A DNA stretch of 39,338 nt, taken from NCBI GenBank assembly GCA_031291795.1, contig JARLIJ010000053.1:1-39338 (forward strand), in the 5' to 3' direction. This DNA is from Acetobacteraceae bacterium. Lineage in GTDB: Bacteria > Pseudomonadota > Alphaproteobacteria > Acetobacterales > Acetobacteraceae. The stretch's first letter is position 1. Each line of letters opens with the position of its first letter. This document shows, piece by piece, positions 1 through 39,338 of the stretch. The translations under genes and the position numbers were made by a program. The notes beneath the pieces were generated by a model. That model was given only the letters and a program-made list of their open reading frames with translations, did not search any database and had not been told where the DNA came from.

Positions 1-32
1 AGCCCTCAAGGGGAGAGGGAGAAGTGTCATTC

Positions 33-50
33 TCTTCGGCGGTTGGTATA
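33..50. repeat. Copy of the dispersed GGCGGTTGGTATA terminus
   Basis: The 17 bases at 33-49 reappear as an exact reverse complement at 22651-22667. The GGCGGTTGGTATA core also reappears inverted at 19281-19293, ahead of a broken IS630-type transposase, and a related end is at 22786-22797. Here and at 22797 the end is followed by AAG. I read it as the terminus of a MITE or insertion-sequence family, cut by the window edge. Confidence 0.45.
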
Positions 51-63
51 AGGCAGCGGCGCG

Positions 64-303
64 TCAGGCGTTGCCGACGGGCCCAAGAGCTGCACGGTTG
101 TCGCGGACGACCGCTGCCAGCAATCGGAGCGCTTCGGGACCCCCGTTGTCGTTGAGTGCGCCACGCTCCATCTCCGCCGCCAGGACCTCGGCCTGTTCGG
201 CGATCGTGTCGGCCGCCCGCCGCAATGCCTCCCGCGCCAGAGCGAGCTGCAGCGGTTCGGAAAGCAGGTTCCAATTGGCAAGCATGGTCGGGGCCTTCGT
301 CAT
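64..303 (-). CDS. Small conserved-looking hypothetical protein (79 aa)
   Basis: I do not recognise a family. The start is placed at the ATG giving MTKAPTML; the frame is open further upstream but that part is Arg/Pro-rich and unlike the rest. An alternative ATG lies six codons in. The protein looks helical, with an amphipathic Ala/Leu/Glu-rich stretch over residues 15-50 and a Gly-Pro turn before a second helix. It has no signal peptide or membrane segment. It lies downstream of the hydratase gene on the same strand, 165 bases away, and is probably a separate unit. The sequence in between holds no gene. Confidence 0.5.
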   Translation of the reverse strand: MTKAPTMLANWNLLSEPLQLALAREALRRAADTIAEQAEVLAAEMERGALNDNGGPEALRLLAAVVRDNRAALGPVGNA

Positions 304-424
304 CTGGCCATTTTGGCGATCGCTGCCACGCGAGGGAACAAACCGTGGCTGAAGGCACCCTGATCCCATTTGGTTAAGAGAACGTTGCCGGAACATACGC
401 GCCGGCAGAATCTGTCACGATGCG

Positions 425-469
425 GGCGGCCCTGGATGAGGATGCCCGCTCGCCTGGGCGGGGGCCGCC
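425..469. terminator. Weak inverted repeat at the 3' end of the hydratase gene
   Basis: An 8-bp perfect inverted repeat, GGCGGCCC at 425-432 and GGGCCGCC at 462-469, lies at and just beyond the stop codon of the minus-strand hydratase gene. The loop is long (29 nt) and there is no clear T-run, so this is only a possible transcript end. Confidence 0.2.
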
Positions 470-1254
470 TAGGCCAACCGCACCGTCACCGCCGGCAGGG
501 GCTTGAATTCCACCGTCACGCTGGACGGACCGGTCAGCCAGATCGGCGGGGTCACGCTGCCCAGCATCACGACCTGCCCCGCCTTCAACCCGCCGAACGC
601 GGCTGCCACCGGCGACGCCGCAAGCCAGGCTAACGAGTTGAACGGATGACCCAACAGGTCCCGCGCATGGCCCTCCCCCCGGATCTCACCGTCAATCGTG
701 ATACCGCCCGCAAGCGTGCTCAGATCGAGGCCGTGCCAGTTGATGCTGCCGGGGAGACCGAGCACGGCTGCGGCGTGGTACACCTGATCGGCGATCAACG
801 TTGGCGTGCCGAGGACGGCAATGTCGTCATAGCGGTTTTCCACGATCTCGATGCCGGCAACGAGGTGCTCCACCGCAGCGGCCGCTTGCGCCTGCGTGCA
901 GGGGCCAGGCGGCAGGTCGCGGCCGAGACGGACCGCCAGCTCGCACTCGACTCCCGGCTTGATGAAATCGGCGTATTGGACGACGGCACCGGATGGCAAC
1001 AGGCCGCTCGCTGTCATGAATCCCGCCGCCGGGCCTGCCAGGCCGAGGTATTCCTGCATACGCCTCGCGGTGGCGCCGATCTTGAAGCCGGCCGGCCGGG
1101 CGGCCCCGAAATGGTCGGCCAGCAACCGCTGCACCGCCGCGCCCTGCTGCTCGTTCTGCGGCGCGACCTGCGCCGGCAGGGGCAGCACGGTTTGCCGGGC
1201 GATCCGGCGTTGATGCAGCATGGCGGCGGCGGGCTGCGGATCGTAGTCGGTCAT
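469..1254 (-). CDS. 2-keto-4-pentenoate hydratase / FAH-family protein
   Basis: This 261-aa protein matches the MhpD/2-oxopent-4-enoate hydratase branch of the fumarylacetoacetate hydrolase fold, which adds water to 2-hydroxypentadienoates in meta-cleavage pathways using a divalent metal. Visible family features are GFKIGAT near residue 56, the acidic metal-site segment GVECELAVRLGRDL near 100-113, GIEIVENRYDD near 133-143, and the C-terminal GQVVMLGSVTPP segment. Length fits the family (about 260 aa). The ATG start lies 25 bp after the RlmB stop codon, so the two may be cotranscribed. No other aromatic-degradation gene is nearby, so the substrate is open; decarboxylases of the same fold are an alternative. 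Confidence 0.85.
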   Translation of the reverse strand: MTDYDPQPAAAMLHQRRIARQTVLPLPAQVAPQNEQQGAAVQRLLADHFGAARPAGFKIGATARRMQEYLGLAGPAAGFMTASGLLPSGAVVQYADFIKPGVECELAVRLGRDLPPGPCTQAQAAAAVEHLVAGIEIVENRYDDIAVLGTPTLIADQVYHAAAVLGLPGSINWHGLDLSTLAGGITIDGEIRGEGHARDLLGHPFNSLAWLAASPVAAAFGGLKAGQVVMLGSVTPPIWLTGPSSVTVEFKPLPAVTVRLA

Positions 1255-1279
1255 GGGTCCGTCCCCGGGATGATGGCCC

Positions 1280-2500
1280 TCACGGCGCGCGGGTGAGTTC
1301 GTACAGCGCCACGGCGGCGGCGGCGGAGACGTTCAGGCTCTCCATCCCGCCCTTGATGGTGAGGCCGGCAATCATGTCGCAGGTATCGCGGGTCAGGCGG
1401 CGCAGGCCGGTGCCCTCGGCGCCCAGCACCAAGGCAAGGCGACGGTCCGCGAGACCGGGGCCCGACAGCGCGGTGCCCCCGGCGTCCAGGCCGACGCACC
1501 AGATGTTGGCGGCCTTCAGCGCGATCAGCGTACGGGCGATGTTGACCGCGCGCAACAGCGGCACGATCTCCAACGCGCCGGAGGCCGCCTTGGCGAGCGC
1601 GCCGGTCTCTTCGGGCGAATTACGGTCCTGGGTGATCACGCCGGCGGCGCCGAACGCGGCGGCGGAGCGCAGGATGGCGCCGACATTGCGCGGGTCGGTG
1701 ACCTGGTCCAGCACCACGAGCGGGCCCGGACGCTCCAGCGTGTGCTGCAGGCTGGGCGGCGCCAGCGGGTCGGCGAGCAGCGCCACGCCCTGATGGGCGA
1801 TGTCGCGGCCCAGCAACTGGTCGAGCCGCGCCCGTTCGGTACGTTCGGGGGCGAGCGCCCAGGGCTGCTTGAGGCGTTCGGTCAGCGCCGCTTCGGCTTC
1901 CGCGGTCAGCAGCAGGCGGCGCAGGCGGCGCGCCGGGTTGACGAGCGCGGCCGCAACGGCGTGCAGGCCATAGAGCCAGACGGCGCCTTTCGGCGCGTCC
2001 GGGGCGAACTGGCGCTGCACCTCCTGGTGATCCGGGGCCGGCCGTGGCCGGCGGTCGCCGTGGCCGTGCGGCGGCGCCTGAAGCGGACGCGGAGCGTGCA
2101 GCGGCTGGCCGCCAGACGGGCGGGGCGGGCGCGGGGCATCCTGATCGCGCAGCGGCGGACGCGGCGCATCGCGGTCGCGCGACGGGGGGCCCGGCGGGCG
2201 AGGGGCCTGGCTGTGGTGGCCGGGCGGACGTGGCGGACGCGGGGCATTGTGGTCGCGCACCGGCGCGCCCGAACCGCCGCCGGGACGCGGACCCGAGGGG
2301 CCGTGGCTGCTGCCGGGGCGGGGACCCGAAGGACGCGGACCATCGGTGCGCTGCGTGCCATCGCGGTGCGAACCCGGCCCGCCGTCTCGGCGAGGGCCTT
2401 GGCCGCTGGAATTGGCGGAACCGCCGGGCCCACGGTAGGGGCCTCGGTCGGAGGGCGGGCGGTTGGAGCCGCCGGGCCGGTTGCCGTGAGGGGGTTTCAT
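1280..2500 (-). CDS. rlmB: RlmB/TrmH-family 23S rRNA 2'-O-methyltransferase
   Basis: This is a SPOUT-class (trefoil-knot) RNA 2'-O-ribose methyltransferase. The three SPOUT motifs are in the C-terminal half: DPRNVGAILRSAAAFG, then LVLGAEGTGLR, then MESLNVSAAAAVALYE. Ahead of them is the substrate-binding segment beginning near GAVWLYGLHAV. RlmB methylates G2251 in the 23S P-loop. The ATG at 2500 was chosen because the open frame beyond it begins only with a TTG and runs towards the tRNA gene. The first approx. 165 residues are a low-complexity Pro/Arg/Gly/His/Asp tract with repeated DAPRPP units, much longer than in E. coli RlmB; it is probably a disordered, RNA-binding extension. The neighbouring tRNA-Tyr gene is divergent. 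Confidence 0.9.
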   Translation of the reverse strand: MKPPHGNRPGGSNRPPSDRGPYRGPGGSANSSGQGPRRDGGPGSHRDGTQRTDGPRPSGPRPGSSHGPSGPRPGGGSGAPVRDHNAPRPPRPPGHHSQAPRPPGPPSRDRDAPRPPLRDQDAPRPPRPSGGQPLHAPRPLQAPPHGHGDRRPRPAPDHQEVQRQFAPDAPKGAVWLYGLHAVAAALVNPARRLRRLLLTAEAEAALTERLKQPWALAPERTERARLDQLLGRDIAHQGVALLADPLAPPSLQHTLERPGPLVVLDQVTDPRNVGAILRSAAAFGAAGVITQDRNSPEETGALAKAASGALEIVPLLRAVNIARTLIALKAANIWCVGLDAGGTALSGPGLADRRLALVLGAEGTGLRRLTRDTCDMIAGLTIKGGMESLNVSAAAAVALYELTRAP

Positions 2501-2608
2501 TTCAACCCGGTATAGCCTGTGCCGGAACGGCTGCACAGGCGTGTGCAGCCGCGATAGTTGGTTCGTTGACAAGGGCGGGGGTTTCGCTCTAGTCCGCGCT
2601 TCCTGCGC

Positions 2609-2694
2609 GGAGGGGTGCCCGAGTGGCTAAAGGGGGCGGACTGTAAATCCGCTGGCGCACGCCTACGTTGGTTCGAATCCAACCCCCTCCACCA
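2609..2694 (+). tRNA. tRNA-Tyr (GTA anticodon)
   Basis: The cloverleaf folds by eye. The acceptor stem GGAGGGG (2609-2615) pairs with CCCCTCC (2684-2690). The anticodon stem GCGGA/TCCGC encloses loop CTGTAAA with anticodon GTA at 2643-2645. A long class II variable arm follows, then a T-stem GTTGG/CCAAC with loop TTCGAAT. CCA is encoded at 2692-2694. Length is 86 nt, normal for a bacterial tRNA-Tyr. Confidence 0.97.
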
Positions 2695-2808
2695 GCCGCG
2701 ATATCAATCGCTGCGGCACCATCATCCGCACCGGGCGCCGGATCGCAGAATAGCAGCATTCCCGAGCATCGCGACGGCGCACAGCCCACGCTACGCCCGT
2801 CGCTGGCT

Positions 2809-4191
2809 TCACCGCTCCCGCACCCGGAACGCAGGTGCATGATCGGGTTGCGTCGTCACCACGGCCGCCGGCAGGACCGGCCGCGTGTCCGCCAGTGCCA
2901 CGGCAAACCGTCGGAGCAGCATCGCGAGCACCAGGGTGGCCTCGGTCAGCGCGAACTGAGCGCCAATGCAGACTCGCGGCCCGACCCCGAACGGCAGATA
3001 TGAAAAGCGCGGCACGGCCGGCGCAGCCGGCATGAACCGATCTGGATCGAACGCCAGCGGGTCCGTCCACAGGCGGGTATGCCGATGAAGCACCCAGGGC
3101 GCGATGATCACCACCGCCCCCGGCCGGATGTCCACACCGGCGAGGCGGTCGGACCCGATCGCCTCCCGCGCGATCGCGAATGCTGGCGGATAGAGCCGCA
3201 TCGCCTCCTGCACCACCGCCCGGGTACGCACCAGGGCGGGCAGCACGACGAAAGCGTTATCGGGCGTGATCGCGACCGTTCGCGCCTCCGCCGCCACGCG
3301 CGCCTGCTCCGCCGGGTCCTGCGCCAGCAGCGTGAGGCACCAGAACAGCGTCACCGCAGTGGTCTCATGCCCGGCCAGCACCAGCGTTGCCACCTGGTCG
3401 CGCAGGACGGCTCGGTCGAAGCCCTCACCGGTCTCCGGGTCCCGGGCGGCGTGCAGCAGGTCAAACAGGTCGCGCGGCGCGGCTTCTGCGGACACGGGGG
3501 GCTGGGACCGGGCGCGGCGGGCATTGATGACAGCCTCGATCAGGCGCATCCAGCTTGCGTGGAAGCGCCGGCGGCGAAAGTCCCGCCAGGTCGGGACGGC
3601 GGCCGGCAGCAGCATGTCGAACAGATGCGGGCGCGACAGGTCGGTTGCGAATTCGTTCAGCATCCGGCGCATCGGCGGACCGAACTGCGCCATTTCCAGC
3701 GAGAACATCGCGTGGCCGGCGATGTCCAGCGTCAACACCTGCACGACTGCCAGCAGGTCGACCGGTCCATTGCGTGCCTCGGCCGCGAGCCGGGCCATGT
3801 GGGGTTCGGCCGCTGCCACGATATGCTGCGCCAGCATCGGCATGACCCGAGGGGCCAGGGCGGGTGCCGTGGTGCGGCGCTGGTGCCGCCAGGCGTCGCC
3901 TTCCGACAGCAGCAGCCCCTGGCCGGCGATCGGCCGGAGGATGCGGATCGAGGCGCGGGAGCGGCGGTAGTTCGCGTGGTTCTCCACGAGCACGCGATGG
4001 ATCGCCTCCGGCGCGTTGGCCAGTACATTGGTGCGACCGAGGAAGCCACGCACCAGCATGTCCTCCCGGTAGGCGCGTTCGGGCCACATGGTGAGCGCGT
4101 TGGTGCGGATCGCGCGCAGGAACGCCCAAAGCGGCAGTTCGCGCGCAGGAACCTGCGGATGCGGGGGAGTGAATGGCGCGGCGCGGTCCAC
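2809..4191 (-). CDS. Cytochrome P450
   Basis: This is a haem-thiolate monooxygenase. It shows the I-helix AGHETT oxygen-activation motif (about residue 273), the K-helix ExxR in EAMR (about 329), and the haem loop FGVGPRVCIG with the Cys ligand near residue 408, counted from the start used here. I placed the start at a GTG at 4191 because CAGGAG lies about 10 nt upstream. A GTG at 4251 is also possible but adds 20 residues that do not look like P450. At approx. 460 aa it is longer than most soluble bacterial P450s, and its long I-to-K region resembles the CYP4/BM3-like group. No ferredoxin or reductase is adjacent. It lies just downstream of a peptide-type binding protein on the same strand; the substrate is unknown. 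Confidence 0.93.
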   Translation of the reverse strand: MDRAAPFTPPHPQVPARELPLWAFLRAIRTNALTMWPERAYREDMLVRGFLGRTNVLANAPEAIHRVLVENHANYRRSRASIRILRPIAGQGLLLSEGDAWRHQRRTTAPALAPRVMPMLAQHIVAAAEPHMARLAAEARNGPVDLLAVVQVLTLDIAGHAMFSLEMAQFGPPMRRMLNEFATDLSRPHLFDMLLPAAVPTWRDFRRRRFHASWMRLIEAVINARRARSQPPVSAEAAPRDLFDLLHAARDPETGEGFDRAVLRDQVATLVLAGHETTAVTLFWCLTLLAQDPAEQARVAAEARTVAITPDNAFVVLPALVRTRAVVQEAMRLYPPAFAIAREAIGSDRLAGVDIRPGAVVIIAPWVLHRHTRLWTDPLAFDPDRFMPAAPAVPRFSYLPFGVGPRVCIGAQFALTEATLVLAMLLRRFAVALADTRPVLPAAVVTTQPDHAPAFRVRER

Positions 4192-4265
4192 GTGGGGCGT
4201 GCTCCTGCATGCAGCTTCATGCAGATGGGGTGGGCGACGGGCGCCGACCACACCCCGACCCAGGG

Positions 4266-5828
4266 CTACCTGGCCGGCGAGGCTTCGGCTGCCACCATCT
4301 GCTGGTCGATCCGCGGCCGGTACACCACGCCACCACGGGTCGCCGCGATGGTCGGCTCAACATACATCGGGATGAGGCCCAGGCGGGCCACGGTCTCGGC
4401 CAAAGCGTGGCGGATCGCGGCGTCCCGGCCGGCGTCGTTGCGCACCACGGCGGCCTCGATGATCTGGTCCAGTGCCGGGTCGGAGAACCCGCCACGGTTG
4501 CTGTCGCCGATGCTGCGCTTGTCGTCCACCGTCTCGCCGGCGACTTGCAGGATATACTGCCCGTCCCGCAGGGAGGACAGCGACAGTTCGTACAGGATCA
4601 GCGGCCACTCGTTGCGGCCGGGGCGGGAGCGGGGGAAGAACACGCTGCCCGGCATGGTGTCGACCTTCGCCATGAAGCCACCGCGGGTCAGCATCTGCGC
4701 GATCCCCTGGCAGACGCGCGCATCGTCCACCCACCGGTCGTTCGGGCAGGCGAGCGTCAGGCCGAACCCGTCCGGGAACCCCGCCTTCGCCAGCTTGCGC
4801 TTCGCCCCGGCCGCATCCACCGCCGGTGCCGGGAGGGACGGATCCCAGCCGCCGAAGCCCTCCGGCACAAGCTGCATCGAGGCCATCCCCTGCCCCGACA
4901 GCGCACGGTCCACGATCGCGTGCCGGTCCACCGACAGCGAGATCGCCTGGCGCACCCGCAGATCGCGCAGCGGGTTGTTCGGCAGGGGATTACCATCGCG
5001 GTCAGTCAGCAGCGGCAGCGTGTCGCGGGCGACATTCGGCTCCAGAAACGCCACGCGGTCGGAGGCGCGCGCAAACACGTTGATGCCCGCGGTGGTGCGC
5101 AGGCGCGCGACATCCTCGGGCGGGACGTTCTCGATCAGGTCGAGGTCGCCGGCCAGCAGCGCCGCCTCCCGCGCGGCGTCGTTGTTGACGACCTTGATGT
5201 GGACGTGCTGCCAGGCCGGTCGCGTGCCCCAGTAATGCGGGTTCGGCACCAGCTCCGCGCCTTCGCCGTAGCTGAAGGAGGCCAGGCGGAACGGGCCGGT
5301 GCCGATCGTGGCCTGGGCGGCGGAAAACGCCTCGGGCGGGGCGCCGACGACGGATTTCGGCAGAATGAAGATGTTGGTGAACTGGCCCGGCAGCAGCGGG
5401 TTGGGTCGGTCGGTGGTCACCCGGACGGTGAACGGGTCGATCGCCTCGGTACTGGTGACGGTCCGCAGATTTGAGGTGTAGGGGCCGGGATTGTTCGGGA
5501 TCGAGGGGATGCGGCGGACGCTGGCGACCACATCCTCGGCGGTGAAGGGGGCGCCGTCGCTGAATTTCACGCCCTGGCGGAGGGTGAATTCCCAGGTCTG
5601 GGGATCGACCTGCCGCCAGGCGGTTGCCAGGCTGGGGGTCCAGTGCGCGTCCGCATCCCGGCCGACCAGGCTGTCGTACAAATTGCGCGCCATCGCCATG
5701 TTCGGGCCGAGGAACAGGACGTGCGGATCGACCACGAACGCGGACTGGACGCCCATGCGGAGGTCCTGGGCGACAGCGGCCGGCGGGGCGAGAAGGGCGG
5801 CAAGCAGCCCGATCAGGAAACGGTGCAT
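4266..5828 (-). CDS. Peptide/nickel-type ABC transporter substrate-binding protein
   Basis: This is a periplasmic binding protein of the SBP_bac_5 (DppA/OppA/NikA) family. The ATG at 5828 begins a classic Sec signal peptide, MHRFLIGLLAALLAPPAAVAQ, cleaved around residue 21. The mature protein has the family's early tract ending in WTPSLATAWRQVDPQTWEFTLRQGV, then FSDGAPFTAEDVVASVRR. About 520 aa is normal. No permease or ATPase gene lies within the window, so it is an orphan that must borrow a transporter or act as a sensor. The same-strand genes on both sides are close (31 bp to the upstream gene's stop; P450 immediately downstream), suggesting one transcript. Confidence 0.92.
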   Translation of the reverse strand: MHRFLIGLLAALLAPPAAVAQDLRMGVQSAFVVDPHVLFLGPNMAMARNLYDSLVGRDADAHWTPSLATAWRQVDPQTWEFTLRQGVKFSDGAPFTAEDVVASVRRIPSIPNNPGPYTSNLRTVTSTEAIDPFTVRVTTDRPNPLLPGQFTNIFILPKSVVGAPPEAFSAAQATIGTGPFRLASFSYGEGAELVPNPHYWGTRPAWQHVHIKVVNNDAAREAALLAGDLDLIENVPPEDVARLRTTAGINVFARASDRVAFLEPNVARDTLPLLTDRDGNPLPNNPLRDLRVRQAISLSVDRHAIVDRALSGQGMASMQLVPEGFGGWDPSLPAPAVDAAGAKRKLAKAGFPDGFGLTLACPNDRWVDDARVCQGIAQMLTRGGFMAKVDTMPGSVFFPRSRPGRNEWPLILYELSLSSLRDGQYILQVAGETVDDKRSIGDSNRGGFSDPALDQIIEAAVVRNDAGRDAAIRHALAETVARLGLIPMYVEPTIAATRGGVVYRPRIDQQMVAAEASPAR

Positions 5829-5859
5829 CCCCCGAGCGTGCGGGGTGCGGCGGCGGGGA

Positions 5860-7026
5860 TCAAGCCTGGTTGCGCGGGGTGGTATCGACTTTGGCGTCAC
5901 CCTCGAACGCCGGGTTGGCGACGGGGCGGAACAGCCAACCGAAGCCGTACTCGTCCGGCCGACCCGTGCGGAGCACGCGCGGGGTGATCATCGCCAGGGC
6001 GGCGACGCCACGGTTGGCACGCCCGGCGCTGCGGAGCAGCCGCTCCATGCCCTCCTGCATCGGCTGGTCGAAGCCCTCCGGCAGCGAGCCGACGGACAGT
6101 ACCAGGATGCCGGGGTTGCGCAGGTTGATGCGGCCGCGGGCGGCGGCGATCGCGTCCTCCAGGGTGGAGCGGATCGCGGGCGGCGACCATGGCTTCCCGT
6201 CCGGCCAGGCGAAATAGGGGAAGGCCGGGGTTTCCAGCGCGAGTACCCGGTTGCCGGTCTGCACCGACCACGCCCGGATATTGCGGGTACCGTCGGACGC
6301 CGGCGCCAGGCCGATGCGGTTGCCTGAGTCAGACAGCACGCCGAGCGCGGCAAACACCGCCATTTCGTGGACGCCGAAGCCGGTTTCCGCCGCGCACGCC
6401 GCCATTTCCGGGAACAGAGCATGATGGCCCCAGGTGGCGAGAAACTGCCGGAACGCCCCCACATGAGCCGCCGCCACGGTGGTCTCGACGGGGCCCAGCA
6501 GCGGAAGGTCGGAGCCGGCGAGCCAGGCCTGGAGGTGGAGGCAGGCCCAGGCGAGCGGGTAGCGGCGGATGCCGGTCCAGTACAGCGGAAGCGTGGCCTC
6601 AGTGTGGGCCGCGTAGGCGCCGCCGGTCAGGCGGTCATAGGCCTCGATGACTTCCCGCAGCATTGCGGGCGACACCGTCACCGGCTCCTTCGCCGGCGGC
6701 CGGGGGCGCAGCGCAGCGTCCACCCGTTCCACCGTCGCGCGGTCGGCGAAAGTGACGCCGGGCGGCATCACTGCGGCATTTGGCATTTCCTGGGCGCGGC
6801 GCTCGAACGCCATGACCGTGCCGGACAGGCTCGCGCCGGCCGGCAGGTCGGGAGTCGTGGTGACCGCGCCGCACGCCGCGCAACGGACGCTGAGGCCAAG
6901 CATCCGCTCCGGCTGGTAGCCTTTGATCAGGACGGGCTGGCCGCAGCCGCAGGGCAGGTTTTCGGTGCCGTCGCCGACCAGGACCGGGCTGTTGCCGACC
7001 TGGACGAAGTGCGGAGGCAGTTCCAC
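5860..7026 (-). CDS. Unknown protein with N-terminal zinc-ribbon-like Cys pairs
   Basis: I do not recognise a family for this 388-aa protein. It starts at a GTG, 25 bp after the lipoprotein stop. Near the N-terminus are Cys26, Cys28, Cys49 and Cys52 (CGC, then CAAC), spaced like a small zinc ribbon. The rest has no membrane segment or obvious catalytic motif; it contains Trp/Pro-rich parts (LPLYWTGIRRYPLAW near 160) and an FPYFAWPDG segment near 267. It appears cytoplasmic. It is third from the promoter end of the lipoprotein, unknown, binding protein, P450 set. A structural or scaffold role is as likely as an enzyme. Confidence 0.7.
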   Translation of the reverse strand: MELPPHFVQVGNSPVLVGDGTENLPCGCGQPVLIKGYQPERMLGLSVRCAACGAVTTTPDLPAGASLSGTVMAFERRAQEMPNAAVMPPGVTFADRATVERVDAALRPRPPAKEPVTVSPAMLREVIEAYDRLTGGAYAAHTEATLPLYWTGIRRYPLAWACLHLQAWLAGSDLPLLGPVETTVAAAHVGAFRQFLATWGHHALFPEMAACAAETGFGVHEMAVFAALGVLSDSGNRIGLAPASDGTRNIRAWSVQTGNRVLALETPAFPYFAWPDGKPWSPPAIRSTLEDAIAAARGRINLRNPGILVLSVGSLPEGFDQPMQEGMERLLRSAGRANRGVAALAMITPRVLRTGRPDEYGFGWLFRPVANPAFEGDAKVDTTPRNQA

Positions 7027-7051
7027 GCGCGGCGCGCCGGCGGTCAGGAAA

Positions 7052-7627
7052 TCACCAGTTGAACAGGCTTTGGAGCCACCCTTTGCGGGGCGGCTGGATG
7101 ATCGGGGTCTCGCCGTTGTTGGTGCCGTCGCCGAGCGCCGCGTTGGTCCGCAGCCGCTGGGATTCCTTCTGCGGATCGACCAGCACCGCGGTGGTCTGCG
7201 GCTTCTTCCAGAACAACAGCTTGTTCACGAAGCTCGGATCGCCCGAATCCACGCTGGCGTCCTTGTTGATCTCCTGGCGGATGGAATTCGGGACCGCCGG
7301 GCCGGCCTGTTCCAGCAGCGCCTGCTCGCCGGGCGTGCTGGAGGTCTGCGGCGTGGCGAGGGCGGTCTGCGGGACGAGGGTTTCTTCGGCCTGGCGCTGG
7401 GATGACTGTTCCTGCGGGCGCGGGGCGCCGGGACGCGGCGGGCGCAGGGTGAAGTCGGGCGGCATCGACAGCGGCGCCCGGGTGGTGACGGTGAATTCGT
7501 CGGGCGCGTCCCGGCTGAGGCCGAAAGTGCGGGACAGGCCGCCGGAGTCGCATCCGGCCAGCACCAGCCCGCCCCCGGCGAGCAGGGTGGCAGCCATTAT
7601 GCGCTGACGAAATCGCGATTGGTTCAT
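7052..7627 (-). CDS. DUF3035-type lipoprotein
   Basis: The ATG at 7627 gives a lipoprotein signal: an Arg-containing start, a hydrophobic stretch, then the lipobox LVLAGC with Cys near residue 26. The mature part is Pro/Gln-rich and ends WLQSLFNW. It carries the APLSMPPDFTLRPP segment typical of alphaproteobacterial DUF3035 proteins, a family whose members resemble BamC-like outer-membrane lipoproteins. Length (191 aa) fits. It is the first gene of the minus-strand set running to the P450, though this arrangement may be incidental. The function of the family is not established as far as I know. The 142-bp gap upstream holds no gene. Confidence 0.82.
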   Translation of the reverse strand: MNQSRFRQRIMAATLLAGGGLVLAGCDSGGLSRTFGLSRDAPDEFTVTTRAPLSMPPDFTLRPPRPGAPRPQEQSSQRQAEETLVPQTALATPQTSSTPGEQALLEQAGPAVPNSIRQEINKDASVDSGDPSFVNKLLFWKKPQTTAVLVDPQKESQRLRTNAALGDGTNNGETPIIQPPRKGWLQSLFNW

Positions 7628-7769
7628 GGGCGTGCTCTGTAGCCGCGGACGGGCCCGTGCTGCAAGACCATCTGCGGGGGGAAGGCGGTCGGGTACAGGC
7701 TGGAAGGCCAGGAATTCGTGGGTTGGACATCTGAACGGGGCCTTGCGGGTCGCCTCGAAGCGGTCGTGC

Positions 7770-8159
7770 CTATCCGCCGGCAGCGGCCTGGCGGGCACGC
7801 ATCGCGTCTTCCCAGTTCTGTCCGTCGAAGAACCGGGACGGACGCAGCGCGTCAGGGTCCACGTTGTCCAGGCAGCGGGCGTTCACGCTGACTTTGTCGG
7901 GATACGACCGCGGCGTGTAGAATGTGTGGATGCCGCAATGCCGGCAGAACGTGTGCTTCGCGACATGGGTCCCGAACTGATAGGTCGTGATCGCGTCTTC
8001 GCCCTGCAGCAGGGTGAACTGCTCCAGCGGCACGACCAGGTGCAGGATCCCCTTCTTGGTACAGATGGTGCAGTTGCACTCGGATATCTGCGCCAGGTCG
8101 GCTTGCACGCGAACGCGCACCTGGCCGCAATGGCAGCCGCCTTCATAGGTTTGCAGCAT
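7770..8159 (-). CDS. GFA/CENP-V-family zinc-binding protein
   Basis: This is a small protein of the glutathione-dependent formaldehyde-activating (GFA) fold. It has the characteristic zinc cysteines: CHCG near residues 9-12, ECNCTICTKKG near 28-38, and FCRHCGIHTFY near 72-82. At 129 aa the length is normal. The start is the ATG giving MLQTYEGGCHCG; upstream residues in the same frame are not conserved-looking. It overlaps the 3' end of opgH by 17 bp on the same strand, so translational coupling is possible. Family members often have no proven formaldehyde role, so substrate is unassigned. Confidence 0.9.
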   Translation of the reverse strand: MLQTYEGGCHCGQVRVRVQADLAQISECNCTICTKKGILHLVVPLEQFTLLQGEDAITTYQFGTHVAKHTFCRHCGIHTFYTPRSYPDKVSVNARCLDNVDPDALRPSRFFDGQNWEDAMRARQAAAGG

Positions 8160-9843
8160 CGTTCTGTCTGCTCCCGGTCTGGTTGGACGAGACGGATGCA
8201 CGCATCATTGAACGGCCGTCGTCGCGAGTCACCTCCTCCGGCACCGCCGCCACGCCTCGCTGTTGCAGCCACGCTCCGAACCGGGGATGCGCAGTCAGCA
8301 CGCAGAACGGCATTGCGGTCAGCAGCCCGCCGGCCAACGGAGCCGCCCACAGCATTGCCAACCACCCGGCGGAGCCGAATGCCGCGAACACCGCCACGCC
8401 GAACAGGGTCTGCGGCCAGAGCAGCCGTAACGCCTCGACCCAGCGGACCCCCCGCGCACCACGGTTCTGCGGCGCCCAACCGGCGCGGGCCCCGAACGCC
8501 ATCCGCGTCGTCGCCAGCGTCTTGGCCAGGATGGTAACCGGGTCGAGCAGCAGCGTGAACAAAGTCTCTGCCGCCATCCCCGCCAGCACCCGCTTTGTTC
8601 CGCCATACCGCGCGCGCTCCATCCGCGAGAGCAGCAGCGCGGCGTAGGCCAGCCACTTCGGGGCATACAGCACACCGACCCAGCCCAGCGTCAGTGCCAA
8701 CGCCGGCCTCCAGGGAAACGGCGATACGCTGTCGGTCGCCGCGGCCAACGCGGCACCCAGCAGGAACACGACGTAGAATGGCGTCGAGCCGAACAGCAGC
8801 ATCGCCTGGATGAGCTGCCACCGCCCCATCGGCCGCAGCCCCGGCCGTTGCAGCAGCGGCCAGTACTGGAAGTTGCCAGCCAGCCAGCGCAGCTCGCGAT
8901 GGAGGAACTCCGGCAAGGCCGGCGGATTGGCCTCGAACGAGCCATCCTCGTCGGCCAGCAGCCGCACGCCCCAGCCGGCCCCGGCGAGCTGTGCCGCCTC
9001 GATCTGGTCGTGCGACAGGATCGTGCTGCCGTCCGGCAGGGGCGCGAGGCGGGCATGAGCGCGGAACGGGGCGATGCGTAGCGCGGCGTTGTGGCCCCAG
9101 TAGCAGGCTTCGTCGCCCTGCCACCAGGCGGTCGCCCGCGCCCAGCTTCGCATCCCGGCGCGCATGCCGAACTGGAACAGGCGCGGGAAGGCCGCCGTTG
9201 CCGGCAGGCCGACCGTGAGGTGCTGGACGATCGCCAGATGCGGTTCCGCCTGCAGCGTGCGCACCAGCCGCAGCACGGCCGGGGCGGTCATCTGGGAGTC
9301 GGCGTCCAGCACCAGCAGGAATTCGGCGTTCCCTGCATGCCGATCCAGGAACTCCATGATGTTGCCGGCCTTGAACCCGGCGTTTTCCGTCCGGCGGCGA
9401 TAGCGCAACCGGCCGGCCAGGGGGAAGGCGGCGACCGCCCGTTCCTCCGCCGCCGCGATGGCCGGATCGGTGGTGTCGGACAGCACCCATGGGGCGAACG
9501 CCACGCCGGCTTCATCGAGCGCCAGGAGCAGCCGCTGCAAAGGCGGCAATACGGCGCCCAGGTCCTCGTTGCGCACCGTCACCGCGATCGCCGTGGGCGG
9601 TAGTGGCGCCGTCACCGATTGCCCCGCCGGCCGCCGGGCGCCCACCAGCACCCCCAGCAGCCCGTTCGCGCCGCACAACCCCAGCCACGGTGCGGCGCCC
9701 AGGAAGCCCGCCGCCATCAGCCCCTTGGCGAGCGTCCAACCGCCGGCTGCCAGAACGCACCACAGCAAAGCCCCGAGGCACGCCACGACGCACACCCCGA
9801 TCCCCAGCACGCACAGCCGTCGCAGCTTCATGCGGTGCAGCAT
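8143..9843 (-). CDS. opgH: Glucans biosynthesis glucosyltransferase H (OpgH/MdoH)
   Basis: This is a GT2 inner-membrane glucosyltransferase that builds the beta-glucan backbone of osmoregulated periplasmic glucans. Two membrane helices occupy residues 7-70. The GT2 domain shows DAD at 180-182, SHDQ with the catalytic-type Asp near 279, and RELRW at 316-320 standing in for QxxRW. Several more membrane helices follow to the C-terminus. It has 566 aa, shorter than the E. coli protein (about 850 aa), lacking its long N-terminal extension. The ATG at 9843 (MLHRMK) was chosen; 9831 is possible. The frame stays open far beyond this start, but only as the shadow of genes on the other strand. No opgG partner is adjacent. 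Confidence 0.92.
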   Translation of the reverse strand: MLHRMKLRRLCVLGIGVCVVACLGALLWCVLAAGGWTLAKGLMAAGFLGAAPWLGLCGANGLLGVLVGARRPAGQSVTAPLPPTAIAVTVRNEDLGAVLPPLQRLLLALDEAGVAFAPWVLSDTTDPAIAAAEERAVAAFPLAGRLRYRRRTENAGFKAGNIMEFLDRHAGNAEFLLVLDADSQMTAPAVLRLVRTLQAEPHLAIVQHLTVGLPATAAFPRLFQFGMRAGMRSWARATAWWQGDEACYWGHNAALRIAPFRAHARLAPLPDGSTILSHDQIEAAQLAGAGWGVRLLADEDGSFEANPPALPEFLHRELRWLAGNFQYWPLLQRPGLRPMGRWQLIQAMLLFGSTPFYVVFLLGAALAAATDSVSPFPWRPALALTLGWVGVLYAPKWLAYAALLLSRMERARYGGTKRVLAGMAAETLFTLLLDPVTILAKTLATTRMAFGARAGWAPQNRGARGVRWVEALRLLWPQTLFGVAVFAAFGSAGWLAMLWAAPLAGGLLTAMPFCVLTAHPRFGAWLQQRGVAAVPEEVTRDDGRSMMRASVSSNQTGSRQNDAANL

Positions 9844-9879
9844 AGCGGGCCCTGCGCCGCACCTGTAGAACCCTGGCCG

Positions 9880-10995
9880 ATGCCGCCCCCGCCAGACCCG
9901 ATTGTCGCCATGATCCTGCCGCCCAACGAAGGATTCGGCCCCGGCCGCAGCGGCGCCATCGGGCTGATCGCCCATCGCCTGGCGCATATCGCGGGTTTTC
10001 GCACCGTCATCTTCGGCGGCCGGCAGGATGGCGCACCGTATGAAGATGTGACTTTCCGCGCCCTCGACCCGGTTGCCTGGGTCCCCGGCACGGTCAACCT
10101 GAAATACACCGCTCGCCTGGCCCTGCCGCTGTTGCGCCTGCGGCCGGCTTTGGTCGAAGTGCATAACCGGGTCGGCATCGCCCTCGCGCTGTCCGCCCTG
10201 CTGCGCCCGACCCCGGTCGTGCTGGTGCTGCACAACGATCCGCAGGGGATGCGCCGTGCCCGCCGTCCGCGGGAACGGGCTGCACTGCTGCGCCGGGTGG
10301 CGCGCGTGGTGACCGTCTCGGACTATCTGCGCACGCGCCTGCTGGACGGCGTCGCCCTCCCGGACCGTCCGCCGGTCGTGCTGCCGAACTGCCTGGACCT
10401 TGCGATCCTGCCGCCGGCGCGCCGGCGGGAGCGGTTGATCCTGTTCGTCGGCCGCACCGTCGCCGAAAAAGGACCGGATGCCTTCGTGACCGCCTGCGCC
10501 GCCGCCCTGCCGCATCTGCCGGGTTGGCGTGCGGAGATAATCGGCGCCGACCGCTCCCGCGCCGACAGTCCCGACACGCCGTTCGTCCAGATGCTGCAAG
10601 GCAGCGCCCTGGGTGCCGGCGTCGAACTCCTCGGCTATCGCGACCATCCCGCGGTGCTCGCCGCCATGACCCGCGCGGCCATCGTGGTGGTCCCCAGCCG
10701 GTGGCCGGAGCCCTTCGGGCTGGTGGCGCTGGAGGCCATGGCCTGCGGGGCCGCCCTGATCTGCAGCCACCGGGGCGGCCTGCCGGGCGTCGCCGGCGAT
10801 GCTGCCATCTATGTGGATCCGGACAACCCTGCCACCATTGCCGCTGCCATCCGCGACCTGGCCAACGACGAGACGCACCGTCTGGCACTCGCCGAGGCCG
10901 GACGTGCCCGCGCGGCGCGCTTCGACCTTACTGCCGTCGGCCCGCAATGGGGGGCATTGCGGCGGGAGATCATACGGGCAGGGGCGAATCCCTAG
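9880..10995 (+). CDS. GT4-family glycosyltransferase
   Basis: This is a retaining GT-B glycosyltransferase (group 1/GT4, 371 aa). The N-terminal Gly-rich acceptor segment NEGFGPGRSGAIGL lies at residues 13-26. The donor-binding half has LFVGRTVAEKGPD near 187-199, PSRWPEPFGLVALEAMACG near 271-289 with the EX7E-type glutamates, then the nucleotide-sugar loop. No signal peptide or membrane helix is seen. It starts 36 bp from the divergently transcribed opgH, so both promoters must be packed in and around that gap. It could act on a cell-surface glycan; the sugar and acceptor are unknown. Confidence 0.9.
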   Translation: MPPPPDPIVAMILPPNEGFGPGRSGAIGLIAHRLAHIAGFRTVIFGGRQDGAPYEDVTFRALDPVAWVPGTVNLKYTARLALPLLRLRPALVEVHNRVGIALALSALLRPTPVVLVLHNDPQGMRRARRPRERAALLRRVARVVTVSDYLRTRLLDGVALPDRPPVVLPNCLDLAILPPARRRERLILFVGRTVAEKGPDAFVTACAAALPHLPGWRAEIIGADRSRADSPDTPFVQMLQGSALGAGVELLGYRDHPAVLAAMTRAAIVVVPSRWPEPFGLVALEAMACGAALICSHRGGLPGVAGDAAIYVDPDNPATIAAAIRDLANDETHRLALAEAGRARAARFDLTAVGPQWGALRREIIRAGANP

Positions 10996-11082
10996 CGGAA
11001 GCGGGGCCGTGCTGCCATCCGCGCCCGGTGGCCCACCGGGGACGTCGTACCTATATTGCCGGCAACAGATGGAGTTGAATCG

Positions 11083-12057
11083 ATGGCGGAGACCTCGACG
11101 CAGGTGCCGGTGACGGTGTTGACCGGGTACCTGGGTGCCGGCAAGACGACGCTGCTGAACCGGATTTTGACCGAACAGCACGGCCGGAAATATGCCGTCA
11201 TCATCAATGAGTTCGGAGAATTGGGGGTCGACAACGACCTCGTCGTGGACACCGACGAGGAGGTGTTCGAGATGAACAACGGCTGCATCTGCTGCACCGT
11301 GCGGGGCGATCTGATCCGCATCGTGGGCGGCCTGATGAAGCGGCGCGGCAAGTTCGACGGCATCATCATCGAGACCACCGGCCTCGCGAACCCGGCCCCG
11401 GTGGCGCAGACCTTCTTCGTCGATGAGGGCGTGAAGGAGAAGGCGCGACTGGATGCCATCGTGACGGTGGTGGACGCCAAGCACCTGCCGGCACGCCTGA
11501 AAGACAGCCATGAGGCCGAGGACCAGATCGCCTTCGCCGACGTGATCGTGCTGAACAAGACCGACCTGGTAACGCCGGACGAGTTGGAGGCGGTCGAGCA
11601 GCAGATCCGCAAGATCAACAAGTTTGCGGTGATCCACCGCACCGAACGCGCGTCCCTGCCGATCGACCAGGTGCTCAACCGCGGCGCGTTCGACCTGAAC
11701 CGCGTGCTGGCGCGCGACCCGGAGTTCCTGACCGGCGAGGACGACCACGAGCACAACGAGGACATCACCTCGCTGAGCTTCGAGGTCGAGCGTCCGATCG
11801 ACCCGGAGAAGTTCAACGCCTGGATCGGGGGGTTGCTGCAGGACAAGGGGCAGGATCTGCTGCGCACCAAGGGCATCCTGGCGTATGAGAACGAGGACCG
11901 CCGTTTCGCCTTCCAGGCCGTGCACATGATCGCCGACGGCGACTTCATCGGTCCCTGGAAGGACGGCGATCCGCGGGTCAGCCGCATCGTGTTCATCGGC
12001 CGTAACCTGAACCGGCCGCAGTTGCGGCGCGGGTTCGAAGGCTGCGTGGCGGATTGA
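11083..12057 (+). CDS. CobW/COG0523-family metal-chaperone GTPase
   Basis: This is a G3E P-loop GTPase of the CobW/ZNG/Nha3 group. It has Walker A GYLGAGKTT at residues 15-23, the metal-binding GCICC motif at 67-71, NKTDLV as the guanine-specificity motif near 165, and a C-terminal CobW domain. Length (324 aa) is normal. The ATG at 11083 was preferred over the one nine codons earlier. Such GTPases deliver zinc or cobalt to client enzymes. A WD40 gene starts 4 bp after its stop, and the pair looks cotranslated. I saw no Zur-like operator or cobalamin riboswitch in the 87 bp upstream. Confidence 0.93.
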   Translation: MAETSTQVPVTVLTGYLGAGKTTLLNRILTEQHGRKYAVIINEFGELGVDNDLVVDTDEEVFEMNNGCICCTVRGDLIRIVGGLMKRRGKFDGIIIETTGLANPAPVAQTFFVDEGVKEKARLDAIVTVVDAKHLPARLKDSHEAEDQIAFADVIVLNKTDLVTPDELEAVEQQIRKINKFAVIHRTERASLPIDQVLNRGAFDLNRVLARDPEFLTGEDDHEHNEDITSLSFEVERPIDPEKFNAWIGGLLQDKGQDLLRTKGILAYENEDRRFAFQAVHMIADGDFIGPWKDGDPRVSRIVFIGRNLNRPQLRRGFEGCVAD

Positions 12058-12061
12058 TCGC

Positions 12062-13108
12062 ATGAGCCAGACCACTACCGCCCCGTTCCTGCTCGAATCC
12101 CGCGGCACGCCGCGGGAGCTAGGCGCCTTTGTCGTCGCGGTCCGGTTCTCCCGGGACGGGCGCAGCGCGGCCTTCGCCCTGGGCGACGGCACGCTGCATC
12201 TGGTGAACCCGGCAGACCCCGACGTGTGGCATGCGGTCGCAGTGCATGACGGTGCCACATTGTCGCTGGCGGCGGACGTGACGCCGGACGGGTTCGTCTC
12301 CGGCGGCGACGACGGTGCGCTGCGCCGCGTATCCGCTGCGGGGGAAGCCAGCGACATGGCCCGTTTCGGCATGAAATGGGTCGAGCAGGTGGCGACCCAT
12401 GCCCTGGACAAGGGGCGCGGACTGATCGCCGCCAGCGTCGGGAAGGTCGTCCATCTGTTCGACCAGGCCGGGGGAACGCTGAAGACCTGGACGCATCCGT
12501 CCTCGGTCACCGGCCTGGCGTTCGATGCCAAGGGCAAGCGGGTGGGCGCCTCGCACTACAACGGGGCCTCGCTCTGGTTCGTCGGTGCCAAGACCGACAA
12601 TGCCCGCGTCCTGGAGTGGAAGGGCAGCCACACCGCGCTCGCGATCCATCCGGAGGGCGACGCCGTGGTGACCGCGATGCAGGAGAACGCGCTGCACGGT
12701 TGGCGGCTGTCGGATGGCCAGCACATGCGCATGAGCGGCTATCCGACCAAGTCCGAATCCCTCTCGTTCAGCCGCAACGGCCGCTGGCTGGCCAGCAGCG
12801 GTGCGGATGCGATGGTGCTGTGGCCGTTCTTCGGCGGCGGCCCGATGGGCAAGGCCCCGATCGAACTCGCCGGGGGGGATGGGATCATCTGCACCCAGGT
12901 GGCCTGCCATCCCAAGGATGACCTGGTGGCGGGGGGCTTCAGCGACGGGCTGGTCGTGGTGGCCGATATCGCTTCGTCGCGCGTGCTGCCGGTGGCACCG
13001 CCGGAGCATGGCAAGGTCACCGCCCTGGCGTGGAGCCCCGATGGGGCGAGATTGGCGTTCGGCACCGAAACAGGCTTCGCGGCCGTGGTGGATTTTTCCC
13101 GGCGGTGA
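12062..13108 (+). CDS. WD40-repeat protein
   Basis: This 348-aa protein folds as a single beta-propeller by its repeats. Each blade has the pattern of an A-F/L-x-PDG or VxFSRDGR turn followed by W or L-W strands, for example VAVRFSRDGRSAAFA near residue 25, LSFSRNGRWLASSG near 233 and ALAWSPDGARLAFGT near 325. No signal peptide or enzyme domain is present. It sits directly behind the CobW GTPase, so it may be a scaffold or client-recognition partner for metal delivery. That role is inference from adjacency only. Confidence 0.88.
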   Translation: MSQTTTAPFLLESRGTPRELGAFVVAVRFSRDGRSAAFALGDGTLHLVNPADPDVWHAVAVHDGATLSLAADVTPDGFVSGGDDGALRRVSAAGEASDMARFGMKWVEQVATHALDKGRGLIAASVGKVVHLFDQAGGTLKTWTHPSSVTGLAFDAKGKRVGASHYNGASLWFVGAKTDNARVLEWKGSHTALAIHPEGDAVVTAMQENALHGWRLSDGQHMRMSGYPTKSESLSFSRNGRWLASSGADAMVLWPFFGGGPMGKAPIELAGGDGIICTQVACHPKDDLVAGGFSDGLVVVADIASSRVLPVAPPEHGKVTALAWSPDGARLAFGTETGFAAVVDFSRR

Positions 13109-13175
13109 GATATCCCAGCCATTGCAACGACAGTTCGCAGGGTATCCGTAACCCCGCGGTGCTACACTGCGCCGC

Positions 13176-14417
13176 ATGGCCGACGACGTTTCCGGACCCC
13201 CACTGACCAATCCAGCCTCAGCCGACGTCATGCGGCTGCAGGCCGAGATGACGGCGCTCCGCCAGCAGGTCTCGGACCTTTCGGAGACGCTCGACGAGGT
13301 GGAGGGCGCGATCGTGGTCTATGACCGCGATCGCCGGTTCCTGCTCGCCAACCAGGCCTATCACGCTCTGTTCCCGCATTTGCCCGCCGACGACGTCCTG
13401 CGCCACGAACGCTATGAGGAGCTGCTCCGCCGTTCGATGGTGGCCGGCACGGTTCACGATCCGCAGGCGCAATCCGACCCCGACGGGTTCGTCGCCCGAC
13501 GTATCGCGGCCATGGAGCAGCGTCAGCGTCTCCCGCGGGAGACCACGGCGCAACGGCCAGGGCGGGTGGTCTACCAGCCACGGCTTGGTCGCTGGTATCT
13601 GGTGCGGTCCCGCCGCACACCGAGCGGGAACGATGTGTCGCTGCGGGTGGACATCACCGCACAGAAGCAACTGCAGCAGGCGTTGGAAGAGGCACGCGCC
13701 GCCGCGGAGACCAGCGACCGGATGAAGTCGCAGTTCCTGGCGAGCGTCTCGCACGAATTGCGTACGCCGCTGAACGCCGTGATCAACTTCGCCCGCCTGA
13801 TCGCCGAAGAAATCCATGGCCCGCTTGGTGCAACCGAGTACCGCGGTTACGCGCAGGACATCCGGGACAGCGGGACGCATTTGCTGGGCCTGATCGATGA
13901 ACTGCTCGACCTCGCGCGAGCGCAAGCCGGCCGGCTGACGATCCAGGAAGGCCTGCTGGATCCGTCCGCCCTGGTGCGCACGGTGTGCCGGGTGCTCGGG
14001 CCGGAAGCCGTCGGAGCGGGGGTCTCGCTGTCATGGGAGGCGCCGGCGGAGCGTTGGAGCGTGCGTGGCGATCCCGTCCGGCTGCGCCAGGTGCTGCTGA
14101 ACCTGGTGGGCAATGCGATCAAGTTCACTGCGTCCGGCGGCACCGTGCGGGTGAGCCTTGCCGTCACGGACGACGGCGCCTTGCGGATCACGGTGCGCGA
14201 CAACGGCGTGGGGATCGCAGCCGAGGACCTGGGACGCGTCATGCGGCCATTTGAACAGGTGCACGCCGGCCGCGCACCCGGCATCGGGCTCGGACTGCCG
14301 CTCTCGCGGTTCCTGGTGGAGCTGCATGGCGGCCAGTTGGCGCTGGCAAGTACCCCGGGCGAGGGCACGACGGCCGAGGTGGCGCTGCCGGCCGATCGTG
14401 TGCTGGGGGCTCAATAG
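13176..14417 (+). CDS. PAS-domain sensor histidine kinase (orphan, cytoplasmic)
   Basis: The domains in order are a short coiled coil (residues 17-43), a PAS domain (about 44-165), a second coiled linker (165-182), then the kinase core. The H-box SHELRTPLN has phospho-acceptor His193. The N-box NLVGNAIKFT, G1 DNGVGIA, F-box FEQV and G2 GIGLGLPLS all follow. It has 413 aa and no membrane helices, so the signal is cytoplasmic. No response regulator lies next to it. Its stop is 7 bp from the stop of the convergent LysR gene. Confidence 0.93.
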   Translation: MADDVSGPPLTNPASADVMRLQAEMTALRQQVSDLSETLDEVEGAIVVYDRDRRFLLANQAYHALFPHLPADDVLRHERYEELLRRSMVAGTVHDPQAQSDPDGFVARRIAAMEQRQRLPRETTAQRPGRVVYQPRLGRWYLVRSRRTPSGNDVSLRVDITAQKQLQQALEEARAAAETSDRMKSQFLASVSHELRTPLNAVINFARLIAEEIHGPLGATEYRGYAQDIRDSGTHLLGLIDELLDLARAQAGRLTIQEGLLDPSALVRTVCRVLGPEAVGAGVSLSWEAPAERWSVRGDPVRLRQVLLNLVGNAIKFTASGGTVRVSLAVTDDGALRITVRDNGVGIAAEDLGRVMRPFEQVHAGRAPGIGLGLPLSRFLVELHGGQLALASTPGEGTTAEVALPADRVLGAQ

Positions 14418-14424
14418 TGGCGTG

Positions 14425-15324
14425 CTACCGGTCGGGCTGAGAAGCCCGTGCCTCCTTCGCCAGCGCCAGCCAGGCCTGGGCGGCATGGGAGAGATAGCCG
14501 CCACGGCGCCAGATCAGCGCCATGTGCCAATCCATGCCGGCATCTTCCACGCCGATATTCCGCACATTGGGGTGGCCGCGCTGCCTGGCGATCATGCGCG
14601 GCAGGAACCCCACCCCGAGGCCGGCGGCAACCAGCGCGACCACGAAGTCGATCTGGCTGCTGCGCGCCGCGATGGTGGGCGTGAACCCGGCGCGCTGGCA
14701 GGCATCGAGGATGATCGGGTTGAGTGCAAAGCCGGCGTCGAACAGGATGAACGGCAGGTCCGCCAGCGCCTTCAATGCCAGCCGGTCGCTGCCGGCCAAG
14801 GGGTGGTCCGCGGCGATCAGCACGTCGACCGGCTCGAGGCGCACCTCCTGCCACTCGAAGTCGTCGGGCACCGGCAACAGCGAGGCCGCCAGTTCGACCT
14901 CGCCGGCCAGCAGCGAGGCTTCGAGCCGCCGGCTGCCGTGCTCGACCAGCCGGATGTCGATGCCGGGATAACGGCTTCGGAAGATCGCGAACAAGGGCGC
15001 GAACAATGTGCTGCTGCCGATCGGCGGCAGGCCGAGGCGAAGCATGCCCCGCTTCAACCCGCGCAGTTCGTCCAGTTCGGTGACCAGGTCGTCGCGTTCG
15101 GCCAACATGACGCGTGCACGGCGGTAGACGACTTCCCCCGCCGCGGTCAGGGCGTTGCGATGGCCCGTGCGGTCGAGCAGTGAAAAGCCCAGCTCGTCCT
15201 CCAGCTGCTTGACCGCCTTGCTGACGGTGGACTGGGTCGCGAACACGGCCCTGGCGGCCTGGGAGAAGCCGCCCTGGCGAACCACCTCGACGAAGGCACG
15301 CAGGGTGCGCAGTTCCATATCCAT
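14425..15324 (-). CDS. LysR-family transcriptional regulator
   Basis: This LysR-type regulator has an N-terminal winged helix-turn-helix (residues 1-62, with GGFSQAARAVFATQSTVSKAV) and a two-lobed ligand-binding domain (about 92-290). The start is ATG 15324; the ATG at 15318 (MELRTLRAF) is equally plausible. Length 299 aa is standard. It is divergent from lrgAB with an 87-bp gap and is probably their regulator, by analogy with CidR and cidABC in Gram-positive bacteria. The gap carries dyads suitable for LysR binding. The inducer is unknown. Confidence 0.92.
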   Translation of the reverse strand: MDMELRTLRAFVEVVRQGGFSQAARAVFATQSTVSKAVKQLEDELGFSLLDRTGHRNALTAAGEVVYRRARVMLAERDDLVTELDELRGLKRGMLRLGLPPIGSSTLFAPLFAIFRSRYPGIDIRLVEHGSRRLEASLLAGEVELAASLLPVPDDFEWQEVRLEPVDVLIAADHPLAGSDRLALKALADLPFILFDAGFALNPIILDACQRAGFTPTIAARSSQIDFVVALVAAGLGVGFLPRMIARQRGHPNVRNIGVEDAGMDWHMALIWRRGGYLSHAAQAWLALAKEARASQPDR

Positions 15325-15328
15325 TCCA

Positions 15329-15370
15329 TATACGACTAGTTCATAGTCCGACAATTCATTTTGAGAATGA
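15329..15370. promoter_or_regulatory. Candidate LysR operator between the regulator and lrgA
   Basis: The divergent gap is AT-richer than its surroundings. It holds the dyad TCATT-N5-AATGA at 15356-15370, which fits the T-N11-A layout of LysR boxes, and an imperfect palindrome centred on ACTAGT near 15335-15340. Assignment to the divergent regulator is inference. Confidence 0.45.
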
Positions 15371-15411
15371 TGCGATGCGGCATAGATTAAGGGCTGTTCC
15401 AGAGGTACCCG

Positions 15412-15834
15412 ATGACCACACGCCGTTTCGCCATCAACGCCCGCCGCGGACTGGATCTCAGCCGCCCGCTTCAGATCGCGCTGCTTTGCGTGTTCTGGCT
15501 GGCCGGCGAGGCGGTGGCGCGCACGACCGAGATCCCGGTGCCTGGCGGGATCGTCGGAATGTTCATCGTGCTGGCACTGCTGGCCAGCGGACGGCTCAGC
15601 CTCCTCAGCATGCGGCGCGGTGCCAACTGGTTCCTCGCGGAGATGCTGCTGTTCTTCATCCCCGCCGTGCTTGCCATCATGGACCACCAGGAACTCATGG
15701 GCTGGTTGGGACTGAAGGTCCTCGTGGTGATCCTGGCTGGAACCATCATCGTCATGAGTGTGACGGCACTCGCTGTCGATCTTTGCTTCCGCTGGAGGTC
15801 CGCGCATGTCCATGCTGGTCCTGCTCTCGACTAA
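15412..15834 (+). CDS. lrgA: CidA/LrgA family holin-like protein
   Basis: This small integral membrane protein (140 aa) belongs to the CidA/LrgA family. Four hydrophobic segments can be seen at about residues 20-37, 44-60, 68-88 and 100-123, with the family signature around VPGGIVGMFIVLALLASG. Members affect murein hydrolase release or transport small organic acids such as pyruvate. The 3' end overlaps lrgB by 29 bp, so the pair is coupled. RBS-like AGAGGT lies just ahead of the ATG. Confidence 0.9.
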   Translation: MTTRRFAINARRGLDLSRPLQIALLCVFWLAGEAVARTTEIPVPGGIVGMFIVLALLASGRLSLLSMRRGANWFLAEMLLFFIPAVLAIMDHQELMGWLGLKVLVVILAGTIIVMSVTALAVDLCFRWRSAHVHAGPALD

Positions 15835-16519
15835 TCCAATTGCGCTGACCGTCTTCTGGTCTGCTGCAACCATTGGGCTCTATTTTGCAGCGAAACGATT
15901 GTATCGGCTGTGGCCGCGCTGGTGGCTGACGCCGCTGGGTGTAGCGCCGCTGCTGCTGATCGCGATCACCCTGTCGTGCCACACCAGCTACCATGACTAT
16001 TTCCGCAGCACGCAGTGGCTCGTCCTGCTGCTCGGGCCGACCACGGTCGCGTTCGCCATCCCGATCTACGAGCAGCGTGCGCTGATCCGCCGGCATTGGC
16101 CGGTGCTCGCCGCAGGGGTGCTGGTCGGCAGTGGCACGGCGATGGTCTCGGCCTGGGGGCTCGCCAGCCTGCTTGGCATGAGCGGCAGCCTGCGGCTCAG
16201 CCTTTTGCCCCGCTCCATGAGCACGCCGTTCGCCATGGCGGTGTCGGGCGACATCGGTGGCGTGCCGGACCTGACCGCGGTGTTCGTGGTGTTCACCGGC
16301 GTGTTCGGCGCGGCGCTGGGCGAGGCGGTGCTATACTGCCTGCCGCTGCGGTCCGTGCTGGCGCGTGGCGCATTGTTCGGCATGGGTGCCCACGGCGCGG
16401 GGGTCGCCAAGGCGCACCAGATCGGGCGCGAGGAAGGCTCGATCGCCGGCCTGGTCATGGTCATGGTTGGCTTGGTCAACGTGCTCGCCGCCCCGCTGCT
16501 GGGGTACGCGCTGCACTAG
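15806..16519 (+). CDS. lrgB: LrgB family membrane protein
   Basis: This polytopic membrane protein (237 aa) matches LrgB/CidB. Family segments include SVALP-like LLPRSMSTPFAMAVSGDIGGVPDLTA near residues 133-158 and the conserved C-terminal GMGAHGAGVAKAHQIG near 193-208. GGAGGT lies 6 nt ahead of the ATG, inside lrgA, supporting this start. LrgA and LrgB probably form one complex. A citrate-type MFS transporter follows on the same strand, 82 bp away. Confidence 0.92.
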   Translation: MSMLVLLSTNPIALTVFWSAATIGLYFAAKRLYRLWPRWWLTPLGVAPLLLIAITLSCHTSYHDYFRSTQWLVLLLGPTTVAFAIPIYEQRALIRRHWPVLAAGVLVGSGTAMVSAWGLASLLGMSGSLRLSLLPRSMSTPFAMAVSGDIGGVPDLTAVFVVFTGVFGAALGEAVLYCLPLRSVLARGALFGMGAHGAGVAKAHQIGREEGSIAGLVMVMVGLVNVLAAPLLGYALH

Positions 16520-16580
16520 CCCAAGGCGACGGCGGGCTTCGCCGATCCATGTTTTGGAGCTGACCCGAATTTCCGCTTAG

Positions 16581-16604
16581 CATCTCGTCCGGAGTCACGA
16601 GATG
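16581..16604 (+). promoter_or_regulatory. Hairpin enclosing the MFS transporter's RBS and start codon
   Basis: CATCTCGT (16581-16588) and ACGAGATG (16597-16604) form a perfect 8-bp inverted repeat with an 8-nt loop. The loop holds the Shine-Dalgarno-like GGAG, and the right arm contains the ATG at 16602. In RNA this would hide the start site; in DNA it could instead be an operator. An 8-bp dyad can occur by chance, so only its position is suggestive. Confidence 0.35.
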
Positions 16605-17930
16605 AAGGAAGCGGAACAGATGGTCGGAGCGCCTGCGGACAGAAGGTCCAGCTCGACAGTTGCCACGGTGTTGCGTGTCACCAGCGGCAACTTCCTCGAG
16701 ATGTTCGACTTCTTCCTGTTCGGCTTCTACGCGACGTATATCTCGAAGGCGTTCTTCCCGAGCGGAAGTGAGTTCGCGTCGCTGATGCTGACGTTCATGC
16801 CGTTCGGCGCGGGTTTCCTGATGCGGCCGCTCGGTGCCGTCCTGCTGGGCGGCTACGTCGACCGGATCGGGCGCCGCAAAGGGCTGATCGTCACGCTCAC
16901 GATCATGGCCACCGGCACGATCCTGATCGCCTTCGTGCCGGGCTACGAGACCATCGGGCTGTTCGCGCCGCTGCTGGTGCTGGTCGGGCGGCTGCTGCAG
17001 GGGTTCTCGGCGGGCGTCGAGCTGGGCGGCGTGTCGGTCTACCTGTCGGAGATGGCCACGCCGGGCAACAAAGGCTTCTACGTCGCCTGGCAATCCGGCA
17101 GCCAGCAGGTCGCCATCATGGTGGCCGCGGTGATCGGCTTTGTCCTGAGCGACGCGCTGCTGCCCGCCGACATGTCGGCCTGGGGCTGGCGCATCCCGTT
17201 CGTCATCGGCTGCCTGATCGTGCCGTTCCTGTTCTACATCCGGCAATCGCTGGAGGAGACCCAGGCGTTCCTCCAGCGCAAGCACCGGCCGTCCACCGCC
17301 GAGATCTTCACCTCGCTCGGGCGGAACTGGGAGGTGGTGGTGCTCGGCATGCTGCTGGTCGCGATGACCACGATCTCGTTCTACGCGATCACGGTCTACA
17401 CGCCGACCTTCGGGAAGAGTGTGCTGAAGCTGTCCGCCACCGACAGCTTGCTCGTGACGTTTTGCGTGGCAGTGTCAAACTTCATCTGGCTACCGGTGAT
17501 GGGCGCGCTGTCGGACCGGGTGGGGCGCCGGCCGCTCCTGCTGCTGTTCTCGGCGCTGACGCTGGTGACGGCGTATCCCGCGCTGGCGTGGCTGGTGGTC
17601 AATCCGTCATTCGTGAACATGCTGATGGTGCTGCTGTGGCTGTCGTTCCTGTACGGCAGCTACAACGGCGCAATGGTGGTCGCGCTGACCGAGGTCGTGC
17701 CGGCCAGCGTGCGCACGGCCGGGTTCTCGCTGGCGTATTCCCTGGCGACCGCGTTCTTCGGCGGGTTCACGCCATTGATGTCGACCTGGCTGATCGAGGT
17801 GACCGGCAATCGTGCGGCACCGGGGATCTGGGTGGCGTTCGGTGGTGCTTGCGGGTTGGTGGCGACGGCCCTGCTGTATCGCGAGCGCATGGTGAGCGTC
17901 CGGACGATCGCCGAGGGGCAGTCGGCATGA
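16602..17930 (+). CDS. MFS transporter, citrate/tricarballylate:H+ symporter type
   Basis: This is a 12-helix major facilitator (442 aa) resembling CitA/TcuC and other metabolite:H+ symporters. The family start [19 protein letters not shown] is at about residues 25-43. The loop 2-3 motif DRIGRRKG is at about 87-94, and a second copy, DRVGRRP, is at about 306-312. Helix 4 carries [14 protein letters not shown]. It lies after lrgAB on the same strand but with its own leader. Substrate is inferred from family resemblance only. The gene's last bases overlap an ATG of a short 14-codon frame that ends quickly. Confidence 0.9.
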
Positions 17931-18291
17931 AGGTGGGCTTTGGGGTGATGCGCGCAACGGGTTGTCGCTGATGCCGGATGGCGACCTGCTGCTCGACTCC
18001 CTACTGTCGGCGGGTGCCGATCTGCCGGCCTAGGCACACGACGCCAGGAGCGCCGCCAGCGGCCCATCGTCCGCCGGCACCGCCCCGCCGATCGAGCGGA
18101 TTGCCGGCGCGCTGCTGGAGAGCGAGACCCTCTCGTCGGAGATCGCGGACGGACTGATGGCCCTACCGCCGGTTCGGCGGAAGCCATGGTCGACCGGCTG
18201 ACCACAGCCTCGCCAACATGACAGGGGCCGCTTCGAAAGGGGCGCTACGCGTTGGGGCGACCGACGCCATCCATGACCGCGCGGGTCGTCG
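17931..18291. other. 361-bp gap without an intact gene; possible decayed gene
   Basis: The stretch between the MFS stop and the panB stop has no convincing complete gene. On the plus strand there are protein-like segments broken by stops: one ends LLLDSLLSAGADLPA at 18033, and another around 18085-18165 reads IERIAGALLESETLSSEI. The second faintly resembles the C-terminal helix of FtsH-like proteases, but I would not assign it. The composition is coding-like, suggesting a decayed gene. Confidence 0.3.
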
Positions 18292-19116
18292 TCATGGGCG
18301 AGCATCGCCGAAGACGTGCTCGGCAGCCGGGAAGCGGCGCTCGCGCACGTCCGAGGCATAATCGCGGATCGCCGCCTCGATCGACTGCGCAACCTCGGCG
18401 TAGCGGCGGACGAACTTCGGATGGAAATCGGTGAACAGGCCAATCATGTCGTCGACCACCAGAATCTGCCCGTCGCACGCGACCGAGGCCCCGATGCCGA
18501 TGGTCGGCGGCGCGATCGCGTTGGTGATGGCGCGCGCCAGCGATTCGGTGGTCTTCTCGATGACCACGCTGAACGCGCCGGCGTCAGCCACCGCCTTGGC
18601 ATCCGCCATGATGGCCGCCGCCTCGGCTTCGGTGCGCCCGCGCACGCCATAGCCTCCGAGCGCATTCACGGTCTGCGGGGTCAGGCCGATATGGGCCATG
18701 ACGGGAATGCCTCGGCCCGTGAGGAAGTGGATCGTCTCCGCCATCACCGCGCCGCCTTCCAACTTCACCGCCGCACAGCCGGTCTCCGCCATGACACGGG
18801 CCGCGGTGCGGAAGGCCTGCGCCGGCGACTCCTCGTACGATCCGAACGGCAGGTCGACCACAACACAGGCATGCGACGCCGATCGCGCAACCGCGCCGCC
18901 ATGGGCGATCATCATCTCCTGCGTCACGCCGACGGTGCTGGTCATGCCGTACACCGTCATCGCCAGGGAATCGCCGACCAGGATCAGGTCGACATGCGGA
19001 TCGATCAGCTTGGTCACCGGAGCGGTATAGCTGGTCATGCAGACGATTGGCTGCCCGCCCTTGCGTGCCTGGATGGCAGGTGGCGTCAGGGATTTGCTGG
19101 GCACGGACTTGCTCAC
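18292..19116 (-). CDS. panB: 3-methyl-2-oxobutanoate hydroxymethyltransferase
   Basis: PanB transfers a hydroxymethyl group from methylene-tetrahydrofolate to 2-oxoisovalerate, giving ketopantoate, the first committed step to pantothenate and CoA. The TIM-barrel signatures are [14 protein letters not shown] near residues 24-37, the metal-site LVGDSLAM near 46-53, [10 protein letters not shown] near 85-94, VKLEGG near 117-122, and [21 protein letters not shown] near 212-232. The 274-aa length is normal. The start is a GTG. Residues around the catalytic-helix glutamate ([10 protein letters not shown]) differ from the usual LECVP-like form, a mild oddity. panC is not in the window. Confidence 0.95.
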
Positions 19117-19280
19117 GGCGCTCTCTCCGATCCTTGGCAGTAGCTATCTTCGCCTGGCCGCGTCGTTGCTCGCGGCAGAGACCCGTCGCCGGTAAGCCAT
19201 TTTGGGTTACCCGAGAAGCCCCGAACCTGTGAATGACTTCGGCTAAGTGGTGGCTTCAAGGAACGTCCCCATCTGCCGGG

Positions 19281-19293
19281 TATACCAACCGCC
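19281..19293. repeat. Terminus-like TATACCAACCGCC upstream of IS630 remnant
   Basis: This 13-mer is the inverted form of the repeat at 38-50 and matches the left end of the MITE-like element at 22651. It lies 83 bp before the transposase start and may be the left end of the IS630-type element. Confidence 0.4.
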
Positions 19294-19375
19294 CCTACGT
19301 CCGACTCTCAAGGGGGCTTCCGGCGCGGCGGATTGTTCGATTCGATGTTTCCCGACGATTTTGAGGGAATGCGAG

Positions 19376-19618
19376 ATGGGCGCGGCGATCGCGATTACCA
19401 GCCTGGACCGCTCGGCGATGGAGCTGCGCCAGCTGGCCGCGGCGAACAAGGACGCACAAGTGGTCCGCCGGTTGCTGGCGTTGGCGCTGGTGTTGGAAGG
19501 CAAGTCTCGCACCGAAGCGGCCCAGCAAAGCTGGCATGGAACGTCAGACTCTGCGCGACTGGGCGCATCGCTACAATGCCAAAGGCGTGGCGGGCCTGAC
19601 GTCCGAGGTCGGCCCCAT
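19376..19618 (+). pseudogene. IS630-family transposase, 5' fragment with frameshift
   Basis: The N-terminal helix-turn-helix of an IS630-type transposase reads LDRSAMELRQLAAANKD, VVRRLLALALVLEGKSRTEAAQQ in one frame. It then continues in the next frame with GMERQTLRDWAHRYNAKGVAGLTSE. A single extra A in the AAA at 19527-19529 accounts for the shift. The sequence loses resemblance after about 19615, so the catalytic DDE domain is absent. The element is dead unless the insertion is a sequencing error, and even then it is truncated. The rest of 19117-19721 holds no gene. Confidence 0.8.
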
Positions 19619-19721
19619 CTATTACGAACAGACAACGATAGGGGGGCGATTCCACTCACCGTGAACGCGCGCTAATCATGCGCAACGGATCCAGGGAGCA
19701 GAATTCGGACGGCCGTCGCCG

Positions 19722-21104
19722 TCATCGTGGGAGTGACAGAGTCGCGCGAAGTCCGCCCTCAGGCCGATTTATGAGCGTGATCTGACCGCCATGCGCCTGC
19801 ACGACTGACAACGCGATGGAAAGCCCAAGCCCGGTGCCTCCGGTCTCTCGGCTACGCGATTGCTCCAGGCGATAGAACGGCTCGAACACGCGCCGCAGAT
19901 CGGCGTCCGGGATGCCGGGACCTTCGTCATCGATGACGATGCTGATGGCGGCGGGCGATGTCGCGATGCGCGTGTGCGCCGAGCGGCCATACTTGATGGC
20001 GTTGTCCAGCAGATTGCTGATCGCGCGGCGCAGTGCTGCCGGCTGGCATTCGAGCACGACCGGTTCGGCGGCTTCCATCGTGACCGGCAGCCCGGCATCC
20101 GCCATGTCGTCGACGGCCGATGCGAGCAGCGCGGCCATATCGGTCCGTCGCCAGGGTTCGGCCGTTGCCTCGTTGCGGGCGAACTTCAGCGTCGCCTCGA
20201 TCATGGCATCCAGCTCGCCGATCGTGGCGAGCATCCGGTCGCGCTCGTCGCCCTCGTGCAGGCCCTCGGTGCGCAGCCGCAGCAGCGTCAACGGCGTGCG
20301 CAGGTCGTGCGACAGCGCGGCCAGCATGCGGGTCCGGTTTTCCAGCAGACGCTGCAGGCGCCCCTGCATCTCGTTGAAGGAATGTGCCGCCAGGCGCATC
20401 TCGCGGGTGCCGGCTTCGGCGACCGGCGGCGCATTGACGTCGCGCCCCAGTCGTTCTGCCGCCCGGGCGAGCACCCCGAGGGGCGCCGTCACACGCCGCA
20501 CGGCCCACACCGAGGCCAGCACGACGATGAGCGCCATGATCGCCATGGCGATGGTGAACTGCCAGGAGATCGACGGCCCGGTATTCGGCAGCGCCGCGAG
20601 GAAGGTCAGCCACTGTCCGTCCGACAGCTGGATGGCCGCCTGCAGGCTGCGCCAGCCGACAGCCCGATGCATCCAGGGCCCCATCATCGGCATCGGATGC
20701 CCAGGCCTGGCGAATTGCTGGCCCGTCGCCCCCGACACCGCGACGTAGAGCCGTGCCGCCATTGCGGCAGGAAGCTGCTCCGCGAGGTAGTCGCGGATCA
20801 GCAGGTCCGCGGCGTCGGGCGTCTCGCCGACAGTGGCGGGGGGTTGCGACGACGACAGGGAGACGCGGAGCGTCGGGTCGCTCGCGGCGGCGACGATGCG
20901 GTCGCGCCACGCCTCTGGCGCTTCGTCGATGAGGCGCGCGAGGTTGGCGATCCGCTGCGTCGCGGCATAGCCGCCGATTGCGCGTGCCGCCTGCGCCCGG
21001 TCGCTGGCGTTGATCCAGGTGCCGACCAGATAGGATACCATCAGGCCTGCGAGCAGGATCACGACCATCTGTCCGAACAGGGTCCGGGGAAGCAACCGCG
21101 TCAT
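19722..21104 (-). CDS. EnvZ-like sensor histidine kinase
   Basis: This 460-aa membrane kinase has a first helix at residues 10-30, a periplasmic sensor of about 150 residues (31-180), a second helix at about 183-202, a HAMP domain (203-255), and the kinase core. The H-box SHDLRTPLT has His266. The N-box NLLDNAIKYG, G1 DEGPGI and G2 GGTGLGLSI follow. The periplasmic part has a Met/His/Pro stretch near 136-147 (HPMPMMGPWMH), possibly metal-sensing. Its ATG overlaps the regulator's stop as ATGA, so the pair is coupled. Confidence 0.94.
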   Translation of the reverse strand: MTRLLPRTLFGQMVVILLAGLMVSYLVGTWINASDRAQAARAIGGYAATQRIANLARLIDEAPEAWRDRIVAAASDPTLRVSLSSSQPPATVGETPDAADLLIRDYLAEQLPAAMAARLYVAVSGATGQQFARPGHPMPMMGPWMHRAVGWRSLQAAIQLSDGQWLTFLAALPNTGPSISWQFTIAMAIMALIVVLASVWAVRRVTAPLGVLARAAERLGRDVNAPPVAEAGTREMRLAAHSFNEMQGRLQRLLENRTRMLAALSHDLRTPLTLLRLRTEGLHEGDERDRMLATIGELDAMIEATLKFARNEATAEPWRRTDMAALLASAVDDMADAGLPVTMEAAEPVVLECQPAALRRAISNLLDNAIKYGRSAHTRIATSPAAISIVIDDEGPGIPDADLRRVFEPFYRLEQSRSRETGGTGLGLSIALSVVQAHGGQITLINRPEGGLRATLSLPR

Positions 21105-21823
21105 CGCTCGCTGACCGCCGGCGTGAACATGTAGCCGCCGCCCCAGATCGTCTTGATCACCTGCGGTTCGGCCGGGTCGCGCTCCAGCTTCTTGCGCAGG
21201 CGGCTCACCTGGGTGTCGATGCTGCGGTCAAAGGCCGTCGCGGCCCGTCCCCGCGTCAGGTCGAGCAACTGATCGCGGTTCAGTACCCGCTGCGGCCGCT
21301 CGACCAGGGCCAGCAGCAGCTCATACTCCCCGGTGCTGAGGGGCACCGTCACGCCGTCCTCGCCCAACAGCTCGCGGCTTTCGGTATTCAGCAGCCAGCG
21401 GTCGAACTGGTAGCGCTTTGGCTGCTGACCTTGTTCGGATCGGACCGGTTCCATGTGGCTGCGGCGCAGCACCGCGCGGATGCGGGCAATGAGTTCACGG
21501 CTGCCAAAGGGTTTGGGGAGATAATCATCGGCTCCCATCTCCAGACCAATGACCCGGTCCACCTCCTCGCCCTTGGCGGTGAGCATGATGATCGGGATGC
21601 TGCTGTCGGTTCGGATCGCCCGGCAGAGCGACAGCCCATCCTCACCGGGGAGCATGAGGTCGAGCAGGATCAGATCGATCCGGCTGTCCGCGAGGGCTTT
21701 CCGCATTGCCTTGCCATCGGCTGCGGCGGTAATCCGGAAGCCCTCCTGACTCAGGGCACGCCCGACCAGTTCGCGGATTTCGCGGTGGTCGTCCACGATC
21801 AGGATGTGCGGCCCGGTGTTCAT
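21101..21823 (-). CDS. OmpR-family response regulator
   Basis: The receiver domain has acidic residues D11 and D12, phosphorylation site D55 (LLDLMLPGEDG) and K104 (PKPFG). The C-terminal winged helix has LLDLTRGRAATAFDRSIDTQVSRLRKKLE near 187-215 and ends IWGGGYMF. The start is ATG 21823; the frame is open further but that part is not receiver-like. It is cotranscribed with the downstream kinase gene and diverges from the Spy/CpxP-like gene, which is its likely target. Confidence 0.95.
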   Translation of the reverse strand: MNTGPHILIVDDHREIRELVGRALSQEGFRITAAADGKAMRKALADSRIDLILLDLMLPGEDGLSLCRAIRTDSSIPIIMLTAKGEEVDRVIGLEMGADDYLPKPFGSRELIARIRAVLRRSHMEPVRSEQGQQPKRYQFDRWLLNTESRELLGEDGVTVPLSTGEYELLLALVERPQRVLNRDQLLDLTRGRAATAFDRSIDTQVSRLRKKLERDPAEPQVIKTIWGGGYMFTPAVSER

Positions 21824-21894
21824 GGATGGAACGTAAGCGATCGGCGAGGGAAGACCGGCGGAAAAATTGTCGCGAGATGTGTCCACCGGCCGGT

Positions 21895-21936
21895 CTGACA
21901 AACCTTGCCACACATTCGGCCGACGCTGACAAACCT
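21895..21936. promoter_or_regulatory. Direct repeats, candidate response-regulator boxes
   Basis: CTGACAAACCT occurs twice in the same orientation, at 21895-21905 and 21926-21936, exactly 31 bp apart (about three helical turns). They lie between the OmpR-like regulator and the divergent Spy-like gene. OmpR-type regulators bind tandem direct repeats, so these are good candidate sites for control of one or both genes. Confidence 0.55.
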
Positions 21937-22005
21937 CGGTGACAGGTCAGGGCCAGATGGTGCTGCGACGGCCGCAAGCGGGCCGCCAGCAACAGGAGCA
22001 TCCCG

Positions 22006-22563
22006 ATGAGAACAGTGACCAAAGCCCTCGCGATCGGCGCCCTAATCGTCGCCGCCGGGGGAGTCGGCCTCGCGGCCAGGGCAGAGACAACCGCACCAGG
22101 CTGCGGCGCACACGCCATGCAGGGCAACATGGGTGGCGGCATGATGGGGATGCGGGGCGACCACCACGCGTTCGGCTTCGGCGATCCTTCGGCGCATCTC
22201 GCGACGCTGAAGACGGACCTGGGCATCAAGCCGGAGCAAACGGCAGCCTGGGATACCTATGCGAAGGTCGTCCAGGACACCGCGCAGCAGATGCAGGCGA
22301 CGCGCCAGGGGATCGACAGGGATGCGGTCCGCAGCATGTCTCCGCAGGATCGGCAGGCCTTCATGACCAAGATGCGCGACCAGCACGTGCAGGCGTTTGC
22401 GACGGTCAAGACCGCCGCCCAGACGCTGCTGCCCTCGCTGGATGATGCTCAGAAGGCCAAGGCGCAGAGTGAGCTCCCCGGTCTCGCGGCGCAGGGACGG
22501 CACATGATGCGGCACGTGGGTATGGGGATGATGGGCGGCCCGGCTGCCCCCGCCGGCCAATAG
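22006..22563 (+). CDS. Spy/CpxP-like periplasmic protein, Met/His-rich
   Basis: This 185-aa exported protein has a Sec signal over residues 1-26 (ending LAARAE). A segment rich in Met, Gly and His follows (about 32-60), then helical repeats with DLGIKPEQTAAWDTYAKV near 72-89 and SMSPQDRQAFMTKM near 111-124, the pattern of LTXXQ/Spy-type chaperones. Met/His clusters at both ends (MMRHVGMGMMGG near the C-terminus) suggest copper or other metal binding. It is divergent from an EnvZ/OmpR-like pair, as spy and cpxP are controlled by envelope-stress systems. Function is inferred. Confidence 0.82.
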   Translation: MRTVTKALAIGALIVAAGGVGLAARAETTAPGCGAHAMQGNMGGGMMGMRGDHHAFGFGDPSAHLATLKTDLGIKPEQTAAWDTYAKVVQDTAQQMQATRQGIDRDAVRSMSPQDRQAFMTKMRDQHVQAFATVKTAAQTLLPSLDDAQKAKAQSELPGLAAQGRHMMRHVGMGMMGGPAAPAGQ

Positions 22564-22578
22564 CCAAATCGGCGGAGT

Positions 22579-22608
22579 CGTTGCGAAGGCAGAGATTCCT
22601 CCGCAACG
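22579..22608 (+). terminator. Probable terminator of the Spy-like gene
   Basis: CGTTGCG (22579-22585) pairs with CGCAACG (22602-22608). An inner AGG/CCT pairing lies within the loop. The stem is 16 bp past the stop codon and is followed by a short T-containing tract (CTTTGT), so it is a plausible intrinsic terminator. Confidence 0.55.
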
Positions 22609-22650
22609 GCTTTGTCGTCTCCTGCCATATCTGACCTCTGTCGTGCATAA

Positions 22651-22797
22651 TACCAACCGCCGAAGACACCGACTCGCCTGCCTTCGTCATGGCCGGCCCC
22701 TGTGCCGGCCATCTGTCGCGGCAGACTGCCTCACGGATGGCCGGCACGGAGGCCGGCCATGACGGCTGGGAAGGTCAGTACCAACGGCCGTTGGTAT
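22651..22797. repeat. MITE-like element with nested REP-type palindromes
   Basis: The ends are ATACCAACCGCC (22651-22662) and GGCCGTTGGTAT (22786-22797), inverted copies with one mismatch. Inside are two 28-bp arms (22686-22713 and 22736-22763), inverted with differences in two or three central bases. Each arm is itself a palindrome of ATGGCCGGC and GCCGGCCAT, like common alphaproteobacterial intergenic repeats. An 18-bp perfect palindrome, TACCAACGGCCGTTGGTA, sits at 22779-22796. I see no clear target duplication and no gene inside. Confidence 0.65.
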
Positions 22798-22802
22798 AAG
22801 AG

Positions 22803-22967
22803 GTCCGGGAGCGGTGCAGCGGACTGCCGGTGCAACGCTACAGCCCGGAGACTCTGGTTCGGGAACTCGGTGACGACTTCGCGCCGGTCGAGAGCATCCG
22901 GGAGGACCGCACGACGCCAGGTGGCGCGGCCCAGCGCTTCCTGTCTTGCCGCTTCCGACGCCAGTGA
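22803..22967 (+). pseudogene. 3' fragment of a class I SAM-methyltransferase
   Basis: The open stretch reads CSGLPVQRYSPETLVRELGD, then FAPVESIREDRTTPGGAAQRFLSCRF and a stop at 22965-22967. This resembles the C-terminal end of small SAM-dependent methyltransferases (CSGLPV.RY, then E.R.EDHRTP and CRFRR). Nothing upstream in this frame continues it; it begins a few bases after the MITE-like element, which probably marks the break. Confidence 0.6.
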
Positions 22968-22999
22968 CGGCACCGGTCGGTGATGGGCGCCGGTTCCAC

Positions 23000-23613
23000 T
23001 CACCGTGGCCGTGCCCGCCCCTCGTACATGAAGGTCATCACCTTCGGCCCTCGCATATAGCCGGTCCGCAGGCTCCCCATCTCGAAGCCTGCGGCGAGGA
23101 TAAGGCTGTCGATCTTACGGTCGAGGCGACAGCCGCCGGCGATCCGCTGACAGACGGGCGTGATGCGGTCCTGCCAGCGGCTGATTGCCGGGTCCGGCGC
23201 GCGGCCATGCTCCGCGAAGATCAGCCGTCCTCCAGGGCGCAGGACGCGTCTCGCCTCCTGCAGCGCTTTCGGCGGATCCGGCACGCTGCATAGCGTCCAG
23301 GTGGTCACGACCGTGTCCACGCTGCCGTCCGGCAAAGGCAGGTTCTCGCCGGTGCCTTCGACGAGTTCGACCGGAAACGCCGCCATGCCTCGTTTGCCCT
23401 GGCCATTGCCAGGAGCTCCGGCGATGGATCGATGCCGACGACCGATTCGACGTCTGGCCCATAGAACGGCAGGTTCAGCGCAGGACCGATTCCGAGTTCG
23501 AGCACCCGGCCGCTCGCCGCCCGGCCTGCGCGATCGCGATACGGCACGAGGACTGTCTGGCGCATTGCGAAGGCAAGCAGCCGAGGCAGGACGAGTCGGT
23601 CATACAGGCCCAT
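23000..23613 (-). pseudogene. UbiE-like SAM-methyltransferase, frameshifted
   Basis: The N-terminal part MGLYDRLVLPRLLAFAMRQ to LLAMARA carries SAM motif I (VLELGIGPALNLPFYG) and the acidic loop VVGIDPSPE. The rest (MAAFPVELVEGTGENLPLPD to the stop) lies in another frame and carries TVVTTWTLCSVPDP and LRPGGRLIFAEHG. Adding one A in the run at about 23393-23396 would restore reading as AKRGMAAF. So it is either a recent one-base deletion or a sequencing error. It begins 13 bp after the TauE stop on the same strand. Known relatives methylate quinones, phospholipids or arsenic; substrate unknown. Confidence 0.8.
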
Positions 23614-23626
23614 GGCGCCGCACCCG

Positions 23627-24418
23627 TTATCGCAACCCGACTGCCCCGGCGTTGCGCCACAGCATGTAGGCGGCAACCGCGAACACCACGCCGGCGAAGA
23701 TGCGGGTCAGCATCGCCTTGCGCTCCGCCAGGTGCGACGCCAGCCGCATGCCCAGAAAGCCGCCGATCAGCCCGCCGGCGATGTATTCCGCTGCGATCCC
23801 CCAGGCCACCAGCCCCGACAGGGCATAGTTCACGGCGGTCGTCAGGCCGAACGTGCCGACCGACAACAGCGAGGACGCGATCGCCGCGATCATCGGCATG
23901 CCGGTCGAGAACAACAGGCCCGGCACGATCAGGAAGCCGCCGCCGATGCCGAAGAAGCCGGAGAGCATGCCGACCGACAGGCCCGACACCGCCACCAGGC
24001 CAAAATTTTCCCGTCCTGGCGGGGCCCCCTGCTGCTCAGCGGCCGTCTGCCGGCCGTTTCGGCGCAGCATCAGGGCGCCCACGACCACCATGAGGATCGC
24101 GAACAGGAACAGCAGGCGCTGCCCGTCGAACACCTTGCCCAGGGAGGAACCAATCGCGGCGCCGACCACGCCGATGGCAGCGAACAGCAGGGCGACCCGC
24201 CAGCGGACGCGGCCGGCACGCGCATAGCCCGCGAAGTTCGCGAAGGCGTTGACCGATACGGCCAGCGCCCCGGTGCCAATCGCCACGTGTGGCGGCAACC
24301 CGACGACATACAGCAGCAAGGGGGTCGCAAGGACCGAGCCGCCGCCGCCGATCAGTCCAAGAACGAAGCCGACGGCGCTGCCCGACAGGACCGCGAGCAG
24401 GGCGGTAAGGACATCCAT
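23627..24418 (-). CDS. TauE/SafE-family sulfur-compound exporter
   Basis: This polytopic membrane protein (263 aa) of the TauE/SafE family has about eight helices. The family repeat GLIGGGGSVLATPLLLYVVG occurs near residues 22-41, and the second-half copy GFFGIGGGFLIVPGLL near 158-173. Members export sulfite, sulfoacetate or related anions. It begins 15 bp after the second YeeE half-gene, so it belongs to the peroxiredoxin/ArsR operon. Sulfite made by the persulfide dioxygenase is a plausible cargo. Confidence 0.9.
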   Translation of the reverse strand: MDVLTALLAVLSGSAVGFVLGLIGGGGSVLATPLLLYVVGLPPHVAIGTGALAVSVNAFANFAGYARAGRVRWRVALLFAAIGVVGAAIGSSLGKVFDGQRLLFLFAILMVVVGALMLRRNGRQTAAEQQGAPPGRENFGLVAVSGLSVGMLSGFFGIGGGFLIVPGLLFSTGMPMIAAIASSLLSVGTFGLTTAVNYALSGLVAWGIAAEYIAGGLIGGFLGMRLASHLAERKAMLTRIFAGVVFAVAAYMLWRNAGAVGLR

Positions 24419-24433
24419 GATCGTGGATCCCGT

Positions 24434-24862
24434 TCAGGCGTGGCGCGCGCGCGGCGCCGCGGGCATGAACCGGAACGCCGCCATCCCGACCAGCATCGCT
24501 GCAACGAACAGCACGCTCTTGCCGTAGCCGAGCGACAACGAGGCGATCGCGGGGCCGGGACAGAAGCCGGCCATCCCCCAGCCGATGCCGAACAGCGCCG
24601 CGCCGCCGATCAGGCGCAGGTCGATGCGCCGACTGGCGGGGATGTCGAATGTGGGAGCCAGCGCCGGGCGGGCAAGCCGTCGGGACACCAGATACCCGCC
24701 CGCCGACACCACCACCGCGCCAGCCAGCACAAACGCCAGGCTCGGATCCCAGGCGCCCGCGAGGTCCAGAAAGCCCAGGACGCGCACAGGATTGAGCATG
24801 CCGGACAAAGCCAGGCCGAAGCCGAAGACCAAGCCGGACAAGAGTGCTGCGATAATTCTCAT
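24434..24862 (-). CDS. YeeE/YedE half-transporter (C-terminal-type)
   Basis: This 142-aa membrane protein matches the second half of YeeE/YedE (COG2391) sulfur-compound transporters. It has ALSGMLNPVRVLGFLDLAG near residues 18-36 and GIGWGMAGFCPGPAIASLSLG near 92-112, with the conserved Cys101. About four helices are visible. Its ATG overlaps the previous gene's stop as ATGA, and the two halves probably form one transporter. In known single-chain YeeE the Cys motifs pass thiosulfate; in PmpA/PmpB-type pairs the halves are separate as here. Confidence 0.9.
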   Translation of the reverse strand: MRIIAALLSGLVFGFGLALSGMLNPVRVLGFLDLAGAWDPSLAFVLAGAVVVSAGGYLVSRRLARPALAPTFDIPASRRIDLRLIGGAALFGIGWGMAGFCPGPAIASLSLGYGKSVLFVAAMLVGMAAFRFMPAAPRARHA

Positions 24863-25281
24863 ACCAAGTGATTCCGAATGAACACGGTGACGATGGCGGT
24901 GAACATGAAGACCGCGACTGCGGCCATGGAGCGCGGCGAGAGGCGGGCGAGACCGCACACCCCGTGACCGCTGGTGCAGCCGGCACCGAGCCTTGTGCCG
25001 AAACCCACAAGCAAGCCGGCAATGACCAGCATCGGGAGCGAGCTCGCGATCTCCAACGCCGGCGGATGGCCGAACAGCAGGAGGAACAGCAGCGGTCCAC
25101 CGATCAGACCGAGCACGAAGGCGGCCCGCCATCCCCAATCCTCGTCCGGCCGGCGCAGCAGGTTGCCGGCGATGCCGCTGATGCCGGCAACCCGCCCGAG
25201 CAGCAGCAGAAGCAGCGTGGCGGACAGGCCGATCAGGGCCCCTCCGGCAAGCGATGGCCAGTACGGCGCGAGACTGTTCAT
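24859..25281 (-). CDS. YeeE/YedE half-transporter (N-terminal-type)
   Basis: This 140-aa membrane protein is the partner half of YeeE/YedE. Four hydrophobic helices are visible, with the pore signature GFGTRLGAGCTSGHGVCGLARLS near residues 93-115 containing Cys102 and Cys109. The ATG overlaps the ArsR stop by 4 bp. Such pairs move thiosulfate or persulfide-like sulfur across the inner membrane and are commonly under an ArsR repressor, as the layout suggests here. Confidence 0.9.
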   Translation of the reverse strand: MNSLAPYWPSLAGGALIGLSATLLLLLLGRVAGISGIAGNLLRRPDEDWGWRAAFVLGLIGGPLLFLLLFGHPPALEIASSLPMLVIAGLLVGFGTRLGAGCTSGHGVCGLARLSPRSMAAVAVFMFTAIVTVFIRNHLV

Positions 25282-25772
25282 GTGTTGTCGCCCACGATGG
25301 CAAACACCGCGGCCTGACGCGGTCGGGCGGCGGAAGCGAGCCGCTGGACTGCGGCGGCATGGTCGGAATCGCGGGGATACGACGATCCTGCTGCCGTCAT
25401 CGGTTTGCTGTCGCGTGTGGCCTGCTCGGGTCCGGGCGCGGCCACACCGACGGCCGTACCGCCGAACCCGTGCAGCAAGGCGGACACCAGGCGGACCTGG
25501 GCCTCGTCGGCCAAACGATAGATGACGGACTTGGATTCCCGCCGTGTTGCCACGAGGCCTGCTTCACGCAACTCACCCAGTTGCTGCGAGAGATTGGGCT
25601 GGCGCAGGCCGAGCCGCGCTTCGATCTGGGCCACCGAACACTCGCCCTGCAGCAGGTGCAGGACGATCCGCAGGCGGGAGGGATTTGCCAGGACACGCAG
25701 CGTCGCCGCGGCCGCGACGGTGTCGATCGGGTCGGCGCCGGCGGGGCGGGGATCGGTCGGGTCGGCGGTCAT
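25278..25772 (-). CDS. ArsR-family repressor, BigR/SqrR-like
   Basis: The winged helix-turn-helix spans about residues 18-100, with LANPSRLRIVLHLLQGECSVAQIEARLGLRQPNLSQQLGELREAGLV. The C-terminal 60 residues are a low-complexity extension. It resembles the sulfane-sulfur sensors BigR/SqrR and lies beside the same target genes. By my alignment from memory, the two sensing cysteines of BigR fall on Leu and Gly here. The only Cys in the DNA-binding domain is Cys45, after GE. It overlaps both the peroxiredoxin and the YeeE gene by 4 bp. Confidence 0.85.
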   Translation of the reverse strand: MTADPTDPRPAGADPIDTVAAAATLRVLANPSRLRIVLHLLQGECSVAQIEARLGLRQPNLSQQLGELREAGLVATRRESKSVIYRLADEAQVRLVSALLHGFGGTAVGVAAPGPEQATRDSKPMTAAGSSYPRDSDHAAAVQRLASAARPRQAAVFAIVGDNT

Positions 25773-26518
25773 CGGGGTGCCGTCCCGGTCGGATCGGCCG
25801 GCAGCTCGATCGTGCGGTAGTACCAGTCTTCGGCGGGTGCGCCTGGGCCGGAGCCGGCCTGCAGCGACGGCGGCAGCAGCACGGCCTGGCCAGGGCGCCA
25901 GCCTTCCGGCGTGGAGACGTCGTGCCGGTCCGTCACCTGCAGTGCGGCGACCAGGCGCAGCAACTCCTCGACATTGCGGCCCACGGTCATCGGGTACCAG
26001 GTGATGGCGCGGATCACCCCCTCGGGATCGATGACGAAGACGGCGCGCACGGTGGCGGCATCCGGTGCCCTGGGATGGATCATCCCGTAGGCGCGGGCGA
26101 TCGCCATCGAGGGATCCTCGATGATCGGGAACGGGATCTCGACGCCGAAATGGTTGCGGATGCTGCACACCCAGGCGAGGTGCGCGAACAGGCTGTCCAC
26201 CGACAACGCCAGCAGCGCGCAATTCAATGCTGCGAACCGGTCGGCGGCCCGCGCCATGCTGATGAACTCGCTGGTGCAGACCGGCGTGAAGTCCGCCGGA
26301 TGGGAGAAGAACAGCAGCCAGCGACCGCGATAGCCGGCCAGGCTGATCTCTCCATGGGTGCTGCGCGCGCGGAACTCGGGCGCCCGGTCATACAGCATCG
26401 GCGGGCATGGTGGCCGGACGTTGCGCTCCTGCCCCATGCGGCAATGCTCCGGCGGGGTGAAACCGGCCTCGGTCGCCTGGCTGGGGGGCGTTGCCGAACC
26501 GTTCGGGTTCTGCGGCAC
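25769..26518 (-). CDS. Peroxiredoxin (1-Cys/Prx6-like)
   Basis: The thioredoxin-fold peroxidase has the active-site segment HPADFTPVCTSEF with peroxidatic Cys81, and IIEDPSMAIARAYGM near 136-150. The C-terminal part, with WRPGQAVLLPP, is Prx6-like. The start is a GTG with AGGAG 8 nt upstream. There is an N-terminal extension of about 40 residues with two extra cysteines (26 and 38). It is the first gene of the operon with the ArsR repressor and YeeE halves, and may reduce peroxides or remove persulfides formed during sulfide oxidation. Confidence 0.92.
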   Translation of the reverse strand: MPQNPNGSATPPSQATEAGFTPPEHCRMGQERNVRPPCPPMLYDRAPEFRARSTHGEISLAGYRGRWLLFFSHPADFTPVCTSEFISMARAADRFAALNCALLALSVDSLFAHLAWVCSIRNHFGVEIPFPIIEDPSMAIARAYGMIHPRAPDAATVRAVFVIDPEGVIRAITWYPMTVGRNVEELLRLVAALQVTDRHDVSTPEGWRPGQAVLLPPSLQAGSGPGAPAEDWYYRTIELPADPTGTAPR

Positions 26519-26593
26519 GTCGGGTTCTCCTGCTGGATGCGCTCGTCACGTCTGCCCTTGACGGCGGCAGCTTCTCATCATTTATACGCTTTG

Positions 26594-26637
26594 GCATAAT
26601 ATGCAAGTATCACTTATCGAATATGACTAAGTATTCG
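26594..26637. promoter_or_regulatory. AT-rich dyads between the divergent sulfur operons (probable ArsR operator)
   Basis: The 173-bp divergent gap contains an AT-rich island unlike its surroundings. It has GCATA-A-TATGC (26594-26604), ACTTA/TAAGT arms (26613-26617 and 26628-26632), and CGAATA/TATTCG arms (26618-26623 and 26632-26637). ArsR-type repressors bind such AT-rich dyads over promoters, so this is the likely shared control point for the peroxiredoxin and dioxygenase operons. Confidence 0.5.
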
Positions 26638-26691
26638 GTGGCGCCAGGCAGTCGCCCGCGCCGGTCCAGCGTCAACCAGCGGAGTGGAGCC

Positions 26692-27555
26692 ATGACACCA
26701 ACCGTTCAGGCCTTTTTCGATCAGGTCACATTCACAGTCAGCTACGTCGTCGCCGACCCGGCGACCCGCCAGGCGGCGGTGATCGACACCGTGCTCGACT
26801 TCGACCCCGCGTCCGGCCGTACCGCCCGCGCCTCGGCCGACCAGGTCATCGCCTTCGTCCGCGAGGCCGGACTGACCGTCGCGTGGCTGCTCGAGACGCA
26901 TGTCCACGCCGACCACCTCTCCGCCGCCCCCTATGTCCGCCAGCAACTCGGCGGGCGGCTCGCGATCGGGGCGCACATCCGCACCGTGCAGGACACCTTC
27001 GGCAAGGCGTTCAACGCCGGGCCGGAATTCGCCCGCGACGGGTCGCAGTTCGACCACCTGTTCGATGACGGCGAGACCTTCAGCCTCGGCACGTTGCCGG
27101 CGCGCGCCCTGCACACGCCGGGCCATACGCCCGCCTGCATAACCTATGTCATCGGCGACACGGCCTTCGTCGGTGACACCCTGTTCATGCCCGATTACGG
27201 CACCGCGCGCTGCGACTTCCCCGGCGGCGACGCGCGGCAGCTCTATCGCTCGATCCAGCGCATCTTCGCGTTGCCGCCGGAGACACGGCTGTTCATGTGC
27301 CACGACTACAAGGCGCCGGGGCGCGACGAATACCGCTGGGAATCGACCGTCGCGGCGGAGCGCGCCGGCAATGCGCATGTGCGTGACGGCAGCACCGAGG
27401 ATGCCTTCGTCGCCATGCGCACCGCGCGTGACGCAACCCTGCCGCTACCGCGGCTGATCCTGCCCAGCGTGCAGGTCAACATGCGGGCGGGTACGCTGCC
27501 GCCAGCCGAAGACAATGGCGTGCACTACCTGAAACTCCCGGTCGACGTGTTCTGA
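26692..27555 (+). CDS. ETHE1/Blh-like persulfide dioxygenase (MBL fold)
   Basis: This metallo-beta-lactamase-fold protein (287 aa) has the iron-site motif THVHADH with His70, His72, Asp74 and His75, then GHTPAC and a later FVGDTLFMPDYGTARCDFPGG with the family Asp. ETHE1-type enzymes oxidise glutathione persulfide to sulfite using O2. The Blh-like C-terminal segment LILPSVQVNMRAGTLPP is present. The ATG is preceded by GGAG. In some bacteria Blh carries a phosphatase-like N-terminal domain; here that domain is on the next gene instead. Confidence 0.93.
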   Translation: MTPTVQAFFDQVTFTVSYVVADPATRQAAVIDTVLDFDPASGRTARASADQVIAFVREAGLTVAWLLETHVHADHLSAAPYVRQQLGGRLAIGAHIRTVQDTFGKAFNAGPEFARDGSQFDHLFDDGETFSLGTLPARALHTPGHTPACITYVIGDTAFVGDTLFMPDYGTARCDFPGGDARQLYRSIQRIFALPPETRLFMCHDYKAPGRDEYRWESTVAAERAGNAHVRDGSTEDAFVAMRTARDATLPLPRLILPSVQVNMRAGTLPPAEDNGVHYLKLPVDVF

Positions 27556-27569
27556 GCGGGCGACGCACC

Positions 27570-29315
27570 ATGGAAACGCTACGCCGCCTCACCCCCGCCT
27601 TGTCGGTCGCACCGCAACTCTCGGTGGCCGATCTTGGCGGCCTGTCCGCCCTGGGCTTCCACGCCGTCATCAACAACCGCCCGGACAACGAAGCCGACGG
27701 CCAGCCGCCGTCAGCCGTGCTGGAGGCGACTGCCCGGCGTCTGGGCCTCGGCTACCGCCACATCCCGGTGGTCTCCGGAACGGTCACCGACGCCGATGTC
27801 GCGGCGTTCGACCAGGCCCTGCGCGGGCTGCGTGGCCCGGTCCTGGCGTTTTGTCGGACCGGCACCCGCTCCTCCACGCTCTGGTCGCTGTCGCAGGCGC
27901 CGCATCTCGACCCCGAGGCGATCCTGCGCACCGCGGCCGAGGCCGGCTACGACCTGTCCGGCCTGCGCAGCCGGCTGGAGGCGCGGTGGACGGAAGTCCA
28001 ACCCGATGGTGCGGTCGGGGCCGACCTCCCGCCCACCTCCAGCTTCGATGTGGTGGTGGTGGGCGGCGGCGCGGCAGGCAGCTCTGCCGCGGCAAGCCTG
28101 TTGCGCCGCCGCACGCTCCGCATTGCCATCATCGAACCGCGCGACGTGCACTATTACCAGCCCGGCTGGACCCTGGTGGGCGGCGGCGTGTTCAGCCGCA
28201 GCCAGACCGCCCGGCCGATGCGCGGCACGCTGCCCCGCGGCGTGACCTGGCTGCACAGCGCCGTTGCCGCGTTCGAGCCCGAGCACAACGCCGTGGTGCT
28301 GGAGGACGGCAGCCGCATCGGCTACCGCGGCCTGGTGGTGGTACCCGGGCTGCAACTGCAGTGGAGCGCGATCCCGGGGCTGGAAGACGCGTTGGGGCGG
28401 GACGGCGTCACCTCCAACTACCGCTTCGACCTTGCCGCGTACACGTGGGAGCTGGTGCAGGGGATGCAGCGTGGCGTCGCGCTGTTCACCCAGCCGCCGA
28501 TGCCGATCAAATGCGCCGGCGCACCGCAGAAGGCGATGTATCTGTCATGCGACGCCTGGCGCCGGCGCGGCGTGCTGGGGGACGTCCAGGTGGCCTTCCA
28601 CTCCGCCGCCCCGGCGCTGTTCGGCGTCGCCGCCTATGTCCCGCCGCTGATGCGCTACGTGGAACGCTACGGCGCGCAACTGGCCCTGCAATCCACGCTG
28701 AAATCGGTCGACGGGCCCGGACGGACCGCCGTCTTCGAGACCCGCCAGCCCGGCGGCGACGTAGTGCAGGAAACCAAAAGCTTCGACATGCTGCATGTCG
28801 TCCCGCCGCAGGTGGCACCGGATTTCGTCCGGACCTCGCCGCTGGCCGATGCCGCCGGCTGGGTGGAGGTCAGCCCGGAGACGCTGCGCCATCCGCGCTA
28901 CGGCAATATCTTCTCCCTGGGCGATGTCTGCAGCGCGCCCAATGCCAAAACCGCGGCAGCGATCCGCAAGCAGGCGCCGGTGGTGGCGGAGAATGTCATC
29001 GCCGTGCTGGAAGGCCGCGAGCCACGCGCGATCTATGACGGCTACGGCTCCTGCCCGCTGACGGTGGAGCGTGGCCGCGTGGTGCTGGCGGAGTTCGGTT
29101 ACGGCGGCAAGCTGCTGCCCACCATCCCGTGGGATTCGACCAGGCCGCGCCGCAGCGCATGGCTCGTGAAGACCCGGCTGCTGCCATATCTCTACTTCGA
29201 CATGATGCTGCGCGGGCGAGAGTGGCTGGCGCGGCCGCAGATGCTGCCGGATGCACCGGCGCCGCATGCGGCCGTGGACGCGATGCCCGCAACCACCACC
29301 GATCGCAGGATCTGA
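27570..29315 (+). CDS. sqr: DUF442-type phosphatase-like domain fused to type II sulfide:quinone oxidoreductase
   Basis: The N-terminal domain (residues 1-140) is a TIGR01244/DUF442 protein-tyrosine-phosphatase-like unit with Cys95 in FCRTGTRS. From 158 on is an FAD flavoprotein, with the Rossmann motif DVVVVGGGAAGS at 160-171. The SQR part has both redox cysteines of the human-type (type II) enzyme: Cys315 in IKCAGAPQK and Cys454 in GDVCSAPNAKTAAA. SQR oxidises sulfide to persulfide and reduces membrane quinone. It starts 14 bp after the dioxygenase, so persulfide is made and consumed by one operon. The fused domain's role is unproven; rhodanese-like transfer is one idea. Confidence 0.93.
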   Translation: METLRRLTPALSVAPQLSVADLGGLSALGFHAVINNRPDNEADGQPPSAVLEATARRLGLGYRHIPVVSGTVTDADVAAFDQALRGLRGPVLAFCRTGTRSSTLWSLSQAPHLDPEAILRTAAEAGYDLSGLRSRLEARWTEVQPDGAVGADLPPTSSFDVVVVGGGAAGSSAAASLLRRRTLRIAIIEPRDVHYYQPGWTLVGGGVFSRSQTARPMRGTLPRGVTWLHSAVAAFEPEHNAVVLEDGSRIGYRGLVVVPGLQLQWSAIPGLEDALGRDGVTSNYRFDLAAYTWELVQGMQRGVALFTQPPMPIKCAGAPQKAMYLSCDAWRRRGVLGDVQVAFHSAAPALFGVAAYVPPLMRYVERYGAQLALQSTLKSVDGPGRTAVFETRQPGGDVVQETKSFDMLHVVPPQVAPDFVRTSPLADAAGWVEVSPETLRHPRYGNIFSLGDVCSAPNAKTAAAIRKQAPVVAENVIAVLEGREPRAIYDGYGSCPLTVERGRVVLAEFGYGGKLLPTIPWDSTRPRRSAWLVKTRLLPYLYFDMMLRGREWLARPQMLPDAPAPHAAVDAMPATTTDRRI

Positions 29316-29326
29316 GATGCCCGCGC

Positions 29327-29494
29327 GCCAGGGTCTGGGACGCTTCCTCCAGCCGCACGATGCTGCTGATCATGACCGTGGTGACGGCGCTGCTGTTGCC
29401 GATCGTGCTGATCTACACCACGTGGGTCTACCGGGTGCTCCGCGGGCCATTGACGGCGGCCGGCATCACCAGCGACCCGCACGCCTCATACTGA
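29327..29494 (+). pseudogene. cydB 3' fragment (cytochrome bd oxidase subunit II)
   Basis: In this frame the sequence reads ARVWDASSSRTMLLIMTV, TALLLPIVLIYTTWVYRVLRG, and a stop. This matches the last helix of CydB (VWDA, then a hydrophobic helix, YTAWVYRVFRGKV-like). It begins 12 bp after the SQR stop with no start or RBS of its own, and the upstream two thirds of cydB and all of cydA are absent. A 44-residue one-helix protein from an internal ATG at 29360 is the alternative reading. Confidence 0.65.
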
Positions 29495-29511
29495 ACGGAG
29501 GAGCCGAGGAT

Positions 29512-29619
29512 ATGTGGCATTTCAGCGGGGTGCTGGCTCTCGGCCAGGCCTGTGCCTTTGCTGCCCCGAATGCGATGTGGTTGGAGTTGTCGCATGGCGA
29601 TGAATTGCCGGACCGGTAG
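29512..29619 (+). CDS. cydX: CydX/YbgT-type small subunit of cytochrome bd oxidase
   Basis: This 35-aa single-helix protein begins MWHFSGVLALGQACAFA and continues with NAMWLE, matching the CydX pattern (MWYF, then LG.LLAC.F, NA.WLE). GGAG and GAGGA Shine-Dalgarno-like boxes precede the ATG. CydX stabilises haem d in CydAB. The neighbouring cydB is only a 3' fragment, so unless cydAB lies elsewhere this is a stranded relic. It is too short for routine gene calling. Confidence 0.75.
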   Translation: MWHFSGVLALGQACAFAAPNAMWLELSHGDELPDR

Positions 29620-29628
29620 CGGTATCGC

Positions 29629-29689
29629 GGAAGTCCGGCTGCGCCACCGGGCTCCCCGGCCAGGAACCCGGCGGCGTAACCGGACTTCC
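29629..29689. terminator. Long stem-loop after cydX
   Basis: GGAAGTCCGG (29629-29638) pairs with CCGGACTTCC (29680-29689). An inner imperfect stem pairs GCCACCGGG with CCCGGCGGC (one mismatch). No T-run follows. It could end transcription from the SQR operon or be a repeat element; a protein-binding or attenuating role is also possible. Confidence 0.4.
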
Positions 29690-29790
29690 TGCGAGCGATC
29701 GTGACAATCGATTGATGCAATCAGGCAGGCCGGTTGGTCGTCGATCGGCTGCCTCGCTAGATACTGGGCAACTTCATGAGGGCAATCAGC

Positions 29791-30585
29791 ATGACGATCC
29801 AGACCGGAAGGCGAACAACATTGCAGGCGTTCGGCGTGGCGTTGGCCGCCCAGGCAATCACCCTCGCCGGCGCTGGCTCCGTGGCCGAGGCCGCCGTCGC
29901 ATCGACTCTGACGCCGCCTGGCGCTGAGCAACTCAACGCGCTGATGGCGCGCCTTGCCAAGGCCCCCCGGCGCCGCGACTTCAAGACCACGCCGATGATC
30001 CTCACCAGTCCCGACCAATGGGATCACGCAGCGCTTTCGGAGGTGCTGGCCTACAGGCCTGTGCCGAAGCAGGTCTGGGACAATACCGACATCGCCGGTC
30101 CCTGGCTCAACCTGATGCGCAATGCGCTGAACGCCCAGATCTGGTCGTTTCGGCATCCGGACTTCCTCGCCGTCTCGGCCACCCACGGTTCGGCGCAGCT
30201 GGCACTGTACGACCAGGCGATGTGGGACAAGTACCAGCTCACCCGCCTGGCCGGCGACAGGTTCAAGACCAACACGCTGATCGAGGAACCCAAGGCAGGG
30301 GCTGCCGACCCGAAAAACGTCGAGGATCCGGCCGGCGCATTTTCCCCGGCGGACAACGCGATCCCGGCGCTGATGCGGCGCGGCGTGGTGTTCATGTCGT
30401 GCCACAACGCGATCTGGGAGCAGGCCGAGGCGCTGCTCAAGGCGGGCGTGAACCCGGACACGCTGTCGCATGAGGCGCTGGCTGCCGAACTGACCAACCA
30501 CCTGCTCCCAGGGGTCGTGCTCATCCCCGGCGCCGTCGGCACGCTGCCCGAGCTGCAGCAGGCCGGCTTCCATTACGCGAAGTGA
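29791..30585 (+). CDS. Tat-exported DsrE/F-like protein
   Basis: The start gives MTIQTGRRTTLQAFGVALAA, a twin-arginine signal (GRRTTLQ), cleaved after about AEA. The ATG at 29791 is preferred because GAGGG lies 9 nt upstream; 29776 is also open. The mature part ends in a DsrE/DsrF-like block: FMSCHNAIWEQ with Cys204, and GVVLIPGAVGTLPELQQAGFHYAK, close to the DsrE C-terminal pattern. DsrE-type cysteines carry sulfane sulfur, and Tat export puts this one in the periplasm. It opens the operon of binding protein, cytochromes and oxidase. Confidence 0.78.
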   Translation: MTIQTGRRTTLQAFGVALAAQAITLAGAGSVAEAAVASTLTPPGAEQLNALMARLAKAPRRRDFKTTPMILTSPDQWDHAALSEVLAYRPVPKQVWDNTDIAGPWLNLMRNALNAQIWSFRHPDFLAVSATHGSAQLALYDQAMWDKYQLTRLAGDRFKTNTLIEEPKAGAADPKNVEDPAGAFSPADNAIPALMRRGVVFMSCHNAIWEQAEALLKAGVNPDTLSHEALAAELTNHLLPGVVLIPGAVGTLPELQQAGFHYAK

Positions 30586-30596
30586 GGAGGTCGGCA

Positions 30597-31595
30597 ATGC
30601 GATCGTTGCTTCGGAGCATCATGCTGGGCGCCGCCTGCGCGCTGCTGGCGGCCCCCACGCTGGCACAAGACACCGGTTGGAACGGCAAGGCACAGGCGCC
30701 GCATTATCAGGAGGACGTCTTCCCGCCCTGGCAGCACGGCGCCAACAACGACGCCATCGACCGGGGTTTCGACTTCACGGTGCCGGAGGTCGACGTGCTG
30801 GCCGACTTCCACGGCGACCTGAGCCATCCCCGGCTGGTGCTTTATGTCGGCGGCAACTACTTCTTCGCGATGGCGCCGCTGGTGCAGGCGTTCGAGGTGG
30901 CCCACCCGCAGTATAAGGGGCGGGTCTACTGGGAGACGATCCCACCCGGCCTGCTGGTCAAGCAGATGCAGGCGGGCGGCACCATCACGGTCGGCAACAT
31001 GACCTGGACCGCCAGGCCCGACGCCTACTTCGCCGGCCTGGCGAAGGTGAAGGACCTCATCGGGCAGAACCTGCTGACCGGCCCTGCCGTGCCATACGTC
31101 ACCAATACGCTCGCCATCATGGTGCCGAAGGGCAACCCGGCCCATATCACCGGCCTGGCCGACCTGGGCCGGCCGGACCTTCGCCTGGCAATGCCGAACC
31201 CCGAATTCGAGGGCATCGTGCGCCAGATCCGGATGGCCCTGACCAAGGCGGGCGGCGAACCGCTGGCCCGCGCCGTCTACGACAGCAAGGTGAAGGACGG
31301 CAGCACCATCCTCACCCATATCCATCATCGGCAGACGCCGTTGTTCCTGATGCAGGGCGTGGTCGATGCAGGCATCACCTGGCAATCCGAGGCAATGTTC
31401 CAGGAACAGGCAGGGCATCCGATCGAGCACGTCGCCATCCCCGATGGCGACAATGCGACGGCGATCTATGCCGGCGCCGAAGTGAAGGGCGCGCCGCATC
31501 CGGTAGCGGCAAAGGCCTGGCTGGATTTCATCCGTTCGCCCGATGCCCTACAGATCTTCGAGCGGTACGGCTTCAAGCCATATGCCGGCGGATAA
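30597..31595 (+). CDS. Orphan periplasmic solute-binding protein
   Basis: This is a type II periplasmic binding protein (332 aa), ModA/Fe-thiamine-like. Its signal peptide MRSLLRSIMLGAACALLAAPTLAQ is cleaved near residue 24. The ligand-site region reads YVGGNYFFAMAPLVQAFE, and later GITWQSEAMFQEQ and AWLDFIRSPDALQIFERYGF. It has no permease or ATPase partner, and it sits 11 bp after the DsrE-like gene and 39 bp before a dihaem cytochrome. It may bind sulfur oxyanions such as thiosulfate for the enzymes alongside it, or an oxidase metal; both are inference. Confidence 0.85.
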   Translation: MRSLLRSIMLGAACALLAAPTLAQDTGWNGKAQAPHYQEDVFPPWQHGANNDAIDRGFDFTVPEVDVLADFHGDLSHPRLVLYVGGNYFFAMAPLVQAFEVAHPQYKGRVYWETIPPGLLVKQMQAGGTITVGNMTWTARPDAYFAGLAKVKDLIGQNLLTGPAVPYVTNTLAIMVPKGNPAHITGLADLGRPDLRLAMPNPEFEGIVRQIRMALTKAGGEPLARAVYDSKVKDGSTILTHIHHRQTPLFLMQGVVDAGITWQSEAMFQEQAGHPIEHVAIPDGDNATAIYAGAEVKGAPHPVAAKAWLDFIRSPDALQIFERYGFKPYAGG

Positions 31596-31634
31596 CAGAA
31601 GCAGGGCGACGATGCGCAACCGGACCGGCACGCC

Positions 31635-32333
31635 ATGAAACCGACGCGCCGGTGGGCCGCCCTCGCCGTGGCCGGTCTGGTCGCCGCCCTGGGATCGCCG
31701 GCCGTGGGGTCGCTGACCCTGGCGAGGGCGGACGACGCCACCGTCCGAACCGGCGAAGCGATCGTGGCGCATGGCGTGTCGCCCGAACGGCCGGGTTGTG
31801 CCGCCTGCCACATGCAGGACGGCGCCGGTCAGCCGGAGGTTGGCATCCCGCGGCTCGCCGGGCTGACCGGACCGTACATCGCGGCGCAACTCGAGGCCTT
31901 TGCGACGGGCGCGCGCCGCAATGCCGCCATGTCGCCCTATGCCGCAATGCTCACGCCGGCCCAGCGGCAGGCTGTGACGGATTACATTGCGCGCCTGCCG
32001 GTGCCGCCGCAGGCCGATCCGCTGCCGGTTCCCGCGCGGCAGCGCAACCACGGACGCACGCTGTTCCTGGACGGCGACTATCGCACCGGGCTGCTGGCCT
32101 GCGCGCAATGCCACGGCCAGACCGGCCTCGGCGTTGGTGCGTTCTCGCCGCGGCTTGCCGGCCAGTCGGCGGCCTATGTCGCCGAACAGTTGCGGGCGTG
32201 GCACGCGAACAGGCCACGCGATGCCCAGGATGCATTCATGCGGTCCGTGGCAGGTCGCCTCACGCCATCCGACATCGAGGACGTGGCGGCGTTCGTCGCT
32301 TCGCTTGGGGAGAAGGAATCCGGCACGCCATGA
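31635..32333 (+). CDS. Dihaem cytochrome c (c4-like)
   Basis: The exported dihaem protein (232 aa) has a signal peptide to about residue 32. It has two haem-attachment sites, CAACH (55-59) and CAQCH (156-160), in two similar lobes, as in cytochrome c4. Met-containing segments that may supply sixth ligands are RRNAAMSPYAAML near 95-105 and DAFMRSVAGRLT in lobe two. Its stop overlaps the TsdA ATG by 4 bp. It probably carries electrons from TsdA to the ba3 oxidase encoded next. Confidence 0.92.
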   Translation: MKPTRRWAALAVAGLVAALGSPAVGSLTLARADDATVRTGEAIVAHGVSPERPGCAACHMQDGAGQPEVGIPRLAGLTGPYIAAQLEAFATGARRNAAMSPYAAMLTPAQRQAVTDYIARLPVPPQADPLPVPARQRNHGRTLFLDGDYRTGLLACAQCHGQTGLGVGAFSPRLAGQSAAYVAEQLRAWHANRPRDAQDAFMRSVAGRLTPSDIEDVAAFVASLGEKESGTP

Positions 32334-33304
32334 AAATCCGCACCTCATATGCCGTGGCGGGCCTGCTGGCCTGCGTGGTGGGAGCCTCCGGCTGGCTGGT
32401 GGGACGCCTGCCCGCATTCGCCCTCGCGGCCGAACCAGCTGGCAGGCCCGTGACGTTCCAGCCTCCGCCGGACAGCGCCATCCCACAAGGCAAGTTCGGC
32501 GACATGGTGCGCCTCGGCGAGCGGATCTTCCGCGAGCCGGCGACCTATGCGCCGCAATTCGTCGGCAACCAGCTGCGCTGCAGCAACTGCCATCTGCAAG
32601 CCGGGCGGCAGGCCGGCGCGGCCCCGATGTGGGCCGCCTACACAGCCTATCCCGCCTATCGCAGCAAGAACGGCCACGTGAACTCGTTCGAGGAACGCCT
32701 GCAAGGCTGCTTCCGCTACAGCATGAACGGCAAGCCGCCGCCGCTCGGCGACACCGTTCTGGTTGCACTTGAAACCTATTCGTACTTCCTCGCCAAAGGC
32801 CTACCGACCGGCGAGGACGCGCCCGGGCGCAGCTTCCCAACACTGCCGAAGCCGCAGCTGCCGGCCGACTACGCACGCGGCGCACAGGTCTACGTGCAAA
32901 GCTGCGCCTCCTGTCATGGGCCGCAGGGGCAAGGGCAATCCTCCGGCGGAAAAGTGGTGTTCCCGCCGCTGTGGGGGCCGCAATCCTTCAACTGGGGCGC
33001 CGGGATGACCTCGATCAAAAGCGCGGCGGAATTCATCCGCGCCAACATGCCGCTGGGCCTGGGCGGCACACTGAGCGTACAGCAGGCCTGGGACGTTGCC
33101 ACCTACATGGACAGCCAGGTGCGCCCGCAGGATCCCCGCTTCACCGGCGATGTCGAGCAGACCCGCAAGAAGTTTCACAACACACCGTTCTCGATGTACG
33201 GGCAGACCGTCAACGGCGCCGTGCTCGGCGATCCGACCGCCACACCGCCGGACGGAACGGTGCCGGTTGCCGCCACCGCCGCGCCCGTGCAGCAGGCGGA
33301 CTGA
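32330..33304 (+). CDS. tsdA: TsdA-like thiosulfate dehydrogenase
   Basis: This dihaem periplasmic enzyme (324 aa) joins two thiosulfates into tetrathionate. Haem sites are CSNCH (84-88) and CASCH (192-196). Cys127, in LQGCFRYSMNGKPP, fits the unusual Cys axial ligand of TsdA haem 1, and the SMNGKP segment is characteristic. A signal anchor covers residues 5-34. The start ATG overlaps the cytochrome c stop (ATGA), a different start from the long open frame that runs through this region. The 3' end is only 2 bp before the IIa gene. Confidence 0.9.
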   Translation: MKIRTSYAVAGLLACVVGASGWLVGRLPAFALAAEPAGRPVTFQPPPDSAIPQGKFGDMVRLGERIFREPATYAPQFVGNQLRCSNCHLQAGRQAGAAPMWAAYTAYPAYRSKNGHVNSFEERLQGCFRYSMNGKPPPLGDTVLVALETYSYFLAKGLPTGEDAPGRSFPTLPKPQLPADYARGAQVYVQSCASCHGPQGQGQSSGGKVVFPPLWGPQSFNWGAGMTSIKSAAEFIRANMPLGLGGTLSVQQAWDVATYMDSQVRPQDPRFTGDVEQTRKKFHNTPFSMYGQTVNGAVLGDPTATPPDGTVPVAATAAPVQQAD

Positions 33305-33306
33305 AC

Positions 33307-33456
33307 ATGGCCGATCCCATCGACGACGCCGGCGATGCGCCCGCCCCCGGACCGTCCGTGCGCCCGGTCGGAACCTGGGTCGTGGCCGGCTTCCTGCTGT
33401 TCGCGACCCTGACCATGTGGACCCTGGTCGCGGTCATCTTCCATGCCCGCAGCTAG
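33307..33456 (+). CDS. Small subunit IIa-like protein of ba3 oxidase
   Basis: This 49-aa single-helix protein has a charged/Pro-rich N-terminus and one helix (about residues 23-45, TWVVAGFLLFATLTMWTLVAVIF), ending HARS. Size and position just ahead of subunit II match the CbaD/IIa subunit of Thermus-type ba3 oxidase. It starts 2 bp after the tsdA stop and ends 9 bp before cbaB. It was found by context and is easily missed. Confidence 0.75.
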   Translation: MADPIDDAGDAPAPGPSVRPVGTWVVAGFLLFATLTMWTLVAVIFHARS

Positions 33457-33465
33457 GACCGCACA

Positions 33466-33996
33466 ATGAGCGACAGCGCCGCACCGCCCGGTTTCGAGGA
33501 AGCCTTCCACCAGGCCGCCGAACGCCATGAACGGGTCTGGGTGTTCATCGCAATCGTGCTGCTCAGCCTGTTGATGGCCGGCACCCTGTTCTTCGTGGTG
33601 CTCGACTACGGCGTAGTGGTGCAGACCGACGGCTACCGCGCCGACCCCGCGTCCGTTGCGACAACGCCGCCGTTTGCCGATGCGGCACTGGTCCGCACCG
33701 GGCCGAACGCCTACGCGGTGCACATGCTGGCGCATCTGTGGACGTGGACGCCCAGCCCGCTGCATGTGCCGCAGGGCGCCGCGATCACCTTCTACGTCAC
33801 CAGTTCGGACGTGCTGCACGGGTTCGAAGTGCAAGGCACCACCATCAATGTCACCGCGGTGCCGGGCATCGTCGGATCGGTCACCTACACGTTCGCACAT
33901 CCCGGCACGTATTATATCATCTGCAACGAATTCTGCGGCATCGAGCACCAGGCCATGATCGGGCGCATCATCGTCGATCCGGCGAGGCCGGCATGA
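33466..33996 (+). CDS. cbaB: ba3-type cytochrome c oxidase subunit II
   Basis: This single-helix membrane subunit (176 aa) has an anchor at residues 25-48 and a cupredoxin domain with the CuA site: His118 (VLHGF), Cys153, Glu155, Cys157, His161 and Met164, in CNEFCGIEHQAM. The single helix (not two) and short length indicate the B-family. It accepts electrons from a cytochrome c, probably the c4-like protein encoded upstream. Its stop overlaps cbaA's ATG by 4 bp. Confidence 0.95.
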   Translation: MSDSAAPPGFEEAFHQAAERHERVWVFIAIVLLSLLMAGTLFFVVLDYGVVVQTDGYRADPASVATTPPFADAALVRTGPNAYAVHMLAHLWTWTPSPLHVPQGAAITFYVTSSDVLHGFEVQGTTINVTAVPGIVGSVTYTFAHPGTYYIICNEFCGIEHQAMIGRIIVDPARPA

Positions 33997-35732
33997 GCGC
34001 GGTCGTCGGGCGCGGCATCGCGTTGCCCGCGGTGCATGCAGACGCCGCCGAACGGCGGACCATGCTGGCGTTCCTGGTGTGGGGCTTCTCCGCGCTGCTG
34101 ATCGGCGCCGCGATCGGTCCGCTGCAGGCGCTCAACTACGGCGGCATCGATGCCTATCCGTATCTGCATCCGGTGCTGCAGACCTATTACCAGGGGCTGA
34201 CCGTCCACGGTGTCCTGAACGGCTACATCTTCACGTTCTTCATCACCTGCGGCCTGCTGGTCTACCTGCCGGCACGCGAACTTGGGCTGTCACCGAACAT
34301 GGCCCTGTGGCGGCTGTGCCTCGGCACGATGGCCGTCGGCACGCTGATGCTGCTCTATGCCATGTTCGACAATTCATCGAGCGTGCTGTGGACCTTCTAT
34401 CCGCCGCTGAAGGGCAGCGCGTTCTTCTATCTCGGCCTGACGCTGGTGGTGGTCGGCAGCCTGCTGCCGCTGCCGATCGTGCTCGACCTGCGGGCACGGT
34501 GGAAGGCGCTGCGGCCGGGTGCGCTGACGCCGCTGGTGACCTACATGAGCGCGGCCACGATGCTGATGTGGCTGCTGGCCGCGATCGGCGCCGGTATCGA
34601 GCTTGTCGTGCAGCTCGACCCATGGGCGTTGGGGCTGACCGACACGGTGGACCCGATGATCGGCCGCACGCTGTTCTGGTGGACCGGCCATCCCATTGTC
34701 TATTTCTGGCTGATGCCGGCTTATGTTTCGTGGTACGCCCTGCTGCCGAAGCAGGCAGGCGGCAAGCTGGTGTCGGACCCGATGGCCCGGCTGACCTTCG
34801 CGCTGCTGCTGGTGTTCTCCCTGCCGGTCGGCAGCCACCACCAGTACGACGATCCGGGGATCTCGCCGATCTGGAAGGGCATCCTGGCTGCACTTACCCT
34901 GTCGGTCGCGCTGCCCAGCCTGATCACCGCGTTCACCTTGGGGCTCAGCCTGGAATATGCCGGCAGGCTGCGCGGCGGCCGCGGCTGGATCGGCTGGTTC
35001 ACCGCACTGCCCTGGCGCAATGCCAGCGTCGCAGCCCAGGTGCTGGCAATGCTGACCTTCATCTTCGGCGGCGCCGGCGGCATCGTGAATGGCAGTTGGC
35101 AGCTCGATAATCTCGTCCACAACACGACCTGGATCCCCGGCCATTTCCACATCACCGTCGGCACCGCCACCGCGATGACCTTCATGGGCGTGGCATTCTG
35201 GATGCTGCCCCACCTGACCGGACGCGCACCGTTCAGCCCCCGCCTGGCGCTCGCCTCGGTGTGGCTCTGGTTCGTCGGCATGTCGGTGTTCGCGCTGGGG
35301 ATGCATTGGAGCGGCCTGCATGGCGTGCCGCGGCGCGCCTGGGTCTCCTACCTGCCGCACAGCGTCTATGAGCGCGTCTATGGCGCGGCCCATCTGCCGC
35401 TGCTGCTGGTGGCAGCAGGCGGCGTCATCCTGTGGCTTGCAACGATCGCCTTCTACATCGTGTTTGCCGGCAGCCTGTTCGGCCGCCGCCTGGCGACGCC
35501 GGTCGCGATCCCGTTCGCCCAGGCGTTCGGCGGCAAGGAGAGTTATGCGATCGACGACACGGAACCCGCCGGTGTCGTCGCAGATCCGCATCTGTCGCCG
35601 CTGGCAAAACTGCTCGACCATCTCGGGGTGCTGACGCTGTTCACGGCATGCGTGACGCTCGCGGCCTATATCCCGATCTTCTGGCCGTTCATCACCCACA
35701 TGACGGCGGCGCAGGGCTGGAAGGTCTGGTGA
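33993..35732 (+). CDS. cbaA: ba3-type cytochrome c oxidase subunit I
   Basis: This is a haem-copper oxidase of the B-family (579 aa, about 13 helices). Metal ligands are all present: low-spin haem His72 and His386, high-spin haem His384, CuB His233, His282 and His283, and cross-linked Tyr237 in GHPIVYF. These numbers coincide with those known for Thermus thermophilus ba3, which supports the class strongly. The ATG is at 33993, overlapping the subunit II stop. It reduces O2 to water with high affinity and pumps protons. SCO and CtaG follow. Confidence 0.96.
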   Translation: MSAVVGRGIALPAVHADAAERRTMLAFLVWGFSALLIGAAIGPLQALNYGGIDAYPYLHPVLQTYYQGLTVHGVLNGYIFTFFITCGLLVYLPARELGLSPNMALWRLCLGTMAVGTLMLLYAMFDNSSSVLWTFYPPLKGSAFFYLGLTLVVVGSLLPLPIVLDLRARWKALRPGALTPLVTYMSAATMLMWLLAAIGAGIELVVQLDPWALGLTDTVDPMIGRTLFWWTGHPIVYFWLMPAYVSWYALLPKQAGGKLVSDPMARLTFALLLVFSLPVGSHHQYDDPGISPIWKGILAALTLSVALPSLITAFTLGLSLEYAGRLRGGRGWIGWFTALPWRNASVAAQVLAMLTFIFGGAGGIVNGSWQLDNLVHNTTWIPGHFHITVGTATAMTFMGVAFWMLPHLTGRAPFSPRLALASVWLWFVGMSVFALGMHWSGLHGVPRRAWVSYLPHSVYERVYGAAHLPLLLVAAGGVILWLATIAFYIVFAGSLFGRRLATPVAIPFAQAFGGKESYAIDDTEPAGVVADPHLSPLAKLLDHLGVLTLFTACVTLAAYIPIFWPFITHMTAAQGWKVW

Positions 35733-35752
35733 CCGGGGAGGCATGCCGCACC

Positions 35753-36346
35753 ATGCGACGATCCGCTGCGCGCGCCCTGTTCACGCTAATCGTCCTGGCG
35801 CTGGGGCTGTGGGGCTACGCACGGTCCGGGGACCGCTTCGCCTATGCCGGCACCCGGGTTGCAGCCGGCATCGCGCCGCCGCTGGTGCTGCCGGACGATC
35901 GCGGCGGCACGTTCGACCTCGCCGCCCATCGCGGCCGGATCGTGCTGGTCTATTTCGGCTACACGCGGTGCCCCGATGTTTGCCCGGCAACGCTCGACCT
36001 GCTGGGTGCCGTCGCGCAGCAACTCGGTGCCGACCGAAGCCGCGTCGAGGCGGTCTTCGTGACACTCGATCCGCGGCGCGACACGCCGCCCGCCTTGCAC
36101 GACTTCCTGTCGAACTTCGATCCGGTGCCGGTCGGGCTGACCGGGTCGCCGGCGGCCATCGCCGCGGCGGCGCAGCGCTGGGGCGTGACGTGGCGCCCCG
36201 CCGAGGGCGGCGCGTATATCGACCACACCTCGCTCGTGACCGCGATCGGTCCCGATGGCAGGCAGCGTCTGCGCTACGGCTTCTCGCAACTCGGCGATGC
36301 GGCCGCCGTTGCACGCGACCTGAAGCATATCCTCGATGAGGACTGA
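35753..36346 (+). CDS. SCO1/SenC copper chaperone
   Basis: The membrane-anchored thioredoxin-fold protein (197 aa) has a helix at residues 7-22. It has the copper-site CPDVC with Cys73 and Cys77, and the third ligand His158 in YIDHTS. SCO proteins insert copper into the CuA centre of subunit II, encoded two genes upstream. The ATG at 35753 follows GGGGAGG; a GTG at 35729 overlapping the cbaA stop is an alternative. It overlaps ctaG by 11 bp. Confidence 0.94.
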   Translation: MRRSAARALFTLIVLALGLWGYARSGDRFAYAGTRVAAGIAPPLVLPDDRGGTFDLAAHRGRIVLVYFGYTRCPDVCPATLDLLGAVAQQLGADRSRVEAVFVTLDPRRDTPPALHDFLSNFDPVPVGLTGSPAAIAAAAQRWGVTWRPAEGGAYIDHTSLVTAIGPDGRQRLRYGFSQLGDAAAVARDLKHILDED

Positions 36347-37022
36347 CGCAGCGGCCGTCCGGCACCGGACCTGGTTCGGCTGGAGGCAGCTGCCGGCCAC
36401 TGTCGCGGCTGCGCTGGTCGTGAGCCTCGCCGTCCTGGGGCTGCGCGATCCGCTTGCCTCCATGGCGAGCTACACGGCCGCGCTGATGGCGCTGAACCAA
36501 CTCGCACCACCGCTGCTCCTGCTGGCGCTGCCGCCCGGGATCTGCGGGGGCAGTGAAAACCGGTTATGGGGCGTCCTGCTTGATCAGTGGGCCGGGATGA
36601 CGCTGTTCGTCGGCCTCAGCATCGCCATCGGGCTACCTGGTGTCTTCGATCCCAGTCTCGCAAATGCGCTGTATGCCGCGCCGCTCGGCGTGCTGGAGCT
36701 GGTGTCCGGCCTGCTGTTCTGGGCGCAGTTCATGCCGGCGACGCGGTGTATTCGCCGCGGATGGCTGGCAGGCGCGCTGGCCTGGGTCGGAGCGATGCCG
36801 ATGACTGTGGTCGCAGTGATCTGGATGCTGTCGCCGGTGGTCCTCTACACGCCCTACCTCGACGTGATCTGCCGCTGGAATATCCCGCCGCTCGCCGATC
36901 AGAAATGGGCGGGGCTGGTGATGTTCGTGGCGGGCCTGCCCATCCAGTTGTTCGGAGCGTGGCTGATCCTTTGTTCAAAGCCTGACCTGGGAGGACGCTC
37001 GAAGCGCGCGCAAGCTTTCTGA
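36336..37022 (+). CDS. ctaG: CtaG-family oxidase assembly protein (caa3-type CtaG)
   Basis: This polytopic protein (228 aa, about six helices) matches the caa3-type CtaG family (PF09678), not the Cox11-type CtaG. Features are the cytoplasmic start, an early helix at about 20-35, LNQLAPPLLLLALPPGI near 53-69, and GALAWVGAMPMTVVAVIWMLSP near 146-167. Such proteins support CuB assembly in oxidases. It overlaps the SCO gene and ends the sulfur/oxidase operon. No strong terminator is seen after it. Confidence 0.86.
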   Translation: MRTDAAAVRHRTWFGWRQLPATVAAALVVSLAVLGLRDPLASMASYTAALMALNQLAPPLLLLALPPGICGGSENRLWGVLLDQWAGMTLFVGLSIAIGLPGVFDPSLANALYAAPLGVLELVSGLLFWAQFMPATRCIRRGWLAGALAWVGAMPMTVVAVIWMLSPVVLYTPYLDVICRWNIPPLADQKWAGLVMFVAGLPIQLFGAWLILCSKPDLGGRSKRAQAF

Positions 37023-37200
37023 GCGAGTGGGCGCGAGGCCAGCGGGCTACGAATGAGGCGCGTGCAGCAAGTCGGAGAGTCGGAGCAATGTCACGCCACA
37101 ACGCCGCCTCGGCGAGGCACTGCTGATCGCTGGCCAGCGGAGCTTACCTCCAATGGGCTTGTTTCCAGGCCCAGCGAGCGTTTTCCCGGCTCCTATCTCA

Positions 37201-37461
37201 GGTTGGTCGGCTGTCATTCAAGGGGGCGGCCTGGCGTGTCTGGCGCGCTTTCGGGCGGATCGGGAAAGTGGCCTGACCCGGTTGCCGATTCCCCCGCCTG
37301 TTCCAACGGCGCAGACCTGGCTGGTGGTCCATCGGGACAGTCGCAAAACACCAAGAATCAGGGGGGCCCTTACTTATATTACCGAGTGCGTGCACCAACT
37401 CGGGACCACGCTATATCCAGCCGACGCCGAGCAGGCGGACAAGGAGCAATCCGCCAGGTAA
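37201..37461 (+). pseudogene. LysR-family regulator, C-terminal fragment
   Basis: This frame reads AVIQGGGLACLARFRADRE, GLTRLPIPPPVPTAQTWLVVHRD, and TPRIRGALTYITECV. It matches the C-terminal effector-domain end of LysR regulators (GLG.A.LP..LAD, then WL.VHRD.R..PRIRA). The helix-turn-helix and most of the protein are missing. An ATG at 37153 starts the open frame but the residues before 37205 look unrelated. The stretch 37023-37200 has nothing I recognise. Confidence 0.7.
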
Positions 37462-37524
37462 GGGAGGGCTGGCGAACCACGTGCCCGAGGCGCCGCCTCC
37501 CCGCTGCAAGAAGCACCTCAAAGC

Positions 37525-37764
37525 GGCCGGCCGCCCGGTGAATTCCCGTTGCCGCTCTTCGACGTGGTCGCCGACTGCATCACCATCCGTAGCTCCTTCG
37601 TCGGCACGCGCGAGGATATGGCTGAGGCACGCGCCTTCGCCGCCTAAGGCAAGGTCAAGGCCAATATCGAAATGCAGCCGCTGTCGGCAATCAACACGGT
37701 CTTTGACCGACTGGAGCACGGCGACGTGCCGTCACGGGGCGTGCTAGGGTTCGATGCAGCTTGA
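37525..37764 (+). pseudogene. AdhP-type zinc alcohol dehydrogenase, 3' fragment with in-frame stop
   Basis: The reading PPGEFPLPLFDVVADCITIR, then SSFVGTREDMAEARAFAA, a TAA stop at 37645-37647, and GKVKANIEMQPLSAINTVFD with a final stop at 37762-37764 matches the C-terminus of AdhP-like alcohol dehydrogenases (PPGEFPLPIFD, VGTR.DL.EAL.FAA.GKVK). The expected residue at the stop is Glu, so one base change (GAA to TAA) explains it. The N-terminal two thirds is absent. The stop plus truncation make it a clear relic. Confidence 0.8.
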
Positions 37765-37824
37765 CCTGACGCCATTGCGCCCGATCTCAGTGTTGGTGGA
37801 GACCCGCCACCACATGACACAACG

Positions 37825-38721
37825 GTGAAAGAGAAATCGACCGTGAATGACCTGAATGCCGGCAAGTCCGGTACGTTCAAGATTGGCGGCGACCTCGTCG
37901 TCAATCGGCTTGGCTTCGGTGCAATGCGGATCACCGGCCAGGGCATCTGGGGCGAACCCGCCGATCGCGCCGAATGCCTGCGCACGTTGAAGCGGCTGCC
38001 CGCGTTGGGCGTCAATCTGATCGATACGGCCGACTCCTACGGCCCGGATGTGTCCGAACACCTCATCCGCGAGGCGCTGCATCCCTATGACGGCATCCTC
38101 GTCGCGACCAAAGGCGGCCTGACACGCACCGGCCCTGGACTGTGGCATCCGGTCGGCCGGCCGGAATACCTGCGCCAGCAAGCCCTGATGAGCCTGCGCT
38201 TCCTCGGCGTGGAACAGATCGGCCTGTGGCAGTTGCACCGGATCGACCCGAAGGTGCCGCGCGACGAGCAGTTCGCGGCCATCAAGTCGCTGCTGGACGA
38301 TGGCATCATCCGCCACGCCGGCCTGAGCGAAGTGTCGATCGCGGAGATCGAAGCCGCGCGCAAGGTTTTTCCGGTGGCGACGGTACAGAACCGCTACAAC
38401 CTGATCGACCGCACCAGCGAGGCGGTGCTGAATTACTGCGAGAAGGAAGGCATCGGGTTCCTCCCGTGGTTCCCGCTCGCCGCCGGCGACCTGGCAAAGC
38501 CGGGTTCGCTGCTGGACAGCATCGCGAAGGCCCACCACGCAGTGCCCAGCCAGATCGCGCTGGCGTGGGTGCTGAAGCGCAGCCCCGTCCTGCTGCCCAT
38601 TCCAGGCACTTCGCAGGTCTCGCACCTGGAACAGAACGTGGCAGCCGTGAACATCACGCTCTCGGATGGGGAATTCTCGGCTCTGGACCAGGAGGGCCGC
38701 ACGGCGTTCCAGAAAGGCTGA
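37825..38721 (+). CDS. Aldo/keto reductase
   Basis: This TIM-barrel oxidoreductase (298 aa) carries the AKR tetrad: Asp in LIDTADSYG, the nearby Tyr of that motif, Lys in VATKGG, and His in WQLHRID. NADPH-binding features [19 protein letters not shown] are near the C-terminus. The start is GTG 37825; a GTG at 37843 (V N D L) is possible. It looks intact, unlike its neighbours. AKRs reduce aldehydes and ketones; substrate unknown. Confidence 0.93.
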
Positions 38722-38736
38722 CGCATCGCCGGGCTT

Positions 38737-38764
38737 CCCGGGCCGGCACAGCAACCGGCCCGGG
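38737..38764 (+). terminator. Strong GC hairpin after the aldo/keto reductase
   Basis: CCCGGGCCGG (38737-38746) and CCGGCCCGGG (38755-38764) form a perfect 10-bp stem with an 8-nt loop, 15 bp past the stop codon. There is no clear T-run, so it may pause transcription or protect the 3' end rather than act as a classical terminator. Confidence 0.55.
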
Positions 38765-38858
38765 AGGCGGTGATCCAGGACGTCGCGGCGGTCGCGCTGG
38801 ACCGCGGCGGCGGAAGGAGTCTCCCATGCCTGATCGGGCTTTGAGCTCCCGCCCACAT

Positions 38859-39187
38859 TCGCTGCGCGGCACGCGCGCCCGTGACGAACTGGGCATATCG
38901 CAGGCAACCGCCGCGAGACCGGTGCAGGCGGCTCTGGCTTCGGCCGCTTCCTTCGCGGTCGGTGCAGCCCTGCCACTGGTGATGGCGCCTGCAACCCCGG
39001 CCGACTTCGTGACCGGAACGCGTCTCGATCGCGTCCCTGCTGTTCCTCGCGCTGCTGGGCAGCCGTCGGCGCCAGAACCGGAGGCTCGAACATGCTCAAA
39101 GCCGCGATCCGGGTCACGTTCTGGGGCGCGCTGGCGATGGCGGTCACTGCCGGAATCGGCGCTGTCGTCGGTGCATGGGCCCGATAG
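38859..39187 (+). pseudogene. VIT1/CCC1-family transporter, 3' fragment with frameshifts
   Basis: The first segment reads RARDELGISQATAARPVQA and LASAASFAVGAALPLVM. A second frame gives SLLFLALLG, and a third gives MLKAAIRVTFWGALAMAV, TAGIGAVVGAWAR and a stop at 39185-39187. This order matches the C-terminal region of VIT/CCC1 iron/manganese transporters (HARDELGIS, then ASA..F..GA.LPL, then the final helix). At least two frame changes and the missing N-terminus make it a relic. An ATG at 38826 is unlikely to be a real start. Confidence 0.75.
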
Positions 39188-39220
39188 CAGCACCAAGAAC
39201 AGGCCTGACTTCGCCTTACC

Positions 39221-39338
39221 TTAACCAAAGCGTCCGGTCACATAGTCCATGGTCCGCTTATCCTTTGGCTTAACAAACATCTGCTCGGTTTTTCCCACCT
39301 CTATGACTTCACCCAGGTACATGAAAGCGACGACATCC
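39221..39338 (-). CDS. pstB: Phosphate ABC transporter ATP-binding protein, C-terminal end (partial)
   Basis: The window edge cuts this gene; only its last 38 codons are seen on the minus strand. They read [31 protein letters not shown] and VTGRFG, the typical PstB tail (YLGE..E.G.TE..F..P.DKRTEDYITGRFG). PstB is the ATPase of the high-affinity phosphate importer PstSCAB. Its codons use many AAA/TTT/GTT, unlike the rest of the window, which hints at a different compositional origin. Confidence 0.9.

Follow-up and report, generated by a model that had tools for sequence, protein, structure and literature searches.

A gene island in an Acetobacteraceae bacterium that appears to join sulfide clearance to a periplasmic thiosulfate-to-oxygen chain

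Introduction

In Acidithiobacillus ferrooxidans, the cluster AFE_0041-0046 holds a transporter, the thiosulfate dehydrogenase TSD, a binding protein (SBP) directly behind it and then the quinone-linked DoxDA, among others, and is more highly expressed on sulfur than on iron (PMC2754497; PMC6335251, legend of Figure 6). TSD is described as a thiosulfate dehydrogenase in its own right in PMC6335251, and the part of that review dealing with its electron acceptor gives only what TSD does not reduce. In the legend of Figure 1 of a 2024 review (PMC10859504), '?' stands for an electron acceptor in a scheme that holds TSD, and to judge from this legend the mark probably belongs to TSD. TsdA yields tetrathionate in organisms that the relevant sections of PMC12423496 and PMC7608252 describe without mention of TSD, and it is bifunctional in some cases (PMC7608252).

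The bigR operon of Xylella and Agrobacterium combines an ArsR repressor, BigR, whose dithiol consists of Cys42 and Cys108, with Blh-type domains and TauE (PMC5823870), and the sulfide regulons of Acinetobacter contain SQR, dioxygenases, TauE and YeeE (PMC7315123). TSD, SBP, TsdA and these sulfide-related parts have counterparts in contig JARLIJ010000053.1 of an Acetobacteraceae bacterium (GCA_031291795.1), from which we analysed a window (the whole stretch of DNA under study) of 39,338 nt. Unlike the bigR operon and the Acinetobacter regulons, the window has its transferase fused to SQR and not to the dioxygenase, and its repressor lacks the BigR cysteines.

Results and Discussion

Extent of the island and its minus strand

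All genes named in a first-pass annotation of this DNA are present, each with an open frame. The extent given there (25278-37022) is right at its end and wrong at its start, since it omits TauE and both YeeE halves that the annotation itself listed; the corrected island covers 23627-37022 and consists of two divergent gene runs, 23627-26437 on the minus strand and 26692-37022 on the plus strand. Between them these runs appear to provide genes for sulfide clearance and for a chain in the periplasm from thiosulfate to oxygen. The minus strand and the divergent gap hold the following features:

23627..24418, minus strand: TauE/SafE exporter, predicted for sulfite or thiosulfate (PF01925, 171.6 bits)
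24434..24862, minus strand: YeeE/YedE-like half, DUF6691 (PF20398, 156.4 bits)
24859..25281, minus strand: YeeE/YedE half (PF04143, 42.4 bits, cut-off 27)
25278..25772, minus strand: ArsR-family repressor, BigR-related, without the BigR dithiol (PF01022; NF040642, 85.1 bits, below the cut-off of 155)
25769..26437, minus strand: Prx6-type peroxiredoxin (AhpC-TSA and 1-cysPrx_C; NF009668, 242.5 bits, cut-off 211)
26572..26600, plus strand: sigma-70-like promoter match in the AT-rich part of the divergent gap, weak and at chance level

The ArsR protein is assigned outside the BigR family, as the Cys42/Cys108 dithiol is absent and the NF040642 score is under its cut-off. It has a single cysteine, with none in its C-terminal part and none at the aligned BigR position, where Leu stands opposite the cysteine of 3pqj. 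The peroxiredoxin frame could start as far up as 26518. Scans for promoters (2 found against 1.3 expected in the region) and terminators (6 against 4.4) gave results near chance, and no operator palindromes were found in the divergent gap or before TSD.

Sulfide genes and a cyd remnant

The plus-strand run opens with two sulfide genes and the remains of another oxidase:

26692..27555, plus strand: ETHE1-like persulfide dioxygenase (NF040641 positions 141-423, 402.3 bits)
27570..29315, plus strand: sulfur transferase (BLH/DUF442; PF04273, TIGR01244) fused to sulfide:quinone oxidoreductase (SQR)
29327..29494, plus strand: relic, 3' end of cydB (PF02322, 37.4 bits in the genome search, above the cut-off; profile positions 265-301 of 302)
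29512..29619, plus strand: putative CydX-like ORF of 35 aa

The dioxygenase corresponds to the C-terminal portion of Blh, with its metal-site residues (the iron ligands) kept in the alignment, and among solved structures it matches human ETHE1 (4chl) with 90 bits and unnamed metallo-beta-lactamase-fold entries with up to 442 bits. The pair is not a bifunctional Blh transferase/dioxygenase, because the two domains lie on two proteins and score 91.3 and 402.3 bits where the cut-off is 625. Residues 158-550 of the fusion match human mitochondrial SQOR (6mp5, 331.2 bits), and C315 and C495 are invariant in 21/21 aligned sequences. We therefore assign this SQR to the mitochondrial (SQOR) kind, with an NF049943 score of 166.5 bits that stays below the cut-off of 525; being of this kind, SQR and the dioxygenase together probably make the thiosulfate. 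Selenocysteine in SQR was considered and rejected: in seven relatives read (L185, L190, L193, L196, L197, L198 and L199, among several with one TGA) the TGA inside the match is simply the stop codon that closes the SQR frame, and the match runs on past it.

Behind SQR, the cydB 3' end and the short ORF, putatively akin to CydX, had gone unnamed in the first-pass annotation (29327-29619). The cydB relic suggests that a bd oxidase has been lost here. SoxB was not found in the bacterium's own genome, which at 69% completeness makes this absence prove little.

Thiosulfate genes and the ba3 oxidase

From TSD to CtaG the plus-strand genes follow each other with frames that overlap or almost touch:

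29776..30585, plus strand: TSD, Acidithiobacillus-type thiosulfate dehydrogenase with Tat-type signal (NF052225, 412.6 bits, cut-off 300)
30597..31595, plus strand: SBP, periplasmic binding protein of sulfate/thiosulfate type (PF13531, 185.6 bits)
31635..32333, plus strand: TsdB-like dihaem cytochrome c4 with two CxxCH (5lo9 residues 20-188, 97.1 bits)
32330..33304, plus strand: TsdA, dihaem thiosulfate dehydrogenase/tetrathionate reductase (5lo9, 291.4 bits; 4wqc, 165.4 bits)
33307..33456, plus strand: one-helix ORF of 49 aa, probable oxidase small subunit, aligned at the same spot in nine relatives and the window
33466..33996, plus strand: CbaB, ba3 subunit II with CuA site (Thermus ba3 subunit II, 139.7 bits)
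33993..35732, plus strand: CbaA, ba3 subunit I (Thermus ba3, 562 bits)
35729..36346, plus strand: SCO1/SenC copper chaperone (PF02630, 119.3 bits)
36336..37022, plus strand: CtaG-type oxidase assembly protein (PF09678, 55.6 bits)

The protein formerly noted as a Tat DsrE-like protein does carry a Tat-type signal, and its score above the curated NF052225 equivalog cut-off places it with the thiosulfate dehydrogenases; the DsrE likeness is backed at the level of fold, and weakly. The structure model of TSD (pLDDT 85.1) found no Foldseek match at E <= 0.001, the best being 2pd2 (E 1.2e-3, TMt 0.57), followed by other weak matches such as the designed cage 8uja (9.9e-3) and 3mc3, with 3pnx at rank 27. 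By sequence there were no relatives in the PDB at E <= 10 and no Pfam family, so no cofactor domain is recognised. Our alignment also revealed a feature taken from this analysis and not from the literature, a single conserved cysteine: Cys209 is invariant in 69/69 rows, and no other column has Cys in more than 30% of them. The weak relatives of SBP are CysP and sulfate-binding proteins, and no transporter genes lie beside it.

Both halves of TsdBA (5lo9, which we take to be a TsdB-TsdA fusion) are matched by two adjoining genes of the window. The N-terminal part of 5lo9 is the best solved match of the dihaem c protein already recorded in the first pass, with modest specificity since ordinary c4 proteins also match it with 71-73 bits, and the C-terminal part is the best solved match of TsdA. 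In TsdA the two CxxCH motifs and an axial-type Cys127, presumably the axial cysteine of haem 1, are invariant in 46/46 sequences and align to 4wqc and 5lo9. The window differs from TsdBA and from Allochromatium TsdA (4wq7) in keeping the two genes separate and placing them together with TSD, SBP and an oxidase. It thus holds two kinds of thiosulfate dehydrogenase, TSD and TsdA, where one had been reported. No further enzyme for tetrathionate was recognised within the window.

The complete ba3 oxidase with SCO and CtaG reported earlier is intact and of the cytochrome-c type. H118, C153, C157, H161 and M164 of CbaB are invariant in 18/18 sequences, and H72, H233, Y237, H282, H283, H384 and H386 of CbaA in 16/16; we take these to be the haem, CuB and CuA ligands and the His-Tyr pair, and the metal ligands of Thermus ba3 are kept. 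Unlike Thermus ba3, this oxidase lies within a sulfur operon, with the TsdB-like protein as its likely electron donor. The 49-aa ORF between TsdA and CbaB (33307-33456), unnamed in the first pass, matches no family model and has a conserved place; we liken it, as an assumption, to ba3 subunit IIa.

Recurrence of the gene order in relatives

We collected 100 TSD loci (L027-L126), namely the best 80 of 250 genome-contig loci and 20 stretches from 18 Acetobacteraceae genomes, a set biased toward relatives of the window. Removal of identical or short ones left 91 TSD places; the dropped loci include L057 (Methylobacterium sp. J-076), which has the complete order and a TSD segment identical to that of L055. 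The order TSD, SBP, TsdB, TsdA, small ORF, CbaB, CbaA, SCO, CtaG recurs in 8 of these 91 loci, from Acetobacteraceae, Methylobacterium, Methylorubrum and Lichenibacterium, whose proteins are 46-81% identical to those of the window. Six of the eight have a small LysR-type ORF between SBP and TsdB, and one (L043) has a 2.6-kb insert there. The identities of TSD track those of the other operon genes (r 0.92-0.99; 10 operons, 45 non-independent pairs).

SQR/transferase or dioxygenase genes lie within 9 kb of TSD in 10/91 loci, counting two (L029 and L063) whose match is partial or weak, against about 0.9% expected by chance in a rough estimate that assumes two genes and a genome of 4 Mb and ignores kinship. 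In other genomes the modules lie apart. Both modules are also found, rearranged, on the mobilizable plasmid pNYY1_4 of Methylobacterium radiotolerans (NZ_CP090583.1), which has counterparts of all island genes except the cyd relic, in another internal order and orientation, plus a LysR-type ORF, a pyrophosphatase, a YoaK-family gene and a molybdopterin oxidoreductase. In its annotation TSD is a hypothetical protein, and TsdA and TsdB are c-type cytochromes. Scattering in relatives had been proposed as the sign of an accidental order: the thiosulfate-oxidase half is not scattered, and only some relatives have the sulfide half attached to it. Since the order recurs in relatives and the set is carried by a plasmid, the order is neither accidental nor unique.

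The ba3 oxidase could also be an enzyme of hypoxic or general respiration that follows the thiosulfate genes as a frozen hitch-hike. At 35 of the 43 TSD loci with TsdA, the surrounding 8 kb, or less where the flank is shorter, showed no ba3 set, so other oxidases must serve TsdBA there. A distant CbaA match of 25% at L084 was not scored as ba3. Among 200 genomes of the family, the own one included, seven have a CbaA of at least 66% identity, and three of these seven (G042, G174 and G037) have a close ba3 operon with a dihaem c, no TsdA adjoining and neither TsdA nor TSD in the 20-kb stretch. These data fit a hitch-hike, whereas the order kept from TSD to CtaG in Acetobacteraceae, Methylobacteriaceae and Lichenibacterium, the presence of the set on a plasmid and the touching frames argue against it, and we regard it as improbable, at perhaps one chance in several. 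The ba3 subtype of the window (E <= 1e-180) was found in none of 384 other genomes of a class sample and none of 397 others of a phylum sample, although Methylobacterium has this subtype; the two samples overlap and are too sparse for mapping a rare gene.

TsdA and DoxDA alternate beside TSD

The neighbours of TSD were counted in the 62 of 91 loci whose sequence extends 5 kb or more behind TSD and 3 kb or more before it. In 56 of these 62, SBP is no farther than 1.5 kb from TSD. Within 5 kb of TSD we found TsdA in 36, DoxDA in 16, neither in 10 and both in none (hypergeometric 1.9e-8, ignoring kinship). TsdB accompanies TsdA in 25 of the 36 loci, where TsdA is close (about 60-78%); in the other 11 it is looser (33-50%). 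On TSD trees made in quick mode without bootstrap (17/66 and 32/90 inner branches open), TsdA and DoxDA switched approximately 9 and 11 times, the latter on the 93-row tree. Nine independent pairs, with starred branches, gave 0 the same way, 5.8 the other way and 3.1 without difference (median p 0.03, range 0.016-0.125). The new observation is that TSD is flanked by TsdA or by quinone-linked DoxDA, never by both in 62 loci. The island itself departs from the Acidithiobacillus tsd-sbp-doxDA cluster in that TsdB-TsdA, followed by the ba3 oxidase, takes the place of DoxDA. A plasmid of Gluconobacter oxydans 621H, an organism of the DoxDA type, carries TSD-SBP-DoxD.

In our reading, TSD has two alternative electron outlets, TsdBA leading to ba3 and DoxDA leading to quinone. 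TSD could also be redundant, since tetrathionate is formed by TsdA in organisms whose descriptions do not mention TSD, and the two might be parallel, independent thiosulfate dehydrogenases, for instance for different pH or substrate levels, with SBP only scavenging and no partnership. Each has been reported as a thiosulfate dehydrogenase (TSD in PMC6335251, TsdA in PMC12423496 and PMC7608252), and the 10 loci with neither partner nearby agree with this. Independence would not require TsdA and DoxDA to replace each other beside TSD, and the lack of any Pfam family, hence of a recognised cofactor domain, also speaks against it; we consider two independent enzymes unlikely, at about one chance in four. 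Use of TsdA as a tetrathionate reductase, with the thiosulfate genes serving anaerobic electron disposal, would agree with its bifunctionality in some cases (PMC7608252) and is very improbable here, as the last genes of the operon are those of an oxidase that reduces oxygen and depends on c-type haems for its electrons.

Proposed mechanism

On this gene content, we think it rather probable that the island joins two modules, one turning sulfide into thiosulfate inside the cell and one leading from thiosulfate through tetrathionate formation and ba3 to oxygen in the periplasm. At the inner membrane and in the cytoplasm, the SQOR-type SQR fused to the transferase would oxidise sulfide and pass electrons to quinone, the dioxygenase would convert persulfide into sulfite, and sulfite with sulfane sulfur would give thiosulfate, exported through TauE. 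In the periplasm, SBP and TSD would capture thiosulfate for oxidation to tetrathionate, and the electrons would enter the haems of TsdA, move on to TsdB and reach oxygen through the CuA site of the ba3 oxidase. Cys209 is presumably where TSD holds thiosulfate. With a possibly DsrE-like predicted fold, one conserved cysteine and no recognisable cofactor domain, TSD would need a dedicated electron outlet, TsdBA here and DoxDA elsewhere. Prior removal of sulfide would also shield the haem-copper oxidase. The scheme supposes co-expression of the genes and contact between the partners along which this flux would run.

Gene families for both branches previously proposed, sulfide to sulfite and thiosulfate to tetrathionate, are present, and the branches are probably in series rather than parallel, with SQR and the dioxygenase making the thiosulfate. 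Electrons from SQR go to quinone, from where ba3 can be reached only via the bc1 complex. This alters the earlier wiring, to quinone and via c-type haems to the oxidase: the oxidase would be wired to the thiosulfate branch, through TsdB/TsdA.

A wider reading, which we hold tentatively and at somewhat under even chances, is that TSD does not stand alone as an enzyme but is a thiosulfate carrier or half-enzyme, DsrE-like and free of cofactors, which acts with SBP and feeds an exchangeable partner that accepts the electrons, DoxDA (to quinone) or TsdBA (to cytochrome c and in this island directly to the accompanying ba3 oxidase). Sulfide clearance, the making and the oxidation of thiosulfate and a dedicated oxidase would then form one mobile respiratory island. 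Counting against the two-module scheme, Methylobacterium oryzae is described in PMC4161386 as turning thiosulfate into sulfate without tetrathionate.

Implications

For the natural electron acceptor of TSD, the gene order names two candidates, TsdBA and DoxDA, together with organisms carrying each. The island further supplies candidates for the genes behind thiosulfate oxidation in Methylobacterium, for which this activity has been reported and where soxZ is the only sox gene found in M. oryzae according to PMC4161386; the exclusion of tetrathionate as an intermediate in that paper would need explaining. Finally, an electron chain from sulfur compounds to oxygen on a mobilizable plasmid could pass such respiration between bacteria in one step.

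Organisation of the island

The genes of the island lie on both strands in the following order, the minus-strand run being read from the middle outward.

Minus strand: Prx6-type peroxiredoxin
25278-25772, minus strand: ArsR-type repressor
Minus strand: first YeeE half
Minus strand: second YeeE half
Minus strand: TauE
Plus strand, sulfide end: persulfide dioxygenase
Plus strand: sulfur-transferase/SQR fusion
29327-29619, plus strand: cydB 3' end and CydX-like ORF, directly behind SQR
Plus strand, thiosulfate/oxidase end: TSD, Acidithiobacillus-type thiosulfate dehydrogenase
Plus strand: SBP, periplasmic sulfate/thiosulfate-type binding protein
Plus strand: TsdB, dihaem c
Plus strand: TsdA, dihaem thiosulfate dehydrogenase
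Plus strand: 49-aa one-helix ORF
Plus strand: CbaB, ba3 oxidase subunit II
Plus strand: CbaA, ba3 oxidase subunit I
Plus strand: SCO
Plus strand: CtaG

The minus-strand frames overlap by 4 bases as far as the second YeeE half and leave a 15-base gap before TauE, and from TsdB to CtaG adjoining frames overlap or lie at most 9 bases apart. The repressor lacks the BigR cysteine pair and possibly uses another sensing mechanism; its C-terminal tail, ..AAVFAIVGDNT, has counterparts in the relatives L029, L069, L187 and L191. Outside the island, a gene of the tricarballylate/proton symporter TcuC type was detected at 16602-17930 (736.1 bits, cut-off 445).

SQR and TSD are 460 bases apart, the cydB fragment included, so that TSD may have a transcript separate from that of SQR. 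We regard this fragment and its CydX-like ORF as the relic of a bd oxidase operon, an assembly fault being less likely. The intact CydB found elsewhere in the genome shows only 41% identity over 41 residues of the remnant, and cydAB adjoins the sulfide genes in three of the 20 fetched SQR stretches (L188, from the window's own genus, L193 and L194), with weaker and broken matches in L203. The remnant fits a lost bd oxidase, an enzyme described as refractory to sulfide in a passage of PMC7315123.

Identity of TSD

The first-pass annotation had called the TSD product a Tat DsrE-like protein. A twin arginine occurs within the first 40 columns in 52 of 69 aligned homologues, the N-terminus being missing from some rows. 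By family the protein is a thiosulfate dehydrogenase, scoring 412.6 bits against the NCBIfam equivalog NF052225 (cut-off 300), with a single conserved cysteine column, C209, in all 69 homologues. No sequence-related solved structure was found at E up to 10. The predicted model is confident from about residue 41 (mean pLDDT 85.1, pTM 0.81), and the top structures resembling it include the DsrE-like proteins 2pd2, 3mc3 and, in 27th place, 3pnx, although the matches are statistically weak (lowest E 1.2e-3). The legend to Figure 1 of PMC10859504 marks an electron acceptor with a question mark in a scheme containing TSD.

The ba3 oxidase and recurrence of the gene order

CbaA matches the Thermus ba3 oxidase at 562 bits. 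Its haem and CuB ligands and His-Tyr pair are invariant (16/16) and the CuA ligands of CbaB are kept in 18/18, the roles of these residues being assigned from established knowledge. A CuA site is the mark of a cytochrome c oxidase, which takes up no electrons directly from quinol. CbaA of at least 66% identity is present in seven of 200 Acetobacteraceae genomes, the window's own included, and in all seven a dihaem c precedes the oxidase; TsdA stands beside them in the window, G086, G096 and G164, and is absent there from G042, G174 and G037.

The order from TSD to CtaG was found in eight of 91 de-duplicated TSD loci, which were drawn from the best 80 of 250 loci and 20 Acetobacteraceae stretches. 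G086 has the same order as the window, G096 carries a 2.6-kb insert after SBP, and a small LysR-type ORF occupies that point in the remaining six, namely Methylorubrum thiocyanatum, Lichenibacterium minor and four Methylobacterium loci (three strains). Across 10 operons, window and plasmid included, TSD distances track those of the other operon genes, with r between 0.92 and 0.99 for the 45 pairs, which are not independent.

Modularity and mobility

Ten of the 91 TSD loci have the transferase/SQR or the dioxygenase no more than 9 kb from TSD, although in two of the ten the match is partial or weak. The strongest case with both modules is pNYY1_4, a 48.5-kb mobilizable plasmid of Methylobacterium radiotolerans, on which the genes are arranged as follows.

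First run: TauE, YeeE, YeeE, ArsR, dioxygenase, Prx
Then: transferase-SQR, pyrophosphatase, YoaK-family gene
Then: CtaG, SCO, CbaA, CbaB, small ORF, TsdA, TsdB, LysR-type ORF, SBP, TSD; plus a molybdopterin oxidoreductase

A related CbaA was found in three plasmid records, of which pNYY1_4 alone also has TSD. A conjugative Bradyrhizobium plasmid bears the sulfide genes, TSD, SBP and two c-type cytochromes, the oxidase being absent from the 24.8 kb shown, and G164 has the parts in two loci (L185 and L142), TSD-SBP lying beside the sulfide genes and TsdB-TsdA-ba3 on a separate contig. These plasmid copies and split or rearranged loci indicate a modular assembly, mobile at least in part, that occurs in more than one arrangement. 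We found no description of the TSD-TsdBA-ba3 assembly in the openly licensed literature.

Partners of TSD

Among the 62 TSD loci with long flanks, SBP usually adjoins TSD (56 loci). Within 5 kb of TSD, TsdA occurs in 36 loci and a DoxDA fusion in 16, the two are never found together, and 10 loci have neither. TsdB accompanies a close TsdA in 25 of the 36; the other 11 have looser TsdA relatives (33-50% identity), and no TsdB was found in them. Partner switches numbered nine on a quick 69-row tree (TsdA or DoxDA state in 51 rows) and 11 on a 93-row tree (67 rows), both counts being approximate. Independent pairs, of modest power, agree with this: 0 changed the same way and 5.8 the opposite way, with 3.1 undecided; the median p was 0.03 and the highest 0.125. 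The window, with TsdBA, has as its nearest TSD relative among the matches listed a Rhodopila (80-81%) with DoxDA. The TSD locus of A. ferrooxidans is of the DoxDA sort in the table of PMC2754497. The simplest reading of these gene neighbourhoods is that TSD-SBP would work with one electron-accepting thiosulfate oxidiser, DoxDA and TsdBA being interchangeable in that place.

A proposed route from sulfide to oxygen

Human mitochondrial SQOR, described in a passage of PMC5823870 as forming thiosulfate from H2S and sulfite, aligns with the SQR half of the fusion at 331.2 bits. Together with a dioxygenase expected to yield sulfite, such an SQR would plausibly give thiosulfate as the cytoplasmic product. 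In the proposed route, the dioxygenase would supply sulfite, SQR would form thiosulfate in the cytoplasm, and TauE, a putative thiosulfate/sulfite effluxer according to part of PMC7315123, would export it as the substrate of the periplasmic genes. Electrons would pass from SQR to quinone and from TSD/TsdBA to ba3. Since H2S inhibits cytochrome c oxidase (same passage of PMC5823870), prior clearance of sulfide would make sense.

No SoxB was found in the window's own genome (4.87 Mb, 417 contigs, 69% complete). A 5'-nucleotidase-family gene lies between SBP and TsdB in the relatives L060, L065 and L078, and another at L210:15699-17069; in TSD operons it is possibly SoxB-like, acting on tetrathionate. 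Against a tetrathionate route counts the statement in a section of PMC4161386 that Methylobacterium oryzae forms no tetrathionate. On another contig of the window's genome (G000:C389:32692-33105), a partial match to the RuBisCO large family (73.2 bits, 140 of 299 positions) may represent a RuBisCO-like protein.

TSD was present in 24 plasmid records, where the matching region is annotated as 'transcriptional initiation protein Tat' (11), as a hypothetical protein (seven) or not at all (six). Under such labels thiosulfate oxidation goes unnoticed in Gluconobacter, Bradyrhizobium and Paraburkholderia, among others.
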